From the NCBI RefSeq assembly GCF_013426735.1, contig NZ_AP023272.1:843501-907500 (forward strand): a stretch of 64,000 nt of DNA. Direction: 5' to 3'. The DNA is from Agrobacterium vitis (lineage in GTDB: Bacteria; Pseudomonadota; Alphaproteobacteria; Rhizobiales; Rhizobiaceae). Position 1 is the stretch's first letter; every line of letters begins with the position of its first letter. This document shows, in pieces, positions 1 through 64,000 of the stretch. The notes below the pieces were generated by a model. The model did no database searches. It had not been told where the DNA came from and saw only the letters and a list, made by a program, of their open reading frames with translations. A program made the translations under genes and the position numbers.

Positions 1-96
1 ACCCGGCGGCCATCGGCTTGAGAGAATATTGCTCTCAATGTCATCCAGAATACGCTGGTGCAGCGATTTGCTGCGTGTGTCTATCTCTTCAGTCAT
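1..96 (-). CDS. HutC-like GntR family regulator, N-terminal part only
   Basis: The 32 visible residues start MTEEIDTRSKSLHQRIL and continue with a segment ending RWPPG. This is the first helix of the GntR winged-helix DNA-binding domain, in the form typical of HutC (histidine utilisation repressor). The gene runs off the window edge. Its ATG overlaps the stop of the ABC ATPase gene by one base (TGATG), so the two are probably co-transcribed. In the HutC family the effector is urocanate; that this one controls the adjacent transporter and that the transporter carries histidine are inferences from position. It could also be another member of the HutC subfamily. Confidence 0.7.
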   Translation of the reverse strand, partial: MTEEIDTRSKSLHQRILDDIESNILSSRWPPG

Positions 97-887
97 CATG
101 CCAGCATCGATGCGCCGCGATCCAGATAGGTATCAAGGAATTGTTCCAATCGGGGATGGCGCGGCTTGGCAAAAACATCCGATGGCGCGCCGGTAAACAG
201 CAATTTTCCCTGGTCGAGAAAGCTGATCTGCTGGCCAACCGTGGCGGCAAAGCCGATTTCGTGGGACACGACCACCATGGTCATGCCCTCGGCTGCCAGA
301 TCGCGCATCACGTTGAGCACTTCGCCGGTTAATTCCGGGTCGAGCGCCGAGGTTGGCTCATCAAACAGCATGATTTTCGGTTGCAAGGCGAGGGCGCGGG
401 CAATGGCCACGCGCTGTTGCTGTCCGCCGGACAGCTGCGACGGGTAGTGGCCTGCGCGGTTTTCCAGCCCCACTTTTTTCAGCTGCGCCATGGCGCGGTC
501 TTCCGCCTCACGTTTTGGCACTTTATGCACGGTCTTCAAGGCTTCGGAGACATTACCAAGCGCGGTCATATGCGGCCAGAGATTGAATTGTTGGAACACC
601 ATGCCAATTTTAGAGCGCACGGCGCGGATTTGGGCGGCAGGCAAGCGTTCACGTTGACCATCGGGTTTTTCGAAATAGCCAAGTGCCTCGCCGCTGACGG
701 TGATCATGCCTTCGCTGGCCTCTTCCAGAAAGGCCATGCACCGCAGAAGCGTGCTTTTGCCAGAGCCGGAGGGGCCAATCAGGCAGGAGACCTTACCTTC
801 CGGGATTTCCAGGTTGATGTCATTTAACACGGTATTGGTGCCAAAGCGCTTGACGAGCTTGGAAACGGAAATAGCGGGAAGCGTCAT
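96..887 (-). CDS. polar amino acid ABC transporter, ATP-binding protein
   Basis: This 263-residue ATPase drives uptake of a polar amino acid across the inner membrane. Walker A (GPSGSGKST) is near residue 39, the signature LSGGQQQR near 155 and Walker B (IMLFDEPTSALDP) follows directly, with the switch His in VVVSHE. Length and motifs fit the GlnQ/HisP class. The start overlaps the stop of the downstream-facing permease gene (ATGA), so translation is probably coupled. The order is binding protein, permease, permease, ATPase, regulator. The adjacent HutC-like gene makes histidine or a close relative a reasonable substrate, but the motifs alone do not fix the substrate. Confidence 0.9.
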   Translation of the reverse strand: MTLPAISVSKLVKRFGTNTVLNDINLEIPEGKVSCLIGPSGSGKSTLLRCMAFLEEASEGMITVSGEALGYFEKPDGQRERLPAAQIRAVRSKIGMVFQQFNLWPHMTALGNVSEALKTVHKVPKREAEDRAMAQLKKVGLENRAGHYPSQLSGGQQQRVAIARALALQPKIMLFDEPTSALDPELTGEVLNVMRDLAAEGMTMVVVSHEIGFAATVGQQISFLDQGKLLFTGAPSDVFAKPRHPRLEQFLDTYLDRGASMLA

Positions 888-1552
888 GGCGCGGAAAACC
901 TCAATCTGCTCAAACGGGATTCAGCCTTGCGAGCCGCCCAAGCGGTGGCCTCCACAATGACCCAGTAAATAACGGCCAGCACGAAAATCGCCTCCAGAAA
1001 GGCATATTGCGCAGAACCAATGGCGCTGACGGTGGCGGTGAGTTCGGGAACGGTGATGATCGACAACACCGCCGATTCTTTCAGAAGAATGATCGCCAGA
1101 TTGACGCAAGGTGGCAGCACGATCAGCGCCATTTCGGGCAAGAGAATGCGGCGAATAATTTGAAGCCGGGTCAGCCCCAGACATTCTGCCGCTTCCACAT
1201 GGCCATGGGGAACGGAGCCATAGCCTGCGCGGAAAATTTCCGAGTAATAGGCGGCGGAATAGACGGTGAGACCAATCAACCCGCAAGGGATAGGGTCGAG
1301 CGACAGGCCAACATAGGGTCCGCCATAATAGACAAGGAAAATCTGGATTAGAAATGGCGTGCCGCGTAACACTTCCACCACCAATCCCAGTGGAATATCC
1401 AGAAGCCTGCCGCCGTAGCGCCGTCCTGTCGCGACGAGAAAGCCAACGACAATGCCCAGCACCATGCCGACCACCCAGATCCAGAGGGTGGTGGTGGCAC
1501 CGCTGAAAATTTCCGGCAGATGATCGAGAATGACTTTCGGATCAAAGATCAT
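884..1552 (-). CDS. polar amino acid ABC transporter permease
   Basis: A 222-residue inner-membrane permease of the HisMQ/GlnP type. It has about five hydrophobic segments, a conserved N-terminal LPEIFSGATTTLWIW start and the cytoplasmic EAA loop (HVEAAECLGLTRLQIIRRILLPEMA) that docks on the ATPase. Its start overlaps the stop of the second permease by four bases and its stop overlaps the ATPase start, so the three are tightly coupled. It forms a heterodimeric pore with the 1549-2190 product. Confidence 0.9.
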   Translation of the reverse strand: MIFDPKVILDHLPEIFSGATTTLWIWVVGMVLGIVVGFLVATGRRYGGRLLDIPLGLVVEVLRGTPFLIQIFLVYYGGPYVGLSLDPIPCGLIGLTVYSAAYYSEIFRAGYGSVPHGHVEAAECLGLTRLQIIRRILLPEMALIVLPPCVNLAIILLKESAVLSIITVPELTATVSAIGSAQYAFLEAIFVLAVIYWVIVEATAWAARKAESRLSRLRFSAP

Positions 1553-2190
1553 TTGACCGCTCCCGGCAGGCTACGCTCGGTGATGCGGGCGATCATCGCC
1601 ACGCTCCAGCAGATGATCAGGTAAATCAGCGCTGCCGATGAAAACAGCTCAATGGGCAGATAGGTGGAGGCGGCAAGATCCTGTGCCATGCGGGTCAGCT
1701 CGACAATGCCGACGACCGAGACCAGCGAAGAGGATTTGAGGATCATGATTGCCTCATTGACCAAAGCCGGAAAGGTCAGCCGCAACGCAATGGGCAGTTT
1801 GATGCGTAAAAACGTCTGGCGGCCTGAAAAGCCAGCCATATCGGCAGCCTCGATCAAGCCTTTCGGCACGCTTTCAAAGCCCCCACGCAGGTTTTCGGCC
1901 TGATAGGCTGCGGTGCAAAGCGACAGGCCAATGATGGCGGCCACCACGCTTGGCACATTGATGCCTATAAAAGGCAGGAGATTGTAAATCAGCAGCAATT
2001 GCACCAGCAATGGCACGCCGCGAAAGAAGCTGATGAACAGCTTGGTTGGCATTGTATAGAGTCGTTTGCCGGAGAGCATGGCGCCAGACAGGGCAATGGC
2101 AATCAAAAAGCCGATGGCAATCGAAATCACGCTGATGCCCAGCGTCCATCCGGCAGCCTTAACCAGCAGGAAGAAGAGTTTGAATGACAT
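1549..2190 (-). CDS. polar amino acid ABC transporter permease
   Basis: A 213-residue permease of the same HisMQ family as its neighbour. It opens with a hydrophobic LFFLLVKAAGWTLGIS segment, carries FFRGVPLLVQL, and has the EAA loop LIEAADMAGFSGRQTFLRIKLPIAL. The ATG at 2190 is the first plausible start. About 300 bases with two palindromes separate it from the binding-protein gene upstream, which fits the usual excess of binding protein over membrane subunits. Confidence 0.9.
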   Translation of the reverse strand: MSFKLFFLLVKAAGWTLGISVISIAIGFLIAIALSGAMLSGKRLYTMPTKLFISFFRGVPLLVQLLLIYNLLPFIGINVPSVVAAIIGLSLCTAAYQAENLRGGFESVPKGLIEAADMAGFSGRQTFLRIKLPIALRLTFPALVNEAIMILKSSSLVSVVGIVELTRMAQDLAASTYLPIELFSSAALIYLIICWSVAMIARITERSLPGAVK

Positions 2191-2299
2191 GGCTCTCCGG
2201 TCTTCGTGTTTTTGTGGCTATCGATGAGCATGGATGGTTCAGTGTGGCAGATGAAAGAAGGGTGCTTTTCGGCCCATCCGTTTATTGGCCCACCTCACT

Positions 2300-2430
2300 C
2301 TCGGCCTTCGTCACCCTCGGGCCTGTCCCGAGGGTCTGCTACGAGAGACTATGCCATTAAGGTCGTTTTTAACGTTTAACGGTGGCAGATGCTCGGCACA
2401 GGGCCGAGCATGACGTTGGAGAGAAAGGTG
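2300..2430 (-). repeat. intergenic palindromic element between binding protein and permease genes
   Basis: Two perfect hairpins lie in the 304-base gap 2191-2494: ACCCTCGGG/CCCGAGGGT at 2313-2335 with a 5-base loop, and ATGCTCGGC/GCCGAGCAT at 2389-2411. Palindromes of this kind are typical of short mosaic repeats between genes in rhizobia. Here they may also act as an attenuator or an RNA 3-prime stabiliser after the binding-protein gene. The rest of the gap shows nothing else. Confidence 0.55.
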
Positions 2431-2494
2431 ACTTATTGTCATCAGGTGGGCGTCATTTGGAACGGCGTTTTCACGCCCTCCCAATCGGATCACC

Positions 2495-3322
2495 TCAAAA
2501 CGCCGGGTCTTTCACGCTATCAGGCGTATCAAACTTGGTGCCAAACCACTTTTCCTGCAATTTCGCCATGCGGCCATCACCCTTCATCTTGATGATGGCG
2601 GCATCGACGGCGTCGATCAGGCTGGCGTGGTCTGCATCCTTGGTGCCGACAAAGCTGAAATAGCTCTTTTTGCCAAAGGGTGGCAGAACCACTTCAAAAG
2701 CTCCATTGCGCTGCTTGGCAACGAAGGCGATATTGGGCAGTGAATTGGCAACGGCCACCACGCGGCCCGCGGCCATATCGGCATAGGCGTCGTTGAAGGA
2801 GACATATTCACGCACATCAATTTTCTTCGGCAGGGTTGCGGAAAGCTCCTGCAACTGCGCCAGCTGGGCTGTGGCCTTGCCGACGCCAACAGATTTACCC
2901 GCCAGATCCTCAGGCTTGGTAATGGTCTTGTCGCCAGCCTTTTTCAGGATAGCAACGGTGGCTTCGGCAATCGGAGCGGTGAAGCGATAGCGCTCCATGC
3001 GGGCTTTGGTGACGGTGGCAGGGCCTGCAACAATATCGAACTTGCCTGCTTCAAGGCCGGGCAAAACACCGTCCCACGGCAGGGCAATCCACTCAACCTT
3101 CACGCCCAATTCCTTGCCGATTTCGGCAAAGAGATCGACGTTGAGGCCAACGTGGTCGCCAGCATCGATAAAGTCAAAGGGTGCAAAGGCGGTTTCCGTG
3201 CCGACTTTCAACGTGCCAGCGGCTTTGATCTTGGTGAGCGCATCTTCGGCATGGGCCGACATGCTCGCACCAAACAACAGGGCGGCCCCAAGCGCCGCCT
3301 TCAGCAACAGTCTTTTCTGCAT
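2495..3322 (-). CDS. periplasmic amino acid-binding protein (SBP family 3)
   Basis: A 275-residue periplasmic receptor for the transporter encoded at 96-2190. The start chosen (3322) gives a classic signal peptide, MQKRLLLKAALGAALLFGAS, cleaved after SAHA, and has GGAG nine bases upstream; an upstream in-frame extension has no signal character. The mature part shows the SBP_bac_3 pattern: GTLKVGTETAFAPFDF, a DIVAGPATVTKARMERYRF segment and a C-terminal GDGRMAKLQEKWFG. The family binds polar or cationic amino acids; the ligand cannot be read from the sequence. Confidence 0.88.
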   Translation of the reverse strand: MQKRLLLKAALGAALLFGASMSAHAEDALTKIKAAGTLKVGTETAFAPFDFIDAGDHVGLNVDLFAEIGKELGVKVEWIALPWDGVLPGLEAGKFDIVAGPATVTKARMERYRFTAPIAEATVAILKKAGDKTITKPEDLAGKSVGVGKATAQLAQLQELSATLPKKIDVREYVSFNDAYADMAAGRVVAVANSLPNIAFVAKQRNGAFEVVLPPFGKKSYFSFVGTKDADHASLIDAVDAAIIKMKGDGRMAKLQEKWFGTKFDTPDSVKDPAF

Positions 3323-3393
3323 CACGATTTCTCCAGTTGCCCGCAACCCGGCGATCTCTCGTACCGGTGCAATTCCCCTCAGCCGTTTCTCGG

Positions 3394-3413
3394 CTATTTG
3401 ACTATACAAATAG
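3394..3413. promoter_or_regulatory. candidate repressor operator (HutC-like site)
   Basis: A perfect inverted repeat CTATTTG-N6-CAAATAG overlaps the proposed -10 element of the binding-protein promoter. Its core GTATAG resembles GntR/HutC-type operators. The HutC-like gene at the end of the same gene run is the obvious candidate binder, but this is inference. Confidence 0.45.
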
Positions 3414-3437
3414 AGCGGGGAAGGGGGCAGCTGTCAA
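3409..3437 (-). promoter_or_regulatory. sigma70-type promoter of the amino acid transporter
   Basis: Reading the minus strand, TTGACA (3437-3432) and TCTATT (3414-3409) are separated by 17 bases, about 85 bases upstream of the binding-protein start. The -35 is a perfect match and the -10 is moderate. Confidence 0.5.
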
Positions 3438-3449
3438 TGCTATTGTGCG

Positions 3450-3471
3450 GAAAATAAGCGTGCTTATTTTC
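3450..3471. repeat. 22-bp perfect palindrome between frcK and the transporter promoter
   Basis: Ten-base arms GAAAATAAGC and GCTTATTTTC flank a two-base centre. It lies after the frcK stop and before the transporter promoter. It could be the frcK terminator hairpin, ending in a TTATTTT tract on the minus strand, or a regulator site. Confidence 0.55.
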
Positions 3472-3532
3472 TAAGCAGATCTTTGGCTGGAGTCGAGGCG
3501 AATCCGCCCCTTTTTCCAAGGAAAATGCTATT

Positions 3533-4168
3533 TCATGCGATGGCGACGATATCGACGCTGATATCGGCGGGCCGGGAGGCTTCGATCACCAATCGACCGT
3601 TGGGCAAGTCGTTACCATTCAATTTCCAGGCGATTGCGGCCTCGTCCAGTCCGTAATGAACCCAGCGGTCGCGCAGGCGCTGTTCCAGCACCTCCAGTGG
3701 GGGGCCGACGAAGACCGTCAGGTCGAAGCAGCTTTGCAGACGGGTCCAAGGGGCGCGATCCAGAAGCAGGTAATTGCCCTCGATCAGAATGAAGCGGGTT
3801 TCCGGTGCAATTGGCCGGGCCGAGGCAATCGCTAGTTCGCGGTCGCGGTCGAAAACCGGCACAAGCACTTCCTCGTCGCCAGCCTTCACCGCCGTGACGA
3901 TGTCGAGAAAGCCGCGCACGTCGAAGGTTTCCGGCGCGCCCTTGCGCTTCAGCAGGCCGCGCTGTTCCAGAATGCCGTTGTCCATGTGAAATCCGTCCAT
4001 CGGCAGGATTTCCGCAGTTTCGCCGCGCGCAATCAGCGCCTCGCGCAAGGCTTCCGACAGGGTGGACTTACCGGCACCTGGCGGCCCGGCAATGGCGATC
4101 ATGAAACGGCTGGCCCCTTGGGCCAGCCGCGTGATTTCCTCAAGAAGGGAGGAAATAGATGTTGTCAT
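3533..4168 (-). CDS. frcK: FrcK-type sugar kinase / P-loop kinase of the fructose transport operon
   Basis: A 211-residue P-loop kinase of the uridine kinase/pantothenate kinase-like fold. The Walker A motif GPPGAGKST is at about residue 28, and a LPMDGFHMDN segment and an EGNYLLLD strand match the family's substrate lid and Walker B regions. The gene is last in the frcBCAK order known from Sinorhizobium meliloti, where FrcK is the putative kinase of the fructose uptake operon. Its ATG overlaps the frcA stop (ATGA). The substrate is inferred from context, since P-loop kinases of this type act on several sugars and nucleosides. Confidence 0.82.
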   Translation of the reverse strand: MTTSISSLLEEITRLAQGASRFMIAIAGPPGAGKSTLSEALREALIARGETAEILPMDGFHMDNGILEQRGLLKRKGAPETFDVRGFLDIVTAVKAGDEEVLVPVFDRDRELAIASARPIAPETRFILIEGNYLLLDRAPWTRLQSCFDLTVFVGPPLEVLEQRLRDRWVHYGLDEAAIAWKLNGNDLPNGRLVIEASRPADISVDIVAIA

Positions 4169-4947
4169 GCTGCAATCGCTTCTGCTGGTGCTTCTTTTGC
4201 ACCCGTCATGAAGGCCACGGCATCCGACATGGTGTAATCCTTCGGATTGATCACGCAGAGACGCTTGCCAAGCCGATGGATGTGGATGCGGTCGGCCACT
4301 TCAAACACATGCGGCATATTGTGCGAGATCAGCACGATCGGCATGCCGCGCGAGCGCACGTCCTGGATCAGCTCCAGCACGCGGCGGCTTTCCTTGACAC
4401 CCAAGGCAGCGGTTGGTTCGTCGAGGATAACCACCTTGGAACCAAAGGCAGCGGCGCGTGCCACCGCCACACCCTGACGCTGACCGCCGGACAGGGTTTC
4501 CACCGCCTGATTGATGTTCTGGATGGTCATCAGACCAAGCTCGGACAACTTTTCACGGGCAAATTTGTCCATGGCAGGCTTGTCCAGCGCCCGGAACACG
4601 CTGCCCATGATGCCGGGTTTGCGCATTTCACGGCCCAGAAACATGTTGTCGGCAATGGAGAGCGCCGGAGACAGGGCAAGGTTCTGATACACGGTTTCAA
4701 TGCCAGCTTTGCGGGCATCGATCGGCGAACGGAAGTTGATGGTCTGTCCTTCGAGCTTGATCTCGCCTTCATCCGGCGTCACGGCGCCGGAAATGGCCTT
4801 GATCAGAGATGACTTTCCTGCCCCGTTATCGCCGATCACAGCGAGGATTTCACCCGGATAAAGATCAAAATCGGCGTTGTCGAGGGCAGTGACGCGGCCA
4901 TAACGCTTGACGAGACCACGGGCGGTGAGAATGGGTTCTTGTGCCAT
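4165..4947 (-). CDS. frcA: fructose-type ABC transporter ATP-binding protein
   Basis: A 260-residue sugar ABC ATPase of the single-domain FrcA type, about half the size of the usual RbsA-like tandem ATPases. Walker A is GDNGAGKSS near residue 38, the signature LSGGQRQG is near 145 and Walker B VVILDEPTAALG follows. The ATG at 4947 is chosen because it overlaps the frcC stop by one base (TAATG) with AAAGG upstream; an in-frame extension into frcC is unlikely. It powers the FrcC permease, probably as a homodimer. Confidence 0.9.
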   Translation of the reverse strand: MAQEPILTARGLVKRYGRVTALDNADFDLYPGEILAVIGDNGAGKSSLIKAISGAVTPDEGEIKLEGQTINFRSPIDARKAGIETVYQNLALSPALSIADNMFLGREMRKPGIMGSVFRALDKPAMDKFAREKLSELGLMTIQNINQAVETLSGGQRQGVAVARAAAFGSKVVILDEPTAALGVKESRRVLELIQDVRSRGMPIVLISHNMPHVFEVADRIHIHRLGKRLCVINPKDYTMSDAVAFMTGAKEAPAEAIAA

Positions 4948-6029
4948 TAGCCAGCTACCTTTCTGATCCATTGGTCAATTGCGACGGCGGCAATGATCAG
5001 CACGCCAATCAGCATATAGGTCCATTGCGGGTCGGTGCCGGCCATACGCAGGCCAAGCTGGAATACGCCAACAATCAACGCGCCAAACAGCATCCCCATG
5101 ATAGAACCGCGACCGCCGAACAGCGACATGCCGCCAATGACCACTGCGGTGATGGATTCGATATTGGCAAACTGGCCAGCCGTTGGCGATACCGAGCCGA
5201 TACGGCCAATCATCGCCCAACCACCCAGCGCACAGATCAGGCCGGCAAGGGTGTAGACGGAAATCAGCATGCGCTTGACATTGACGCCAGACAATTCCGC
5301 TGCATCGGGATCGTCGCCGACCGCGTAGAGATGGCGGCCCCATGCTGTGTTGTTCAAGACATACCAGAGCACGGCGACCAGAAGGGCCAGCGCGATTACG
5401 CCATAGGTCAGGACGGCGCCGCCCAACTTAAAGCTTTGGCCAAAGTATTGCAGAATGGGCGCATTGGTGACCAGATCCTGCGACCGGATCGTTTCATTCG
5501 ATGAATAGAGGAAATTGGCCGCCAGAACGATCTGCCACATGCCGAGCGTGACAATGAACGGAGGCAGCTTGACGCGGGCCACCAGCACGCCATTGATGAA
5601 ACCGCAAATGCCGCCGACGGCAAAGCCGCACAGCACGGCAAGCGGGCCAGGCATGCCATAGTGAACGGCGAATTGCCCCATGACCACCGATGACAACACC
5701 ATGATGGCACCCACCGACAGATCGATACCGGCAGTGAGAATGACCAGGGTCTGTGCCGCACCGATAATCCCGGTAATGGCAACCTGTTGCAAAATCAGTG
5801 TCAGAGCAAAAGGCGAAAAGAACTTGCCGCCCAGAATGACGCCGAAAGCGATCAGAGACAGGATGAGTACGATCAGCGGCACGGCAGCCGGGCTGGAATG
5901 CAGGAAGTGCTGAAACTTCTGCAAGGGCGTCTTGTCGTTGGTATCGAACTGGGCGACCGAGGTCGAGCTGCCCGACAGGACGTTTTCGTATTCAAGATGA
6001 GGTTTGGTGGCGGCTTTTGGCTCGCTCAT
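4947..6029 (-). CDS. frcC: fructose-type ABC transporter permease
   Basis: A 360-residue integral membrane permease of the BPD_transp_2 (RbsC/XylH) family with about ten hydrophobic segments after a 60-residue cytoplasmic N-terminus. Conserved family blocks include TLVILTAGIDLSVGAIM, VTLGMWQIVLA and AVVIGGMSLFGGRGSI. The start at 6029 (MSEPKAATKP) has a strong GGAGGAAAG ribosome site. The gap of about 195 bases to frcB contains a stable hairpin. FrcC forms the inner-membrane channel for the sugar delivered by FrcB. Confidence 0.92.
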   Translation of the reverse strand: MSEPKAATKPHLEYENVLSGSSTSVAQFDTNDKTPLQKFQHFLHSSPAAVPLIVLILSLIAFGVILGGKFFSPFALTLILQQVAITGIIGAAQTLVILTAGIDLSVGAIMVLSSVVMGQFAVHYGMPGPLAVLCGFAVGGICGFINGVLVARVKLPPFIVTLGMWQIVLAANFLYSSNETIRSQDLVTNAPILQYFGQSFKLGGAVLTYGVIALALLVAVLWYVLNNTAWGRHLYAVGDDPDAAELSGVNVKRMLISVYTLAGLICALGGWAMIGRIGSVSPTAGQFANIESITAVVIGGMSLFGGRGSIMGMLFGALIVGVFQLGLRMAGTDPQWTYMLIGVLIIAAVAIDQWIRKVAG

Positions 6030-6178
6030 CGGCTTTCCTCCCGTGGACCTCTTCTGAGGCTTGAGGGCCGGGCTGGACCGTGACACCAATTGCCGACGGC
6101 CGCCTGCGGCATTGTAGGATTTATGTATTCAACCCAGAAATCTGTCTATTACTCTTGGTTGCGTATCGCGCTTACCAG

Positions 6179-6200
6179 AAGGGCGGCCTGAGCCGCCCTT
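6179..6200 (-). terminator. frcB-frcC intergenic hairpin
   Basis: A perfect nine-base stem AAGGGCGGC/GCCGCCCTT with a four-base loop lies just after the frcB stop. There is no T-tract, so it is more likely an RNA 3-prime stabiliser or partial attenuator that keeps FrcB in excess over FrcC. Confidence 0.55.
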
Positions 6201-6224
6201 CCGTTGCAATATTTCAAGAGCGTA

Positions 6225-7250
6225 TCAGCCCCAGCACTTCTTCAGGCCTTCGGCGACGTCGATTGACGGAACGCCTTTGGCAGCCTTGTCGGTGACGAGC
6301 GAAACGCCCGTATCAAAGAAGTCCTTGCCAGCGGTTGGCTTTGGCTTTTCGCCAGAGTCAGCAAACTTCTTAATGGCTTCGATGCCCAGAGCCGCCATCA
6401 TCAGCGGATACTGCTGCGATGTCGCACCAATCACGCCTTCCTTGACGTTTTTCACGCCAGGGCAGCCGCCGTCAACCGATACGATCAGCACGTCCTTCTG
6501 CTTGCCAACAGCCTTGAGGGCTTCGTAGGCACCGGCAGCGGCTGGCTCGTTGATCGTGTGAACAACGTTGATGTTCGGGTTTTTCTGCAGAAGGTTTTCC
6601 ATGGCCGTACGGCCACCTTCTTCGTTGCCGTTGGTGATGTCGTGGCCGACGATGCGCGGGTCGGTTTCGTCACCAATCTTGTTCGGGTCCTTCGGATCAA
6701 TGCCGAAGCCGATCATGAAGCCCTGGTCGCGCATAACGTCAACCGATGGCTGGGCAGGGGTAAGGTCGAGGAAGGCAACCTTGGCATCCTTGGCCTTGTC
6801 GCCCAAAGTGGCGGCAGCCCACTGGCCAATCAGCTTGCCAGCAAGAAGGTTGTCGGTCGCAAATGTCGCGTCAGCGGCATTGACCGGATCAAGCGGCGTA
6901 TCGAGTGCGATCACCAGAAGACCCGCGTCGCGGGCTTCCTTGACGGCAGGCACGATGCCCTTGGTGTCGGAGGCGGTGATCAGGATACCCTTGGCACCAT
7001 CGGCAATGCAGGTTTCAATGGCTGCAACCTGGCTTTCGCTATCGCCATCGATCTTGCCGGCATAGGACTTCAGCGTAACGCCCAGTTCCTTGGCCTTGGC
7101 GGAAGCGCCTTCCTTCATCTTGACGAAGAATGGATTGGTATCGGTTTTGGTGATCAGGCAGGCTGACACGTCAGCAGCCTGTGCGCCTGTCGAAAAGACA
7201 ACGCCGAGAGCCAGGGCGCCAAGCGTGGCGCCGATCAAATTGGTCTTCAT
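6225..7250 (-). CDS. frcB: periplasmic sugar-binding protein of the frc operon
   Basis: A 341-residue periplasmic binding protein of the Peripla_BP_4 (ribose-binding-like) family. A signal peptide [20 protein letters not shown] is cleaved after TGAQA. The mature protein keeps the family blocks [50 protein letters not shown] and [19 protein letters not shown]. It is the first gene of the frc run and closely resembles FrcB of rhizobia, which binds fructose and also ribose and mannose. A ROK repressor gene is divergent 350 bases upstream. Confidence 0.92.
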
Positions 7251-7600
7251 ATGGATCCTCCCAAGGACAAAGATAAACGCACCCTCTCAAGGGGCCGTTC
7301 GGTTCGCATGGTCCATCACCTCTCCCGTGTTGGCCTCCATGCTTCCTGCCTCAAGAAAACACTATTCCAAATGCCTGTCAATAAATAAATCGAGTTGAAT
7401 TATTAATCCACTGTGGCATGCTTGGCCCTGTCGTGGCCTGCCGGGGGAGCCTGTATCAGGCGGATACAGGCCAGGACAGAGGAGCAGAATGATCGCCGGA
7501 TCAGGATCGAAATTATTGGTCTGCCCGGTCGAATATGTAAGGAATTCCTGTTCAGCCGACGCTGGATGCAGTCGGGCGGCGCAGGATGGGAGGATGATCG
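7251..7600. other. frcB / ROK regulator divergent intergenic region
   Basis: This 350-base gap holds no gene. An AT-rich block at about 7370-7415 contains a TTGACA (7381-7376, minus strand) facing frcB, but no convincing -10 follows. The AT-rich block is a plausible place for the ROK protein to bind; this is inference. A GGGAGGA ribosome site for the ROK gene ends the region. Confidence 0.4.
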
Positions 7601-8830
7601 ATGACAGAGGGAATGAATGCGGGTCTGGCGATGCCGCCCGCTGCCCTCGAGACGAGTGGCGGCGCCAATCAGGTCGGCGTGCGCGCCTATAACGAGCGGC
7701 TGGTCATGTCGCTGGTGCGCCGGCATGGTAGCCTGTCCAAGGCGGAAATTGCCCGGCGCAGCGGTCTCTCGGCCCAGACGGTGACGGTGATCATGCGGGT
7801 GCTGGAGCGCGAAAAGCTGCTGGTGCGCGGTGAGCCGGTGCGTGGACGCGTCGGCCAGCCTTCGGTGCCAATGCGGCTCAATCCGGATGCGGTCTATTCG
7901 TTCGGGGTCAAGATCGGGAGACGCAGTGCCAACCTGGTGCTGATGGATTTCGTCGGCACGATCCGCCATGAGGTGCGTCGCACCTATCCTTATCCGATGC
8001 CCGGCCTCCTGCTGGATTTCATCGTCGGCGGCATTTCCGATATCGAGGGCAGGCTTTCCGTAGCCGAGCGGGCCCGAATTGCCGGTGTGGGCATCGCAGC
8101 GCCGTTCGAATTGTGGAGTTGGGCGGAGGAAACCGGCGCGCCATCAGAGGAAATGGATGTCTGGCGCGATACCGACCTGAAAGCCGATGTCGCGGCCCGG
8201 ATCGGTTATCCGGTCTTCATCCAGAACGATGCGACCAGCGCCTGCGCCGCCGAACTGGTGTTCGGGGTTGGGCCACACTATCCGGATTTCGTCTATTTCT
8301 TTCTCGGCTCCTTCGTGGGTGGCGGCATCGTGCTGAATTCCTCGCTGTTTTCCGGGCGCACCGGCACAGCTGGCGCGGTCGGGCCGCTGCCGGTGCAAAG
8401 GCGCGATGGCAAAACCGTCCAGCTTTTGAAGATTGCGTCGATTTTCGTGTTGGAAAACCTGCTGCGCGACTATGGACAGGATAGCCAGTCCCTGTGGTAT
8501 TCGCCGAGCGACTGGGTGGACTATGGGGAGCCGCTGGAAATCTGGATCCGCGATACCGCCGCAGCGCTGGCCCAGGCGATTGTGGCTGCGGCATCGATCA
8601 TCGACTTTTCCGCCGCCGTCATCGATGGCGGCTTTCCGCAATGGGTGCGCCAGCGTCTGGTCGTGGCCATCCAGGAAGCGGCGCGTGACCTCGACCTCCA
8701 GGGTGTATTGATGCCCGAGATTGTCGAAGGCGCCGTCGGCCACCAGGCCCGGTCGGTGGGCGGTGCCAGCCTGCCGCTGTTTTCCCGTTATCTTTTGGAT
8801 CAGAATGTGTTGTTCAAGGAGTTACTGTAA
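7601..8830 (+). CDS. ROK family transcriptional regulator of the frc operon
   Basis: A 409-residue repressor-type ROK protein. An N-terminal winged helix-turn-helix (about residues 30-75; SLSKAEIARRSGLSAQTVTVIM) is followed by the sugar-kinase-like ROK fold, with blocks GVGIAAPFELW, IQNDATSACAAELVFG and FLGSFVGGGIVLNSSLFSG. The ATG at 7601 has GGGAGGA about seven bases upstream. It is divergent from frcB and directly abuts the mutarotase gene, so it probably represses both and responds to the transported sugar. Ligand and operator are not known from the sequence. Confidence 0.85.
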   Translation: MTEGMNAGLAMPPAALETSGGANQVGVRAYNERLVMSLVRRHGSLSKAEIARRSGLSAQTVTVIMRVLEREKLLVRGEPVRGRVGQPSVPMRLNPDAVYSFGVKIGRRSANLVLMDFVGTIRHEVRRTYPYPMPGLLLDFIVGGISDIEGRLSVAERARIAGVGIAAPFELWSWAEETGAPSEEMDVWRDTDLKADVAARIGYPVFIQNDATSACAAELVFGVGPHYPDFVYFFLGSFVGGGIVLNSSLFSGRTGTAGAVGPLPVQRRDGKTVQLLKIASIFVLENLLRDYGQDSQSLWYSPSDWVDYGEPLEIWIRDTAAALAQAIVAAASIIDFSAAVIDGGFPQWVRQRLVVAIQEAARDLDLQGVLMPEIVEGAVGHQARSVGGASLPLFSRYLLDQNVLFKELL

Positions 8831-9259
8831 ATGCTGAAGGGTCTCAACCCCATCCTCAATCCCGAATTGCTGGCCACCCTGCGGGCCATGGGGCATGGTG
8901 ATGAAATCGCCATTGTCGATGGCAATTATCCCGGTCTCGAGCATGCAAGGCGGCTGGTGCGGCTGGATGGTCTCGGCCTCATTCCTGTGCTGGATGCTAT
9001 TCTCTCCGTCCTGCCGATCGACGATTTCGTGCCGGAAGCGATTTTCCGCTCCACCGTCGGCAAGGACCGCGATGCACTTGACCCGGTTCATGCGGAAATC
9101 ATCGCCTGCTGTGCCGCCCATGAACCAAAGCAGCCGGTCGTTCCGCTGCTGGGGCCGGATTTCTATCCGCGTGTCAAGGCGGCTCATACAGTTGTGCAAA
9201 CTGGCGAACCTCGCCTTTATGCCAATGTCATTCTTAAGAAGGGCGTGATATATCCATAA
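8831..9259 (+). CDS. RbsD/FucU family sugar mutarotase
   Basis: A 142-residue protein of the RbsD/FucU family, which interconverts sugar anomers or pyranose/furanose forms before phosphorylation. The N-terminal GHGDEIAIVDGNYP block carries the family's active-site His and Asp; a C-terminal TGEPRLYANVILKKGVI segment matches the subunit-interface strand. The length is normal. Its ATG immediately follows the TAA of the ROK gene with no gap. FucU-type enzymes act on fucose or ribose, so its presence beside a fructose-type transporter suggests the transported sugar needs anomer correction. The exact substrate is open. Confidence 0.85.
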   Translation: MLKGLNPILNPELLATLRAMGHGDEIAIVDGNYPGLEHARRLVRLDGLGLIPVLDAILSVLPIDDFVPEAIFRSTVGKDRDALDPVHAEIIACCAAHEPKQPVVPLLGPDFYPRVKAAHTVVQTGEPRLYANVILKKGVIYP

Positions 9260-9338
9260 TTACTATTGGTTGCAGCAATCGCATTGGCGGACCTGCGGCT
9301 GCAAAGGGCGAATGACCCACGAGGGGGTTTCAGCCATG

Positions 9339-9370
9339 AGAGGCCGTGCGGGGTTCCCTGCACGGCCTCT
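9339..9370. terminator. hairpin between convergent mutarotase and SDR genes
   Basis: Eleven-base arms AGAGGCCGTGC/GCACGGCCTCT flank a ten-base loop, between the mutarotase gene and the SDR gene stop at 9378. The T-tract is weak. It could serve both strands. Confidence 0.5.
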
Positions 9371-9377
9371 TCCATGC

Positions 9378-10145
9378 TCAAATCGCTGTAAAGCCGTTAT
9401 CCACGAACAGATGGGCGCCATTGACGAAGCGGGATTCGTCGCTGGCGAGGTAAAGGGCAGCGCGGGCCACGTCTTCCGGTTCGCCGATCCGGCCCTGTTG
9501 GGCGATGATGGCGGCATCCGAGACATCGACGCCCAGCGCTTGCAGGTCGGTCAATTCCCGCAATCCATGCGGCGTGCGGATAAAGCCGGGGCAGACGGCG
9601 TTGCAGCGAATGTTCCGGTCGCGGAATTCCACGCCGATGGCGCGGGCAAACATATGGACCGCCCCCTTGGTGGTGTCATAGAGCACTTCCATCGGCGTCG
9701 CGGCCACGGCGGATATTGATGACGTGCAGACGATGGAGCCGCCGCCTGCGGCAATCATGCCGGGCAGAACGGCCCGGGTCATCAGGAACATCGAGCGGAC
9801 ATTGACGGCGTGCAGCCAGTCCCATTCCTTCAGCGTGGTTTCCAGGAATGGTTTGATAACGATGGTGCCGGCGTGATTGAACAACACGGTGACAGCCCCG
9901 AACCGGTCCTCGACACGCTTGACGGCGGCCTGAACGGCGTCTTCCTCCGAGACATCGGCCACCCAGAAATCGGCTATGCCGCCAGAATCACGGATATCCT
10001 TGACCGTCTGCTCGGCTTCTGCGCCATTGCGGTCGATGATGGCGACGGCAGCGCCTTCGGCTGCAAACAGCCGCGAGGCTGCCCCGCCCATGCCGGTTGC
10101 GCCACCGGAAATGATGGCGACTTTTCCCTTCAGCCGATCTGTCAT
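9378..10145 (-). CDS. short-chain dehydrogenase/reductase
   Basis: A 255-residue classical SDR. The cofactor motif GGATGMGG lies near residue 13, NHAG replaces the common NNAG near residue 86, a Ser sits in VCTSSIS and the catalytic pair is in YDTTKGA, followed by NAVCPGFIRTP. Asp in AIIDRN after strand 2 suggests NAD rather than NADP. The start at 10145 has AAGGACGG upstream; a GTG at 10190 overlapping the Lrp stop (GTGA) is an alternative. SDRs of this type oxidise sugars or other alcohols; the substrate is unknown. Confidence 0.85.
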   Translation of the reverse strand: MTDRLKGKVAIISGGATGMGGAASRLFAAEGAAVAIIDRNGAEAEQTVKDIRDSGGIADFWVADVSEEDAVQAAVKRVEDRFGAVTVLFNHAGTIVIKPFLETTLKEWDWLHAVNVRSMFLMTRAVLPGMIAAGGGSIVCTSSISAVAATPMEVLYDTTKGAVHMFARAIGVEFRDRNIRCNAVCPGFIRTPHGLRELTDLQALGVDVSDAAIIAQQGRIGEPEDVARAALYLASDESRFVNGAHLFVDNGFTAI

Positions 10146-10186
10146 GGGTTTCCGTCCTTGTTGCGCTGCGGATGATGTTGGTGCGC

Positions 10187-10678
10187 TCACGGCTTCGACA
10201 GCCTTGCCCGGGTTGAGCGCGGCGTCGAAAGAATGAGGCTGGTTTCGCTATTGGTAATGCCGGGAACCAGTCGCACACGTCGCAAGACACTGTCGAAATC
10301 CGTCAGGGTTGCCGCGCCCAGTTCAACGATCAGGTCCCAGCGGCCATTGGTGGAGTGCACAGCGGAAATCTCGGGAAAACCGCTCAGCGCCCGGATCACC
10401 TTGTCAGTGACATGGCCCTGGATTTCGATCATCATGATGCCGCGCACGCCAAGATCGACCGTATCGGCCCGCAGGATCACGGTATAGCCAAGAATGGTGC
10501 CATCACGCTCCAGCCGCTCCAGCCGCGCCCGCACCGTTGCGCGCGACGCGCCGGTTTCCAGCGCCAGATCGGAAATGCTGCGCCGGCCATTATGGCGCAG
10601 AAGCGTGACCAGTCTTTCATCGAGATCGTCCACCAGCTTCTCACTTTGAGCAATAAAACTGCCATAACGATAAGCCAT
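10187..10678 (-). CDS. Lrp/AsnC family regulator, probably of arginine catabolism
   Basis: A 163-residue Lrp-type protein: N-terminal helix-turn-helix (LDERLVTLLRHNGRRSISDLALETGASRATVRARLERLERDGTILGYTV) and a C-terminal RAM effector domain (IMMIEIQGHV, GRWDLIVELG). It is divergent from the arginase gene with 78 bases between. Lrp-type activators of arginase/ornithine cyclodeaminase genes are known in Agrobacterium, so control of the adjacent pair is likely but inferred. It may also be co-transcribed with the SDR gene downstream. Confidence 0.85.
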   Translation of the reverse strand: MAYRYGSFIAQSEKLVDDLDERLVTLLRHNGRRSISDLALETGASRATVRARLERLERDGTILGYTVILRADTVDLGVRGIMMIEIQGHVTDKVIRALSGFPEISAVHSTNGRWDLIVELGAATLTDFDSVLRRVRLVPGITNSETSLILSTPRSTRARLSKP

Positions 10679-10756
10679 ATGGAGATTATTGCCAATCTAT
10701 ATCGTTCAAATCGCCAGTTTCAAATGGTTGAATAGCGACAATAACAGGAGGTGCGC

Positions 10757-11689
10757 ATGGAGTGCAGATTGATCGGAGTTCCCTTGCAGATCGGGGCGGG
10801 CCGTCTGGGTTGTGAAATGGGACCGAGCGCGCTGCGCATTGCCGGGCTCGGCCCGATGCTGGAAGAGCTGGGTCATCGCGTCACCGATCTCGGCAATGTC
10901 GCGCCTGCCGTTTTCAAGGACCTCAGCCATCCCAATCCCGCCGTGCATCACCTGCCGGAAACCGTTGCCTGGATCGAGACCTTGTCCGAGGTCGCCTACC
11001 GCGAAAGTGCGGATGCCATGCCGATTTTTTTGGGTGGAGATCATGCCCTTTCGGCTGGTACGGTGCCGGGACTGGCGCGCCGGGCGGCGGAACAAGGCCG
11101 CCCGCTTTTCGTGCTCTGGCTGGATGCCCATACCGATTTCCATACGCTGGAGACCACGGAAAGCGGCAATCTGCATGGTACGCCGGTCGCTTATTTCACC
11201 GGTCAACCGGGGTTTACCGGCTATTTTCCGGATCTGGTCGAAGCGGTCGATTCGGCTCATGTGGCAATGATCGGCATTCGCAGTGTCGATCCAGCCGAAC
11301 GCGCGGCTTTGCGCCGGACCGGCATCACCGTGCATGACATGCGGATGATCGATGAGCATGGCGTTGCCGTGCTGCTGCGGGCTTTTTTGGATAAGGTTCG
11401 GGCCGCGAATGGCTTGCTGCATGTCAGTTTCGATGTGGATTTTCTCGATCCGATGATTGCGCCCGCCGTTGGCACCACGGTGCCAGGTGGTGCCACCTTC
11501 CGCGAGGCGCATCTGGTGATGGAAATGCTGCATGACAGTGGCCTGGTCTCCAGCCTCGATCTGGTCGAACTCAACCCTTTCCTGGATGAGCGGGGCCGCA
11601 CCGCCATCCTGATGGCCGATCTGACGGCGAGCCTGATGGGACGGCAGGTCATGGACCGCCCCACACGCGACTACGCCGGGAGTGTTTGA
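10757..11689 (+). CDS. rocF: arginase
   Basis: A 310-residue enzyme hydrolysing arginine to ornithine and urea. The binuclear manganese ligands are visible: the His of GGDHALS, the DAHTDFH cluster (three ligands) and the DVDFLDP pair. The fold blocks GAGRLGCEMGPSALR at the N-terminus and SLDLVELNPFLDERGRTA near the C-terminus match the arginase family. The ATG at 10757 is preceded by an AGGAGGT ribosome site with a four-base spacer; a GTG two codons earlier is less likely. Its stop overlaps the start of ornithine cyclodeaminase, forming a two-step arginine breakdown operon. Confidence 0.92.
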   Translation: MECRLIGVPLQIGAGRLGCEMGPSALRIAGLGPMLEELGHRVTDLGNVAPAVFKDLSHPNPAVHHLPETVAWIETLSEVAYRESADAMPIFLGGDHALSAGTVPGLARRAAEQGRPLFVLWLDAHTDFHTLETTESGNLHGTPVAYFTGQPGFTGYFPDLVEAVDSAHVAMIGIRSVDPAERAALRRTGITVHDMRMIDEHGVAVLLRAFLDKVRAANGLLHVSFDVDFLDPMIAPAVGTTVPGGATFREAHLVMEMLHDSGLVSSLDLVELNPFLDERGRTAILMADLTASLMGRQVMDRPTRDYAGSV

Positions 11690-12756
11690 TGAGTGCCCCT
11701 ATGACTGCCATTGCCAATCTGAATATCGTCCCCTTCGTCAGCGTCGATCACATGATGAAACTGGTGCTGCGGATCGGGGTCGAGACCTTCCTCACCGAAC
11801 TGGCCGAAGTGATCGAGGAGGATTTTTGCCGCTGGGAGGTGTTTGACAAGACGCCGCGCATCGCCTCGCATTCCAGCGATGGGGTGATCGAGTTGATGCC
11901 GACCAGCGACGGCACGCTCTATGGCTTCAAATATGTCAACGGCCATCCGAAGAACATGCGGCAGGGCCGCCAGACCGTGACGGCTTTCGGCGTGTTGTCG
12001 GATGTCGGCAATGGCTATCCGATGCTGCTGTCGGAAATGACAATTCTGACGGCATTGCGCACGGCAGCGACATCGGCAGTCGCGGCCAAATATCTCGCGC
12101 GGCCCGATGCCCGCTGCATGGCGGTGATCGGCAATGGCGCGCAAGCCGAGTTTCAGGCGCTGGCCTTCAAGGCGATCTGTGGCATCACGCATCTTCGGCT
12201 CTACGACATCGACCGCAGCGCAAGCGACAAATGCCTGCGCAATCTTGAGGGAAGCGGATTGGCGATAACGCTGTGCCATTCCTCGCAGGAGGCGGTCGAG
12301 GGCGCGGATATCATCACCACTGTCACCGCCGACAAGCAATGCGCCACTATTTTGACTGACAACATGGTTGGTCCCGGTGTTCATATCAACGCGGTGGGTG
12401 GTGACTGCCCGGGCAAAACCGAATTGCACCGCGATATCCTCCACCGTGCCGATATTTTTGTCGAATATCCACCCCAGACCCGGATCGAGGGGGAGATCCA
12501 GCAAATGGCTCCCGATCATCCCGTCACAGAACTGTGGCAGGTCATGACCGGCACGGCCAAGGGACGTAGCGATTCGCGCCAGATCACCCTGTTCGATTCG
12601 GTCGGCTTTGCCATCGAGGATTTTTCGGCCCTGCGCTATGTGCGCAGCAAGCTGGCCGAAACCGGGCTTTTCACTGAGCTGGACTTGCTGGCCGACCCCG
12701 ATGAGCCTCGTGATCTCTATGGCATGGTGCTGCGCAGCAAGGGTTCTGTCGGTTGA
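11689..12756 (+). CDS. ocd: ornithine cyclodeaminase
   Basis: A 355-residue enzyme of the OCD/mu-crystallin family that converts ornithine to proline and ammonia using bound NAD. The Rossmann block MAVIGNGAQAEFQALAF, the substrate-region motif PTSDGTLYGFKYVNGHPKNMRQGRQTV and VNAVGGDCPGKTELHRDIL are visible. The ATG at 11689 overlaps the arginase stop by one base. With arginase it turns arginine into proline, releasing nitrogen. Agrobacterium has similar pairs on Ti plasmids (arcA/arcB) and on chromosomes; nothing here suggests a plasmid. Confidence 0.92.
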   Translation: MSAPMTAIANLNIVPFVSVDHMMKLVLRIGVETFLTELAEVIEEDFCRWEVFDKTPRIASHSSDGVIELMPTSDGTLYGFKYVNGHPKNMRQGRQTVTAFGVLSDVGNGYPMLLSEMTILTALRTAATSAVAAKYLARPDARCMAVIGNGAQAEFQALAFKAICGITHLRLYDIDRSASDKCLRNLEGSGLAITLCHSSQEAVEGADIITTVTADKQCATILTDNMVGPGVHINAVGGDCPGKTELHRDILHRADIFVEYPPQTRIEGEIQQMAPDHPVTELWQVMTGTAKGRSDSRQITLFDSVGFAIEDFSALRYVRSKLAETGLFTELDLLADPDEPRDLYGMVLRSKGSVG

Positions 12757-12842
12757 TGACCAAAATTTCATGATTGGCGGCATGGACCCTTTTGCCTCGA
12801 TATCCATTTCTGCATGGACATGTGTTGCACAAAGGATAGGTC

Positions 12843-13001
12843 ATGGACGTCGTTCGCATTCTGTTTGCCATTCTTCTACCCCCGGTCGGGGTTTTCCTTC
12901 AGGTCGGCATTGGCCTGCAATTCTGGCTGAATATTCTGCTGACATTGTGCGGCTATATCCCTGGCATCATCCACGCCATCTGGGTCATCTTGCGCAGGTA
13001 A
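12843..13001 (+). CDS. Pmp3/YqaE family small membrane protein
   Basis: A 52-residue peptide starting MDVVRILFAILLPPVGVFLQ and ending in WVILRR. It has two hydrophobic helices, the conserved PPVGVFLQVG turn and the CGYIPGIIHAIW second helix that define the Pmp3/UPF0057 family. Members are plasma-membrane proteolipids linked to salt, cold or membrane-potential stress. AAAGGATAGG lies just upstream of the ATG. The gene stands alone between ornithine cyclodeaminase and the GH105 gene. Confidence 0.85.
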   Translation: MDVVRILFAILLPPVGVFLQVGIGLQFWLNILLTLCGYIPGIIHAIWVILRR

Positions 13002-13133
13002 CATACTGAAGTGACGCATTGACGGTTACCGGCTGGCGACATGGCGATTGACAATGGGGCCAAGCCGGATGACCTTGGCGCCCGTGGCAACGGTTGGAGG
13101 ACCGAGGCCTGTATCGCTTGGGAGGCCTGCCGT

Positions 13134-14249
13134 ATGACTGTCGATCTGGTCGAGTATTTCGACGCCTATGCTCGTGATTATCAGCCTTATAAGGGCGGCA
13201 GCTGGTGCTATGAGGACGGTTGTCTCTATGCCGGGCTGATCGCGCTTTACGAGGCGACCGGTGATACGAGATGGTCGGCGCATCTGAAGCGGCTGGTCGA
13301 TGGCCAGTTGGATGATCAGGGCCAGATGCGTGATTACGTGCTGACCGAGTATAATATCGACAATATCCTGCCGGGCCGGGCGCTGATTTTCCTGTTGAAA
13401 ATGACCGGTGACGATCGTTACCGGGTTGCGGCAGACCGGCTTGCCCGGCAATTGCAAAGCCATCCGCGTCTTGGCGCCGGACCTTATTGGCACAAGCTGC
13501 GCTATCCCCATCAAGTCTGGTTGGATGGGCTCTATATGGGCCTCGCCTTCAAGGCCGAATACGGAAAGTTGGCTGGCGAGGAGTCTATGGTCCGCGATGC
13601 GCTCGAGGAACTGCTGGTCACGCTCGAGCTGACCTCGGATGGTGTGAGCGGGCTTTATCGTCACGGCTATGATGAGGAACGGCTGCAAGCCTGGGCCGAT
13701 CCGCAAACTGGCCTGTCGCCTGCCCATTGGGCACGGGCGATCGGCTGGCTGGTGATGGCCATGGTCGATCTCTACGACTTGGTGCCACAAGGCGCGGATA
13801 AGTCTTTACTGGCTGAAAAGCTTGGCGGACTTCTCGCCCGGCTTTCACACCTGCGCACCCGGGATGGACGCTGGTTGCAGGTTATCGATCAGCCCGATCT
13901 TAGCGGCAATTATCCTGAAAGCTCTGCCACGGCGATGTTCGCCTATGCCTCTCTGAAGGCAGACCGGCTCGGGATCGCGGCGGCAACCGCAGAGGTCGGG
14001 TCAAAGGCATTGGAGAGCCTTCACCGTCATGCGCTTGGTCCCAACGCTTCTGGTCGGATCGTAATGAAGCAGATTTGCTGTGTGGCCGGACTGGGCGGTT
14101 TTGGCGGCGTCTACCGGGATGGAACGCCTGCCTATTACCTGTCCGAAGCGTTGAACGACGACGACATCAAGGGTGTCGGCCCATTGATGATGGCTGAAGC
14201 GGAGCGTCTGCGTTGCGCGACACACTCCGCATCTCCCGCACTGGTCTGA
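13134..14249 (+). CDS. GH105-type unsaturated glycuronyl hydrolase
   Basis: A 371-residue (alpha/alpha)6-barrel protein of family GH88/GH105 (YteR/YesR type), which removes the unsaturated uronic acid left on pectin fragments by lyases. The family signature YPHQVWLDGLYMG holds the catalytic Asp, and GRAIGWLVMAMVDL-like (WARAIGWLVMAM) and GNYPESSATAMFAYA blocks follow. The start at 13134 is chosen for its GGGAGG ribosome site eight bases upstream; an earlier ATG at 13041 would add residues with no family similarity. No signal peptide is seen, so it probably acts in the cytoplasm on imported oligosaccharides. Confidence 0.82.
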   Translation: MTVDLVEYFDAYARDYQPYKGGSWCYEDGCLYAGLIALYEATGDTRWSAHLKRLVDGQLDDQGQMRDYVLTEYNIDNILPGRALIFLLKMTGDDRYRVAADRLARQLQSHPRLGAGPYWHKLRYPHQVWLDGLYMGLAFKAEYGKLAGEESMVRDALEELLVTLELTSDGVSGLYRHGYDEERLQAWADPQTGLSPAHWARAIGWLVMAMVDLYDLVPQGADKSLLAEKLGGLLARLSHLRTRDGRWLQVIDQPDLSGNYPESSATAMFAYASLKADRLGIAAATAEVGSKALESLHRHALGPNASGRIVMKQICCVAGLGGFGGVYRDGTPAYYLSEALNDDDIKGVGPLMMAEAERLRCATHSASPALV

Positions 14250-14272
14250 CGGGAGTTGCCTTTTTCCGGTTG

Positions 14273-15226
14273 TTATTTGAGATTGAAGCGGAACGGCACC
14301 GTAATCGTCTTGCTGACACCTGGCGGAGGTGCTGGCACCGGCGACGAACGCTTTATGGCATCGACCGTTGCCTGATCCAGATTTGGAAACCCTGAAGAAC
14401 GGGAAATCGACACAGAGAGAACATTGCCGCTGTCATCGATCTGGAAGCGGGCATAGGCCGTGCCTTCCTCCTTGTTGGCGCGGGCTTCGCTTGGATAGCG
14501 CTTGCGTCGCTCAAGATAGGCCGCCAACCGTGCCTGCCATTTTTGCGGGCTGACGCTCGATGAAAACAGACCAGAACTGGTGGTGGAGGCCGCCGTCCTG
14601 TCCGATTGCGTCACCTCTGCCTGGGCCTCGCGCTGGGCTTTCTGGGCCTGCGGCTGCGGGGCGGCTTTCGGTTGCTTCTTTTTAACCGGCGTCGTGTCTG
14701 CGGTCTCCACCGGCTTTTGCACTGGGCGAGTTACGGGCAGCGGGACTTCCACATTTTCCAGTTCCTTGGTTACCTGTTCCTCCACCGTCGGTTCTTCCAC
14801 CGGTTTTGGCTCGGGTTCCGGTGGTGGTTCGGGCTGTACTTCCGCGACGTCGGGTGGCGGTGGTGGTGTCTCCTCGACTTTTTCAGGCGGTGTCGGTTCC
14901 GGTGGCTGCACCTCGGGCGGCTGTGGCACGGGTGGCGGTTCGACCGGCTGGGGCGGCTTCTGCACCGCTTCGGATTTTACCTCTTCGGCATCCTGTTGAT
15001 CGGGCGTGATCTGGTTTTCTTCGACCTTGGAAGCGACCGGCTCGGGAGCCAGTTCGATCATGATGGCAGCAGGCGGAGCACCGTCGGCCAACGGTTCTTC
15101 CGGTTGTTGCAGCATCAGCACCACGGCACCGGCATGGGCGGCAAACACCAGGGTTCCGGCTGTACACCAGAGCAGCCAATCGAGGGCGGAACTGCGCCGC
15201 CCTGTCGGATCCGCTTGCCTGCTCAT
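14273..15226 (-). CDS. tonB: TonB energy transducer
   Basis: A 317-residue TonB protein that passes proton-motive force from ExbBD to outer-membrane receptors. One N-terminal membrane anchor (LLWCTAGTLVFAAHAGAVVLML) is followed by a very long Pro/Glu-rich periplasmic spacer (about residues 45-200) and the C-terminal TonB box-binding domain (RYPSEARANKEEGTAYARFQIDDSGNV). The ATG overlaps the exbD stop (ATGA). It is the last gene of exbB-exbD-tonB, as in Agrobacterium and Rhizobium, and probably serves siderophore or haem uptake. Confidence 0.92.
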   Translation of the reverse strand: MSRQADPTGRRSSALDWLLWCTAGTLVFAAHAGAVVLMLQQPEEPLADGAPPAAIMIELAPEPVASKVEENQITPDQQDAEEVKSEAVQKPPQPVEPPPVPQPPEVQPPEPTPPEKVEETPPPPPDVAEVQPEPPPEPEPKPVEEPTVEEQVTKELENVEVPLPVTRPVQKPVETADTTPVKKKQPKAAPQPQAQKAQREAQAEVTQSDRTAASTTSSGLFSSSVSPQKWQARLAAYLERRKRYPSEARANKEEGTAYARFQIDDSGNVLSVSISRSSGFPNLDQATVDAIKRSSPVPAPPPGVSKTITVPFRFNLK

Positions 15227-15690
15227 TGGCCGTTGGTATCCTCTGCGGGCGGCGTAATGCTGGTCGCCTGCGGCAATGTTTCCACCCCAACCAAGGCGAT
15301 CTTCAGATAGCCCGCGTCGCGCAGCAGGTTCATCACCGTCATGAATTCGCCGTAGCCGACATTCTTATCGGCGCGCAGGAAAATCCGCGTGTCTTTATTG
15401 CCCTTGGAGACCTGTTCCAGCACGGTCGGCAGTCTGTCGCGGCTGACCGTGTCATTGCCAAGCGCCAGGCTGAGATCCTGTTTCAGGGTGAGATAGACCG
15501 GTTCATCCGGCCGTTTGGCCGGTGCGGCGCTGGAGGCGGGGAGATCGACATTGACATCGACAGTCGCCAGCGGCGCGGCCACCATGAAGATGATCAGCAG
15601 AACCAGCATGACATCGATGAAGGGCGTGACATTGATCTCGTGGTTTTCAACCAGATCGTCGCTCGAATTTTCGCGGATACCTCCAGCCAT
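15223..15690 (-). CDS. exbD: ExbD proton channel subunit
   Basis: A 155-residue inner-membrane protein with one N-terminal transmembrane helix, INVTPFIDVMLVLLIIFMVA, whose Asp is the essential proton-carrying residue of the ExbD/TolR family. The periplasmic domain carries FLRADKNVGYGEFMTVMNLLRDAGY, matching the family core. It starts four bases after the exbB stop and overlaps tonB. The complex ExbB5-ExbD2 powers TonB. Confidence 0.92.
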   Translation of the reverse strand: MAGGIRENSSDDLVENHEINVTPFIDVMLVLLIIFMVAAPLATVDVNVDLPASSAAPAKRPDEPVYLTLKQDLSLALGNDTVSRDRLPTVLEQVSKGNKDTRIFLRADKNVGYGEFMTVMNLLRDAGYLKIALVGVETLPQATSITPPAEDTNGQ

Positions 15691-15694
15691 CGGA

Positions 15695-16732
15695 TTATTC
15701 CGTCACCACCTTGAGGCGGGCGGCGCGCACATCGGCCGGCACCTTGCGGAAATCGAGATCCCGGCTGACCAGCCGCTCCACTGCCGTTGCCGCATCCAGC
15801 AATTGCTGGCGATAGCCGGTCACCGCGCGGGCAAACACGTTATAGATCACCACGGCGGGAATGGCGGCAACCAGGCCAATGGCCGTGGCCAGCAGCGCCT
15901 CGGCAATACCAGGCGCGACGACGGCAAGATTGGTGGTCTGCGATTGCGAAATGCCAATGAAGGAATTCATGATGCCCCAGACGGTGCCGAACAGACCGAC
16001 AAAGGGACCGATCGAGCCGATGGTGGCAAGAATGCCGGTTCCGGCGGTCATCCGGCGTCCGGCGCGCGATTCGATCCGCGACAGGGCCGAGCTCACCCGT
16101 TCCTTGACCCCGTCATTGCCAGCATAATCGAGCGCAGGCTCTGACAGTTTCAACTCGCGTGCAGCGATCAGCAGCATGTCGGGCACGGTGCCGCGCCGCT
16201 TCTGCAATGCGCCTGCCGCTTGCGAAAGGGATCGCGCCTCTTGCAGCACAGCCAGACCGCGCCGCAGCCTCGCCTTTGAGCCGGAGAGCTGAAGGGTTTT
16301 GACAAGGAGGATGGTCCAGGTTGCAACGGAGGCAAGGCCAAGGGCAATCATCACTGACTTAACGACCCAGTCGGCGGCCATGAACATGCCAACAGGGGAA
16401 AGATCGTGGGGAATGTCAGAGCGCTGGACTGCGGCGGGAGCCTCCACTGCGACGCCTTCTGTGGGCGAGGGTGCCGGAGCTGGCGTGCCGTTTTCCGCTG
16501 GTTGGGTGTCAGATGGTGGGGCTGTCAAATTGGTGGGTGCCGCAGGCGCCTCTTGTATCGACGTTTGCGCAGGAATGGCTGGGCCCGGTTCGCTTGTGGT
16601 TTGGGCGGGCGCCGTCCCTTGCTGGGCCAAGGCGGCGGACGAACTCATCAGGGTGCCGGTTATCAGCAGACCCGAGCCAACAACCACGGTCATGCTCACG
16701 CGAGCGAGCGAAGAGGAGCGACGATACGCCAT
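15695..16732 (-). CDS. exbB: ExbB proton channel subunit with periplasmic N-terminal extension
   Basis: A 345-residue ExbB with a signal-peptide-like start (MAYRRSSSLARVSMTVVVGS, likely cut after SSAALA) and a Pro/Ala-rich extension to about residue 105, then three transmembrane helices. The MotA/TolQ/ExbB core is clear: RAGRRMTAGTGILATIGSIGPFVGLFGTVWGIMNSF and GIAEALLATAIGLVAAIPAVVIYNVF. The extension is common in rhizobial ExbB and absent from E. coli ExbB. The ATG at 16732 has GGAAGG upstream. A TGA-N9-TCA iron box candidate lies about 90 bases upstream. Confidence 0.9.
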   Translation of the reverse strand: MAYRRSSSLARVSMTVVVGSGLLITGTLMSSSAALAQQGTAPAQTTSEPGPAIPAQTSIQEAPAAPTNLTAPPSDTQPAENGTPAPAPSPTEGVAVEAPAAVQRSDIPHDLSPVGMFMAADWVVKSVMIALGLASVATWTILLVKTLQLSGSKARLRRGLAVLQEARSLSQAAGALQKRRGTVPDMLLIAARELKLSEPALDYAGNDGVKERVSSALSRIESRAGRRMTAGTGILATIGSIGPFVGLFGTVWGIMNSFIGISQSQTTNLAVVAPGIAEALLATAIGLVAAIPAVVIYNVFARAVTGYRQQLLDAATAVERLVSRDLDFRKVPADVRAARLKVVTE

Positions 16733-16817
16733 CAAACAACCTTCCGATCAAAATCCATTGCCAGCATGTCCCGCGCATGGCGGGGCTGTGCCTTTAATTG
16801 TTTGTCGATATTAAAGT

Positions 16818-16832
16818 TGAGTTATGTTTTCA
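16818..16832. promoter_or_regulatory. candidate RirA iron-responsive box
   Basis: The sequence TGA-N9-TCA, the known core of the rhizobial IRO box bound by the iron regulator RirA, lies upstream of exbB. Only six bases are fixed, so chance matches are common; the position before an iron-transport operon is the supporting argument. Confidence 0.35.
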
Positions 16833-16878
16833 AGTATAATCTTGCCAAGGATGCATTTTCCCTGAGCTTGCCCCAGAG

Positions 16879-17016
16879 CTTGCCAGGGAAAAGTGGTTCC
16901 CGGTTTTCCCGATCAGGCAAGCTCACACAGAAGATCAGAGAGACTGCCTGGTTCAGAATGAAGCGGGCAGTCTCTCGTGCTTGCCAGGGAAAAGTGGTTT
17001 CCGGTTTTCCCGATCA
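16879..17016. repeat. pair of 37-bp direct repeats
   Basis: Near-identical 37-base copies lie at 16879-16915 and 16980-17016 (one mismatch), each containing GGGAAAAGTGG and CGGTTTTCCC. Such elements are scattered between genes in Rhizobiaceae. They sit in the 422-base gap between exbB and the DUF1328 gene, which otherwise holds only promoter elements. Confidence 0.7.
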
Positions 17017-17097
17017 ACGGGCATGGAGCATGGCGGCTTGTTGCCTGCGAAGACCATGGAAAATTGCCCATGCCGGGTGTCGCTCATTGCCAATGAA

Positions 17098-17122
17098 GGA
17101 ACATTTTCAGTCGCTTGCCGTT
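17098..17122 (+). promoter_or_regulatory. EcfG-type stress promoter of first DUF1328 gene
   Basis: GGAAC at 17098-17102 and CGTT at 17119-17122 are separated by exactly 16 bases, the known EcfG (general stress sigma factor) consensus of alphaproteobacteria. The gene starts 33 bases downstream. Confidence 0.85.
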
Positions 17123-17154
17123 CTCCTGCCGATAATTCTTTCAAGGAGCCTGTC

Positions 17155-17319
17155 ATGCTGCACTGGATTTTGATTTTTCTGTTGATTGCTGCCGTTGCCA
17201 GCCTTCTGGGCTTTCGGGGCGTGGCGGGCGCTTCTGCCGGTATTGCGAAAATCCTGATCTTTATCGTGTTGGTAATCTTCATCATCGCCTTGGTCAGCGG
17301 CATTGTCATCGTCGCATAA
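17155..17319 (+). CDS. DUF1328 small membrane protein
   Basis: A 54-residue protein starting MLHWILIFLLIAAVASLLGF with two hydrophobic helices joined by the conserved [13 protein letters not shown] turn that defines DUF1328 (YtjA type). It is almost certainly an inner-membrane peptide of unknown function. AAGGAG lies seven bases upstream of the ATG. A second copy of the same length is encoded at 20093-20257; both have a perfect EcfG promoter, so both belong to the general stress regulon. Confidence 0.85.
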   Translation: MLHWILIFLLIAAVASLLGFRGVAGASAGIAKILIFIVLVIFIIALVSGIVIVA

Positions 17320-17407
17320 AATACAGGTATTACAATAGACTTGCCTTATCCTGCGTCCTTCGGCGTGGGAGAAGATGCCCGTTCCTTGCCCCCCAAGGCG
17401 GGCGAAG

Positions 17408-17450
17408 CCGAAGTCCGCCGGATCTCCAGCTGACGGACTTCGGTTTCTTT
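17408..17450 (+). terminator. intrinsic terminator after DUF1328 gene
   Basis: Ten-base arms CCGAAGTCCG/CGGACTTCGG with a 16-base loop are followed by TTTCTTT. It lies about 90 bases after the stop of the DUF1328 gene. Confidence 0.7.
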
Positions 17451-17498
17451 ATGAGAAACGGCAGATAGCGTATCGATTGATCTCAACAAAAATGCCGT

Positions 17499-18272
17499 TC
17501 ATATAAATGGACGGCGCATGACGCCATCGGGCGTCCAGTTTGCGGCAGCCTGAAGACCGGCGCTGTCGAGGATCTCGCACCCACGGTCCAGCCAGCGGAT
17601 CAGGCCACGGGCAGTCAGCTTTTTCAATGTCTTGTTGGTGTGAACGATCGAAAGGCCGAGCGTGTCGGCAACATGGACCTGGGTGATTGGCAAATAGGGT
17701 TTCTCCGCGTCGATGAGCCCAGCCACCCGGCCGCGATCATCCAGGAAAGCCAGCAGATAGGCAGCGCGTTCCAGTGCGGTGCGCCGGCCAATGCTGATCA
17801 GATGATCGTCCAGCATGCTTTCTTCGCGTGAAGCAATCCAGGTCAGGTCGTAGCCAAGGCCTGGATGTTTTTCGAAAAGGGAAAAAAGCCGCTCTCGCTC
17901 AAAGACGCAAAGCCGCATGGGTGTCAGCGCTTCGACGGAATGGGCCATTTCATCGAAAACCGCGCCCTGTAAACCGATCATATCGCCGGGAACCACGTAA
18001 TTCAGAATCTGCCGGCGACCGTCCTCCAGGATTTTATAGCGAAATCCCCAGCCGGTCAGGGTTGTGTAAAGATGGGCGCTATGGCTGCCTTCAACAAGGA
18101 TTGTCGTCCCCGCGTCAGCATGAAATTCACCCTTTCGGAACGCGCGAACGAACTCAAGTTCGCCGGGTGTAAACTCCCGGAAATGATCGTTGAGGCGGAT
18201 GGGGCAGACCAGGCAGGCCGTGTGAATTCCGTTCTTGAGCCGTTCTCCATGTCTTGCCGGTTCCTCTGGCAT
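17499..18272 (-). CDS. Crp/Fnr family transcriptional regulator
   Basis: A 257-residue regulator with an N-terminal cyclic-nucleotide-binding-like beta barrel (GTTILVEGSHSAHLYTTLTGWGFRYKILEDGRRQILNYVVPGDMIGL) and a C-terminal HTH_Crp domain (LPITQVHVADTLGLSIVHTNKTLKKLTARGLI). An early CLVCPIRLND segment holds two Cys, but the four-Cys iron-sulfur pattern of true Fnr is not complete. The start has a perfect AAGGAGG site. It lies at the edge of the stress island and lacks an EcfG promoter. Its signal and targets are unknown. Confidence 0.85.
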   Translation of the reverse strand: MPEEPARHGERLKNGIHTACLVCPIRLNDHFREFTPGELEFVRAFRKGEFHADAGTTILVEGSHSAHLYTTLTGWGFRYKILEDGRRQILNYVVPGDMIGLQGAVFDEMAHSVEALTPMRLCVFERERLFSLFEKHPGLGYDLTWIASREESMLDDHLISIGRRTALERAAYLLAFLDDRGRVAGLIDAEKPYLPITQVHVADTLGLSIVHTNKTLKKLTARGLIRWLDRGCEILDSAGLQAAANWTPDGVMRRPFI

Positions 18273-18346
18273 TCCGCCTCCTTATTTGCTTTTATTTTCA
18301 GTAAAGTATCAGATGGAGCAAATGTTCCTGATTGAGGAGGGGTGAC

Positions 18347-18376
18347 ATGTCTTTTTTAAATGACCCGAAGCGATGA
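18347..18376 (+). CDS. possible nine-codon leader peptide
   Basis: A mini-ORF reading MSFLNDPKR follows a strong GAGGAGGGG ribosome site and ends 37 bases before the receiver gene at 18414. It may be a translated leader or a chance site; only the ribosome site and position support it. Confidence 0.25.
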   Translation: MSFLNDPKR

Positions 18377-18413
18377 AGCACCGATAAGGGCTTTTAAGCA
18401 AAAAGGTTAATCA

Positions 18414-18842
18414 ATGACTGAAAAACCGCTGCATGTACTCGTTGCTGAAAAGCAGGCCTTGATCGCCATTGAGATCGAGGTCGTGCTCACGGAAGTGGCA
18501 GGCGGTAAAATCACCGTTTGCCTCCCTCGCGATATGCCATTGAGATTGAGCGAAGCCCGCTATGATGTGGTGCTGATCGATGCGACCATCATGCCGGAAC
18601 AGAACCGCACGCGGTTCGATCTTATTCGAAGTCATAATGCCGGAGTGGTGTTTCTGACCTCCTTCGACGAGGTGCCCGGGTTTAACCAGCCGGAACCGGG
18701 CTTTGCGCTCCTGACGAAGCCGTTTGACGAGCAACGGCTCCTGGCTGCGGTATTCGAAGCGGCGGCCAATCGAGATCGGATGGGCACTGGTTCAGACATA
18801 AAGATCAAGGGGAATGGCGCCGATCAGGGGCCGAACAGATGA
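18414..18842 (+). CDS. degenerate single-domain response regulator
   Basis: A 142-residue stand-alone receiver domain similar to the receiver of PhyR. The phosphoacceptor Asp56 (VVLIDATI), Thr82 and Lys102 (LLTKPFDE) are kept, but the acidic pocket that binds magnesium is reduced to AEKQ with only Glu12, where PhyR has EDEP. The C-terminal 25 residues have no domain. Loss of part of the acidic pocket suggests weak or no phosphorylation, and a role as a phosphate sink or titrating partner in the stress pathway is possible. It stands convergent to ecfG. Confidence 0.7.
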   Translation: MTEKPLHVLVAEKQALIAIEIEVVLTEVAGGKITVCLPRDMPLRLSEARYDVVLIDATIMPEQNRTRFDLIRSHNAGVVFLTSFDEVPGFNQPEPGFALLTKPFDEQRLLAAVFEAAANRDRMGTGSDIKIKGNGADQGPNR

Positions 18843-18852
18843 CAAGCAGATC

Positions 18853-18889
18853 TCTCCCAATCGGCGCGACCCGCGCGCCGATTGGGAGA
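18853..18889. terminator. hairpin between convergent receiver gene and ecfG
   Basis: Perfect 16-base arms (starting TCTCCCAATCGGCGCG) with a five-base loop lie between the two stop codons. No T-tract follows on either side, but the stem is very stable. Confidence 0.65.
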
Positions 18890-18894
18890 TGTCG

Positions 18895-19461
18895 TTATAC
18901 CGCGAATGCGCGTTTCGTTACCGCAGCGTCATGAGCGTCGGGTCCGAAATCGCCTTCACCGCTCACACCAAGGATCTCCTGCAGGCGGTTTCGCGCCCGG
19001 TTGATCCGGCTCTTGATGGTGCCGACGGCGCAACCGCAAATTTCCGCTGCTTCCTCATAGGCGAAACCGGAGGCACCCACCAGAATAATGGCTTCGCGCT
19101 GGTCGCTCGGCAGTTGATCGAGCGCCTTTTTGAAGTCCTGAAGGTCGAGCGAACCGTATTGCTGAGGATGAACGGCCAGCTGTGAGGTGAAAATGCCGTC
19201 TGGGTCCGAGACCTCGCGGCCGCGCTTGCGCATTTGCGAATAGAATTCATTGCGCAGAATGGTGAACAGCCAGGCTTTCATATTGGTGCCTGGTTCGAAA
19301 TGATCCTGCTTTGCCCAGGCTTTCATGATCGTATCCTGGACAAGATCATCCGCGACGTGATGGCGTCCCGCAAGCGAGACGGCAAACGCACGTAGATTGG
19401 GCAGGGCAGCCAGCATATCTCTCTTGAAGCCGCGATCATCCGATTGCTTTTCAAGGGTCAT
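18895..19461 (-). CDS. ecfG: EcfG-type ECF sigma factor (general stress response)
   Basis: A 188-residue ECF15-type sigma factor. Region 2 (ALPNLRAFAVSLAGRHHVADDLVQDTIMKAWAKQDHFEPGTNMKAWLFTILRNEFYSQMRKR) and region 4 (LDQLPSDQREAIILVGASGFAYEEAAEICGCAVGTIKSRINRARNRL) are complete. The ATG at 19461 overlaps the nepR stop (ATGA) and is chosen over an upstream in-frame codon for that reason. In this family the anti-sigma NepR holds the sigma factor until phosphorylated PhyR releases it. Its operon has a perfect EcfG promoter, so it is autoregulated. Confidence 0.93.
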   Translation of the reverse strand: MTLEKQSDDRGFKRDMLAALPNLRAFAVSLAGRHHVADDLVQDTIMKAWAKQDHFEPGTNMKAWLFTILRNEFYSQMRKRGREVSDPDGIFTSQLAVHPQQYGSLDLQDFKKALDQLPSDQREAIILVGASGFAYEEAAEICGCAVGTIKSRINRARNRLQEILGVSGEGDFGPDAHDAAVTKRAFAV

Positions 19462-19673
19462 CGAGCAGTGTCCTTCCTGTCGCACTGTTTCCCCGCATTT
19501 TGTTCGGCGGCATCCAGACGCTCAAGCAAGTCCATGAAACGGTCCGGAATTCCTTCTTCCTGGACGGAATCATAGAATTGCCGGAGCTTGCTGCTGATCG
19601 TGCCGTGTGCCTCAGCCGGGATTCCCCCGGTTCCATCCTCTCCTGCGTCACGATGATTATGCTGGTTGTTCAT
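19458..19673 (-). CDS. nepR: NepR family anti-sigma factor
   Basis: A 71-residue anti-sigma factor. The core ISSKLRQFYDSVQEEGIPDRFMDLLERLDAAEQ matches the two-helix NepR motif that grips EcfG or, after stress, PhyR. Flanking residues are polar and disordered, as usual. It is first gene of the nepR-ecfG operon and overlaps ecfG by four bases, which keeps the two proteins in balance. A second NepR is encoded at 24918-25112. Confidence 0.93.
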   Translation of the reverse strand: MNNQHNHRDAGEDGTGGIPAEAHGTISSKLRQFYDSVQEEGIPDRFMDLLERLDAAEQNAGKQCDRKDTAR

Positions 19674-19707
19674 GATGTCTCTGACGGTTGATTTTAATGT
19701 GAGGCTT

Positions 19708-19732
19708 AACGGACCATATCTGAGAAGGTTCC
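19708..19732 (-). promoter_or_regulatory. EcfG-type promoter of nepR-ecfG
   Basis: On the minus strand GGAAC (19732-19728) and CGTT (19711-19708) are separated by exactly 16 bases, 35 bases upstream of the nepR ATG. This gives positive autoregulation. Confidence 0.88.
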
Positions 19733-20036
19733 GCTTCTCCCCGCATATTTTTTCTCCGGGTTAGTCTCTAGCGTCAGACATGAAGCAAGGAGGAAATTAT
19801 GCTGAAAATATAACGTGTTAAATTGAAATGTCGCATATCGAGAACAAGATGTCGAGTGACAGCATTTCATCAAATTAAGGTGAAATGATAACGGTCCTCA
19901 ATTACCGGCTGTCGGCGACAGCGATCTATGGACCCGGCTCGGTGTGCTGCGCTTTGGGCGGGCAAGAAATTATCGAGAAGATCCAGACTGTCGTTAACCG
20001 GTTTGCGACAAAAAGTAACGTCTTGACGAGGTGGAT

Positions 20037-20061
20037 GGAACTTTGGCCCCAGATTTTCGTT
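20037..20061 (+). promoter_or_regulatory. EcfG-type promoter of second DUF1328 gene
   Basis: GGAAC at 20037-20041 and CGTT at 20058-20061 are separated by 16 bases, 32 bases upstream of the ATG at 20093. Confidence 0.88.
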
Positions 20062-20092
20062 TCTAAATCAGTTGATAACGGAGTTCAAATCC

Positions 20093-20257
20093 ATGCTGTA
20101 TTATTCTCTCGTCTTTCTCGTCGTCGCTCTTATCGCCGCCGCATTGGGTTTTGGTGGTATTGCTGGCGCTTCGGCCGGTATTGCAAAGATCCTGTTCTTT
20201 GTCTTCATCGTGCTCTTCCTGATTTCGCTGGTGAGCCGTCTGTTCAGGCGCGCCTGA
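20093..20257 (+). CDS. DUF1328 small membrane protein, second copy
   Basis: A 54-residue two-helix membrane peptide starting [20 protein letters not shown] and containing [15 protein letters not shown], the DUF1328 core. It is the same length as the 17155-17319 product and differs mainly in the flanks; the C-terminus is basic (RLFRRA). GGAG lies upstream of the ATG. A strong terminator follows, so it is a monocistronic stress gene. Function is unknown for the whole family. Confidence 0.87.
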
Positions 20258-20277
20258 TCCCTGCGAACTGGTAACAA

Positions 20278-20318
20278 CGATAGGGCCCGGCAACTTGCCG
20301 GGCCCTATCGCGTTTTAT
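20278..20318 (+). terminator. strong intrinsic terminator after second DUF1328 gene
   Basis: Perfect 16-base arms (starting CGATAGGGCCCGGCAA) around a single base are followed by CGTTTTAT. It sits about 20 bases after the stop codon. Confidence 0.8.
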
Positions 20319-20399
20319 CACCGGACGGAAAGCACAGTGAGCGTGAAAAAGCTCACACTGCCCTCGGGTGTCCAGGGGCTTATGGATATTTAGAAGACT

Positions 20400-20714
20400 T
20401 TAGAAGCGGTTATTGTCCAAGGCCACAGCCTGCACTTGTTTTTGAGAGCCGCCCTGGCTTTTCAACGCTTGCAGTTCGCGCGCCCCCATGATGGAGCGAA
20501 TGCCGGTTTTTCCTGCAAGCAGGCTGGGTGCGACTGGAATACAATCCCCATACATCTTCAGGGCATAACCTTCCAGACGACGCAATTTCTCCGGCAGATC
20601 AGCCCGGCACAGGTTCGCATCGGCATAATCGATCACGGCCACAGGCCGGTCTATGCAATCCGTTCGTTCGGGATGACAAGCAACAATCACCATTATTGCC
20701 GCAAAGCTCATCAT
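20400..20714 (-). CDS. small exported protein of unknown function, stress regulated
   Basis: I do not recognise this 104-residue protein. The start MMSFAAIMVIVACHPER at 20714 has AAGGAG seven bases upstream and gives a short hydrophobic N-terminus, possibly a signal or lipoprotein-like segment, although no perfect lipobox is seen. Cys residues in VACHPE, TDCID, ANLCRADL and YGDCIP suggest disulfides in the periplasm. The C-terminal third is Gln/Ser rich. A perfect EcfG promoter lies 28 bases upstream, which is the strongest evidence that the gene is real. Confidence 0.65.
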   Translation of the reverse strand: MMSFAAIMVIVACHPERTDCIDRPVAVIDYADANLCRADLPEKLRRLEGYALKMYGDCIPVAPSLLAGKTGIRSIMGARELQALKSQGGSQKQVQAVALDNNRF

Positions 20715-20725
20715 GGCCAATCTCC

Positions 20726-20744
20726 TTACCCTTGAAAAGGGTAA
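20726..20744. promoter_or_regulatory. inverted repeat overlapping an EcfG promoter
   Basis: TTACCCTT and AAGGGTAA form a perfect eight-base inverted repeat with a three-base centre, overlapping the -10 and transcription start of the promoter at 20743-20767. It may be an operator or a 5-prime RNA hairpin. Confidence 0.45.
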
Positions 20745-20767
20745 CGGCCTTGCTATTCGCTTGTTCC
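20743..20767 (-). promoter_or_regulatory. EcfG-type promoter of the 104-residue protein gene
   Basis: On the minus strand GGAAC (20767-20763) and CGTT (20746-20743) are separated by 16 bases, 28 bases upstream of the ATG at 20714. Confidence 0.85.
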
Positions 20768-20841
20768 TGATGGGGCTGGCGGGAGAAGGACAACATGGGC
20801 ATGCTGTCGCCAAAATATCACAGTGATCAGCTGCGAGTACC

Positions 20842-20863
20842 CGGGGAACCCGATGGTTCCCCG
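20842..20863 (-). terminator. hairpin after metallopeptidase gene
   Basis: Nine-base arms CGGGGAACC/GGTTCCCCG with a four-base loop lie 13 bases after the stop of the minus-strand gene at 20877. No T-tract follows. Confidence 0.5.
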
Positions 20864-20876
20864 CTGCAGGTCGATT

Positions 20877-21944
20877 TCAGAAGCCGGCTTTATGCGTGGC
20901 CCCATGAATGAGGTCGTGGATATATTGAAGTTTCACCAAGACGGGTTCCGACAGCACGAAGGGATAGAGATCCGGCTGGCCCATACTGCGGTTGATACTG
21001 TTGACGGCGACAGTCAGCGGGACCCATGCATCGATCAGGGCTCTGACGCCATCCACTCTATAGGGGTCGAAATCGACTTTGACGGTCAGATTTTGTTCAT
21101 CGATGATCGGACGGGTGCGCAGGCCGAACGCGTAGGCCGTTTCCAGGGCATCGACAATATGGATGTAGTGAGCCCAGGTTTCGGCGAAATCTTCCCAGGG
21201 GTGGCTGGCGGCATAGGCGCTGATGAAGCTGCCCTCCCAACCCGGAACCGGTCCATTGGCATAATGCCGTTGCAGGGCTTCGCCATAATCTTCTTCATCA
21301 TTGCCGAAAATTACCCGGCATTGCTCGAGTTGGTTGCCGTCGCGCACCAGGACATTCCAGTAGTAATGGCCGACTTCGTGGCGGAAATGGCCGATCAGGG
21401 TCCGAAACGGTTCGCCCAGGGCCACACGCCTTGCTTCGCGCTCCGCATCGGAACCCTCGGCGATATTCAGGGTGATCAGGCCGGAATCATGGCCGGTCAT
21501 GACGGGCTGGCCGCCGGTGCGGGCTGAATCGTCTTCCAGGAACTCGAAGGCCAGCCCGTCTGGCGTCGCATCAGTGCGCGTGACCAACGGCAGGCCGAAG
21601 CGCTGGAGTGAATAAAACAGCACATGCTTGGCATTCTCGATCTTGCGCCAGTTTTCGAGATTGTCGTTGCTGGAGAGATCAGGAATAACCAGATTATGGC
21701 GGCAGGCGAGGCAAAATTCCTCACCGTCCTCGACCAGCCAGTTGCAGGCGTCATGGCGCGCATTGGCGCAGAGCCGGATAAAGCCCTGCTGCGGCACGCC
21801 ATCAATCAGCGCGGCATTGCTGGAATCAATGGCGATAAACCCGTTGTCGGATGGGCGGAAACCCAACAGGGAATGGCAGGACAGGCATTGGGTGTTATCG
21901 AAGAACACCATGTTTCTGCAATTGGAACAATTAAAGAGGCGCAT
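20877..21944 (-). CDS. putative zinc-binding metallopeptidase with N-terminal zinc ribbon
   Basis: A 355-residue protein with two N-terminal CxxC-type pairs (Cys6/Cys9 and Cys20/Cys23), further Cys near residues 59-81 (RLCANARHDACNW, FCLACRHN), and a central HEVGH at residues 189-193, the zinc motif of gluzincin-type metallopeptidases. This matches a family of putative zinc-binding metallopeptidases found widely in Proteobacteria; no substrate is known. The start at 21944 (MRLFNCSNC) has GGAG upstream; longer in-frame starts add unrelated residues. It has no signal peptide and no EcfG promoter, although it lies within the stress island. Confidence 0.78.
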   Translation of the reverse strand: MRLFNCSNCRNMVFFDNTQCLSCHSLLGFRPSDNGFIAIDSSNAALIDGVPQQGFIRLCANARHDACNWLVEDGEEFCLACRHNLVIPDLSSNDNLENWRKIENAKHVLFYSLQRFGLPLVTRTDATPDGLAFEFLEDDSARTGGQPVMTGHDSGLITLNIAEGSDAEREARRVALGEPFRTLIGHFRHEVGHYYWNVLVRDGNQLEQCRVIFGNDEEDYGEALQRHYANGPVPGWEGSFISAYAASHPWEDFAETWAHYIHIVDALETAYAFGLRTRPIIDEQNLTVKVDFDPYRVDGVRALIDAWVPLTVAVNSINRSMGQPDLYPFVLSEPVLVKLQYIHDLIHGATHKAGF

Positions 21945-22198
21945 CAGGGCTCCATGGCTCACTCCTGCACAATCGCTCGCAAACCGGAATAGTGTTGCGA
22001 CAGGATTATGCAGCAGGTTTGAATTGTCTCGCAAGTGGACTTGCATCGTTTCCGACGCACCGTATTGCGGCGGGGTGCAGTGTCGCGGCGTGTAAACGCA
22101 TTCGCATACACAAAGTCCGCACTCACGAAAGCCCGCACCCACAAAAGATTGGCGAGAGGAATAGGTTCCCTGCTCAGGGACCGTAGCGTGAAATACAG

Positions 22199-23194
22199 TT
22201 ATTCATGCAGTTCGACTGGAAATGTCAGCTCATAATAGACGCTTTCCTTATCGAACCGGTGGACGACATGGCCGTTGACGGAAGCGGGCACAACACGTTC
22301 GAGCACCGTGCTGCCAAATCGTCCCCTGGCGCGTTCCAGATCCTCGCCAGACAGTGTTTCAATCGGCTCGTTCCAGGTCACCCGGATTTCCTCGCCATTG
22401 CGTGTCCATTGCTGATGACAGGCGACCTCGATTTTCTTGCGTTGGCTGATGAAATCGCCGTGGCTGACCGCGTTGACGATCAGCTCATGCAGGGCAAGCC
22501 CGATATGCAGGGAAGCATTGGGCGACAGCAGAACATTATCACCGGACACCTGAACGAGATTTGCCGTTTCCGGCACGTATTTTTCCAATTGCTGGCGGAC
22601 AAGATCCTGAAAATAAGCGCCACGCCAACTGGAATCAGTAATCAGGTCCTGCGACATCGACAGTGCATGCAGCCTGCCGCGAAACTTGCCCAGAAACTGG
22701 TCGAGCGTCCCGGAATAACGGGCTGTCTGGAAAGCGATGCTTTGAATGATCGCCAGCAGGTTTTTCGAACGGTGGCTGACCTCACGCAACAGCGCGCGCA
22801 ATAGGCGTTCGCGGCGCTTTTCTTCGGTCCGGTCCACCAGGATCGTCATCATGCAGACCTCTTCCGGGCTGATGCGGATCATCCGGCAGCGAAATTCAAA
22901 CACCGTATCGTCGCCCGGTTCGACATTCAGTTCCGCACCCTGGTCCGCCTCCACCAGCCCGGCTTTCAACTCCCGCAACTGGGCGCCGATTTCGGGTCCG
23001 AAAATCGAATCGTCACTGGGTTCTTCGCCATGGGCAAGCGGCCAACGCTGCGGCAGGGATGTAATGCAGATATAGCGCCCGTCCATGTCCTGAAGGGTCA
23101 GGCTTGCGCCAATGTCCAGCAGGGCCGTGATAAAGAACTCACGCAAGGGCCTGTCAGCACGCTGCGGTTCGAACCATGTCAACCGATTTACCAA
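22199..23194 (-). CDS. HWE-family sensor histidine kinase, probable PhyR kinase
   Basis: A 331-residue soluble kinase. Residues 18-125 form a PAS-like sensor (LTLQDMDGRYICITSLPQRW, FEFRCRMIRISPEEVCMMTILVDRTEEK). His141 in LLREVSHRSKNLLAII is the phosphoacceptor, with the HRxxN pattern of HWE/HisKA_2 kinases that feed PhyR. The catalytic part has ALHELIVNAVSHG (N box) and GRFGSTVLERVV. No membrane helix is present. The start is TTG with GGAGAG upstream. It follows phyR on the same strand after 177 bases. That it phosphorylates PhyR is inferred from family and position. Confidence 0.85.
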   Translation of the reverse strand: MVNRLTWFEPQRADRPLREFFITALLDIGASLTLQDMDGRYICITSLPQRWPLAHGEEPSDDSIFGPEIGAQLRELKAGLVEADQGAELNVEPGDDTVFEFRCRMIRISPEEVCMMTILVDRTEEKRRERLLRALLREVSHRSKNLLAIIQSIAFQTARYSGTLDQFLGKFRGRLHALSMSQDLITDSSWRGAYFQDLVRQQLEKYVPETANLVQVSGDNVLLSPNASLHIGLALHELIVNAVSHGDFISQRKKIEVACHQQWTRNGEEIRVTWNEPIETLSGEDLERARGRFGSTVLERVVPASVNGHVVHRFDKESVYYELTFPVELHE

Positions 23195-23371
23195 GTGCTT
23201 CTCTCCGGCGGCGGTAGCCCTCTTTCAAGGGCCCGCGGCATCCATGCGCCTGCATAGTTTCACCAACATCGCAATGACGATCCGTTTTATCCGGCGCCTC
23301 GTGCTTCGACGCTATCCCTTCATTGACTGCGATGCCAAACCGGACCGGTCCAAAATCGCATGGTCCAGCCG

Positions 23372-24166
23372 TCAGGCATCCTGTTTGGCATGTTCGTTGA
23401 AGAACAGTGCCTGGCTGATCAGTGCCTTGACCATATCGGGATTGAACGGCTTGGTGACGAGAAACGCCGGTTCCGGCCGCTCGCCGGTCAGCAAACGTTC
23501 CGGGAAGGCGGTAATGAAGATCACCGGTACGGTATCCACCTTCAGGATATCATTGATGGCGTCGATGCCAGAGCTTCCATCGGCTAGCTGGATGTCGGCA
23601 AGCACCATTTTCGGGTTGGTTCGGCCATAAAGCTCGACCGCTTCCTTGTGCGTCCGGGCAATGCCGGTGACGCGATGACCGAGATCTTCCACCATCTGCT
23701 CAATATCGAGCGCGATCAACGGCTCGTCTTCGATGATCATGATATCGGTTGCCACCTGGCGGGAGATTTCCACGGCGGCCTGGTTGAACAGACCCCGGAA
23801 GTCGCTGTCGCTGACGCCGAGCACTTCCGCAGCTTCCTCATAGGTAAAGCCTTCGACTGAGATCAGCAGGAAGGCGTGGCGCTCACGCGGAGGAACGGCC
23901 AAAAGATTAGAAGCGGCCCGCTTTTCCCAGGCAAAAGGCGAGGTCATCGGCCGGATTTCGACATGGGTCGAGCCGAAAATCGTGACAAACAGTTTATAAA
24001 GTGAAACCCGATCACTGCTGGCTTCGGGATAGACCGAAAGATCGGCGATCAGAGCCTCCAGAACAGCGGCGACATAGGCGTCGCCCGATGTCTGCGAGCC
24101 CGTCACAGCTCGGGCATATCGCCTCAAATAAGGAATATGAGCAGCGACGCGGGTGGTAAGGGACAT
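23372..24166 (-). CDS. phyR: PhyR, anti-anti-sigma response regulator
   Basis: A 264-residue protein joining an N-terminal sigma-factor-like domain (residues 1-135, with sigma 2 and sigma 4 mimics; FLLISVEGFTYEEAAEVLGVSDSDF) to a C-terminal receiver with Glu146/Asp147, phosphoacceptor Asp191 (VLADIQLADG), Thr219 and Lys239. When phosphorylated the sigma mimic binds NepR and frees EcfG. The architecture and length are typical. A perfect EcfG promoter 45 bases upstream makes phyR part of its own regulon. Confidence 0.95.
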   Translation of the reverse strand: MSLTTRVAAHIPYLRRYARAVTGSQTSGDAYVAAVLEALIADLSVYPEASSDRVSLYKLFVTIFGSTHVEIRPMTSPFAWEKRAASNLLAVPPRERHAFLLISVEGFTYEEAAEVLGVSDSDFRGLFNQAAVEISRQVATDIMIIEDEPLIALDIEQMVEDLGHRVTGIARTHKEAVELYGRTNPKMVLADIQLADGSSGIDAINDILKVDTVPVIFITAFPERLLTGERPEPAFLVTKPFNPDMVKALISQALFFNEHAKQDA

Positions 24167-24210
24167 TCAGCTTCTCCAGTTTGCACGAATGCAGCATAAA
24201 CTCGCTAGCA

Positions 24211-24235
24211 AACGCGGGGATCCAAAAAAAGTTCC
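24211..24235 (-). promoter_or_regulatory. EcfG-type promoter of phyR
   Basis: On the minus strand GGAAC (24235-24231) and CGTT (24214-24211) are separated by 16 bases, 45 bases upstream of the phyR ATG. Confidence 0.88.
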
Positions 24236-24917
24236 AAATTTCGTCCGGCTATTTGCCCGATCCGTGCGGGGTGCCGGTCGATATCGATCCATTCTATCCA
24301 CGTCATGACCTGCACTTATATTATGGTGCAAGGAGACCGATGTGTCCCCGCCTCGAAGAGGGCGCAATATATCAAATCTGTCAAAGGCTTGAGATATTTG
24401 CAAAGGGTATGATGAGCGATCTTCGATGATTTTCGTCTTTATGGGCAAGGCAAACCACTGTCGCGAGACTGGGAAAAGAATGGGCAGGCGTTAAAATCAG
24501 ATGATGCTCACGAGCTTATGCCAGCGGACCGATGAAGTTCAAGACGCAAATCCTGCTGCAATCCTTTCCTGCCAAAATCATTGAAGGCTTTTCGGTCAGT
24601 CGGGACAAAAGGGTTTTGATTCGACCAACAACCCCTGGATTTCTAGAATTGCTATAGATATCCCCAGTGGTTTAAACAAGCAGCGATATTCATTCTGATG
24701 TTCAAGGTCAATGCATCGGATGCGGTTGATTTATATGTTCGAATGTTCGGATCTCTATTTGATAAAGATCAAGAAAGCCATGCCCGGTATTGTGCTATTA
24801 TCTTATTTGTAACTGTCTTGGATACAAAAAACCAGGATTTCTCTTGCTGCGATCTATTTCTTGATAGAATGCATATCATATAACAAGCTCCCTCTCCAGG
24901 CCGCAGGCATTGACATC
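24236..24917. other. gene-poor region between phyR and second nepR
   Basis: About 680 bases with no credible gene. Short ORFs are present but have no ribosome site or recognisable product. Base composition is more AT-rich than the neighbours, especially after 24600. It could hold the nepR2 promoter, a small RNA or decayed sequence; nothing specific was identified. Confidence 0.4.
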
Positions 24918-25112
24918 ATGTCCGAAAAAAAGTCCTCGAAATCCGTCAAAGCTCCGACAAAGGAGAGCCAGGCCAATGCCATGATCGCGGCGCGTTTGAA
25001 AACCTATTACGATGAGCTTGTCGAGGAGGGGACCCCGGATCACTTTCTGGACCTGCTGGAGAGGCTCGATGCTGCCGAGCAGACTGCGAAGTCCAAGTCG
25101 GGTAACGCCTGA
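24918..25112 (+). CDS. second NepR family anti-sigma factor
   Basis: A 64-residue protein with the NepR core MIAARLKTYYDELVEEGTPDHFLDLLERLDAAEQ, closely similar to the core of the nepR gene at 19458-19673 and with a basic Lys-rich N-terminus (MSEKKSSKSVKAPTK). The ATG at 24918 is chosen because an upstream in-frame extension lacks family similarity. It stands alone, without an ecfG partner and without an EcfG promoter, as second NepR copies do in some rhizobia. It may set the stress threshold independently of the feedback loop. Confidence 0.88.
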   Translation: MSEKKSSKSVKAPTKESQANAMIAARLKTYYDELVEEGTPDHFLDLLERLDAAEQTAKSKSGNA

Positions 25113-25151
25113 AACCGGTGTTTACGACAGACGGGGTGACGGGAAATATAG

Positions 25152-25195
25152 AAAAAGCGTCATGTGTTTGCAAATCACATGACGCTTTTGTTGTT
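25152..25195. terminator. bidirectional terminator between nepR2 and dps
   Basis: Arms AAAAGCGTCATGTG and CACATGACGCTTTT with a nine-base loop give A and T tracts on both sides, so it can end both convergent genes. Confidence 0.8.
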
Positions 25196-25246
25196 CAAAT
25201 CAGTCTCTTCGGTGAAACCGGCTCCCGCATTTTTCTAAAAATACTC

Positions 25247-25759
25247 TTATGAAGCGATAATCGCCCGCAACATCCACAATGCTTTTTCGTGGAAGGTCAG
25301 GCGCGCTGTCAGCATGTCTGATGTAACCAGATCGCCAGCTTCGTCGGCAGCCTCGCCTACCTCGCGCATCTGGCGCACGGCAGCCTCGTGGTCTGCGATC
25401 AGATCCCGGACCATGTCGATGGCGGCGTGATGCTGGGTTTCGCCAGTCTTTGGCGCGAAATTGCTGCTGCTTTGCAGGTTGACTGGGGCAAGATGTCCGA
25501 GGGCGCGAATACGCTCGGCAATAATGTCGACGGCGGCAAACAGCGTGTTATAATGTTCTTCCGTCAGTTCGTGGATCGGCTTGAATAGCGGACCAACCAC
25601 GTTCCAGTGATAGACTTGGGTCTTGATTGTCAGCGCATAAGTGGCTGCCAGGATCTTGGAGAGATCCTTGGAGGCCTGTTCGCGGTACTTGTCTTCGAGA
25701 CCGGTGCTGATTTTTTCGTCACGGGCTCTGGGCTTCAATACTTCTGCAACTTTGGCCAT
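25247..25759 (-). CDS. dps: Dps family ferritin-like DNA-protection protein
   Basis: A 170-residue Dps-type protein that stores iron at dimer interfaces and protects DNA from oxidative damage in starved or stressed cells. The ferroxidase ligands lie in TQVYHWNVVGPLFKPIHELTEEHYNTLFAAVDIIAERIRALG, and the C-terminal helix TFHEKALWMLRAI is typical. The start at 25759 (MAKVAEVLKPRAR) has GAAAGGA upstream; an in-frame extension is less likely. The Lys/Arg-rich N-terminus could bind DNA. No perfect EcfG promoter was found, but the position in the stress island is suggestive. Confidence 0.9.
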   Translation of the reverse strand: MAKVAEVLKPRARDEKISTGLEDKYREQASKDLSKILAATYALTIKTQVYHWNVVGPLFKPIHELTEEHYNTLFAAVDIIAERIRALGHLAPVNLQSSSNFAPKTGETQHHAAIDMVRDLIADHEAAVRQMREVGEAADEAGDLVTSDMLTARLTFHEKALWMLRAIIAS

Positions 25760-25869
25760 GGATTTGGTCCTTTCGGTTAAAAACAAGGCGACAAAGAACA
25801 CCGCCGAAACAGGGCTCCGTCGTCGGTTGAGGTTATGACTGCACTTAACAACTGCTATTGGATTTGCCG

Positions 25870-25905
25870 TTACTTACGACCGATCCCTTACTTACGACCG
25901 ATCCC
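25870..25905. repeat. perfect 18-bp tandem duplication across a stop codon
   Basis: Two exact copies (25870-25887 and 25888-25905) of TTACTTACGACCGATCCC. On the minus strand one copy supplies the last five codons and stop of the gene at 25888-26322 (GIGRK then stop) and the second repeats them after the stop. Confidence 0.85.
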
Positions 25906-26322
25906 TTGGCTGCGCGCAAACAGATAGGCCAGCATGCCGACCGCCGCGACCCCGACGATGGGGTTGACCTTCAGCATCCCAGGCAAGCGTCCCATCAGGC
26001 CCATGGTCAGTGGATCAGTCGCTGCCAGTGTCGCGGTTTGAAGAAATGCCCGCCTGCGCGCCTCACGCCGATTGATAATGGAGACGACCGCGAGCGTGAT
26101 CAGACCGATCAACACCGCAATACCTGCAATCACCAGCCCGGCCGGACCAGCACCGATTTCAGCTGCCAGGAAGATCCAGCCGGAAACAATCCCCGCAACG
26201 ATGGCAATCAGAAAACAAAACCCGGAAATAGCGCCAGCGATGGCGTTGCGCCGAGCCTTGTCGATCCTTGGCTTCACGCCTTCTGCGGCCACCAGTGTCA
26301 GACGTGTGAGCAAACCGAACAT
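25888..26322 (-). CDS. holin-like/YqjE-type membrane protein
   Basis: A 144-residue protein with two strong hydrophobic helices (about residues 29-52 and 59-83), a basic RREARRR stretch and a third weaker helix near the C-terminus (VGVAAVGMLAYLFA). It resembles the putative phage-holin/YqjE superfamily of small envelope proteins encoded beside ElaB/YqjD-type partners. It starts three bases after the stop of the DUF883-like gene and shares its EcfG promoter. No phage context exists, so a role in membrane stress is more likely than lysis. Confidence 0.65.
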   Translation of the reverse strand: MFGLLTRLTLVAAEGVKPRIDKARRNAIAGAISGFCFLIAIVAGIVSGWIFLAAEIGAGPAGLVIAGIAVLIGLITLAVVSIINRREARRRAFLQTATLAATDPLTMGLMGRLPGMLKVNPIVGVAAVGMLAYLFARSQGIGRK

Positions 26323-26325
26323 TGA

Positions 26326-26625
26326 TTAGCGCCGCGACAGCAGGGCGAAAATGAAGCCGAGACCAGCGGCAACCGCGACCGACTGCAATGGTTTTGCCCG
26401 AATTTTATCTTCCAGATCCTGTTCCAGCGCGGAAACGCTGCTACGTGCGGAGCTGATCGCATCCGATGCCTTGTCGCCGACCTGATGCAAGGTTGCACTG
26501 CCGAGGGAGGCGAGCGTGCTCGTCAGCGAGGCAACGTCCTGCTTGAGCTGCTCGATCTGCGCTTCGAGTTCCTTGGACCGTGCTTCTGCTTCCACATCAT
26601 TGATGGCTTCATTGATATCGACCAT
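26326..26625 (-). CDS. ElaB/YqjD/DUF883-type membrane-anchored protein
   Basis: A 99-residue protein with a long coiled-coil-like region (residues 8-45, SKELEAQIEQLKQDVASLTSTLASL) and a C-terminal hydrophobic anchor (SVAVAAGLGFIFALLSRR). This is the pattern of DUF883/ElaB/YqjD proteins, stress-induced tail-anchored proteins that in E. coli bind ribosomes. It is the first gene of a two-gene operon with a perfect EcfG promoter. Ribosome binding here is only inferred from the family. Confidence 0.8.
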   Translation of the reverse strand: MVDINEAINDVEAEARSKELEAQIEQLKQDVASLTSTLASLGSATLHQVGDKASDAISSARSSVSALEQDLEDKIRAKPLQSVAVAAGLGFIFALLSRR

Positions 26626-26695
26626 GGACGAACTCCTTCTGGATTTTAAGGCTGCGCAAACTGTTATCCCGTCTGCGGCGCGAACTCCATCAACA

Positions 26696-26720
26696 AACGT
26701 TGTTCAGGCCCAAGGGTTCC
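26696..26720 (-). promoter_or_regulatory. EcfG-type promoter of the DUF883-holin-like operon
   Basis: On the minus strand GGAAC (26720-26716) and CGTT (26699-26696) are separated by 16 bases, 71 bases upstream of the ATG at 26625. Confidence 0.87.
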
Positions 26721-26803
26721 ATTTTTCAACTATTTTCGGATCACCTATCTTGCATGGGGTGATTGTATCGACCCCTGTGCAATCGCGCCCGATCGCCATA
26801 ATC

Positions 26804-26828
26804 GGAACCTTCCAGGTTGCATGACGTT
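26804..26828 (+). promoter_or_regulatory. EcfG-type promoter of the csbD-like gene
   Basis: GGAAC at 26804-26808 and CGTT at 26825-26828 are separated by 16 bases, 84 bases upstream of the ATG at 26912. It is back to back with the promoter at 26696-26720. Confidence 0.87.
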
Positions 26829-26911
26829 AATCTCATGCTACCATGCTCGGACCGCTGATATTTGACGGCGGCACGGGCTTCTTTAAATCGCCAATCGCAG
26901 AGGAGACCGCG

Positions 26912-27109
26912 ATGAACTGGAACCGTGTTGAAGGCAATTGGGAACAATTCAAGGGCAAGGCCCAGGCTCAATGGGGCAAGCTGACCGGCGACGACCTGGA
27001 TGTTATTGCCGGTAATCGCAAACAATTGAGCGGCAAATTGCAGGAACTCTATGGAAAAGGCCAGGATGAGGCCGACCGAGAGATCGACGAGTGGGTCAAA
27101 CGCCACTAA
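26912..27109 (+). CDS. CsbD family stress protein
   Basis: A 65-residue soluble protein starting MNWNRVEGNWEQFKGKAQAQ and containing WGKLTGDDLDVIAGNRKQLSGKLQELYG, the core of the CsbD family. CsbD is a general stress protein in Bacillus (sigma-B regulated) and in many Proteobacteria; its molecular role is unknown. The ATG at 26912 has AGGAG seven bases upstream, and an in-frame ATG at 26843 is less likely. The EcfG promoter upstream shows the same logic here. A terminator follows. Confidence 0.9.
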   Translation: MNWNRVEGNWEQFKGKAQAQWGKLTGDDLDVIAGNRKQLSGKLQELYGKGQDEADREIDEWVKRH

Positions 27110-27153
27110 TATAACTAAACCGCAGCTGGCGACATGATGTTGTTTTGCGGGTG

Positions 27154-27194
27154 CGGCGCTGGAAACCATGATGGTTCTGGCGCCGCTTTTTTAT
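27154..27194 (+). terminator. intrinsic terminator after csbD-like gene
   Basis: Imperfect stem beginning GCGGCGC and ending GCGCCGC, with an inner AACCAT/ATGGTT pairing, followed by six T. It lies between the csbD-like gene and the convergent ligase gene. Confidence 0.7.
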
Positions 27195-27204
27195 GATCTG
27201 ATGG

Positions 27205-28824
27205 TTATGCTGGCAGCATATGCAGCAGCGTTTCCAGGCGGTCAGCATCACGCGGAAGTTTGTCGCTCCGCAACCGTGAAATTCGGGGAAAGCGCATGGC
27301 GACGCCGGATTTGTGCCGGGTGGACCGGTTCAGCCCTTCAAACGCCACCTCCACCACGAAACCATGCTCCGGCTCGGCGCGGATCGAGCGGACTGGTCCG
27401 AACCGGTCGATGGTATTGTTGCGCACATATTTATCGAGAATTTCCAGCTCCTGGTCGGTAAAGCCGAAATAGGCCTTGCCCACCGGCACCAGCTGATCTC
27501 CACCATCAGGCATCTGCATCCAGACCCCGAAGGTAAAATCGGAATAATAGCTGGAGCGCTTGCCATGGCCGCGCTGGGCATACATCAGCACCGCATCGAC
27601 ATTCAGCGGTTGCTTTTTCCATTTGAACCATGGCCCCTTGGCGCGTCCCGCCTGATAAATGCTGTCACGGCGCTTGATCATCACCCCTTCGATGACCGGA
27701 TCGGGCGGGGCGTGCCGCAGTACGTCCAACTCGTCCCAGCTGGAAAAAGCAATCAGCGGTGAAAGATCGAATCGGGTGGCGGGGGCATTTTCGACAATCT
27801 TTGCAAGCAGCCCCCGGCGAGCCTCATAGCCAAGGTTTCGCACGTCCTGGTCGCCGGTAAACAGCAGATCATAGGCGCGGATGAAGGCCGGGTAATCGCT
27901 GAGCGTTTTCGTCGTAACGCTTTTGCGGTTCAGCCGTTGCTGAAGATCGGAAAAGCTGCGGGTCGGCTGGTTGGAGCGGGCGGTGCCGCCGACCAGCAAT
28001 TCGCCATCGATCACCCCATCGAAATTCGCTGCGGCGACAATATCGGGAAAAGCCCCGGAAATGTCGTCGCCGGAGCGGGAATAGAGGCGGCAGGTGTCTC
28101 CATGGCGCGACAGTTGCACCCGGATACCGTCCCATTTCCACTCGGCGGCGAAATCGGCGGGCTCGAGACCATCCAGATCGCCATTGCCGACCGGATTGGA
28201 CAGCATGACCGAATGAAAGATTGCCGGTGTCGCCAGCACAGGCTTGTCGGCTCCGTCCTCAAGCCAGGCAAACAGGCTCACATAGGGTGGCTCCAGCCCA
28301 TGCCACAGCGTCTCGATCTCACCGACATCCTTGCCCGACATCTCGGCAAGCGCTTGTTTGGCAAGCCTTGCAGAGACCCCGATCCGCAAGCCGCCGGTCG
28401 CCAGTTTGAGAAAGGCAAAGCGGCCAGACGTGTCAAGCTGGTCGAGCAGGTCGCGCACGGCACCCCGCACCTGGGTGCGGCCAAGCGATTGCATGAGGGC
28501 CACGACCTCGCCAAGGCTCGGTTCGGCTATTTCGGCCTTTTCACCGCGGTCCTGGTTCCAGACCAGCGAAATGGTTTCGGCGAGATCGCCGACATAATCA
28601 TAGGAATAACCGAAGAGAACCGGGTCCATCCGCTCCAACACCAGTTCTTTCAGGAGGGCTGGCTTGACCGTCTTCAGATCGAGCGTTCCGGCCAGAACGC
28701 CCAGCGCATAGCCCCGGTCCGGGTCCGGTACGCTGGCAAAATAATCTGACAACAGCTTGAGCTTGCCATTGCGGCTTGGGGTCAGGACGAGGCGGTCGAG
28801 AAGCGTAGCAAAGGCGCGCATCAA
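27205..28824 (-). CDS. ATP-dependent DNA ligase (ligase-exonuclease pair)
   Basis: A 539-residue ATP-dependent DNA ligase. An N-terminal helical DNA-binding domain (about residues 1-200) precedes the adenylation domain with the nucleotidyl Lys in EWKWDGIRVQ (motif I), DGVIDGELLVG (motif III), EGVMIKRRDSIY (motif IV) and GPWFKWKKQP (motif V), then an OB-fold. It matches the bacterial class encoded with a partner metallo-beta-lactamase exonuclease and thought to repair DNA damage. Its ATG overlaps the exonuclease stop by four bases. The Lhr-like helicase often found in such clusters is not adjacent. Confidence 0.9.
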   Translation of the reverse strand: MMRAFATLLDRLVLTPSRNGKLKLLSDYFASVPDPDRGYALGVLAGTLDLKTVKPALLKELVLERMDPVLFGYSYDYVGDLAETISLVWNQDRGEKAEIAEPSLGEVVALMQSLGRTQVRGAVRDLLDQLDTSGRFAFLKLATGGLRIGVSARLAKQALAEMSGKDVGEIETLWHGLEPPYVSLFAWLEDGADKPVLATPAIFHSVMLSNPVGNGDLDGLEPADFAAEWKWDGIRVQLSRHGDTCRLYSRSGDDISGAFPDIVAAANFDGVIDGELLVGGTARSNQPTRSFSDLQQRLNRKSVTTKTLSDYPAFIRAYDLLFTGDQDVRNLGYEARRGLLAKIVENAPATRFDLSPLIAFSSWDELDVLRHAPPDPVIEGVMIKRRDSIYQAGRAKGPWFKWKKQPLNVDAVLMYAQRGHGKRSSYYSDFTFGVWMQMPDGGDQLVPVGKAYFGFTDQELEILDKYVRNNTIDRFGPVRSIRAEPEHGFVVEVAFEGLNRSTRHKSGVAMRFPRISRLRSDKLPRDADRLETLLHMLPA

Positions 28825-29834
28825 TCGCCCTCATCTTCATAGCCAACCAGATGCAGCGGCTTGGCGGCGATACCGTTCAACTCGCACCAGCGCACCAAAG
28901 CCTCTTCGCGCCCATGCGTGACCCAGACGGCGCCGGGCTGCAATTCGCTAATCGTCTCGATCAGCTCCGGCCAGTCGCAATGGTCGGAAATCACCAGCGG
29001 CAATTCAACCCCGCGCTGCTTGGCCCTTTGGCGCACCATCATCCAGCCGGAGGCGAAAATCGGCAATGGGTCGTGAAAACGCCGCGCCCAGCGATCGGCA
29101 AAAGCCGAAGGCGGGCCAATGACGATAGCGCCTTCGAAATGGCTGGATCCGCCGTTTTCCACCGTTGCGGGGCGCAATTCGCCCAGCTCGATGCCCTGGC
29201 TCTGGTAATAGTCGCAGAGCTTGGCGAGCGCACCATGAATATAGATCGGCCTGTCATAGCCCGCCTGGCGGATCAGCGAGATCACCCGCTGCGCCTTACC
29301 CAGCGCATAGGCTCCGACCAGATGGCTGCGCTGCGGAAACTGTTCCAGCGACCGCAAAAGCTTGCTGATTTCCAGCGCTGGATCGGGATGGTGAAAGACT
29401 GGCAGCGCAAAAGTCGCTTCGGTGATGAACACATCGCACGGCACAGGCATGAAAGCCGCACAGGTGGCATCTGGCCGGCGCTTGTAATCGCCGGAAACGA
29501 CAATGCGGGTGCCCTCCCGCTCGATAGAAATCTGCGCCGACCCCAGAACGTGTCCGGCTGGGTGAAAACCGATGGCAACGCCATCCAGCGTGAGGGTTTC
29601 CCCAAAATCGACCGGCTGCGACGATCTGGCAAAGTCCGCGCCGTAGCGCAACGCCATGATGTCAAGCGTCTGCCTTGTGGCCAATACTTTATCATGACCA
29701 GCGCGGGCATGATCGGAATGGCCATGAGTAATCAACGCCCGTGCCACAGGTCTTACCGGATCGACATAAAAATCGCCGATCGGACAATAGAGACCGGCAG
29801 GAGTCGGATGCAGCAGGGCCTCGGGCTTGATCAT
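28821..29834 (-). CDS. ligase-associated DNA exonuclease
   Basis: A 337-residue metallo-beta-lactamase/beta-CASP type nuclease. The metal motif HGHSDHA is near residue 36, followed by a GSAQISIERE strand, VVSGDYKRRPD, and a late ISDHCDW with C-terminal VTHGREEALVRWC. This is the known ligase-associated exonuclease (formerly annotated as mRNA 3-prime end processing factor). It is co-encoded and translationally coupled with the DNA ligase, so the pair probably trims and seals ends in one repair pathway. Confidence 0.88.
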   Translation of the reverse strand: MIKPEALLHPTPAGLYCPIGDFYVDPVRPVARALITHGHSDHARAGHDKVLATRQTLDIMALRYGADFARSSQPVDFGETLTLDGVAIGFHPAGHVLGSAQISIEREGTRIVVSGDYKRRPDATCAAFMPVPCDVFITEATFALPVFHHPDPALEISKLLRSLEQFPQRSHLVGAYALGKAQRVISLIRQAGYDRPIYIHGALAKLCDYYQSQGIELGELRPATVENGGSSHFEGAIVIGPPSAFADRWARRFHDPLPIFASGWMMVRQRAKQRGVELPLVISDHCDWPELIETISELQPGAVWVTHGREEALVRWCELNGIAAKPLHLVGYEDEGD

Positions 29835-29907
29835 GATGCTAAAATAGGGCGGGAGGCTTGAGAAGTGTAGAGCGAATTTGCTCTTGACCTGTCCCTTGGG
29901 GCCGCTT

Positions 29908-29919
29908 CCATACGTATGG
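29908..29919. promoter_or_regulatory. 12-bp palindrome upstream of the MerR-ATPase gene
   Basis: CCATACGTATGG is a perfect palindrome 26 bases upstream of the GTG start. A TTGACC lies 18 bases before it. It could be the operator of the MerR-type protein. Confidence 0.35.
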
Positions 29920-29944
29920 CGGTTAACAACGAACGAGGTGATTC

Positions 29945-30976
29945 GTGACGTATTCCGCTCAATATCTAAATGCTTCCGAGGCAGCGAGCCGACTTGGCGT
30001 ATCGATGAAGGCCCTGAGGCTCTACGAGCAGAAAGGGTTGATAACGCCGGTTCGCACCACTGCGGGATGGAGGACTTATGGTCTTGCCGAAATGGCCCGC
30101 GCCACGGACATCATTGCCCTGCGAGATCTGGGCCTCAGTCTTGCAGAGGTCAAGCGCGTGCTGGAAGGGGACCCGCAATGCCTCGAACCGGCTTTCGCGC
30201 GGCATCAGTCCGCGCTTGAACGGACCATCCGGCAGACGGCGCAAGCCCTGGAGAAAATCCGGGCGCTGCGCCAGGATATAGCTGCCGGGACTGTCCCGTC
30301 ATTCACCGATCTGGTGGGCCTGTCTCGTCGCAGTGGCGACGTTCGGCTTGCCCTGGATCTTCCTTGGCCGTGGGGCGGAGAACGCTTCGAGCTGCTGGAT
30401 ATTCGTCCAATCAATTATATTGTCGGTCCACTCGGATGCGGCAAGACCAGGCTTGCCCATGCCATCGCCGCCGCTTTGCCCGATGCAGCATTTCTTGGTC
30501 TGGACCGGCTTGAGGACAAGGGCAGTGCGGCAAAGGCGCGTCTTGATGCCGATCTCTGTTTAAGGGAAAGCATTGAGCGGGCCTTGGCTTGGCTCATGGA
30601 GGAAGGGGCTGTTCCTTCTGATGCCTTGACGGCCCTTTTGGTCGGGCTGGAAGCTCAGGGTCCCGCCTGCCTGGTTATCGACATGGTGGAGGATGACCTG
30701 GATCGCGCCACGCAGGAGGCGTTGACCGGTTACCTGCGCCATCACTGCTCCCAATCACGCCCGCTGTTTCTCATGACCCGATCGGCGTCAATCCTGGAGC
30801 TGGATGCGGTGACGGGGGACGAAGCCATCATTTTTTGCCCGGCGAACCACAGCCCGCCAAGCGTAGTCGCGCCTTATCCCGGTGCGCCCGGCTATGAGGC
30901 CCTTTCCACATGTCTTGCCTCACCGGAGGTTCGGGCGCGCAGCCGGGGTGTCGTTGCCTTCAGGCCTCATTCGTAA
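29945..30976 (+). CDS. MerR-type regulator fused to a P-loop ATPase domain
   Basis: A 343-residue fusion. Residues 7-75 are a MerR winged helix (LNASEAASRLGVSMKALRLYEQKGLI), residues 80-118 the dimerising coiled coil, and residues 150-340 a P-loop domain with Walker A GPLGCGKT at 161-168 and a Walker B-like ACLVIDMVEDD. The last part resembles ATP-binding modules of ABC type but lacks a clear signature motif. MerR proteins normally end in a short ligand-binding helix or domain, so ATP may be the signal or may modulate it. The start codon is GTG. Target genes are unknown. Confidence 0.75.
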   Translation: MTYSAQYLNASEAASRLGVSMKALRLYEQKGLITPVRTTAGWRTYGLAEMARATDIIALRDLGLSLAEVKRVLEGDPQCLEPAFARHQSALERTIRQTAQALEKIRALRQDIAAGTVPSFTDLVGLSRRSGDVRLALDLPWPWGGERFELLDIRPINYIVGPLGCGKTRLAHAIAAALPDAAFLGLDRLEDKGSAAKARLDADLCLRESIERALAWLMEEGAVPSDALTALLVGLEAQGPACLVIDMVEDDLDRATQEALTGYLRHHCSQSRPLFLMTRSASILELDAVTGDEAIIFCPANHSPPSVVAPYPGAPGYEALSTCLASPEVRARSRGVVAFRPHS

Positions 30977-31159
30977 ATACTGCTGATTTGGCGAAGTGCC
31001 ATTCGCCTGTGCATCCGTGCGCAGGCGAGACCTGCGATTGCAGGGTGACATCCCGCTTGTATTTGCGGTATCGGATAGAGACAGTGTGGCATTGTTTTCT
31101 CAGGCATTGCCCGCACGGTCTTTCAGACGTTTCGACGCGCAATCTCAGGATCTATTTCC

Positions 31160-31396
31160 ATGAAACCCATTTTCGTTCAGCTGCAATGTGTTCCCGGCAA
31201 GACCTATGAGGTGGCCGATGCGATCTATAAGGCGGAGATCGTCTCAGAACTTTATTCCACCTCGGGCGAATATGATCTGCTGATGAAGGTCTATATCGAG
31301 GATGGGCAGGACGTCGGCAAATTCGTCAATGAGCAGATTTCGGCCGTACCCGGCGTGGTCCGTTCGCTGACGACAATGACGTTTACCGCTTTCTAG
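31160..31396 (+). CDS. stand-alone Lrp/AsnC ligand-binding (RAM) domain protein
   Basis: A 78-residue protein made only of the RAM effector domain: KPIFVQLQCVPGKTYEVADAI, SELYSTSGEYDLLMKVYIED and VNEQISAVPGVVRSLTTMTF. There is no DNA-binding helix. Such stand-alone RAM proteins occur in many bacteria and can form octamers that bind amino acids or mix with full Lrp proteins; the function is mostly unknown. It faces the large aminotransferase fusion gene, which is convergent. Confidence 0.85.
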   Translation: MKPIFVQLQCVPGKTYEVADAIYKAEIVSELYSTSGEYDLLMKVYIEDGQDVGKFVNEQISAVPGVVRSLTTMTFTAF

Positions 31397-31417
31397 AGTT
31401 TATCAGGGAAAGCGGAA

Positions 31418-31453
31418 CCCGATTTTACCGAAAAGCCCGATTTTACCGAAAAG
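31418..31453. repeat. tandem 18-bp repeat
   Basis: CCCGATTTTACCGAAAAG is present twice without a gap (31418-31435 and 31436-31453), between the RAM gene and the convergent aminotransferase gene. Confidence 0.8.
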
Positions 31454-31487
31454 ATGGACTCTCCTTAAAGTCATCAGGCGAAGCCTG

Positions 31488-34412
31488 TTACCAGCCTTCG
31501 GTTAGGACCTTGTCCAGCATGGCGACGAAGAAGCTGGCGCTTTCATAGGTCAGGCAGAGCGGCGGCTTGATCTTCAGGACGTTGAGATGGTCGCCGGTCG
31601 GCTGCATGATGATGCCGAGGTCGAGCAGCCGTTCGCAGATGGCGGCGGTTTCTTGGGCCGCCGGTTCCAGCGTCTGGCGGTTGCGGACCAGTTCGAGGCC
31701 AAGATAAAGCCCCATGCCGTGCACGGCACCGGCCAGGGGATGGACGGCAACCAGATCCTCCAGTTTTTCACGCAGGAAATCGCCGACATCGCGGGCATTG
31801 TCCTGCAAGTTTTCGTCGCGCATGATGTCCAGCACCGTCATGCCGATCACTGAACTGACCGGGCTTCCACCGGAGGACGAGAAGAAATAACCGTCCTGCT
31901 CGAAGGTATCGGCAATCGCCTTTGTGGTGATAACGGCGCCGAGCGGCTGACCATTGCCCATGCCCTTGGCGATGGTGATGATATCAGGGATGACGCCCTG
32001 CTGCTCGAAACCCCAGAAATGATGGCCGAGACGGCCATAGCCGACCTGAACTTCATCGGCGATGCACAGCCCGCCACGCGCCCGGATCAAGGGATAGACG
32101 CCCTGGAGATAGCCGGGCGGCAAGGCGATGCCACCGGCATTGCCAAACAGGCTTTCGGCGATAAAACCGGCGAGGCCCGTACCGGCGGCATCGATTTCTT
32201 CCAGCGTTTTTTCCACCTCAGCGATATAGGCGGCAGCGCTATCCGGCCCTCTATGCGGGCCGCGATAGCTGTTGGGGGCGGTGAGGGGCCATACCCAGTC
32301 CGGGCGGGTTTCCAGGGCGCGCGGATTATCGGCAATCGAGGTGGAGACCGCGTCGCTCGCCATGGTCCAGCCGTGATAGGCCTCCTTCAGGCTGACCATG
32401 TTGCGTTTGCCGCTGGCCGCCCAGGCAAGCCGGATGGCGAGGTCCACGGCTTCCGAGCCGCTATTGACCAGAAAAACTGTGTCCAGTCCTTCCGGCGCAA
32501 GGCTCGCCAACCGCTCAGAAAATTCCGCGACGGCGCGGTAATGAAAGCGGGAATTGGTGTTGAGACGCGACCACTGCGTCCAGGCGGCATGGGCAAGACG
32601 GGGATGACCATGGCCAACGGTGGCGACATTGTTGACCATGTCCAGATAGGCGCGGCCCGCCATGTCGAACAGATGTTCGCCAAAACCACGCTCGATCTGT
32701 GGGGGATGGGCATAATAGTGCTTTTGCGGGCTGGCAAAATGCTGGTTACGGGTCGCAAGCAGGGCTTCGCTGCCTGGCAGTGGCGCATCCAGATCGACGC
32801 CGAACAAGGCGGCGGGCGACAGGCAGACGCGCCGCCAGGCATAGGCGTGATCGGGTCTGGCAAACAGCGGCGGCACGAGGTCAGGATCGCGGCAAAGCTG
32901 CAATCGCAGCCCGCCCACGGACCCTTCCGCGCCGGCAATCCGGCCAAGGGGCGTTCCCGCCTGCAATTCCGTACCGTCTTCAAACTGGCATTCCAGCCCA
33001 TGGATATGCAGGGCCAGATCCTGAGCCATCAAAATGAAGTGCTGGCTGGTGCGCTTTAGCACGCAATCGAAGGGAACCACGGCCTCGGTTCCGGCTGGCA
33101 AGCAGGCATCGACATGTAGCGCAAAGGTTGCTGGCATGCGCGGCGACAAAAGCCTGGTATAGGACAGGCGGCATTCACCGTAGCGGGTCGCGGCAACGCC
33201 GGTATCGGCGGCGGCCTTGGCCAGCAGCTTCCAGTCGATCTGGGCATCCGCCCAGTCGTCCTCGATCAGCGCGGGGCTGAGAGTGGACAGGTCGGTCAGA
33301 TGCACGCTGAGCGGATCGATGCCGGGCAGAAGCCGGCCAAGCACCGGGCGCTCTTCCGGTGGTTCCTGGCCAAGCGTGGCAAAGATCGCTGCTTCCATGA
33401 CCGAGAAGGGCAGGGAGGTGGCGAGGGTGAAAATTTCCCGTTCATGTTCCAGATTGCCGGAGACATAATCATTGTCGGGATCGATCGACAATTGCTGTTC
33501 GCTGCTGGCCACCAGCACGGCGGCGCGCGCGACGATAAGAGGCCAAAGGGCTTTGATCTCGGCTTCATTCAACGGATAAAGCGCGTGAAAAGCCTGGATG
33601 ACTGGCAGCACGCCGAAGGGATCACCATCGGACTGGTGCAAGAGCGCCGCACATGTCACGGCAAGGTCGCCCACCAGCCAGCCTGTCACCAGATCACCGA
33701 AATCGATCACGGCTTGTGGCAGAAGCCGACCGGCGGCATCGGGCGCGCCCATGATGTTGTCACCGGTCAAATCGTGATGCACGGCCTGAAGGCGCAGCTC
33801 GCCCAGCAGCGGATTGATATGACGCATGGTGACGATCATTGCCTTGGCAACATCGTCACGGCGTTTGGGCTCGCTGACGGAGGCCAGCAGATGCAAGGTG
33901 ACCGGTCCGGCACGCCGCAGATCCCATTGCAGGTCACGGTCCAGGCCGGGATGGTCGAAATCGGCCAGCGCCAACGCCATGCGGGCGCAAAAGCTGCCGA
34001 TGGCGCTCATGGTCGCAGGTGCAAGATAGCTTCGCTGGCTCAGGGATTCGCCGTCGATATAGGTCAGCAGGCGGGCGTAATAGCTTTCCTCACTGAGGGT
34101 CACGGCCACGATCTCTTCTCCACTGAGGGAGGGGACCGGTTGCGGGGCTATCGGGGCATCGGGGATTTGTGCCAGATGCCGCAAGGCCGCATTCTGGGCT
34201 TCCAGTTCGATGCTCGCATACTCCTGGCGGCAGATTTTCAGCACGAAGCGGCGGTCGCCGGTATCCACGCGGAAATTGCGGTCCTGTTGGGAACCCAGCT
34301 CCTTGACGGTGCCTTCAAGGCCATACTGCTCTTTCAGCAGGGTCACTGCCGCCTCAAGCGTCACGTGAGGCCGCGCAAGCCCGGTGCGCTGAAAGAGAAG
34401 GGTGTTTGGCAT
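31488..34412 (-). CDS. three-domain fusion: APH-like kinase, M23-like domain, class III aminotransferase
   Basis: A 974-residue fusion. Residues about 20-340 are an APH/HipA-like small-molecule kinase (HHDLTGDNIMG catalytic loop, VIDFGD). The middle (about 400-550) is an M23/lipoyl-like module (HFILMAQDLALHIHGLECQFEDG). Residues 560-974 form a PLP class III aminotransferase with NSGSEAVDLAIRLA, DEVQVGYGR and the PLP Lys816 in IAKGMGNGQPLG. The kinase and lyase parts resemble the hydroxylysine kinase and phospho-lyase pair (AGPHD1/AGXT2L family), suggesting phosphorylation then elimination of an amino alcohol. AGGAGG precedes the ATG. Confidence 0.85.
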   Translation of the reverse strand: MPNTLLFQRTGLARPHVTLEAAVTLLKEQYGLEGTVKELGSQQDRNFRVDTGDRRFVLKICRQEYASIELEAQNAALRHLAQIPDAPIAPQPVPSLSGEEIVAVTLSEESYYARLLTYIDGESLSQRSYLAPATMSAIGSFCARMALALADFDHPGLDRDLQWDLRRAGPVTLHLLASVSEPKRRDDVAKAMIVTMRHINPLLGELRLQAVHHDLTGDNIMGAPDAAGRLLPQAVIDFGDLVTGWLVGDLAVTCAALLHQSDGDPFGVLPVIQAFHALYPLNEAEIKALWPLIVARAAVLVASSEQQLSIDPDNDYVSGNLEHEREIFTLATSLPFSVMEAAIFATLGQEPPEERPVLGRLLPGIDPLSVHLTDLSTLSPALIEDDWADAQIDWKLLAKAAADTGVAATRYGECRLSYTRLLSPRMPATFALHVDACLPAGTEAVVPFDCVLKRTSQHFILMAQDLALHIHGLECQFEDGTELQAGTPLGRIAGAEGSVGGLRLQLCRDPDLVPPLFARPDHAYAWRRVCLSPAALFGVDLDAPLPGSEALLATRNQHFASPQKHYYAHPPQIERGFGEHLFDMAGRAYLDMVNNVATVGHGHPRLAHAAWTQWSRLNTNSRFHYRAVAEFSERLASLAPEGLDTVFLVNSGSEAVDLAIRLAWAASGKRNMVSLKEAYHGWTMASDAVSTSIADNPRALETRPDWVWPLTAPNSYRGPHRGPDSAAAYIAEVEKTLEEIDAAGTGLAGFIAESLFGNAGGIALPPGYLQGVYPLIRARGGLCIADEVQVGYGRLGHHFWGFEQQGVIPDIITIAKGMGNGQPLGAVITTKAIADTFEQDGYFFSSSGGSPVSSVIGMTVLDIMRDENLQDNARDVGDFLREKLEDLVAVHPLAGAVHGMGLYLGLELVRNRQTLEPAAQETAAICERLLDLGIIMQPTGDHLNVLKIKPPLCLTYESASFFVAMLDKVLTEGW

Positions 34413-34690
34413 GGACTGCCTCCTGCAGAATCAATCGGCTGAGAGCTGGGCCTGTCCGGTCTGAACTCCGGTCCGACCTGCATCATGCAAGCTCAGGTCT
34501 GTCTTCTTTTGGTTTCTCGCGTTGGAAAGCCGATAACCATGTTTCCTGACAAACTCTAGCAGAGAGAATCCGCGCGTCTATCGCCCATCTATAAAATAAC
34601 ATGGGGAACAAACGTTTGAGGTGTGGAAAGAGCGGGTTTCGCTTGTGAAGAGGTCCTGCTCGATCCTTGATGGCTGGCCTTGATGCCTGT

Positions 34691-35575
34691 CTATCCCATG
34701 CGTTCTGATGCATAGGAGCCGGGGCTGGCCGGAAAAACCACGCTCTTGTTGCCGTTGATGAAGGTGCGATGATGGATATGGGCATGGATGGCGCGGGCGA
34801 GAACCTGGCTTTCCACATCGCGGCCGATCGACACGTAATCCTCGGCGTTCTGGGCATGGGTGACGCGCGCGACATCCTGCTCGATGATCGGGCCTTCGTC
34901 GAGATCGGCGGTGACATAGTGCGCGGTGGCCCCGATCAGCTTCACGCCGCGCTCGAAGGCCTGCTTGTAAGGATTGGCACCCTTGAAGCTCGGCAGGAAG
35001 GAATGGTGGATGTTGATGATCTTGCCCGACATCTTCTGGCACATCGCGTCGGAGAGGACCTGCATATAACGGGCCAGCACGATCAGTTCGGTACCGGTCT
35101 GCTGCACAAGCTCCATCAGCTGGGCTTCGGCCTGCGGCTTGTTGTCCTTCGTCACCTTGATGTGATGGAAGGGAATATCGTGATTGACCACGACCTTCTG
35201 GTAGTCGAAATGGTTGGAGACCACGCCGACGATATCGATCGGCAGGGCGCCGATTTTCCAGCGATACAGCAGGTCGTTCAGGCAATGGCCGAAGCGTGAC
35301 ACCATCAGCAGAACCTTGACCCGCTCTGTCGAATCGTAAAGCCCGATCTCCATCTGGAAATTATCGACAATGGGTGCAAGGCCTGCCTCGATCTTTTCGC
35401 GGCTTGCCCCCTGTTCGGAAATAAAGCTGACGCGCATGAAAAAACGGTCGGTATCGAGATCGTCGAATTGCGAGCTGTCGACGATATTGCATCCCATTTC
35501 CGCCAGATACCCGGAAAGGGCCGCGACAATGCCGCGCTTGGATGGACACGATACCGTCAGAACATAACTCGTCAT
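34691..35575 (-). CDS. purU: formyltetrahydrofolate deformylase
   Basis: A 294-residue enzyme that releases formate from 10-formyl-tetrahydrofolate, balancing the folate one-carbon pool. The N-terminal ACT domain (YVLTVSCPSKRGIVAALSGYLAEMGCNI) is followed by a formyltransferase-fold catalytic domain with INIHHSFLPSFKGANPY and the Asp of HYVTADLDEGPII. Length and motifs are typical of PurU. A gap of about 280 bases separates it from the aminotransferase fusion gene. Confidence 0.93.
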   Translation of the reverse strand: MTSYVLTVSCPSKRGIVAALSGYLAEMGCNIVDSSQFDDLDTDRFFMRVSFISEQGASREKIEAGLAPIVDNFQMEIGLYDSTERVKVLLMVSRFGHCLNDLLYRWKIGALPIDIVGVVSNHFDYQKVVVNHDIPFHHIKVTKDNKPQAEAQLMELVQQTGTELIVLARYMQVLSDAMCQKMSGKIINIHHSFLPSFKGANPYKQAFERGVKLIGATAHYVTADLDEGPIIEQDVARVTHAQNAEDYVSIGRDVESQVLARAIHAHIHHRTFINGNKSVVFPASPGSYASERMG

Positions 35576-35935
35576 CTCGTCTTCCTCTGATGTGGCCGGT
35601 TTGTACGGCCTCTTTCCGTTAAAGCGTCTTCCGCCTGAAGAAGCGGGTTGTTAGCCTTCTGATTTATGATGCATAATCCATTGTCAATCCCGATCAATTC
35701 AGGGGGCTTGGCCCCGATCTAGTAAACTATTTTTCTTTTAAGGAAAAGTGTCGAAGAGCCATGAGAATGAAACTGCCGGGTTTGCGGGGCAAAAGGTGGT
35801 CCGATTGCGTCTTCATGCGCCGCATTGTGTCGCAACATTATGGTAGGACGCCGAATGACAGCGCAAATAAGTCCAGTCGCTGTTTGCCAGCACAATAGCT
35901 GCCTGCGTGACAGAACGAAAAACGAGGATAAGCAA
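35576..35935. other. intergenic region between purU and the GH5 gene
   Basis: A 360-base gap between divergent genes. It shows no ORF with a credible ribosome site, no clear hairpin and no repeat. It must carry the promoters of both genes, but none could be identified with confidence. Confidence 0.4.
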
Positions 35936-37027
35936 ATGGCAGTGATGACGACAGACAGATGTGAGAGCGTGTTGAAAAGGACCATAACCATGTCTGTGGC
36001 TCTCACGCTTTCGGTGGCACCGGTCATCATCGGACAAGCGTGGGCCGGTCAGGCCTGCATGCGAGGGGTCAATCTTTCTGGCGCGGAATTCGGTGAGATT
36101 GGCGGCGCCCCGGACAGGGCCTATACCTATCCCAGTGCCAAGACCATTGGCTATTTTGCCGAGAAAGGCTTCAATTCTGTAAGGCTTCCCTTCAAGTGGG
36201 AACGCCTGCAACCCAAACTCAAGAGTGCTTTCGACGCTGACGAGCTGAAACGACTTGATACAGCCGTTGCACAGCTGAAGGCGGCGCATGTGCGGGTGGT
36301 GCTTGATCCTCATAATTTCGCGGTCTATCATCAAAAGCAGATCAATAGTCCGGATGTGCCTGTCGATGCCTTCGCGGATTTGTGGATGCGGCTGGCCGCT
36401 CACTATGCCAATGACCAGACCATCGTCTTCGGCTTGATGAATGAGCCCTATGATATGCCTGCCAGCCAATGGCTTCCGGCTGCGAATGCCGCCATTGCCG
36501 CCATTCGTCAAGTTGGGGCGAAAAACCTTATTCTCGTGCCGGGCGTGTCCTGGACAGGTGCCCATAGCTGGCAAAGCGACGGCTATGGCGGCGCCAATGG
36601 CGAGGTCATGCTGGGCGTGAAGGACCCCGGCAATAATTATGCCTATGAGGTTCACCAGTATTTCGACGCGGATTTTTCCGGCACCAAGGACGAATGCAGC
36701 CGGGCAGGCGACGCGGTGGCCGCCATAGAGACCTTCACGGATTGGCTGCGCAAGAATGACAAGCGTGGCTATCTCGGCGAATTCGGCGCGCCGGGCGCAG
36801 AACCCTGTGTCAAGGGTATCAAGGACATGGTTGGTGTGGTGGAGAAGAACCCGGATCGCTGGGTCGGTTGGGCCTATTGGGTGGCCGGTGACTGGTGGCC
36901 GGAAACCGAAATGCTCAACATCCAGCCCGGCAAGTCCGGTGACAGGCCGCAACTGGCCGGCCTGACCCCTTATCTTCGCGATTTCTCCGCTGCGTCTGCG
37001 GATTGCCCGTCCTTGCGGTCCCGATAG
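35936..37027 (+). CDS. secreted GH5 family glycoside hydrolase (endoglucanase-like)
   Basis: A 363-residue protein with an N-terminal signal segment (ITMSVALTLSVAPVIIGQAWA) followed by a GH5 (beta/alpha)8 barrel. Family blocks include MRGVNLSGAEFGE, GFNSVRLPFKWERLQP, the acid/base Glu in FGLMNEPYDMP and the nucleophile Glu in RGYLGEFGAPG. The ATG at 35936 is chosen for GAGGATAAG upstream. It is convergent with the polymerase gene and their ends overlap by 58 bases. In polysaccharide clusters such hydrolases trim or release the polymer. Confidence 0.88.
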   Translation: MAVMTTDRCESVLKRTITMSVALTLSVAPVIIGQAWAGQACMRGVNLSGAEFGEIGGAPDRAYTYPSAKTIGYFAEKGFNSVRLPFKWERLQPKLKSAFDADELKRLDTAVAQLKAAHVRVVLDPHNFAVYHQKQINSPDVPVDAFADLWMRLAAHYANDQTIVFGLMNEPYDMPASQWLPAANAAIAAIRQVGAKNLILVPGVSWTGAHSWQSDGYGGANGEVMLGVKDPGNNYAYEVHQYFDADFSGTKDECSRAGDAVAAIETFTDWLRKNDKRGYLGEFGAPGAEPCVKGIKDMVGVVEKNPDRWVGWAYWVAGDWWPETEMLNIQPGKSGDRPQLAGLTPYLRDFSAASADCPSLRSR

Positions 37028-38280
37028 GCCAAAATTTTACTCCAGTCTACCGCATCGGCAGTGCCGATCAGGAACCACATCAGGGCGGCAGTCTTGATCG
37101 AATAGAAGGAATTGCTGATCAACATCAGCAAGAGAAGATAGATCACCATCATGCCCCGGAAGGCCCAGGCCCTGGGGTCTTTCATCGGTGAGAGCACGAA
37201 AGCCGCCCAGAGCCCGACAAAGCCGAACAGGCCGAAATTGGTCAGCGTGTAGGAAATACCGGAATCGGCGGTAAAGGCATCGGTGGTCTTTGCGCCGAGA
37301 ACCACCTGGAAATCCAGGCTGTTGAGAATGCCTGCCGTCACTTTCAACCGGCCTGACAGATCGTTGGCACCGCCTTCGGCGCCGACGATTAGCCCATAGG
37401 CGGCAATCACGGCCAACAGCAGGAATGGGGCGACCAGCCAGACAGTTTTCGGAATGAACCTGTACAGCGGCATAAGCAGGGTAATGGCGACGCAGGTGAA
37501 GAAGCCGAAGCGTGCATCGGCCAGAACAATGCTGGTCATGGCCAGCGCCATGACGATCAGCCGCCATGGCATGGCGGGTCGAAACAGCGCCCAGGCATAG
37601 AGGATGACACCAAAATTGCCGGCTGAGACCGGTTCCAGAAACACCGAGGACACCCGATGCTGGCCGAGAAAGGGCAGGAGGGTTCGCGGTTCGGGTCGCA
37701 GCCCGGAAATGAACAGACCCCGTGTCTGGCCGAAGCTTTCCTGAAGCGTCACGGTGCCGCGGGCGATGTAATAGCCGAGCACATTGAAATAATCGAGATA
37801 GCTTTCAAGCGCCAGATATTCGTAAAGCGCCACGGTGAGCACGATCAGGCCACAGGCGATCACCAGCCGGTCCGCCAGCCCGGCATGGGCAACCCTGCGG
37901 CCCATGAAATAGAACCCGACCGGGATGAAGATGTCACGCAGTGCTTTCGGGTCCAGCGCGCCGCGCAAGGCAAAGATCATCAGCATGTAGCTGACGAACA
38001 GCAGCAGGGTGAGGTAGAGGCCAGGCCGCCGGTCGACCGCCAGCAGAAAGGCAGCGCTCAGCATGGTCATTTCCCCCAGCATGACATGGGTGTCGCTGAC
38101 GGGCATGATCCGGGTGTTGACGAAGCAAAGAAACAGATTGAGCACCAGCCCGCCGATGACAGCGAAAGAGGCAATCGCCGAGATGAGCCATTCGGGAAGA
38201 AACGCCTGATGTTGCGCCTCATCCTCGGTCAGGGATCGGTCGCTGGTGCCGGTCGGCCCGGTTTGCGCCGTCACCGTCAT
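36970..38280 (-). CDS. polysaccharide polymerase-like membrane protein
   Basis: A 436-residue integral membrane protein with about ten hydrophobic helices and a large loop containing RGLFISGLRPEPRTLLPFLGQHRVSSVFLEPVSAGNFG. Topology and the Arg-rich loop suit a Wzy/O-antigen-polymerase-like protein. Its start overlaps the stop of the Wzz/GumC-like gene by four bases. It probably polymerises the repeat unit at the periplasmic face. Its last 58 bases overlap the convergent GH5 gene. Assignment as polymerase is from topology and context, so moderate confidence. Confidence 0.7.
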   Translation of the reverse strand: MTVTAQTGPTGTSDRSLTEDEAQHQAFLPEWLISAIASFAVIGGLVLNLFLCFVNTRIMPVSDTHVMLGEMTMLSAAFLLAVDRRPGLYLTLLLFVSYMLMIFALRGALDPKALRDIFIPVGFYFMGRRVAHAGLADRLVIACGLIVLTVALYEYLALESYLDYFNVLGYYIARGTVTLQESFGQTRGLFISGLRPEPRTLLPFLGQHRVSSVFLEPVSAGNFGVILYAWALFRPAMPWRLIVMALAMTSIVLADARFGFFTCVAITLLMPLYRFIPKTVWLVAPFLLLAVIAAYGLIVGAEGGANDLSGRLKVTAGILNSLDFQVVLGAKTTDAFTADSGISYTLTNFGLFGFVGLWAAFVLSPMKDPRAWAFRGMMVIYLLLLMLISNSFYSIKTAALMWFLIGTADAVDWSKILAYRDRKDGQSADAAEKSRR

Positions 38281-40490
38281 CCGGCGGTCTCGAGCACGAT
38301 ACGACCCACGACCCGTTCTGCGTCTTCGCCCAGCCGTGTCAGCAGGTCATTCAGGGCGGCGGCCTCGTCTTGCGCCGTGGTCAAAACCAGAATGACATCG
38401 GCCTCGGCGGCAAGGGCAGTAAGATGCTGCTCGCCACCAGCACCGCTGGCGTTGGTTCCTGTGCTGTTGGCATTGATCCCGGCGCCGCAGGCATTGATTA
38501 ATGTGAAATCGGTTTCCGCCTGAAGGCTTTGCTCGACAAATCGCGAATAGGTCGGGCGACCGGAGGAGGCCGATGCTCCCGCTGCTGGCCGCGCTGGCTG
38601 GTTATGGGGCAGGGCGAGACGCTCGTAGCGCAGAATGTGCGAGAGAGGTGCGTCTTCGAGATCGGGCTGCTGCAATGCCTGGGCAAGGCTTGGCCGGGCA
38701 TTGGTTTTTCTCTGCGAGCGGATCGCTAAGCGGTGGTCCAGCATGGCACCATTGGCCAGCAGCACACCGCGATCCCGATCAACCAGCTTCTGTGCTACAT
38801 CGCCAATAAAGGCGCTTGCCACCGGCCTGCCGGCTGCAACGAAGAGAACAGTCAGATCAGCATAGCCTTCACCGCATTCAATCAGAAAACCGGCTGTGCT
38901 GGCGACCGCATGGGACCAGGCGCCGCCTGCCGCCGGTTGTGATGCGGTTGCCGGGTTGGATGCGGGAACAAGAGGCGAGACCAGCCGGTGGCCAAAGGCG
39001 GTGATAAAGCTGAACGGATTGCGGGATCTACGCTTTTTCGGCTCCGTTGCATCAGCAATCAGAGCGATATGTCGTGCTGGCGCAACTGGCGGCACTGATG
39101 GCGCTTCAGCTTTGGTCGGATGAGGGGCGGCGTCGGCGGGCGCGATGCGGTCTTGGTGAGGGGCGTCGATCTCCTTGCGTGACAGGAGTTCCAGCACCAC
39201 CGCCAGCGTGCTGCCGAAGGCCAGACCAAACAGGATGGCGGCGGCAAGGATCATCACTTTGAGGGTCGTGACCGATTTTGCTGTCGCCACGGCCTCGGTG
39301 ATAACGCGGGAATTGTTGATGGAGATCGTTTGTTCCTGGCTCAGTTCCTCGGCGCGGTTGAGGAAGGCCTTGTAAATGGTGCGGATGGCTTCGGCTTCGC
39401 TTTCCAGCTGGCGCAGGGTGATCTGGCGCGCGCCGCTGTCGAAACTGGTTTTCGTCAGGCTTTGCAGCTGGGTTTCCAGCGCCTTGCGGTTGGCAACCGC
39501 CCGGTCATAGCTGAGCTTCATCGACTGGCGTACGCGGTCAAGCTCCTGCTGGATCGCCTGGCGCATGCTGGCCACCTGCGAATTGATCGCCTTCAACTGC
39601 GGATGGTTGCCGCCGAGATTGGCTGAGGCTTCGGCCTGGCGGTCCTGTAGCTGGACATAGCGGTCGCGCAGCAGCCCGACCGTGGTGGATTGCACCGCTT
39701 CTGGAATATTGCCGTTTTCAACGGCAGCGACCGTGAGATTGCGGGTCTGCTGGTAAATGGCCTGTTGCTGTTCTTCCGCGCCGCGCGCTGCGATCAATTG
39801 CTGGTTCAGCCCGGCCAATTGCTGGTCGATCACCAGTCCGGTGACGCCGGTGCTGGCCAGACCGTTGGCGGAGCGGAATTCCTCGACCGCCCTTTCGGCC
39901 TTCAGCACTCGATCACGCAATTCACTGGCCTGGGCCTGGAAGGCGGCGCTGGCCCGGCGCGCTGCATCGGAGCGGGCTTCGTCCAGCTGTTTCAGGTAGA
40001 CGGTGGCAATCATATTAGCAATGTCAGCGGCTGTTTTGGCGATGCGGTGCTCGACGGTGATCGACATGATGAAAGACTGGCCTTCGCGCTCGACTTTCAC
40101 ATGCCGGACCAGCCCGCCGATGGTGGCAGCCATGACCTCAGCGGGGGATATGGCGCTGCTTGGCTTTCCCGCATAGAGATAGGGGTCTTTCGTCAGGTCG
40201 AGCCGGTTGACCACTTCCCCTAGCACGGCGCTCGACAGGACAACGTAGATCTGGCTGTCGAGGCTGGCCGGGTCGCTTTGTACGGCGGCTGTCGGCTGTC
40301 GGCTGTCGCTACTGGTGGCAGACAGGCCGCGCGGATCGAGCAGGATCTGGGTGGACGATACATAGACAGGCTTCAGGCTGAGCGCATAGAGAAGCGCCAG
40401 ACCGGCAAACAGCGCGGCAAAAAACGCCAGGTAATACCAGCGCCGTCGCAAGATCCCGGGGATTTGAAAAATGTCGATGTCCATTTTCAT
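38277..40490 (-). CDS. Wzz/GumC-like chain-length protein with degenerate kinase domain
   Basis: A 737-residue inner-membrane protein: a first helix near residues 17-36, the Wzz domain, a long periplasmic coiled-coil region (about 170-390), a second helix near 410-435 (VMILAAAILFGLAFGSTLAV), then a cytoplasmic part shaped like a BY-type tyrosine kinase. That part lacks a recognisable Walker A motif (the usual position reads AAGRPVASAFIGDV) and no Tyr-rich tail is present. It probably sets polymer length without kinase control. The gene is divergent from the glycosyltransferases. Confidence 0.8.
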   Translation of the reverse strand: MKMDIDIFQIPGILRRRWYYLAFFAALFAGLALLYALSLKPVYVSSTQILLDPRGLSATSSDSRQPTAAVQSDPASLDSQIYVVLSSAVLGEVVNRLDLTKDPYLYAGKPSSAISPAEVMAATIGGLVRHVKVEREGQSFIMSITVEHRIAKTAADIANMIATVYLKQLDEARSDAARRASAAFQAQASELRDRVLKAERAVEEFRSANGLASTGVTGLVIDQQLAGLNQQLIAARGAEEQQQAIYQQTRNLTVAAVENGNIPEAVQSTTVGLLRDRYVQLQDRQAEASANLGGNHPQLKAINSQVASMRQAIQQELDRVRQSMKLSYDRAVANRKALETQLQSLTKTSFDSGARQITLRQLESEAEAIRTIYKAFLNRAEELSQEQTISINNSRVITEAVATAKSVTTLKVMILAAAILFGLAFGSTLAVVLELLSRKEIDAPHQDRIAPADAAPHPTKAEAPSVPPVAPARHIALIADATEPKKRRSRNPFSFITAFGHRLVSPLVPASNPATASQPAAGGAWSHAVASTAGFLIECGEGYADLTVLFVAAGRPVASAFIGDVAQKLVDRDRGVLLANGAMLDHRLAIRSQRKTNARPSLAQALQQPDLEDAPLSHILRYERLALPHNQPARPAAGASASSGRPTYSRFVEQSLQAETDFTLINACGAGINANSTGTNASGAGGEQHLTALAAEADVILVLTTAQDEAAALNDLLTRLGEDAERVVGRIVLETAG

Positions 40491-40757
40491 GTCCAGGACC
40501 GGAAAACTCCAGCCGGTTGTCCTTCTGAGGGCATTGTCATACCGTTGCTCCGAGGCGGAAAGTCCGCTGGCGAACCGCTAAAATGGCAGGCCATGGTTAA
40601 TGATACCTAACAATTTGGCCTGTTAATCACGATTCTTTACCGCGTTTGTGCAAGGATAGGACATTTATGCACAAGTTGCTTTACCAATGTTTCAAGGCAT
40701 TCTAACCAAACGATCAGGAAATTGAGGTTCTTTCCGTTTAAACCCGGGGGTATTGGC

Positions 40758-41951
40758 ATGATCATCGGCGCAAGGCGAGCGGTAAGGGAGGATAAATCCT
40801 CATCCGCACCTTTGATCGTCCAGGTGGTGCGGCAATATCCGCCGGGCCGGGGTGGATTGGAAGATGTGGTCTCCAGCCTGAGCCGGGAACTGTTGCAACG
40901 CGGGTTCCGGGTGCGGGTCGTGACGCTCGACCGGCTGTTTTCCGATCCCGGCAAAACCCTGCCAGCCCGCGAAGTGATTGATGGCGTCGAAGTGGTGCGC
41001 GTCCCCTATCGCGGCAGCAGCCGTTATCCGCTGGCGTTTTCTGCCTTTCGCCATATCCGCGATGCGGACCTTGTGCATGTGCATGGGGTGGATTTCTTTT
41101 TCGATGCGCTGGCGCTTGGCCGGTTTTTGCATGGCGCGCCGATGGTCGCCACCACGCATGGCGGTTTTTTTCACACCCGTAAATTCGCCGCGATCAAGCG
41201 GATGTGGTTCAGCAGCCTGACCCGGTTGTCGGCGAGCGCGTATCGGTCGGTGGTCTGCTGTAGCGCCTCGGATCTGGCCTTGTTTAGGGTCATTCAGCCC
41301 AGGCATTCGGTGTTGATTGAAAATGGCGTCGATACCAGCAAGTTTTCCGGACTGGCCTCGCGCCAGCCGGTGAAACGGATCGTCACGATTGGCCGTTTCT
41401 CGGTGAACAAGCGGCTTGATCATTTGTTGCAAGCCATGGCCGTGCTGGTGAAGCGCGATCCGCAGTGGCGGCTCGATATTGCCGGCTCGCCATCGGATCT
41501 GTCCGCGCAGGATGTCAGCGCGCTCATCGACGCCAATGGTCTGGCTGATCATGTCGGCCTACATCTGCAACCCGACAATCGCATTCTGGGCGAGTTGATG
41601 TCCAAGGCATCAATCTTTGCCTCGGCATCCGATTATGAAGGTTTCGGCCTGGTGGCCGTGGAGGCAATGAGTGCCGGTCTGGTACCCGTCCTTCATGGAA
41701 ACGATGCCTACCGGGCGCTCGCAGCCCAGCATTCCGGCATTGAGCTTGCCGATTTTGCCGATGCCGCGCGGGCGGCCACATCGATTGAAACGGCGTTCGC
41801 CCGGCTGGAAGCCGAGGGTGCCGATCTGCGCCACGCGCTTGCCGCTGATGTCAACCGCTATTCCTGGGAAGGGGTGGCGGAGCGTTACATTGCCCTTTAC
41901 CGGCGCGCCCTGCCTGCCATTCATCGCTGCGGGCAAGAGGCTGCGGCATGA
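40758..41951 (+). CDS. glycosyltransferase, GT4 type
   Basis: A 397-residue GT-B glycosyltransferase. N-terminal acceptor-side strand VQVVRQYPPGRGGLEDVVSSLSREL and C-terminal donor-binding domain with IVTIGRFSVNKRLDHLLQAMAVLVKR and the E-x7-E motif EGFGLVAVEAMSAGL are typical of GT4. The ATG at 40758 has GGGGG seven bases upstream; a TTG at 40722 is an alternative. Its stop overlaps the start of the next glycosyltransferase. It builds the lipid-linked repeat unit at the cytoplasmic face; sugar specificity is unknown. Confidence 0.87.
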   Translation: MIIGARRAVREDKSSSAPLIVQVVRQYPPGRGGLEDVVSSLSRELLQRGFRVRVVTLDRLFSDPGKTLPAREVIDGVEVVRVPYRGSSRYPLAFSAFRHIRDADLVHVHGVDFFFDALALGRFLHGAPMVATTHGGFFHTRKFAAIKRMWFSSLTRLSASAYRSVVCCSASDLALFRVIQPRHSVLIENGVDTSKFSGLASRQPVKRIVTIGRFSVNKRLDHLLQAMAVLVKRDPQWRLDIAGSPSDLSAQDVSALIDANGLADHVGLHLQPDNRILGELMSKASIFASASDYEGFGLVAVEAMSAGLVPVLHGNDAYRALAAQHSGIELADFADAARAATSIETAFARLEAEGADLRHALAADVNRYSWEGVAERYIALYRRALPAIHRCGQEAAA

Positions 41952-43099
41952 GCAATGCCCAGGTGATGAGTAATATTAAACCGCGCCGTCATGTTCTGAT
42001 CGTGACCGGGCAGCATTTCGCCGATGCGCCGCGCAAGGTCGATCTGCATTTCATGGCGCACAGCCTGCTGTCGCGGGGCGACAGGGTGGATTTCCTGGTC
42101 TGGCGGCTGAGCCCGATCAGCCGGCTGCTGAAGGACGGGCGTTACGCCTTTGCTCGCACGCATCGCCTCAACCAATGGGAGGGTTTGAGCGAGGGATTGC
42201 GGCAATTCATCTGGTTTCAGCTTTTCCATCCCATGAACCTGAAGTTTTCCTGGCTCAACCGCCTCGCCGATCCGCTGTTTTCCCGTGTCGGTGCGTTTTT
42301 GCCCAAACCGGTTCGCGACGCGCTGTCTTCCTACACGCATATTCTGGTGGAAAGCGGTCCTTCGCCGCTGCTGGCCCCGGTGCTTGGCCAGCATGCGCCG
42401 AAGGCCCGGATCATCTATCATGCCGCCGACCGGCTCTCGACCATCGGCGTGCCGCCTGCCGTATACCGGACGCTTGAAAAGACCATCGGGCTTTATGATA
42501 GCATCCATGTGTTGGCGCAGGCACTGCTGGCGGATTTTCCCGCCGATGCGCCGCTGCTTTACCTGCCGCATGGCATTGATAAGGCGGCTTTCGATGCCGC
42601 CAAGCAACCCCCCTATCAGAGCGGTGCCTACCAAGGCAGCAAGCATGCCGTCAGCGTTGGCGACATGCTGTTTGATGCCGATGCCATCGATGTCATGGCC
42701 GCCGCCAACCCGGATTGGACCTTTCATCTGTTTGGGGCCAAGGCATTGCCGCGCCGGGTGCTGCCCAATATCGTCGCGCATGGCGAACAGGCATTCGAGC
42801 GGATCGTGCCGTTCATTAAATTCGCCGATCTCGGCATCGCGCCTTACCGGGATGGGGCAAGCGCCGATTATCTCAGCCAATCGAGCCTGAAGATGATCCA
42901 GTATAGCTATTGCCGCCTGCCGATTGTCGCGCCGCATTTTGCCGCCATCGGGCGGGGTCATGTCATGGGCTATGACCCCGCTGATCCGGCCTCGATCCGC
43001 GCGGCGTTTTCAGCCGCAGGAGCATTTGATCGTCAGACGATTGCAACGGATGGTGTTTTAAGCTGGGACGAGACGGTCGATGTCTTGTTTGCGGGGTGA
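41948..43099 (+). CDS. glycosyltransferase (GT-B fold)
   Basis: A 383-residue protein with a GT-B pattern: N-terminal HVLIVTGQHFADAPRKVDLHFMAHSLLSRGD strand-loop, a central LLYLPHGIDKAAF block and a C-terminal FADLGIAPYRDGASADYLSQSSLKMIQYSYCRLPIVAPHF donor-binding part. It overlaps the previous gene by four bases (ATGA), so both work on the same repeat unit. It lacks the exact E-x7-E of GT4, so it is assigned only as a glycosyltransferase. Confidence 0.78.
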   Translation: MSNAQVMSNIKPRRHVLIVTGQHFADAPRKVDLHFMAHSLLSRGDRVDFLVWRLSPISRLLKDGRYAFARTHRLNQWEGLSEGLRQFIWFQLFHPMNLKFSWLNRLADPLFSRVGAFLPKPVRDALSSYTHILVESGPSPLLAPVLGQHAPKARIIYHAADRLSTIGVPPAVYRTLEKTIGLYDSIHVLAQALLADFPADAPLLYLPHGIDKAAFDAAKQPPYQSGAYQGSKHAVSVGDMLFDADAIDVMAAANPDWTFHLFGAKALPRRVLPNIVAHGEQAFERIVPFIKFADLGIAPYRDGASADYLSQSSLKMIQYSYCRLPIVAPHFAAIGRGHVMGYDPADPASIRAAFSAAGAFDRQTIATDGVLSWDETVDVLFAG

Positions 43100-43153
43100 C
43101 GGAATGGATGGCGGCCTTGTGGACACGCAGAACGCCACGGACATGGTGAAGCA

Positions 43154-44674
43154 ATGAGCAATGGAATAGTCGCAAATTCCGCGTTCAATGCGGCGGCAGG
43201 ATTGACCCTGCTGGCGACGGGATTCATATGCTCGATCTTCACGGCACGGGTTCTTGGGCCGGAAGCCAATGGCATCATTGCCTTTTCCGTCTGGCTAGCC
43301 TCAACAGCGGCGCTGGTGGCCGAACTTGGCACCGGTGTGCTTTTATTGCGTCTTCTGCCGCAGTTGAAGGGGCAGGGCTATGGCGAAAGCGACCGTAAAG
43401 GTTTCGCCGCCTATCTGCTCTGGCCGGTGGTTGGCTCGACATTGCTGCTGCTGGCCCTCTATTTCCTGTTTTTCTGGGTGGCGGAGGCCAGGCATTGGGC
43501 AGAAACCGCGCCTGAAGTGCTGGTGGTGACGGCGCTGTTGTTTGCCACGCAGGCTATCGGGATGTTTGCCAAGAATTACCTGATCGGCGAACAGCGGGTG
43601 GATATTTTCTTCCGTATGACCTTGACGGCTGGGCTGCTGCAACTGGTCGGTGTCATCACGGGTACCTTGCTGTTCGGCGTGCCAGGTGCGCTGTTTGGCT
43701 ATGTTCTGGCCTATATTTCCCAGTTTCTCTTCGCCGCCGCCCTACTACGCCACAAGGTGAAAAGCTGCGGCATCGGACTGAGTTACCTGCTTGGCTCCTC
43801 CTTCGTGCTCTCGCTGGAATTCATGGTGGATTCGATCTTCCTGAACCGGATCGAGCTGTTCTTCCTGCAACGCTATCAGGGCATTGAGACCGTCGGCTAT
43901 TATTCCGTGGCCTTCTCGCTGACCAATATCGCCTTGCAGGTACCGATTCAGCTGTCCGGCAGTCTCGTGCCTTATTATGCCGAACATCTGCACCGCGCGC
44001 CCGGCGGACGGTTGCCTGTGGCGATGTTTGAAAGCGTGGTGCGAAGCCTGGCCTATTTCACGCTGCCGATGAGCCTGGGCCTGGCGGCGGTGTCGCACCG
44101 GTTGGTCACGCTGGTGTTTGGCGATGCCTTTGCCCCGAGCGCGCCGATGCTGACGCTGCTGGCGCTGTCTGTGCCGGTTGCCGTTGCCTGTCAGGTGGCG
44201 ACACAATATCTGTTTGCCCTCGATAAAATCCGCCAAAGACTGTTTGTCGGGCTGGGCGGTGCGTTTATCATGCTGGTCGGGGATGTTTTGCTTGTGCCTT
44301 CCTATGGGGGAGAAGGTGCGGCTTTCGTGCGGATCGTGGTGTTCACAGCCATGAGCCTGGCGATGCTGCGCTGGATGCGGTTCGAAGGGTCATTGGCGCC
44401 GCTGGGGTTCAGTCTTTTCAAGGTTACCGTAGCCGCTGGCTGTTGTGCGGCAGCGGCTTTGGCGGTGCAGGATGTGGTGCCGGGTATCGGCGGCCTTGTC
44501 CTTGCGATCATCGGTGCCGTCAGCGTCTATTGTCTTGCGCTTCGGCTGTTGCGGGCCGTGCCGCAGGCGGATGTGTCGGTCATGGCAGGGCTGATTGCCC
44601 GTTTGCCAAAACGGCTGGCGGGGCCTTTGAATGTGTTTTTAACGTTGCTGACCGCGACACCCAGAAGGAGCTGA
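43154..44674 (+). CDS. Wzx-type polysaccharide flippase
   Basis: A 506-residue membrane protein of the MOP superfamily with about 12-14 helices. N-terminal NSAFNAAAGLTLLATGFICSIFTARVLGPEANGIIAFSVWLAS is typical of Wzx/PST flippases. It moves the lipid-linked repeat unit to the periplasmic face, where the polymerase acts. It follows the glycosyltransferase genes on the same strand after 54 bases. A gap of about 160 bases then precedes the hydrolase gene. Confidence 0.88.
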   Translation: MSNGIVANSAFNAAAGLTLLATGFICSIFTARVLGPEANGIIAFSVWLASTAALVAELGTGVLLLRLLPQLKGQGYGESDRKGFAAYLLWPVVGSTLLLLALYFLFFWVAEARHWAETAPEVLVVTALLFATQAIGMFAKNYLIGEQRVDIFFRMTLTAGLLQLVGVITGTLLFGVPGALFGYVLAYISQFLFAAALLRHKVKSCGIGLSYLLGSSFVLSLEFMVDSIFLNRIELFFLQRYQGIETVGYYSVAFSLTNIALQVPIQLSGSLVPYYAEHLHRAPGGRLPVAMFESVVRSLAYFTLPMSLGLAAVSHRLVTLVFGDAFAPSAPMLTLLALSVPVAVACQVATQYLFALDKIRQRLFVGLGGAFIMLVGDVLLVPSYGGEGAAFVRIVVFTAMSLAMLRWMRFEGSLAPLGFSLFKVTVAAGCCAAAALAVQDVVPGIGGLVLAIIGAVSVYCLALRLLRAVPQADVSVMAGLIARLPKRLAGPLNVFLTLLTATPRRS

Positions 44675-44832
44675 GGGGCTCTGCAGCGTTCCTTATGCTT
44701 CCGGTTGGAACATGGTCTGTTGGTGTTCTTTATATATGCTCAATAGTTTTCACCTTAAATCCATGGAGATTTAAGGAATTATGCAGTAGCCGTTTTTGAG
44801 AGAGTGCCGTGGGGCAAGGAAAGGGCAGGTTG

Positions 44833-46743
44833 ATGGAAGCGATAACCGAGCGGGTTGGCCCGGCATCTGGCCAGCGGCTTCAGCCGCACCAGCATGCTGT
44901 GGCCCAGCCGGTCAGCTTTGCTGGCACCTTCGGGCTCTATCAGCCGGCGGAGGGTGCCAAACAGGGTGTGGTGCGCAAATGCGCGGTGCTGTTTCTTCAG
45001 CCCTGGGGCTTTGAGGAAATGTGTACGCACAAGCTGTTTCGCATCATTGCTGAAGAACTGGCATGTGAGGGCATCGCAAGTCTGCGTTTCGACTATCCCG
45101 GCACGGGCGATGCGCTGGATCCGCCGGACCGTAGTCTTGGCCTGTCGCTCTGGCAGGATACGATACGCTTGGCCCTTGACGTGCTTGCTCAAAAGACCGG
45201 CGGCCTGCCGGTGGTTTTGCTGGGACACGGGCTGGGCGCGTCGCTTGGCGTGGGCATGGCCGCTGAACTCGAGGGACTGGCGGGATTTGTCGCCATGGCG
45301 CCCGTGGCCTCCGGCCGCGCCTATCTGAGGGAATTGCAGTTCTGGGCGCGGGTCATCGATGACGGATTGGGTCTGGCCGAACATTTGCGCCTCAGCGGGA
45401 TGACGGCCATTGCCGGACATGTGATGCCGGAGGCAAAGGCCTCGGCCTTGAAGAAAACTGATTTTTCCGCCGTGCAGCCGCATCGCTCCATTCCGCATCT
45501 GTTCGTCAACCGGGCGGATCGGCCCGGTGACGGGCAAATGGCAAAGCAGATTGAAGCGAAAGGCGCCCGCGTCGAGACCATCGATTATCCCGGCTATGAT
45601 GCCATGGTCGGCAATCCTGCCATAGCCCGAATGCCCATGGTAGCGGCTGAACATGTCATCAGCTGGATCGTTCGCCGGGCAGCAGCGCTTGGCGAGCAGA
45701 AGCGTCCGTTGGCTATCGATCCTTCAGCAGTATCCGTACAGGACGAAGATCAGGCGCACCTGGATGGCGGGGATTTTCGCGAGACAGCCCTTCGGTTTGG
45801 CCGGGGCAAACGGCTTTACGGTATTTTGTGCGAGCCGACCGGTCCCCGCAGTGGCGCAAGCGTTCTGTTGCTCAACACTGCCTATGACCGCAGTGCGGGA
45901 TGGGGACGCTCGGGTGTCGCCATGGCGCGCAAGCTTGCAGGCGAGGGTATCGCCTCCCTGCGCTTTGATGGAGCCAATGTTGGCGACAGCCCGCCGGTGC
46001 CGGGCCTGCCGGATCAGGTGCTTTACGCCGAAACCCAATATGACGATGTGGAAGCCGCGCTTGCCGTTCTCGAAGAGCGTTCACTGCTGCCCAGCGTGGT
46101 GGCCGGACGGTGCAGTGGTGGTTATCTCGGGTTTTCCTGCATGACCAAGGATCACCGCATTGCCGGAGCCTGCCTGGTCAATCCCTTCGTCTTCTATTGG
46201 GATAAGAGACGGCGGGTGGAAGACGGGCTAGCCGTGGTGCCGCGTTCGCTCGATACCTACAAGCATCGGCTGTTTCAGATGCAAACCTTGCGACGTCTCT
46301 GGCGGGGCAAGGTGGATGTGAAGAACGCGACCCGCAATTTCGCTCTGGTTGGCGTGCGTCGTGTGTTGAACCGCCTTGGCCTCGCCCAGGTCTTCAGCCG
46401 GGATGTCCGGCTGGAACATCGGGCCGTGCGCGTCGCCTTTGCCGCTCTGGCAAAGCGAAAAACACCGCTGGTGCTGCTCTATAGCGAGCAGGACGTTGGT
46501 CTTGACCATTTCTATCAGCATTTCGGCCCGCAGGGCCGCAAGCTGGAGCGCTATCCCAATGTCCGCACCGACATTCTGGCGGAGACGGATCATAATTTTT
46601 CTCCCGCCGCTGCCCAGCAGCGCTATTTCGAGGAAATCAAGGCGCTGGCACTGGCGGTCCAGGCGTCGAAATTGCCTGCCCAGCAGATTAAAGCCGCTGT
46701 ATCCGCAGGCAAAGAACCCGTCTCAGAACCGGAAGCGTCGTAA
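44833..46743 (+). CDS. tandem alpha/beta hydrolase with replaced nucleophiles
   Basis: A 636-residue protein with two alpha/beta-hydrolase domains (about 25-285 and 315-620). In the first, the nucleophile elbow reads GHGLG (131-135), with Gly in place of Ser. In the second it reads GRCSG (425-429), with Cys427 in the Ser position. Each domain begins with a matching RF-D block (SLRFDYPGTGDA, SLRFDGANVGDS). The layout resembles hydrolases encoded in exosortase-type polysaccharide clusters. It may deacylate or transfer acyl groups on the polymer. The ATG at 44833 has GGGCAGG upstream. Its end overlaps the convergent GH2 gene by 21 bases. Confidence 0.75.
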   Translation: MEAITERVGPASGQRLQPHQHAVAQPVSFAGTFGLYQPAEGAKQGVVRKCAVLFLQPWGFEEMCTHKLFRIIAEELACEGIASLRFDYPGTGDALDPPDRSLGLSLWQDTIRLALDVLAQKTGGLPVVLLGHGLGASLGVGMAAELEGLAGFVAMAPVASGRAYLRELQFWARVIDDGLGLAEHLRLSGMTAIAGHVMPEAKASALKKTDFSAVQPHRSIPHLFVNRADRPGDGQMAKQIEAKGARVETIDYPGYDAMVGNPAIARMPMVAAEHVISWIVRRAAALGEQKRPLAIDPSAVSVQDEDQAHLDGGDFRETALRFGRGKRLYGILCEPTGPRSGASVLLLNTAYDRSAGWGRSGVAMARKLAGEGIASLRFDGANVGDSPPVPGLPDQVLYAETQYDDVEAALAVLEERSLLPSVVAGRCSGGYLGFSCMTKDHRIAGACLVNPFVFYWDKRRRVEDGLAVVPRSLDTYKHRLFQMQTLRRLWRGKVDVKNATRNFALVGVRRVLNRLGLAQVFSRDVRLEHRAVRVAFAALAKRKTPLVLLYSEQDVGLDHFYQHFGPQGRKLERYPNVRTDILAETDHNFSPAAAQQRYFEEIKALALAVQASKLPAQQIKAAVSAGKEPVSEPEAS

Positions 46744-49188
46744 GGCAGAGCCAGTCAGGATTTCGCCGCTGGGTTTCTCCGGTATTAGAAGCCTAATCCG
46801 GCGGGCAAAACCGGGCACCAGATGAAAGAAATCGTCGGTGCTGCGGCCGTCTTCCAGGGCGATATGGACCGATTGGGCCAGCCGGTCTGTTTCCAGCATC
46901 AGCCACCAGCCATCTTTTTCCTGCGAGAGTGTGGTGCGGATCTCTGCATCATGCATGGCCTGGGCGCGTCCCTGCGGGAAGTGAAAGGACTGGCTGACGA
47001 TTTCGCCGCTTGCAGGCTCGCTCAGGGTCGCCACCGTGACGTCATGGGCGGGCGGCCCGAAGCGGAAGGCATAGGTCGTGTCGAAAAACGCTCCGAACAC
47101 ATCGGTGGCATGCAGTGTTATGCTGCTGCGCGGCGTCAAGGTGACGGCGCGCCTTGCTGCCACGACCGGCTGTTTACCGTCGCGCAGGCAGGTGAGATCC
47201 AAAGTCAGCGTCTGTTCCCGCACCGTGTCATTGCAAAGATGCACATCAAGCCCATTGGTGCCTTCGTCGGTCATGGTGATGCGGACGGGGTTGAAGGCGC
47301 GCCGCACTGCGTACCAGACGGGTTTCGGCGTACCGGTCGCATCCACCAGTCCCCAGCCGGGACCGATGGTCAGGTCCTGAAAAGTCCAGATCAGCGCGCC
47401 ATTGCAGGATGAGCCGGGACGTCGCCATTCCGCATAGGTTTCCTCCAGCACCTCTCCGCTCACCGCTCGCGACAGATGCAGGTAACGCGCCGGATTTTCC
47501 CGGCGTAACCGGGCCGGATCGACATCGTAGAGCAGGGCGAGGTAGTGATCGCGAATATCCTCGAAATCCCAGGAGGCACCCCGGTCTCGCGGTACACGCG
47601 CCTTCCAGCGGGGATCATGAACCGCTGACACGGACAAATGCCTGTCCAGCGTCTGTTGCTGGGGGACCTGGGCAAAGGCCAGGCATTCGGCGGCAAAGCG
47701 GACATGGGCGCGGCGGGCATCCTCAAGCGGGCGGCAATAGGCACCAACGCCGTAATAATGGGTGATGCCGGTATCCGGGCTGAAGGGCATTGCGCCACCC
47801 ATCGGCGAGTTTTCCACATAGGGCAGATGCGGTGCAAAGCGCGCGCAGAGCTGCGGCAGAAGGCTGGTGAAGACAGGGCCTTTCCAGCTGGTTTCCGGCA
47901 GGCCCAGCATGGCGCCCTGCTGATAGACTTCGCTGCCGCCGCACAGGATTGCCAGTGAGGGAGACGCCTGTACGGTGCTTAACAGCTGCCCCACTTCCCG
48001 GCGGATATGGTCGGAAAATGCCTCGTCGGCAGCGGGATAGTCGAAATTGGCCAGCATGATATCCTGCCAGACCATCAGCCCCAGCCGGTCGCAGAGCCTG
48101 AAGAAATCAGCACTTTCATAGGTCATGGTGCCGCCAATGCGGATCATGTTCATGCCGGAATCCACGGCCATGCTCAGCCAGGGCGCATAATCCTCGGCGG
48201 TGCCGGGCAGGCGGGTCAGGTCGGCATTGGTCCAGACGGCACCGCGGCAGAAGATTTTCACGCCATTGACGAAGATCGCGAAATCCTTGCCATCCGCGCC
48301 CCGGTCGATCCGGATGCGGCGAAAGCCGGTGAGGCCAAGCGAATGCGGTTTTCCATCCAGCGTCAGGCGAATATCATGCAGCACCGGTTCGCCATGGGTG
48401 CGCGGCCACCAGGGAACGACGGTGGGAAGACGAAGCTGGCCCGCGACATGGCCGTCGGCATCGGCTTTGAGGGCGAGCGTCTCGCCTGCGCATGTCACGG
48501 ATATGGTTGATACCGCGCCTATCAATTGGAACGCAAAGTCAAGCAGGCCGGTGCCGTCTTCATCCAGATCGGAGTGCAGCGCGAGATCGGTGATGGTGCT
48601 TGCGCCCGGGCGGATCAGGCTGATTGGCCGATACGGCCCGACCGCATGAATATCAGGGCACCAGCCGGGCATATGGCCAAGGGCGGTTGTGCGCACCAGC
48701 CGCAGGCCCTGGTCGCTCATCATCTGCGGTCGCCAGCGGGCTCTTGGACCGCGCTTTTCCAGATGGGGTCTCAGGGCGCGAAAGCAGATCGACACGTCGT
48801 CCGAGCCGGTCAGGATCACATCGACATCATGGGCCTCGAACATGCTCTGCGATGGCAGGATCAGCCTGTCGTTCAAATAGACCTCGGAAATGGTCGCCAA
48901 GCCTTCGAAGCGCAGCACGGCCGGGCCGGGCTGTTCGCCGGTCAGGGGGCGGAGATACCAGATGTCCTTGCCATGCAGCGGGCTTGGATGATCCGGGTCG
49001 AACAGGCCCGCCTTGGTCAACGCCTCGGCGACGGTGCCGGGAACCGGGGCCTGAAGGCGGGCGCTGGGGCGGTGCAATGCTTTCGGGCTGTCATAGGTGC
49101 CTGGCTCGCAGACCAGCAAGGTCCAACCGGCTTCCAGCGGGCGGATGTCGGCATCGAGATAGGTGATCATCGGCACTGCGTCCCTCAT
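46723..49188 (-). CDS. GH2 family glycoside hydrolase, beta-mannosidase-like
   Basis: An 821-residue GH2 protein: N-terminal jelly-roll (about 20-190; FEGLATISEVYLNDRLILPSQSMFE), immunoglobulin-like domain (190-280), TIM barrel with RIDRGADGKDFAIFVNGVKIFCRGAVW and LAILCGGSEVYQQGAML (acid/base Glu), and ALIWTFQDLTIGPGWGLVD near 600, a beta-mannosidase hallmark. No signal peptide is seen, so it is probably cytoplasmic. The start may be the ATG at 49170. Its role beside the polysaccharide genes is probably turnover of a mannose-containing oligosaccharide; this is inference. Confidence 0.8.
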   Translation of the reverse strand: MRDAVPMITYLDADIRPLEAGWTLLVCEPGTYDSPKALHRPSARLQAPVPGTVAEALTKAGLFDPDHPSPLHGKDIWYLRPLTGEQPGPAVLRFEGLATISEVYLNDRLILPSQSMFEAHDVDVILTGSDDVSICFRALRPHLEKRGPRARWRPQMMSDQGLRLVRTTALGHMPGWCPDIHAVGPYRPISLIRPGASTITDLALHSDLDEDGTGLLDFAFQLIGAVSTISVTCAGETLALKADADGHVAGQLRLPTVVPWWPRTHGEPVLHDIRLTLDGKPHSLGLTGFRRIRIDRGADGKDFAIFVNGVKIFCRGAVWTNADLTRLPGTAEDYAPWLSMAVDSGMNMIRIGGTMTYESADFFRLCDRLGLMVWQDIMLANFDYPAADEAFSDHIRREVGQLLSTVQASPSLAILCGGSEVYQQGAMLGLPETSWKGPVFTSLLPQLCARFAPHLPYVENSPMGGAMPFSPDTGITHYYGVGAYCRPLEDARRAHVRFAAECLAFAQVPQQQTLDRHLSVSAVHDPRWKARVPRDRGASWDFEDIRDHYLALLYDVDPARLRRENPARYLHLSRAVSGEVLEETYAEWRRPGSSCNGALIWTFQDLTIGPGWGLVDATGTPKPVWYAVRRAFNPVRITMTDEGTNGLDVHLCNDTVREQTLTLDLTCLRDGKQPVVAARRAVTLTPRSSITLHATDVFGAFFDTTYAFRFGPPAHDVTVATLSEPASGEIVSQSFHFPQGRAQAMHDAEIRTTLSQEKDGWWLMLETDRLAQSVHIALEDGRSTDDFFHLVPGFARRIRLLIPEKPSGEILTGSALRRFRF

Positions 49189-49224
49189 AACGGCAAGATG
49201 GCGCCTGCATGACCAGATCTGGCC

Positions 49225-50187
49225 TTATACCCTCTTGTCGGCAAGCCCCGTCATCAGCCTGTCCCATGCGTCAATGGCGGGGTCAAGTGCTGCTTTCAGC
49301 GGATCGAATTTCTTGCGGGTGACGGCACGAGCCAGTTGGAACTGAACCGTTTTTGCCAGTTCCGAAATCCGCAATGCTTCGGCAATTTCGTTCGTATAGC
49401 GATCGTCTGCGGCGAGCCATTTCAGATGGCTGGCCAAAAGCTCGAAATTCGCCCCGAATTGCCGCAGCGTGTTGAAGGCATAGGTATGAAAATAGCCGAA
49501 GGGCCGCTCTGCGATGGCTTCCACCTGGGCCGGAAACACTTCTGCAAATCCGGCAAAGGGATTGCCTTTCGGGCGGCGGGCAAAGTGAAAGGCGAAAAGC
49601 CGCTTGGCAACGGCGCGCAGATGCGTTTCATCCCTCCGGGTTTCGGGGAATTTGGCAAATTCGGTGTAGGGCAGGAACGGCGCGGTCTCCGGTGTTGCTA
49701 ATTGCCAAATTCCGTCAAAATCCTCAGCTTCCAGCCGGAAAAATCCGCCATTGTGGAAATAATCCATCGATCTGTTCGCGAGATCCAACCGGTTGATGCC
49801 GACGGTGGTCTTGCCATGGTGCTGGCGATAGCCGACGCCTGCCGTATCGGGCATGAAATAGCTGTCCATTTCGACAAGGCACAACCGGCCACGGCTGATC
49901 TGCTGGGCCACATGCGTCTCGGCCCGGTCGAAAATTGCCAGTTCCGTGACACGAATGCCGTAAAGCGCTTCGAGATCTTCCAGCGGCACCTTGAAGAAGG
50001 TGAACTGGTCGCCCTCGAAATCCTGGGTCAGGGTAAAGCCCAGCATGGCTTCCGGCGGCAGGCCCAGCACGGACAGGACCTCGATCCACAGATCGACATA
50101 GCAATTGGTTTCCGGCCACATACGCTCAGCCGAATGCAGCAGATGAGGTGTATAGCGGGCCGGATCGAGCGGCAGAACCGTGGTCAT
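49225..50187 (-). CDS. DUF1839 family protein of the carrier-protein operon
   Basis: A 320-residue protein of unknown function (DUF1839), starting MTTVLPLDPARYTPHLLHSA. It contains WPETNCYVDLWIEVLSVLG near residue 24, a Cys-containing block, and CLVEMDSYFMPDTAGVGYRQHHGKTTVGIN near 105-135, where Cys, His and Asp could form a cysteine-peptidase-like or transferase active site; that is my reading of the motif. The start lies two bases after the ligase stop, so it is the last gene of the operon. It may use the aminoacylated carrier protein as substrate. Confidence 0.7.
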   Translation of the reverse strand: MTTVLPLDPARYTPHLLHSAERMWPETNCYVDLWIEVLSVLGLPPEAMLGFTLTQDFEGDQFTFFKVPLEDLEALYGIRVTELAIFDRAETHVAQQISRGRLCLVEMDSYFMPDTAGVGYRQHHGKTTVGINRLDLANRSMDYFHNGGFFRLEAEDFDGIWQLATPETAPFLPYTEFAKFPETRRDETHLRAVAKRLFAFHFARRPKGNPFAGFAEVFPAQVEAIAERPFGYFHTYAFNTLRQFGANFELLASHLKWLAADDRYTNEIAEALRISELAKTVQFQLARAVTRKKFDPLKAALDPAIDAWDRLMTGLADKRV

Positions 50188-50189
50188 CG

Positions 50190-51098
50190 TCAGCCCCAGA
50201 GTGCGGTGCGCACCGATTGCGGCCAGGCCTTGACGTCCAGCCCGTGATGATGGAACAGCGCCAGCGCGATCCGCTCCAAACCAAAGCCGACGCAGGCGGT
50301 ATGGGCAACCGAACCGTCTTCCAGATTCAGGCCCCATTTGCTGCCGAAAGCATCCTGATGATAGTTGAAGCTCATGCAGGCGGTGGGCTTGGCGACTGAG
50401 GTGATCGGGATCAGCAATTCGAATTTCAGGTTCTGGTCGCGCTGGTTATTGGCGAGCATCTTGCCAGCCCGCCCGAAGAAGGGATCGTTGGCAATGTCGA
50501 TTTCGACCGGCAATGCCACCTCTTCCATCATCTTCAGGCCGCGATCCATCCAGGTCTGGCGGAAATCGGTGACATGGCTCTCTGAGCCCATGCAGACATA
50601 TTCGCGCATGCGAAACAGCTGCTGGCGGGCCGGATCGGTGGAGGGTTCGTGGCGAAAACAATAGGATTGCAAGTCAAACAACGCGCCGGAGGCGGCAATC
50701 GGGCCACGCTTGGCAATGGTCGGATAAAGCGGATAGCAGGCGGCGGGCGTCAACACGATATCCGTTGCTTTCTGGTCCTTCGTCCAGTCCTCGTCGGCAT
50801 CCATGCATTTCAGCAGGCTGACATGGTCGAGTTCATTGCCGCAGAAGCTGTGGACGGTGCCGGCCAGTTGCGGAAAGCTTTTCATATAGCCGCTGGTCTC
50901 GAAATAGGCCCGGTTCATGCCTGGCGGAAAGCGCAGAGCTTCGGCGCCATCCGCGCCACCGAACCGGTCGATCAACCGCTCGAAAGCGGCGATCACATCT
51001 TCAAACTGGCCGCTACGGCCATAAAGCCCGTCCACGCCAGTATCGATCAGCAGGCCGGCCTCGAACAGCCGGTCGAGAAAATTGATTTGACTATCCAT
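50190..51098 (-). CDS. SerRS-like amino acid:[carrier protein] ligase
   Basis: A 302-residue class II aminoacyl-tRNA synthetase paralogue made only of the catalytic domain. Residues Cys121, Glu166 and Cys269 fit the zinc site of the atypical (archaeal-type) SerRS, and motif 2 (YCFRHEPS.. [10 protein letters not shown]) and motif 3 ([12 protein letters not shown]) are clear. Bacterial homologues of this size do not charge tRNA: they activate Gly or Ala and load it on a carrier protein, as shown for Bradyrhizobium and Agrobacterium homologues. The start at 51098 avoids an upstream tail. A carrier-protein gene is in the same operon. Confidence 0.85.
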
Positions 51099-51102
51099 TT
51101 GC

Positions 51103-52302
51103 TTACCCCAGCAGACGTGTGTCGAGTTTATGAACCAGCAACATATTGGAGGTGTTGCCAAGAATACGGTCATTGGAAATCATCAGCCGGGCCGAATGCG
51201 CGTCGCGCAGGTGGCGGCCAAGGCTGTAGGGCGTGCCATTCTTGTAGCCCATGATGCCGCAGATCAGCATGGCCTGGTTGATGATGTCGATGATCGTCTC
51301 GGACGAGGCAATCTTGACATTGTTCATCGTCACCGAAAAACCGAAGGACGACAGCTTGTCGCCATCGTATTTTGCCTCTTCATAGGCTTTCAGCGCGGCA
51401 ACGACATTGGAGCGGACCAGTTGCAACTGATTGGCGGCTTGCGCCAGATGCAAGGCACCTGGCGGCATCTGACCCTGGCTCTTGCGAGCGGCGGCACGTA
51501 CGAAACTCTGCGCTCTCGCCACAGCATCGACAGCAATGCCGTACCAGACGCCGCTCCACAGAATATGGGAGGCGGCCAGCATCGATTGGGCGGCAATGTC
51601 GGCGAAGGGCTTCGGCAGGATCTGGACGGCCGGCGCTTCGCCCTTGAACAGGAAGCCATCGGACCGGGTGCCGCGCATGCCGAGCGTGTCCCAGTCCACT
51701 GTCTTTTCCAGGCTATATTGGCCCTTGAGAAATACTGTCATCACCTGGTCGGACGGCGCGGCATCCTTATGAGCGCGCGAGGTGATCAGGATCGCATCGG
51801 CCTCTGCTCCATAGGAAATCACCGTGGCGTCTTTTTCCAGTCGGCAGGTGTCGCCGTCGATCTCGATGGCGCAGATGGAATTGCGCAGATTGCCGCCAAT
51901 GCCGCCTTCAGTCGTGGCGGAGCCGAGCAGCAATTGCTCACCAGCGACCCGTGCCATGAAGCTGCGCTGCCAGGCATTGTCCTGGGCATGTTCCACGAGG
52001 CTGGAACATTTGATGTGATGCATGGCGAAAATCATCGCGCTGGAGGCGCAGGCCTGGCCAAGCGTGGTGCAGATCTCCGCAATTGCGGCAAATCCGGCAT
52101 TTTCACCGCCAAGTTCTGCGGGGATCTGAATACCGAGCAGGCGCTCCGCCTTCAATGCATCTACGGTCTCGCGCGGAAACCGGCCCTGGAGATCGACATC
52201 CTCGGCATATTGTGCCGCAATGGCGGCAACGCGCGCCGCGCGGGCAGCGAGATCACCTTGGGGAGGCGATATTTCAAGGGCGTGAGTGGCCGGAACGGTC
52301 AT
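51103..52302 (-). CDS. acyl-CoA dehydrogenase-like flavoprotein
   Basis: A 399-residue protein with the acyl-CoA dehydrogenase fold: N-terminal helical domain ([33 protein letters not shown]), beta-barrel middle with [15 protein letters not shown] (flavin contact) and C-terminal helical domain ending [23 protein letters not shown]. Its start overlaps the carrier-protein stop by one base, and the ligase starts four bases after its stop. In this setting it may oxidise or modify the aminoacyl group while held on the carrier protein rather than a fatty acyl-CoA; that is inference. Confidence 0.82.
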
Positions 52303-52553
52303 CAGGCGACCTTCCGATCCTCCAGGATCTGGCGCACCGTGCGTTCGATGGCCTCGATGCTGGCAAAGGATTTGCGATTGAGCAAGTGGTCGGGAAATTC
52401 GATGTCGAAGGCTTCCTCGATACCAAGCATCAGTTGCACGGAAGCAAAGGAAGACAGTCCCAGTGCATAAAGATCGGCATCTGCCGCGATCTCTGTAACG
52501 GCACCCTGTAAGCCACCGACTTTGCCCAGAATAGTCCGAATGGTCTCGTTCAT
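52302..52553 (-). CDS. acyl/aminoacyl carrier protein
   Basis: An 83-residue carrier protein. The phosphopantetheine attachment Ser35 lies in ALGLSSFASVQLML, where LGLSS replaces the common LGxDS; the second Ser is the candidate. Helices II-III match the carrier family (IEEAFDIEFPDHLLN). The ATG at 52553 (MNETIRTILG) is chosen for GAGG six bases upstream; an in-frame ATG four codons earlier is also possible. It is first in the operon, and is probably charged by the ligase encoded two genes downstream. Confidence 0.88.
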   Translation of the reverse strand: MNETIRTILGKVGGLQGAVTEIAADADLYALGLSSFASVQLMLGIEEAFDIEFPDHLLNRKSFASIEAIERTVRQILEDRKVA

Positions 52554-52784
52554 CTCAACCCTCATAGGAAATCTGTCTGATCAGGAGAATTGGAATAGAT
52601 CAGAAATCGTAATATTAGGCTAATATGAATATTTCAATTCTTTTGACCCTGTCCGAAATTCTAACAGGATCGTTGAGATTTCAAAACTTTAAGGTTGCAT
52701 CTTCTCGGCTTTTTTTGGGGCTATCTCATTTTTTATGAAGTTGTATTTTTATATTATATATACTTTTGATTGCGCAAATGATTT

Positions 52785-53834
52785 CTACCGATCACGATAA
52801 ATGTGGTGATGTCCATGGAAGTCCGTGACCCGATAATGATCGCCTTCCTTGCTGATCTGGCTCGCATCGATCGGCGCCTTGCCGTGGCCGCCGGGAATAT
52901 CCAGCACGTAAGTCGGCTGACAGAGACCGGACAGATGCCCGTGCAAGGCTGAGACGATGGCTTGGCCTTCTTCTATGCTGAGGCGAAAATGGCCGGTGCC
53001 GGGCGCCAGATCCGGGTGATGCAGGTAATAAGGCCGGATACGCATGTCGACAAAAGTGCGCATCAGGTCTGCCAGCACGCCAGCATCGTCATTGACACCT
53101 TTCAGCAGCACCGTTTGACTTAAAAGCGCAAAACCGGCTTGCAGAAGTTTCGCACTCGCCGCCCTGGCTTGCGGCGTCATCTCGCGCGGATGGTTGGCGT
53201 GAATGGCGATATAGGTGGTCTTGCCGCTTGCCTGCAAGGCATCGATCAGATCCTTGTCGATACGCGCCGGATCGGCGACAGGAACACGGCTGTGAAACCG
53301 GATGATCCGGACATGATCGATGGTGCCCAATTGCTGCAAGATCGACCGCAGCCGGCGTGGCGACAGAACCAGCGGGTCGCCGCCGGTAAAGATCACTTCC
53401 CAAATATCCTTTTGGTCACGGATATAGGCTATGGCCGCGTCCAGCGCCGGGCCTGAGAGCAGGCCATCACCGTCCGGTCCGACCATTTCGCGGCGAAAGC
53501 AGAAACGGCAATAGACCGGGCAGCTATGCACCACCTTCAACAGAACCCGGTCTGGATAGCGATGGACAATGCCCTCCACCGGGCTATGGGCATGGTCACC
53601 GATCGGATCGGCCCGCTCCACGGGTTGATGCACCAATTCGCCAGCCTGAGGTACGAATTGCGCGGCAATCGGGTCTGTGGGGTCGTTTGGGTCGATCAGC
53701 GCCAACATGGCGGGGGTAATGGCGATGGCGTAACGGGCAGCGACCGCGTCCAATTCCGGGCCGGTTTCGGCAGCAACAAGTCCGGTCTCGACCAGTTCTC
53801 TGACAGTTTTCACTGTTTTGACGGACGCGGTCAC
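52785..53834 (-). CDS. epmB: EpmB-type lysine 2,3-aminomutase
   Basis: A 349-residue radical SAM enzyme of the KamA family. The cluster motif CRFCFRREMVG (CxxxCxxC) is near residue 101, followed by EVIFTGGDPL, and a late IDVRPYYLHHPDLAPGTGHFR (MRIRPYYLHH). It converts alpha-lysine to beta-lysine for attachment to EF-P. The proposed GTG at 53834 overlaps the epmA stop by three bases (GTGA). It is coupled with epmA, and efp is divergent, so the three form one EF-P modification unit. Confidence 0.88.
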   Translation of the reverse strand: MTASVKTVKTVRELVETGLVAAETGPELDAVAARYAIAITPAMLALIDPNDPTDPIAAQFVPQAGELVHQPVERADPIGDHAHSPVEGIVHRYPDRVLLKVVHSCPVYCRFCFRREMVGPDGDGLLSGPALDAAIAYIRDQKDIWEVIFTGGDPLVLSPRRLRSILQQLGTIDHVRIIRFHSRVPVADPARIDKDLIDALQASGKTTYIAIHANHPREMTPQARAASAKLLQAGFALLSQTVLLKGVNDDAGVLADLMRTFVDMRIRPYYLHHPDLAPGTGHFRLSIEEGQAIVSALHGHLSGLCQPTYVLDIPGGHGKAPIDASQISKEGDHYRVTDFHGHHHIYRDR

Positions 53835-54904
53835 GGCTGCGGCTCCGCCACCGGCGTCCACAGCACTTGATCGATCCGTTGCGCGCCGGTCGCCAGAAGC
53901 ACCAGCCGGTCGAAGCCGAGCGCAATGCCAGAGGCTTCGGGCATGATGGTCAGCGCTTCCAGAAAATCCTCGTCCAGCGGATAGGTCTCGCCATAGACCC
54001 GCTGCTTTTCCGTCATTTCCAGCCTGAAGCGACGGCGTTGTTCCTGCGGATCGGTCAGCTCGCCAAAGGCATTGGCCAGTTCGACACCGCAGGCATAAAG
54101 TTCAAACCGTTCGGCGACGCGCGGGTCGTCGGCCGCAGGCCGGGCAAGGGCGGCTTCCGCCACGGGATAGCGATCGAGAATGGTGGGCCGGCCAAAGCCC
54201 AGATTCGGTTCTACTTTTTCAACGATCACCCGGCTGAACAGATCGGCCCAGCCATCGTCTTCGGCGACGCGCATGCCCACCTGCCGTAGCTGTGCGGCCA
54301 GATGGTCGCGGTCGGTTTCGCCACCGGCAAACACGCTGCCCAGAAGATCGATGCCCGCATGGCGCGCGAAAGCATCTGCAACGCTGAGACGCTCAAACGG
54401 GGCAAAGGGATCGCAAACGCCGCCGCGGAAGGTAAATTGCCGGGTTCCGCTGGTTTCGGCGGCAAGCGCCAGGATGGCGGCGCAATCGGTCATCAGTCGC
54501 TCATAGGGCTCGCCTGAACGATACCATTCCAGCATGGTAAATTCCGGGTGGTGCAGGGGGCCGCGCTCCCGGTTGCGGTAGACATGGGCAAAGCAGGCAA
54601 TGCGGGACTCGCCGGCGGCCAGCAGTTTCTTGCAGGCAAATTCCGGTGATGTATGCAGGTAAAGAGGATGCGATTGGCCATCATTGCCAATAGCGCTTGT
54701 TGCGAAGGCATGCAGATGCGCCTCATTGCCGGGCGACACCTGCAAGGCTGCCGTGTCGACCTCCAGGAAGTCGTTACGGTTGAAATAGAGCCGCAGGGCG
54801 GCCTGGATGGCATTGCGGCCAAGCAGAAAGGGGCGGCGGTCGGCATGGACCCTCGGTGTCCACCAAGGGGAGGCGGAGGGGCGCTTTTCGCTCATTCCAG
54901 TCAT
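53831..54904 (-). CDS. epmA: EpmA, EF-P lysyltransferase (LysRS-like)
   Basis: A 357-residue class II LysRS paralogue without an anticodon-binding domain. Motif 2 ([22 protein letters not shown]) is near residue 110 and motif 3 ([16 protein letters not shown]) near 335. EpmA (GenX/PoxA) transfers beta-lysine to Lys34 of EF-P. Its stop overlaps epmB. The efp gene is divergent 160 bases away. A start at 54895 (MSEKRPS) is also possible. Length fits the family (about 325-360). Confidence 0.92.
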
Positions 54905-55066
54905 TGCACTCTTAATCTTTCGTCATTGGCCGGCAATTCGGCTGCAACACGGGCTGGCTATTTCGGCAAATTTGGGTTAGGTGCGCCCCATGCAACGTCA
55001 CAGCATGTCAAAGGGGCGCTGGGTCGTCCTTTACGATGTGTGTTTGAGAGATACAAGGAATTCCGA

Positions 55067-55636
55067 ATGGTCAAGGTCATCGCCTCTTCGGTCCGCAAGG
55101 GCAATGTTCTCGAAGTCGACGGCAAGCTCTATGTCGTGCTTACCGCGCAAAACTTCCATCCCGGCAAAGGCACGCCGGTGACCCAGATCGACATGCGCCG
55201 CATCGTTGACGGTGTGAAAGTGTCGGAACGCTGGCGCACAACCGAGCAGGTGGAGCGTGCTTTCGTTGAAGACGTCAACCATCAGTTCCTCTACGAGGAT
55301 GGTGAAGGCTTCCACTTCATGAACCCGGAAAACTACGACCAAATCGTGGTAGATGTCGAGACCATGGGTGACCAGAAGGCCTATCTCCAGGAAGGCATGA
55401 CCTGCGTTATCTCCATGTATGAAGGTGTTGCGCTGGCGCTTGACCTGCCGCGCCATGTGACGCTGGAAATCATGGAGACCGAACCGGTCGTCAAAGGCCA
55501 GACGGCATCCTCGTCTTATAAGCCTGCGATGCTTTCCAACGGCATCCGCACCCTGGTGCCGCCGCATATCAATGCCGGAACCCGCGTTGTGATCGCCACC
55601 GAAGACAATTCCTATGTCGAGCGTGCCAAGGACTGA
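55067..55636 (+). CDS. efp: translation elongation factor P
   Basis: A 189-residue EF-P that binds the ribosome between the P and E sites and rescues stalls on consecutive prolines. Lys34 in FHPGKGTP is the site modified with beta-lysine by EpmA/EpmB, whose genes are divergent. Three domains are recognisable: the KOW-like domain I (1-64) and OB folds II and III (ending [11 protein letters not shown]). The ATG at 55067 has AAGGA upstream; an in-frame upstream reading is not coding. A strong terminator follows. Confidence 0.97.
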
Positions 55637-55691
55637 TGTCCGGCACTCCGGCCGTTCGAGCTGTCATTTCTGGTTGATGTTTTGATTAAGG

Positions 55692-55725
55692 AAAAGCCCG
55701 GTCTCTTTCGTGAGCCGGGCTTTTT
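55692..55725 (+). terminator. intrinsic terminator of efp
   Basis: Arms AAAAGCCCGG/CCGGGCTTTT with a loop of 13 bases and T-tract lie about 55 bases after the efp stop. Confidence 0.85.
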
Positions 55726-55801
55726 GCTGTCATGCGAGAACTTTAAAGACGCTTGGATTCCGTGCTGTCGGCAATACGCAAGACAAACAAAGTGACCATC
55801 A

Positions 55802-55834
55802 ATAAAAAATGCCCGGCGATCAGGATCGCCGGGC
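55802..55834 (-). terminator. intrinsic terminator of ameC
   Basis: Perfect ten-base arms GCCCGGCGAT/ATCGCCGGGC with a four-base loop are followed on the minus strand by a six-T tract. It lies 23 bases after the ameC stop. Confidence 0.85.
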
Positions 55835-55856
55835 GTTTGCATGAGAAGTCTGATGT

Positions 55857-57308
55857 TTACTTGGCTTTGGCAAGAGCGGGCGGGATATCCGCAGGCTTGA
55901 CATTGGCTTCAATAGCCTGGGCCTTGCCGTTGAAATTATAACCGCCGCCGATGGCAACATTCAGTGTCACATAGTCATTGGCCATTTGCTGGATCGACTC
56001 GGCAAGGCTGGCCTGAGCGGTGGTCAACTCACGCTGCGCATCCAAGACATCGAGCAGGGACGAAGCGCCGTCCTTATAGGATGCGGTCGAAAGTTCGAGC
56101 GCTTCCTTATAGGACTTTACATAGGCGCGATTGGCTGCAACGGCGCGAGCATCGCGGTTATAGGCAGCAAGCGCGCTTTCAACGTCTTCGACGCCGTTCA
56201 GCACAGTCTGCTTCCAGGCCAGGTATTTTTCACGAGCGACCGACTGGGCGTTCTTGACATTGGCACGCAGCGTACCACCATCGAAAATCGGCAGGTTGAG
56301 CGACGGACCGAAGGACCAGGTATTGGCTGTGCCATGGGTGTTGGAATGCACATAGGACGGCGAAATCGAGCCGCTCAGCGTGATCGAAGGCAGCAACTGC
56401 GCCTGCGCATTGCCGATGTCGTAAACGGCAGCGGCCAGATCGCGTTCTGCCTTGCGAATGTCAGGACGGTTGCGGATCAGATCAGCCGGAATTCCCGACA
56501 GAACCACACGACGTGCAACCGGCTGAGGAGCATGCTTCTTCAGATCGTTGATGAGCGTCGAGGCGGGAAGGCCAAGAAGTGTCGAGATGTGATAGGCATT
56601 GCTATAGAAATTGGCTTCGAAACCGGGAATATCCGCCAGCTGCGAGTTGACCAGACCTTCGGACTGCACGACGTCGAGGCGCGAAGCTGCACCGGCTTCA
56701 AGCTGCAGCTTGGTCAGCGCAAGGGTTTCGCGGCGAGATTTGACGGCTTCGTTGGCGATTGCGATACGGGCCTGATAGTAGCGGGCATCGATATAGGCTG
56801 TCGCCAGATCGGAGAGATAGGTCAGGCGAGACGTATCGACGCTGGCATAGGCGGCATCAAGCGATGCAGTAGCGCTCTGCTTGGCGCGGCGATATTGACC
56901 CCAGAGATCGAGAAGCCAGGACGCGGAAAGCTCGCCTTTGGATTCCCAGGCCCGAGGCTGAGAATTATAGCCGCCATTGGTCTGGCTGCCGCTTTCGCTT
57001 GCCGTGCCTGTCAGGCTAGGCAGGCCACCGGCAGATGAGGTGACGACGGTCGCGCGCGCCTGCTCGATCCGCTCCAGTGCCTGCAGAACATCGAGATTCT
57101 GGTTGACGCCCTGGTTGATCAGCGTGTTGAGGCGCGCATCGTTGAACGCCGTCCACCACTGAACTGTGGTCGTGTCTTGCGCAGACTTCGTGCCGCCCTC
57201 AGTAAACTTGGCAGGAAGTGCGGTTTGTGGCGGGCTGTGCTCGGGCCCCATCACGCAACCTGACAGAAGCAGCATTGCAAAGGGCGCAGCTAAGCGTACG
57301 GAGACCAT
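55857..57308 (-). CDS. ameC: outer-membrane efflux lipoprotein (NodT/OprM type)
   Basis: A 483-residue TolC-like outer-membrane channel. A lipobox (LLLSGC, residues 13-18) ends the signal sequence. The body shows the repeated helical hairpins of NodT-type factors (VQWWTAFNDARLNTLINQGVNQNLDVLQALERIEQA; ELTTAQASLAESIQQMANDYVTLNVAIGGGY). It is the last gene of the ameABC-like run, which in Agrobacterium tumefaciens exports various drugs and possibly plant compounds. A gap of 110 bases separates it from ameB. Confidence 0.9.
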   Translation of the reverse strand: MVSVRLAAPFAMLLLSGCVMGPEHSPPQTALPAKFTEGGTKSAQDTTTVQWWTAFNDARLNTLINQGVNQNLDVLQALERIEQARATVVTSSAGGLPSLTGTASESGSQTNGGYNSQPRAWESKGELSASWLLDLWGQYRRAKQSATASLDAAYASVDTSRLTYLSDLATAYIDARYYQARIAIANEAVKSRRETLALTKLQLEAGAASRLDVVQSEGLVNSQLADIPGFEANFYSNAYHISTLLGLPASTLINDLKKHAPQPVARRVVLSGIPADLIRNRPDIRKAERDLAAAVYDIGNAQAQLLPSITLSGSISPSYVHSNTHGTANTWSFGPSLNLPIFDGGTLRANVKNAQSVAREKYLAWKQTVLNGVEDVESALAAYNRDARAVAANRAYVKSYKEALELSTASYKDGASSLLDVLDAQRELTTAQASLAESIQQMANDYVTLNVAIGGGYNFNGKAQAIEANVKPADIPPALAKAK

Positions 57309-57418
57309 CTATTCTATCCCTGTTTCAATCCGAAGGCGCGCCGAGCAAGCAATGGGCCGCGACCGCCACAATCTCGAAAATGCCGCGCTTTTATTGGGCG
57401 CGGCAACTGTTTCTTAAC

Positions 57419-60400
57419 CTATCGTTTCTGCTCAGCTTGTAACAGCTCTTCTTTGGCTTTTGCACGGTTTGAAGCGCGTCTGACAATGACAAAAAAGGAT
57501 GGAACAAAGAAAATTCCCAGCAGTGTTGCAGAAAGCATACCACCGAGTACGCCGATGCCGATCGCATTCTGCGCTGCAGAGCCTGCGCCAGTGGCAATTG
57601 CCAGCGGAACGACACCAAGAATGAAGGCGAGTGATGTCATGATGATCGGCCGAAGACGGAGTCTTGCCGCCTCCAGGGTCGCATCCATCAGGCTTAATCC
57701 GTGTTCCTGCCGCTCCTTGGCGAACTCGACGATCAGAATTGCGTTCTTTGCCGCCAGACCGATTGTGGTAAGCAGCCCGACCTTGAAGTAGACGTCGTTG
57801 TCCTGCCCCATCAAAGTTGCTGCCGCAACGGCGCCAAGAACACCGATCGGTACGGCCATGATCACTGAGAAGGGGATCGACCAGCTTTCGTAGAGTGCCG
57901 ACAGGCATAGGAAGACGATCAACACCGACAAGGCGTAGAGCAAGGGCGCCTGCGAGCCTGACAGTCTTTCCTGATAGGAGATGCCCTGCCAAGCGACGGT
58001 GTAGCCGCCTTCCATCTTGGAAACCAGACGTTCTACTTCATTCATTGCGTCGCCGGAGCTGACGCCGGGTGCCGCAGAACCGTCGAGCGAGAAGGCGGTG
58101 ACAGCGTTGAAAGCCGAAATCGAAGGAAGCCCGTTCACCCATTTTGCGTCCGTGAACGATGAGAAGGGGACCATCTCATTGCTCGAATTGCGGGCATCCC
58201 AATATTTTATGTCCTCGGCCTGCATGCGGTAGGGTGCATCGGCCTGGACATAGACCTTCTTGATCTTGTTGTTCAGCGTGAAGTCATTGACATTGGTGCC
58301 GGCGAAAATGGTCGTCAGCATTGAGTTGGCGTCGGAAATCGTCACGCCCATGGCGCTCAGTTTTTCCTGGTCGAGAATAAGCTTGACCTGACTTTCCTCA
58401 TCGCGGTCGTTCGGGCGCATGGCGGTTATAACGCCGCTGCTATTGGCCTGAGCCAGCAGTTGTTTTGCAGCGATCGACAGTGCTTCCGAGCCGTGGTTCC
58501 CGTTATCGACGAGATACAAGGAAAAACCGCTGGAATTGCCCATGCCCTGAATGGCTGGTGGCAGAATCGGAAAGACCTGCGCTTCACGAATGGTCATGAA
58601 ATAACCCATCGCTCGTTGGACAATGGCACTTGCGGCCATATCCGGCTTCTTGCGCAGATCAAAATCCTTCAGCTTGGCGAAAACCAGGCCATAGTTCTGG
58701 CCGCTTCCGTTGAAGCTGAAACCATTGACGGCGAAAACCGAATCGACAACGCTGCTTTCCTTGTCGAGCAGGTAATCCTCAACTTTTTTCATCACTTCGC
58801 CCGTCTGCGCCGAGGTCGAGCCATTTGGAAGCTGGACGATCGTCATCAGCACGCCCTGGTCTTCCTGCGGAAGGAAGGAGGAGGGCAGGCGCAGGAACAG
58901 CCAGGCGCAACCGCCGACCAGTACCGCGAATATCAACAGAAGCCGGAGCGGGCGCCTCAGCAGGTGACCAATGGACCAGACGTAGCCATTGGTCGTGCGG
59001 TCGAAATTGCGATTGAACCACGCGGCTGGACCGGTCGTCTTCCTATGACTCTTGTCTATCGGTTTCAGTATCGTCGCGCAAAGCGCAGGTGTCAGGACGA
59101 GTGCGACAACTGCGGAAAGCAGCATCGCCGAAATGATGGTGACCGAAAACTGACGATAGATAATGCCGGTCGAGCCACCGAAAAACGCCATGGGAACGAA
59201 CACAGCTGTCAGCACCAGGGCGATGCCGACGATGGCGCCAGTGATTTCACCCATGGATTTCTGGGTCGCCTCCAGGGGTGGCAGGCCCTCTTCGGTCATG
59301 ATGCGTTCGACATTTTCCACCACGACGATGGCATCATCAACGAGAAGGCCGATGGCAAGCACCATGGCGAACATGGTCAGTGTGTTGATCGAATATCCCG
59401 TCAGCGCCAGAATGCCAAACGTACCGAGCAAAACGACAGGCACGGCGATCATCGGAATGAATGTCGCCCGGAGGTTCTGTAGGAAGATCAACAACACGAA
59501 GAAGACGAGGACGATGGCTTCAATCAGCGTATGAACGACCTTTTCGATTGAAAGTGATACGAAAGGCGTGGTGTCGTAAGGATAGATGATGCTGACATTC
59601 TGAGGCAATGCCGGAGCAATCTGCGCCAGCTTGGCCTTCACACGGGAGGCCGTATCGAGAGCATTCGCTCCCGTTGCAAGGTTAACCGCGAAGCCGGATG
59701 CCGCCTGACGGTTCGAGCGGGATGTGGAGGTGTAGCTTTCCTGGCCGATTTCAACCCGGGCCACATCGCTCAAGCGGACATTGGCACCGCTGGTATCGAC
59801 TTTCAGAATGATCCGCTCAAAATCCGACACCGTGGTCAGCTGGCTCTGAGCTGTCATCGTGACGTTGATTTGCTGTCCTTCCACGGCAGGTAGACCGCCG
59901 ACCGAGCCAACCGAAATCTGGGTATTCTGTGCTTCAATGGCTGAGGTGACATCCGCAGGTGTCAGCTGAAACTTGCGCAATTTGAACGGATCAAGCCAGA
60001 CGCGCATGGCAAAAGCGGAGCCGAAGGCATTGATATTGCCGACACCTTCCAGGCGTTTCACCTGGTCTTCAATCTGGGCGGAAAAGATATCGCCGAGGTC
60101 CGCCGATGTGCGCTTGCCATCCGTGGAGACGAGGGCACCGACCAACAGAATACTGGAAGTCGATTTCGTCACTTCGATGCCGTTATTCTGTACCGTTGAC
60201 GGTAATTGCGATTCCACCAACTGCAACTTATTTTGGACCTGGACCTGAGCCATGTCCGGATCAATGCTGTTGTCGAAGGTCAACGTGATGGATGACGATC
60301 CAGACGTCGAAGAAGAGGTCATATATGTCAGGCCATCCAGCCCTGTCATTCCGTCTTCAATGATCTGAGTAACGGTCTTCTTGACGGTATCGGCGCTGGC

Positions 60401-60553
60401 ACCTGTGTAGGTGGCGCTGATTTTTACGGATGGTGGTGCGATTTCCGGGTATTGCGAAATCGACAGGCTGGTGATTGCCAGCCCGCCGCCAAGCATGATC
60501 ACGATTGCGATCACCCAGGCGAAAATCGGTCGCCGTATGAAGAATTTTGACAT
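57419..60553 (-). CDS. ameB: RND multidrug efflux transporter
   Basis: A 1044-residue AcrB/MexB-type HAE1 transporter with 12 transmembrane helices and two large periplasmic porter loops. It starts MSKFFIRRPIFAWVIAIVIMLGG, carries VLAIGLLVDDAIVVVENVERIM (helix 4 proton relay Asp pair) and ends with a basic tail. It takes protons and exports amphipathic drugs through the AmeA-AmeC tunnel. Homology to AmeB is based on family, order and neighbourhood. Confidence 0.93.
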   Translation of the reverse strand: MSKFFIRRPIFAWVIAIVIMLGGGLAITSLSISQYPEIAPPSVKISATYTGASADTVKKTVTQIIEDGMTGLDGLTYMTSSSTSGSSSITLTFDNSIDPDMAQVQVQNKLQLVESQLPSTVQNNGIEVTKSTSSILLVGALVSTDGKRTSADLGDIFSAQIEDQVKRLEGVGNINAFGSAFAMRVWLDPFKLRKFQLTPADVTSAIEAQNTQISVGSVGGLPAVEGQQINVTMTAQSQLTTVSDFERIILKVDTSGANVRLSDVARVEIGQESYTSTSRSNRQAASGFAVNLATGANALDTASRVKAKLAQIAPALPQNVSIIYPYDTTPFVSLSIEKVVHTLIEAIVLVFFVLLIFLQNLRATFIPMIAVPVVLLGTFGILALTGYSINTLTMFAMVLAIGLLVDDAIVVVENVERIMTEEGLPPLEATQKSMGEITGAIVGIALVLTAVFVPMAFFGGSTGIIYRQFSVTIISAMLLSAVVALVLTPALCATILKPIDKSHRKTTGPAAWFNRNFDRTTNGYVWSIGHLLRRPLRLLLIFAVLVGGCAWLFLRLPSSFLPQEDQGVLMTIVQLPNGSTSAQTGEVMKKVEDYLLDKESSVVDSVFAVNGFSFNGSGQNYGLVFAKLKDFDLRKKPDMAASAIVQRAMGYFMTIREAQVFPILPPAIQGMGNSSGFSLYLVDNGNHGSEALSIAAKQLLAQANSSGVITAMRPNDRDEESQVKLILDQEKLSAMGVTISDANSMLTTIFAGTNVNDFTLNNKIKKVYVQADAPYRMQAEDIKYWDARNSSNEMVPFSSFTDAKWVNGLPSISAFNAVTAFSLDGSAAPGVSSGDAMNEVERLVSKMEGGYTVAWQGISYQERLSGSQAPLLYALSVLIVFLCLSALYESWSIPFSVIMAVPIGVLGAVAAATLMGQDNDVYFKVGLLTTIGLAAKNAILIVEFAKERQEHGLSLMDATLEAARLRLRPIIMTSLAFILGVVPLAIATGAGSAAQNAIGIGVLGGMLSATLLGIFFVPSFFVIVRRASNRAKAKEELLQAEQKR

Positions 60554-60597
60554 GAGTTAATTCCTGATCACGATGTTACAGGAGATGTCCTTTGACA

Positions 60598-61833
60598 TCA
60601 TGATTTCGGTGCTTCCGTTGCAGTCTTGTCTGCTGCCGGCGCAATAACAAAGCCCTTAGAGTCGATTTCCGATGGGACCGGCTTGACCGTGGCGTTGTCG
60701 GTGATCGACTGGAAGCCATCGAGGATCAACTGGTCGCCTTCCTTGATGCCGTCATTCACCAGCCAGTTGTTGCCAGACAGCTTGCTGCTGCGGAATGTCC
60801 GGGTCTCAACTTTGTTGTCTGCGTTTACGAATTTGGCGGTCAGGTCGCCATTGGCATTGCGGCTGGCAGCGCGCTGAGGAATGAGATAACCGTCTTCTTC
60901 GCCAACGGTGATCGTAGCGCGGACATACATGCCGGGCAGGATGAGATTGTCAGGATTATCGAACAATGCACGAATGGTCACTGTTCCGGTTGAGGTGCTG
61001 ACCGCCATTTCGGACATGTCGATCTTGCCGACATGCGGATATTCAGTGCCGTCCTCCATCGTCAGCCGGATATCGGTCGTCTCGGCATCCGCCTTGTTGC
61101 CGTTGCGCTTGAGATTGCTGGCGGCGATGGCGGCGCGCAGACGCAGGAGATTAACGCTGGATTCGTTCAGGGAGATATAGATGGGATCAATCTGCCGCAG
61201 AGTCATCAACGATTCTGTCTGGCTGGCCGTGACCACGTTGCCGATCGAATAATTGGTTGCCGATGTGACTCCATCGAAAGGCGCCTTCACGGATGTCAGA
61301 TCCAGATTGATCTGCGCGGTCTGAAGAGAAGCGCGCGATTCAGACACGGATGCCTTTGCCTGGAGCAGCGTCGTTTGGGCGTCTTCATATTCTTTTTGCG
61401 ATGCACCGGTATTGGCCAGACGCTCATAGCGCTGAAGATTTGCCTGGGCAGCCGGTACGCTCGCCTCAGACTTTTCCAAGGTCGCCTTGGCTTCATCCAA
61501 TGAAGCCCTATAGGTATCCTCGTCGATCTTATAAAGCAGATCGCCAGCCTTGACGAAGCTGCCTTCCTTGAAGGCAATTTCCTTGATCACGCCGCCGACC
61601 CGTGGACGAATGTCAGCGGATTGGAAAGCTTCTGCACGGCCCGACAATATGGTCGTCAGCGGTGCGGTGGATTTTTTAATCGCGAGAACGCTGACTGGGC
61701 TTGGCGGTCTTTCACCGCCGGGACCCCCTGGCCCCCCCGGGCCGCCGGCTTGCTTTTTCCCGTCATCGCTGCATCCGCTCAGCGCAATTGCCGCCACGAG
61801 AATAATGGATGACAGGGTGAGATGTCTGGCCAT
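60598..61833 (-). CDS. ameA: RND efflux periplasmic adaptor
   Basis: A 411-residue membrane-fusion protein. The signal sequence ends in a lipobox-like VAAIALSGCSDD, so it is probably a lipoprotein. The family order is kept: lipoyl half (ADIRPRVGGVIKEIAFKEGSFVKAGDLLYKID), coiled-coil hairpin (about 115-180), second lipoyl half (LTSVKAPFDGVTSATNYSIGNVV) and membrane-proximal barrels. A Gly/Pro-rich GGPGGPGGPGG follows the signal. It links AmeB to AmeC. AGGACC lies upstream of the ATG. Confidence 0.92.
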   Translation of the reverse strand: MARHLTLSSIILVAAIALSGCSDDGKKQAGGPGGPGGPGGERPPSPVSVLAIKKSTAPLTTILSGRAEAFQSADIRPRVGGVIKEIAFKEGSFVKAGDLLYKIDEDTYRASLDEAKATLEKSEASVPAAQANLQRYERLANTGASQKEYEDAQTTLLQAKASVSESRASLQTAQINLDLTSVKAPFDGVTSATNYSIGNVVTASQTESLMTLRQIDPIYISLNESSVNLLRLRAAIAASNLKRNGNKADAETTDIRLTMEDGTEYPHVGKIDMSEMAVSTSTGTVTIRALFDNPDNLILPGMYVRATITVGEEDGYLIPQRAASRNANGDLTAKFVNADNKVETRTFRSSKLSGNNWLVNDGIKEGDQLILDGFQSITDNATVKPVPSEIDSKGFVIAPAADKTATEAPKS

Positions 61834-61843
61834 GCGCAGGTCC

Positions 61844-61998
61844 TAATTTACGAGATAGTCTTGTTCTGACAGTTTCAGTAAAAGAAAATCATCACAAGAC
61901 AATAACATTCCGTAACCGCTCTATCGGCCGATGTTTTTTGCGCGATGGCATCAAGGACACGGCCTGCCTACAAACGGCGTATCTCGTGACGTAAATTA
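61844..61998. repeat. split inverted repeat in the ameR-ameA gap
   Basis: TAATTTACGAGATA at 61844-61857 matches the inverted copy at 61980-61998, except for four inserted bases (TATCTCG-TGAC-GTAAATTA). The first arm lies in the ameA leader and the second next to the ameR stop. They could be paired operators of the TetR-type regulator. Confidence 0.5.
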
Positions 61999-62005
61999 AC
62001 AACCG

Positions 62006-62674
62006 TCACTTTGCAAGTGGATTTTGCAGTGCGGTAGTCACCAGGCCAATCAGATCCCGGCAGCGAATATGGAGAATCTCGGGCTTTTCCCGCGTGATTG
62101 AAAGGGGATGGATAACCCCTTCCAAAGCGGTGGCAATGACGGATGCAGTATGATGTGGATCGGTTACGAAAAAGTCGCCCGTCGCCACGCCTTCAAGGAC
62201 GATGTTTTCGAAAATTGCGCAAATCTTTTCCCTGTAGAGATCGGCGGCGGTGAGTTCCAGATCGGTGGTCAGCACGATCATTTTGAACAGGTGCGGATTG
62301 TCGCAAACGTCCTGCAGCAGTTTGGTCAGGAGCTGCTCGGCCATCTGCAGCAATTTCATCTGAGGTGAAGGAAGCAGTTCCAAGTCAGCGAGCCCGGCCA
62401 TTAGTTTTTCGAGATGGGCTGTCGCGATCGCATCGACCAGAGCGGTTTTGGAATGAAAATGCTTGAATACATTGGCCGGAGACATTTCCAGCTCTGCTGC
62501 GATATCCGCCATCGCCACCTGTTGGTACCCGCGCTGGCGAAACAGTTCCTCCGCCGCCCGCAGGATTTCCTGGCGCGTTTCGGCCGCCGGACGACGTGAC
62601 CTGCGCGGGCGGCATGGTTCCCGCTTGCCAGCGCTTCGTCCGGTGGGCTTGCCAGTGGTTTTTGGCGCTGTCAT
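62006..62674 (-). CDS. ameR: TetR family repressor of the efflux operon
   Basis: A 222-residue TetR-type repressor. The N-terminus is Arg/Lys/Pro rich, then a helix-turn-helix follows (TRQEILRAAEELFRQRGYQQVAMADIAAELEMSPANVFKHF, residues about 33-75), and a ligand domain to the C-terminus. It lies directly upstream of ameA on the same strand and is the probable AmeR-type repressor, induced by the exported drugs. Its ATG is only five bases after the purC stop, so it may be co-transcribed with purC. Its own ribosome site is weak. Confidence 0.85.
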   Translation of the reverse strand: MTAPKTTGKPTGRSAGKREPCRPRRSRRPAAETRQEILRAAEELFRQRGYQQVAMADIAAELEMSPANVFKHFHSKTALVDAIATAHLEKLMAGLADLELLPSPQMKLLQMAEQLLTKLLQDVCDNPHLFKMIVLTTDLELTAADLYREKICAIFENIVLEGVATGDFFVTDPHHTASVIATALEGVIHPLSITREKPEILHIRCRDLIGLVTTALQNPLAK

Positions 62675-62679
62675 GATCG

Positions 62680-63630
62680 TCAGCGCCGGTCGAGATAGGA
62701 GAAGAGATTTGCTTTCACGCGATCAAACGGCGTTTCACCGGAATCATCGGCCTGGAACGTCAATCCTGTAATGGCCTCATAGGCCTGGATATACACTTTG
62801 GAGGTTGCCTCGACCAAGTCCTGTGGAATTTCTGGAATGTCGTCCTTATACGGATCGCATCGTTCCGCCACCCATGACCGTACGAAGTCCTTGTCGAAGC
62901 TGGCCGGCCGGGTTCCCTGGGCGAAGGCCTGTTCATAAGTCTCAGCAATCCAGTAACGGCTACTGTCTGGCGTGTGAATTTCATCAGCCAGAAGGATGTT
63001 ACCTGCTTCGTCTGTGCCGAATTCATATTTGGTATCGACGAGAATAAGGCCGCGTTCGGCAGCCTTCTGTTGGCCGCGAGCGAAAAGAGCCAGCGCGTAT
63101 TGGGAAAGCTGCTGCCATTGATCAGGCGTCAGCAGGCAGTTATCGATAATTTCTGCGGGTGTGAGTGGTGCATCGTGACCACCGTCGAATTCCTTGCTGG
63201 TCGGTGTAATGATCGCCTGCGGCAGCTTCTGATTGTCACGCATGCCGTCCGGCAATGTCATGCCATACATCGTTCGCTGCCCCTTCTTATAAAGCGTCAG
63301 GATCGACGTTCCGGTCGTGCCCGCTAGATAGCCGCGCACCACCACTTCCACGGGGAGGATCGTCAGGCGCTTGCCGATGACAATGGCAGGGTCGGGATAG
63401 GCAATGACATGGTTGGGGCAAATATCGGCGGTCTGTTCAAACCAGTAGCGCGCCGTCTGCGTCAGGACCTGACCTTTATAAGGGATGCAAGCCAGGATAC
63501 GGTCGAAAGCGCTCAACCTATCTGTCGATATAATGATACGACTGCCATCGGGCAGATCGTAATTTTCTCTGACCTTGCCGCGATAATAGTTGGGAAGCTC
63601 GGAAAAAAAAGCTTCTTTCAAAATGCGCAT
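62680..63630 (-). CDS. purC: phosphoribosylaminoimidazole-succinocarboxamide synthase (SAICAR synthase)
   Basis: A 316-residue SAICAR synthase of the longer type, with [28 protein letters not shown] at the N-terminus (ATP-binding and substrate contact), [21 protein letters not shown] and [14 protein letters not shown] blocks. It catalyses the ATP-dependent joining of CAIR and aspartate in purine synthesis. Rhizobia often carry a shorter second PurC as well. It is immediately followed by the TetR regulator gene (five-base gap). Confidence 0.93.
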
Positions 63631-63787
63631 CGCTTGGCCCCTTTATGTCGCTGCCATCTCGCGTTGGTGATCTGGTTCAAGCGCGTAAGTCAATTTTATT
63701 GCTCAAACCCGTCATGAACATTCCAACCGGCTGCTCTCTACATGATGCAGTCCTAGCGCGCCTAACCCATCGCGGTGGGATTTTCAA

Positions 63788-63820
63788 AGAAAAAAGCGCG
63801 CGGCCATCGCACGCGCGCTT
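63788..63820 (-). terminator. terminator of the gene cut by the right edge
   Basis: Arms AAGCGCGCG/CGCGCGCTT flank a nine-base loop. On the minus strand the stem is followed by a T-tract (TTTTTTCTTT). It lies 26 bases after the stop of the minus-strand gene at 63846. Confidence 0.75.
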
Positions 63821-63845
63821 CCCATTCTCTTAAACTGCGCTGATC

Positions 63846-64000
63846 TCAGGCAAAGGTCAAACGGTCGATCTCGGTGATCTGGCTGGTCACGCGAAGGTGC
63901 CGTATCCGCTGTACGCCGAGCACGATGATAAACGTGATGCATGCCTCAATGGCAAATACCGGTGCATAAGCAACGACCCAGCGTCCCCAATCGGCAAAGG
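63846..64000 (-). CDS. membrane protein, C-terminal end only
   Basis: The last 50 residues of a minus-strand gene that starts beyond the window. They read ADWGRWVVAYAPVFAIEACITF, which is hydrophobic, then a short basic loop IRHLRVTSQ and a polar tail. It is probably the last transmembrane helix and tail of a transporter-like protein. No family can be assigned from this piece. Confidence 0.5.
   Translation of the reverse strand, partial: FADWGRWVVAYAPVFAIEACITFIIVLGVQRIRHLRVTSQITEIDRLTFA

Follow-up and report, generated by a model that had tools for sequence, protein, structure and literature searches.

The window, the whole stretch of 64,000 nucleotides that was analysed, carries a tight group of five genes on its minus strand. 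In the direction of reading, they encode a carrier protein (ACP) of 83 amino acids (52302..52553), a flavoprotein of 399 amino acids with the fold of acyl-CoA dehydrogenases (51103..52302), a SerRS-like amino acid:[carrier protein] ligase of 302 amino acids (50190..51098), a DUF1839 protein of 320 amino acids (49225..50187), predicted here to be a carrier-protein-dependent amide-forming enzyme, and a GH2 beta-mannosidase-like protein of 821 amino acids (46723..49188). The preliminary description of this locus outlined a four-gene operon with gaps of -1, 4 and 2 bases. The coordinates agree with these gaps and all four genes are present, but a fifth member, GH2, was overlooked: its start lies 36 bases downstream of DUF1839, on the same strand. 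The unit sits on contig C1 of a 5.9 Mb assembly that has a single DUF1839 match. The genome is that of a plant-associated bacterium resembling Agrobacterium vitis, the species of the best named relatives of the DUF1839 protein (95-98% identity) and of the ligase (99%).

Conservation of the unit

DUF1839 is found in 26 genomes of an order sample of 199, and the ligase scores above its cut-off in 26/26 of these, against 10/173 of the others. This phylogenetic profile, which had been proposed as a check, links the two families far above chance, with a Fisher p of 1e-24 that is overstated since the genomes are related. In a class sample, DUF1839 occurs in 2 of 240 genomes, and in a phylum sample, in 16 of 398; six of these 16 had already been met, and four of the ten new ones belong to another class.

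The gene order was read in three sets of loci. Scanning named genomes with an alignment of 27 DUF1839 rows gave 565 confirmed stretches; the best 80 of 565 were taken, which are close kin with identities of at least 69%, and all 80 have ACP, flavoprotein, ligase, DUF1839 and GH2 in this order on one strand. A more distant set of 26 genomes, 25 from the order sample and one from another order, with identities of 45-70%, has the first four genes in order in 26/26 cases and GH2 in 25/26, the exception being genome G186. The five genes are also in order in 10/10 new genomes of the phylum sample; this count includes locus L191, where the best DUF1839 match is a second copy and the operon copy is in order, and leaves out L195, where the second DUF1839 of genome G653 is located. 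The idea that the four genes belong together, on which the preliminary description was built and whose failure in other genomes was to refute it, thus holds in all three sets.

The ligase also occurs apart from DUF1839. It reaches the cut-off in 36/199 order genomes and 5/240 class genomes, and weaker matches (four order genomes, five class genomes) were left out of the reading of contexts. Twelve ligase loci from these two samples lack DUF1839: GH2 is present in 0/12, a relative of the flavoprotein in 11/12 and one of the ACP in 10/12, on the opposite strand in nine of those ten. DUF1839 and GH2 therefore go hand in hand, and the other three genes are also met in their absence. A tree built from 39 ligase rows has fully supported branches that separate the DUF1839-linked ligases from 11 of the 12 unlinked ones; the twelfth, from L163, groups with the linked ligases on a very long branch. 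Among unannotated clusters of neighbouring ORFs, no single replacement for DUF1839 was seen in the ligase-only loci; this clustering contains many antisense ORFs due to high G+C, and was little used beyond the core genes.

The ligase and the carrier protein

The ligase matches NF005479, "amino acid--[acyl-carrier-protein] ligase", with 520 bits for a cut-off of 357. Atu2573 and Bll6282 are, we assume, of the same family, whose members prefer Gly or Ala. Two features reported earlier are borne out by alignment: the zinc-site residues Cys121, Glu166 and Cys269 stand opposite the same residues of the solved ligase 4h2w, and serine-tRNA ligase models cover only residues 110-298 of the 302, so the tRNA-binding part is absent. 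The ACP matches the Pfam PP-binding model with 35.6 bits and NF005480 of NCBIfam with 118.3 bits (cut-off 72). Its Ser35, the expected phosphopantetheine site, is invariant in 20/20 rows of an alignment of the window sequence with 19 of 36 extracted sequences.

Predicted fold and candidate active site of DUF1839

The DUF1839 protein matches PF08893 along profile positions 2-312 of 313, with 467.7 bits for a cut-off of 22.5. A sequence search of solved structures gave no useful match. Its alignment-based structure model is confident and, when compared with solved structures (Foldseek, VIA-align 2), the only matches well above background are the entries of CcbD, CtaG and AziU2-U3. These matches span nearly the whole chain, including the helical C-terminal part; sequence identity with CcbD/LmbD is 12-13%. 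Structure prediction of DUF1839 alone, one of the checks proposed at the outset, hence yields a CcbD-like fold, although a fold in common does not by itself establish function.

According to passages of PMC12945683, CcbD and its twin LmbD join an (alkyl)proline, tethered to a carrier, to an amino sugar by an amide bond; CcbD has a ping-pong mechanism with a Cys-His-Glu triad, its sugar binding is aided by the neighbouring subunit, and the carrier is gripped by arginines 312, 316 and 324. In DUF1839, a long helix at 265-291 keeps Lys279 in 115/119 sequences, Gln282 in 118/119, Arg287 in 119/119 and Arg291 in 116/119, and its basic residues may form the same carrier-docking side as in CcbD.

The section on DUF1839 in a 2023 survey of papain-like proteins (PMC10318531) assigns it to this fold, its site being Cys-(Thr/Ser)-His with the positions of His and Thr/Ser swapped, and guesses at glycan processing at the cell wall. 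Our alignment is compatible with such a site: Cys29 is kept in 117/119 sequences, Thr128 in 117/119, position 127 is Thr or Ser in 118/119, and His124 and His145 are both kept in 119/119. The conserved centre is more plausibly a cysteine site of the papain-like kind, composed of Cys29, His145 and Thr127/Thr128, or with His124; either invariant histidine is possible as the catalytic one. The earlier suggestion that DUF1839 transfers or releases the carrier-bound group from a Cys/His/Asp-rich centre is favoured by the predicted fold as regards transfer, but the papain-like site fits better than the generic centre.

Kinship with the BtrH_N family (PF14399) was considered and is not proven. DUF1839 has no PF14399 match at E 0.001, and profile-profile comparison with nine BtrH_N proteins gives local E values of 0.014-0.02, barely above the noise of 0.04-0.63 obtained with two unrelated profiles. 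This weak alignment puts His124, and not Thr127/128, opposite the BtrH_N histidine.

Two genomes of another class, G722 and G653, have Gln or Arg at the position of Cys29 in the operon DUF1839, and Cys at that of Thr128. Both possess a second copy with the whole site, which in G722 lies 4 kb away on the other strand and in G653 on a different contig, so that at least one copy with Cys29 exists in every genome among the 119 sequences. Such a pair of a presumably dead and a live copy would be in keeping with an active site shared between subunits, by analogy with CcbD.

The flavoprotein

We take the canonical acyl-CoA dehydrogenase motif to include a catalytic Glu near the C-terminus. At the corresponding position, located by counting from an invariant Arg-Asp, the flavoprotein has Ile in 27 and Val in one of 28 rows (27 of 37 extracted sequences and the window, where the residue is Ile375). 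Its class remains balanced: dehydrogenase and monooxygenase scores tie, in fold and in sequence, flavin monooxygenases of the DszC, KijD3 and DnmZ kind scoring no closer than dehydrogenases. An invariant His95 was discarded as a class marker, as alignments read by eye place a His there in both butyryl-CoA dehydrogenase (9w60) and DnmZ. Enzymes of this fold that act on carrier-bound amino acids are ColB1 (7xp7) and prolyl-ACP dehydrogenase (4irn), and a weak match to the RedW model points to the same kind. Since glycine does not allow alpha-beta dehydrogenation, it would most naturally undergo C-N oxidation or N-oxygenation; with alanine, a dehydro product is conceivable.

GH2 and the polysaccharide neighbourhood

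The best solved relatives of GH2 are beta-mannosidases (5n6u, 7op6). Glu420 and Glu501 are invariant in 17/17 rows (16 of 25 extracted sequences and the window) and stand opposite the Glu pair of both structures, presumably the catalytic one. Read by eye, the start of the protein has no obvious signal peptide, so GH2 would be an intracellular enzyme. In L191, a distant locus, a mannose-1-phosphate guanylyltransferase is encoded near the unit, which fits a mannose-containing glycan in that one locus.

A polysaccharide locus adjoins the unit in the window. Convergent to the unit lies a gene for two alpha/beta hydrolases in one protein (44809..46743, plus strand), matching hydr2_PEP then hydr1_PEP, both below cut-off. 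Beyond follow a Wzx-like polysaccharide flippase identified with Pfam (43154..44674, plus strand), a GumK-like glycosyltransferase (41948..43099, plus strand), a family-4 glycosyltransferase (40722..41951, plus strand) and a Wzc/Wzz-type chain-length protein (38277..40490, minus strand). Relatives of five polysaccharide genes of the window occur in at least 38 of the best 80 of 565 loci, at least 9 of the 26 distant ones and at least 3 of the 10 further ones, counts that speak against universality, and in 2 of the 12 ligase-only loci; relatives of the double hydrolase are found in 35/80, 19/26 and 5/10 loci of the same three sets. Loci of other families have a sugar-phosphate transferase, Wzy, Wza and Wzc near the unit. 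Three neighbours scanned in L152 encode a double hydrolase, a transporter and an ADP-ribosylglycohydrolase; in L165, the locus of G186 where GH2 is absent, 0/6 scanned neighbours is a polysaccharide gene.

The GH2 gene and the polysaccharide genes nearby point to a sugar as the acceptor. The earlier statement that no acceptor enzyme is present is consequently probably wrong, DUF1839 itself having the look of a condensing enzyme. We give a surface-sugar acceptor little more than even odds, because polysaccharide neighbours are not universal and none was seen among the scanned ones of L152 and L165. The amide-forming role of DUF1839, predicted from its model, ranks well above it.

A nearby deacetylase as the source of a free amine was also considered, and rejected. 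Among 27 window ORFs scanned with Pfam, none is a deacetylase; the sole aminotransferase is a class III domain that forms part of a fusion (31488-34412). The window's own genome is free of PIG-L matches, and PIG-L occurs in 12 of 27 DUF1839 genomes, with none near the unit among the matches listed. PF01522 has five matches in the own genome, none within the window. Counted by eye among the matches listed, PF01522 lies within 20 kb of the unit in at least 16 of 27 genomes, where 1.5 are expected, and in 0/3 genomes of the window's own family. Its types differ: the protein of L179 reads, by eye, like an allantoinase, and that of L168 matches PdaB, HfsH and NodB, all below cut-off.

Proposed pathway and alternatives

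We find it rather probable that the five genes form a small aminoacyl-transfer line leading to the amine of a surface sugar, with an amide-linked product. The carrier would be charged by the ligase, with glycine or alanine as the probable amino acid, and the flavoprotein would likely oxidise the bound amino acid ahead of the transfer. DUF1839 would then likely take the aminoacyl group onto Cys29, its putative nucleophile, and pass it to the amine of a cell-surface sugar precursor, following the two-step (ping-pong) route of CcbD from carrier thioester to enzyme cysteine to amino-sugar amide; GH2 may prepare or trim the sugar. The expected product is a surface glycan that carries, through an amide bond, an aminoacyl group, which may be oxidised; neither peptide synthetase nor tRNA would take part. 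A more specific version is one that we hold tentatively, and believe somewhat less than we doubt: along this tRNA-free and peptide-synthetase-free route, a retired aminoacyl-tRNA synthetase would charge the carrier, a flavoenzyme would oxidise its load, and DUF1839 would fix it onto a GH2-prepared amino sugar, as a new class of cysteine amide synthases with an exchanged His/Thr site and, in some lineages, a dead operon copy with an active twin.

Loading and transfer could be the same and the acceptor a small molecule, giving a free aminoacyl-amino-sugar or aminoacyl-amine of the lincosamide, mycothiol or butirosin kind. The other structures that resemble DUF1839, CtaG and AziU2-U3, are presumably enzymes of small-molecule pathways (closthioamide, azinomycin). 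CcbD itself belongs to one, according to PMC12945683 in its part on this enzyme; the few scanned neighbours of L152 and L165 include no polysaccharide genes, and GH2 might act on a soluble glycoside. However, the unit has genes for polysaccharide assembly beside it in the window, and likewise in loci of several other families, and no exporter was noticed recurring beside it among the annotated neighbour clusters, and we regard such an acceptor as rather unlikely.

That DUF1839 is instead a hydrolase or off-loader, freeing an oxidised amino acid such as an imino or N-hydroxy acid to yield a small metabolite, seems to us improbable, even if papain-like enzymes are, in the overview of PMC10318531, largely peptidases and amidases, and flavoproteins of this fold (ColB1, prolyl-ACP dehydrogenase) do oxidise amino acids on carriers. 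Least credible of all is a carrier that holds a short acyl chain, the flavoprotein being an ordinary acyl-ACP dehydrogenase: the ligase score exceeds its family's cut-off by a wide margin, and the usual Glu is replaced in 28/28 rows.

Comparison with known systems

The core idea of an amino acid handed to a surface sugar is already in print. A note added in proof to PMC2922099, in 2010, predicts that the amino acid is ligated to an amino group on a sugar of the cell surface, that Atu2574 forms the amide and that a redox enzyme modifies the aminoacyl group, and it mentions a linked glycosidase; that note differs from the present account in giving no fold, mechanism class or counts. The biological role of amino acid:[carrier protein] ligases was still described as unknown in a 2022 review (PMC9437257), and the main text of PMC10318531 names none of CcbD, LmbD, CtaG and AziU3. 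Within the open-licence literature, and as far as searched, DUF1839 occurs in one paper and Atu2570-Atu2575 in two, and we found no match of DUF1839 to CcbD in print; to that extent this CcbD-type match is new, as are the counted five-gene unit, the missing Glu, the pairs of dead and live DUF1839 and the absence of DUF1839 and GH2 as a pair from ligase-only loci.

These ligases have been known since 2010 and their structures are solved; the unit would give them a likely purpose. With a CcbD-like enzyme in it, the unit indicates which enzyme comes next, which bond is made and what sort of acceptor receives the group, and a simple assay in vitro can therefore address the question. The main idea is an earlier one, but an old question is made directly testable, one that would join the evolution of aminoacyl-tRNA synthetases, amide synthases other than peptide synthetases and the decoration of bacterial surfaces with amino acids.

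The window's ligase shares with ligases such as Bll0957, reportedly described by Mocibob in 2010 and 2013, the family, the zinc-site residues, the loss of the tRNA-binding part and a partner ACP; some relatives differ in having neither DUF1839 nor GH2. The ACP also matches DltC weakly, with 26.7 bits, below the cut-off of 68. AlmE and DltA are A-domain-type ligases, and the Alm and Dlt transferases have other folds. As outlined in PMC4790380, glycine addition to lipid A by AlmE/AlmF/AlmG and Dlt D-alanylation likewise use a carrier protein to deliver an amino acid to a polymer of the surface, but the bond on lipid A is an aminoacyl ester. BtrH of butirosin synthesis (PF14399), as summarised in PMC10318531, is a papain-like enzyme that transfers from a carrier protein to an aminoglycoside; the PF14399 match is absent from DUF1839.

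CtaG and AziU2-U3 share the fold predicted for DUF1839 and have other substrates; the two-protein complex AziU2-U3 of azinomycin recalls the paired DUF1839 copies of G722 and G653. CcbD and LmbD differ in their loading by an A-domain protein, LmbC/CcbC in the relevant part of PMC4351081, where a SerRS-like ligase serves here, and CcbD in its Cys-His-Glu triad, the arrangement in DUF1839 being possibly another one. They resemble DUF1839 in a fold that extends over nearly the whole chain, in an active cysteine and in a substrate bound to a carrier.

Duplicated DUF1839 genes and an apparently broken ligase-like sequence

Two genomes carry two copies of DUF1839, the predicted amide-forming enzyme: one at L191:7401-8378 and L191:12277-13218, the other at L194:9465-10394 and L195:127-1047. 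In both cases the predicted active cysteine is absent from the operon copy and retained in the second copy.

A distant ligase-like sequence lies on another contig of the Agrobacterium vitis genome itself (L190, G000:C3, about 5046-5839). The match comes in two pieces, in differing frames, and has the look of a broken gene. Among loci with a ligase and without DUF1839, four (L159, L160, L161 and L164) share a family that resembles, by eye, homoserine acyltransferases, and three of these four have one that resembles, again by eye, O-acetylhomoserine lyases.

Neighbours of the unit

Genes for an EpmB-like protein, an EpmA-like protein and elongation factor P stand immediately upstream of the five-gene unit (52785-55636 of the window). 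EpmA is close to the unit in 66 of the 80 named loci, the best 80 of 565, but in 2 of 26 and 2 of 10 loci of the more distant sets: this proximity, frequent in the former and rare in the latter, therefore looks like common descent and not a functional tie.

Elsewhere in the window, the plus-strand ORF 35825-37027 is cellulase-like (GH5), its translation being judged by eye, and ORF 35813-36952 on the minus strand probably lies antisense to this gene; a GH5 gene (Pfam) is also close to the unit in locus L170. The minus-strand ORF 31488-34412 fuses an APH-family phosphotransferase domain to a class-III aminotransferase.

Beside the unit, a fusion of two alpha/beta hydrolases (44809-46743), of a type identically found adjoining the unit in loci L184 and L152, shows a likeness, below cut-off, to exosortase-A-associated hydrolases 2 and 1.
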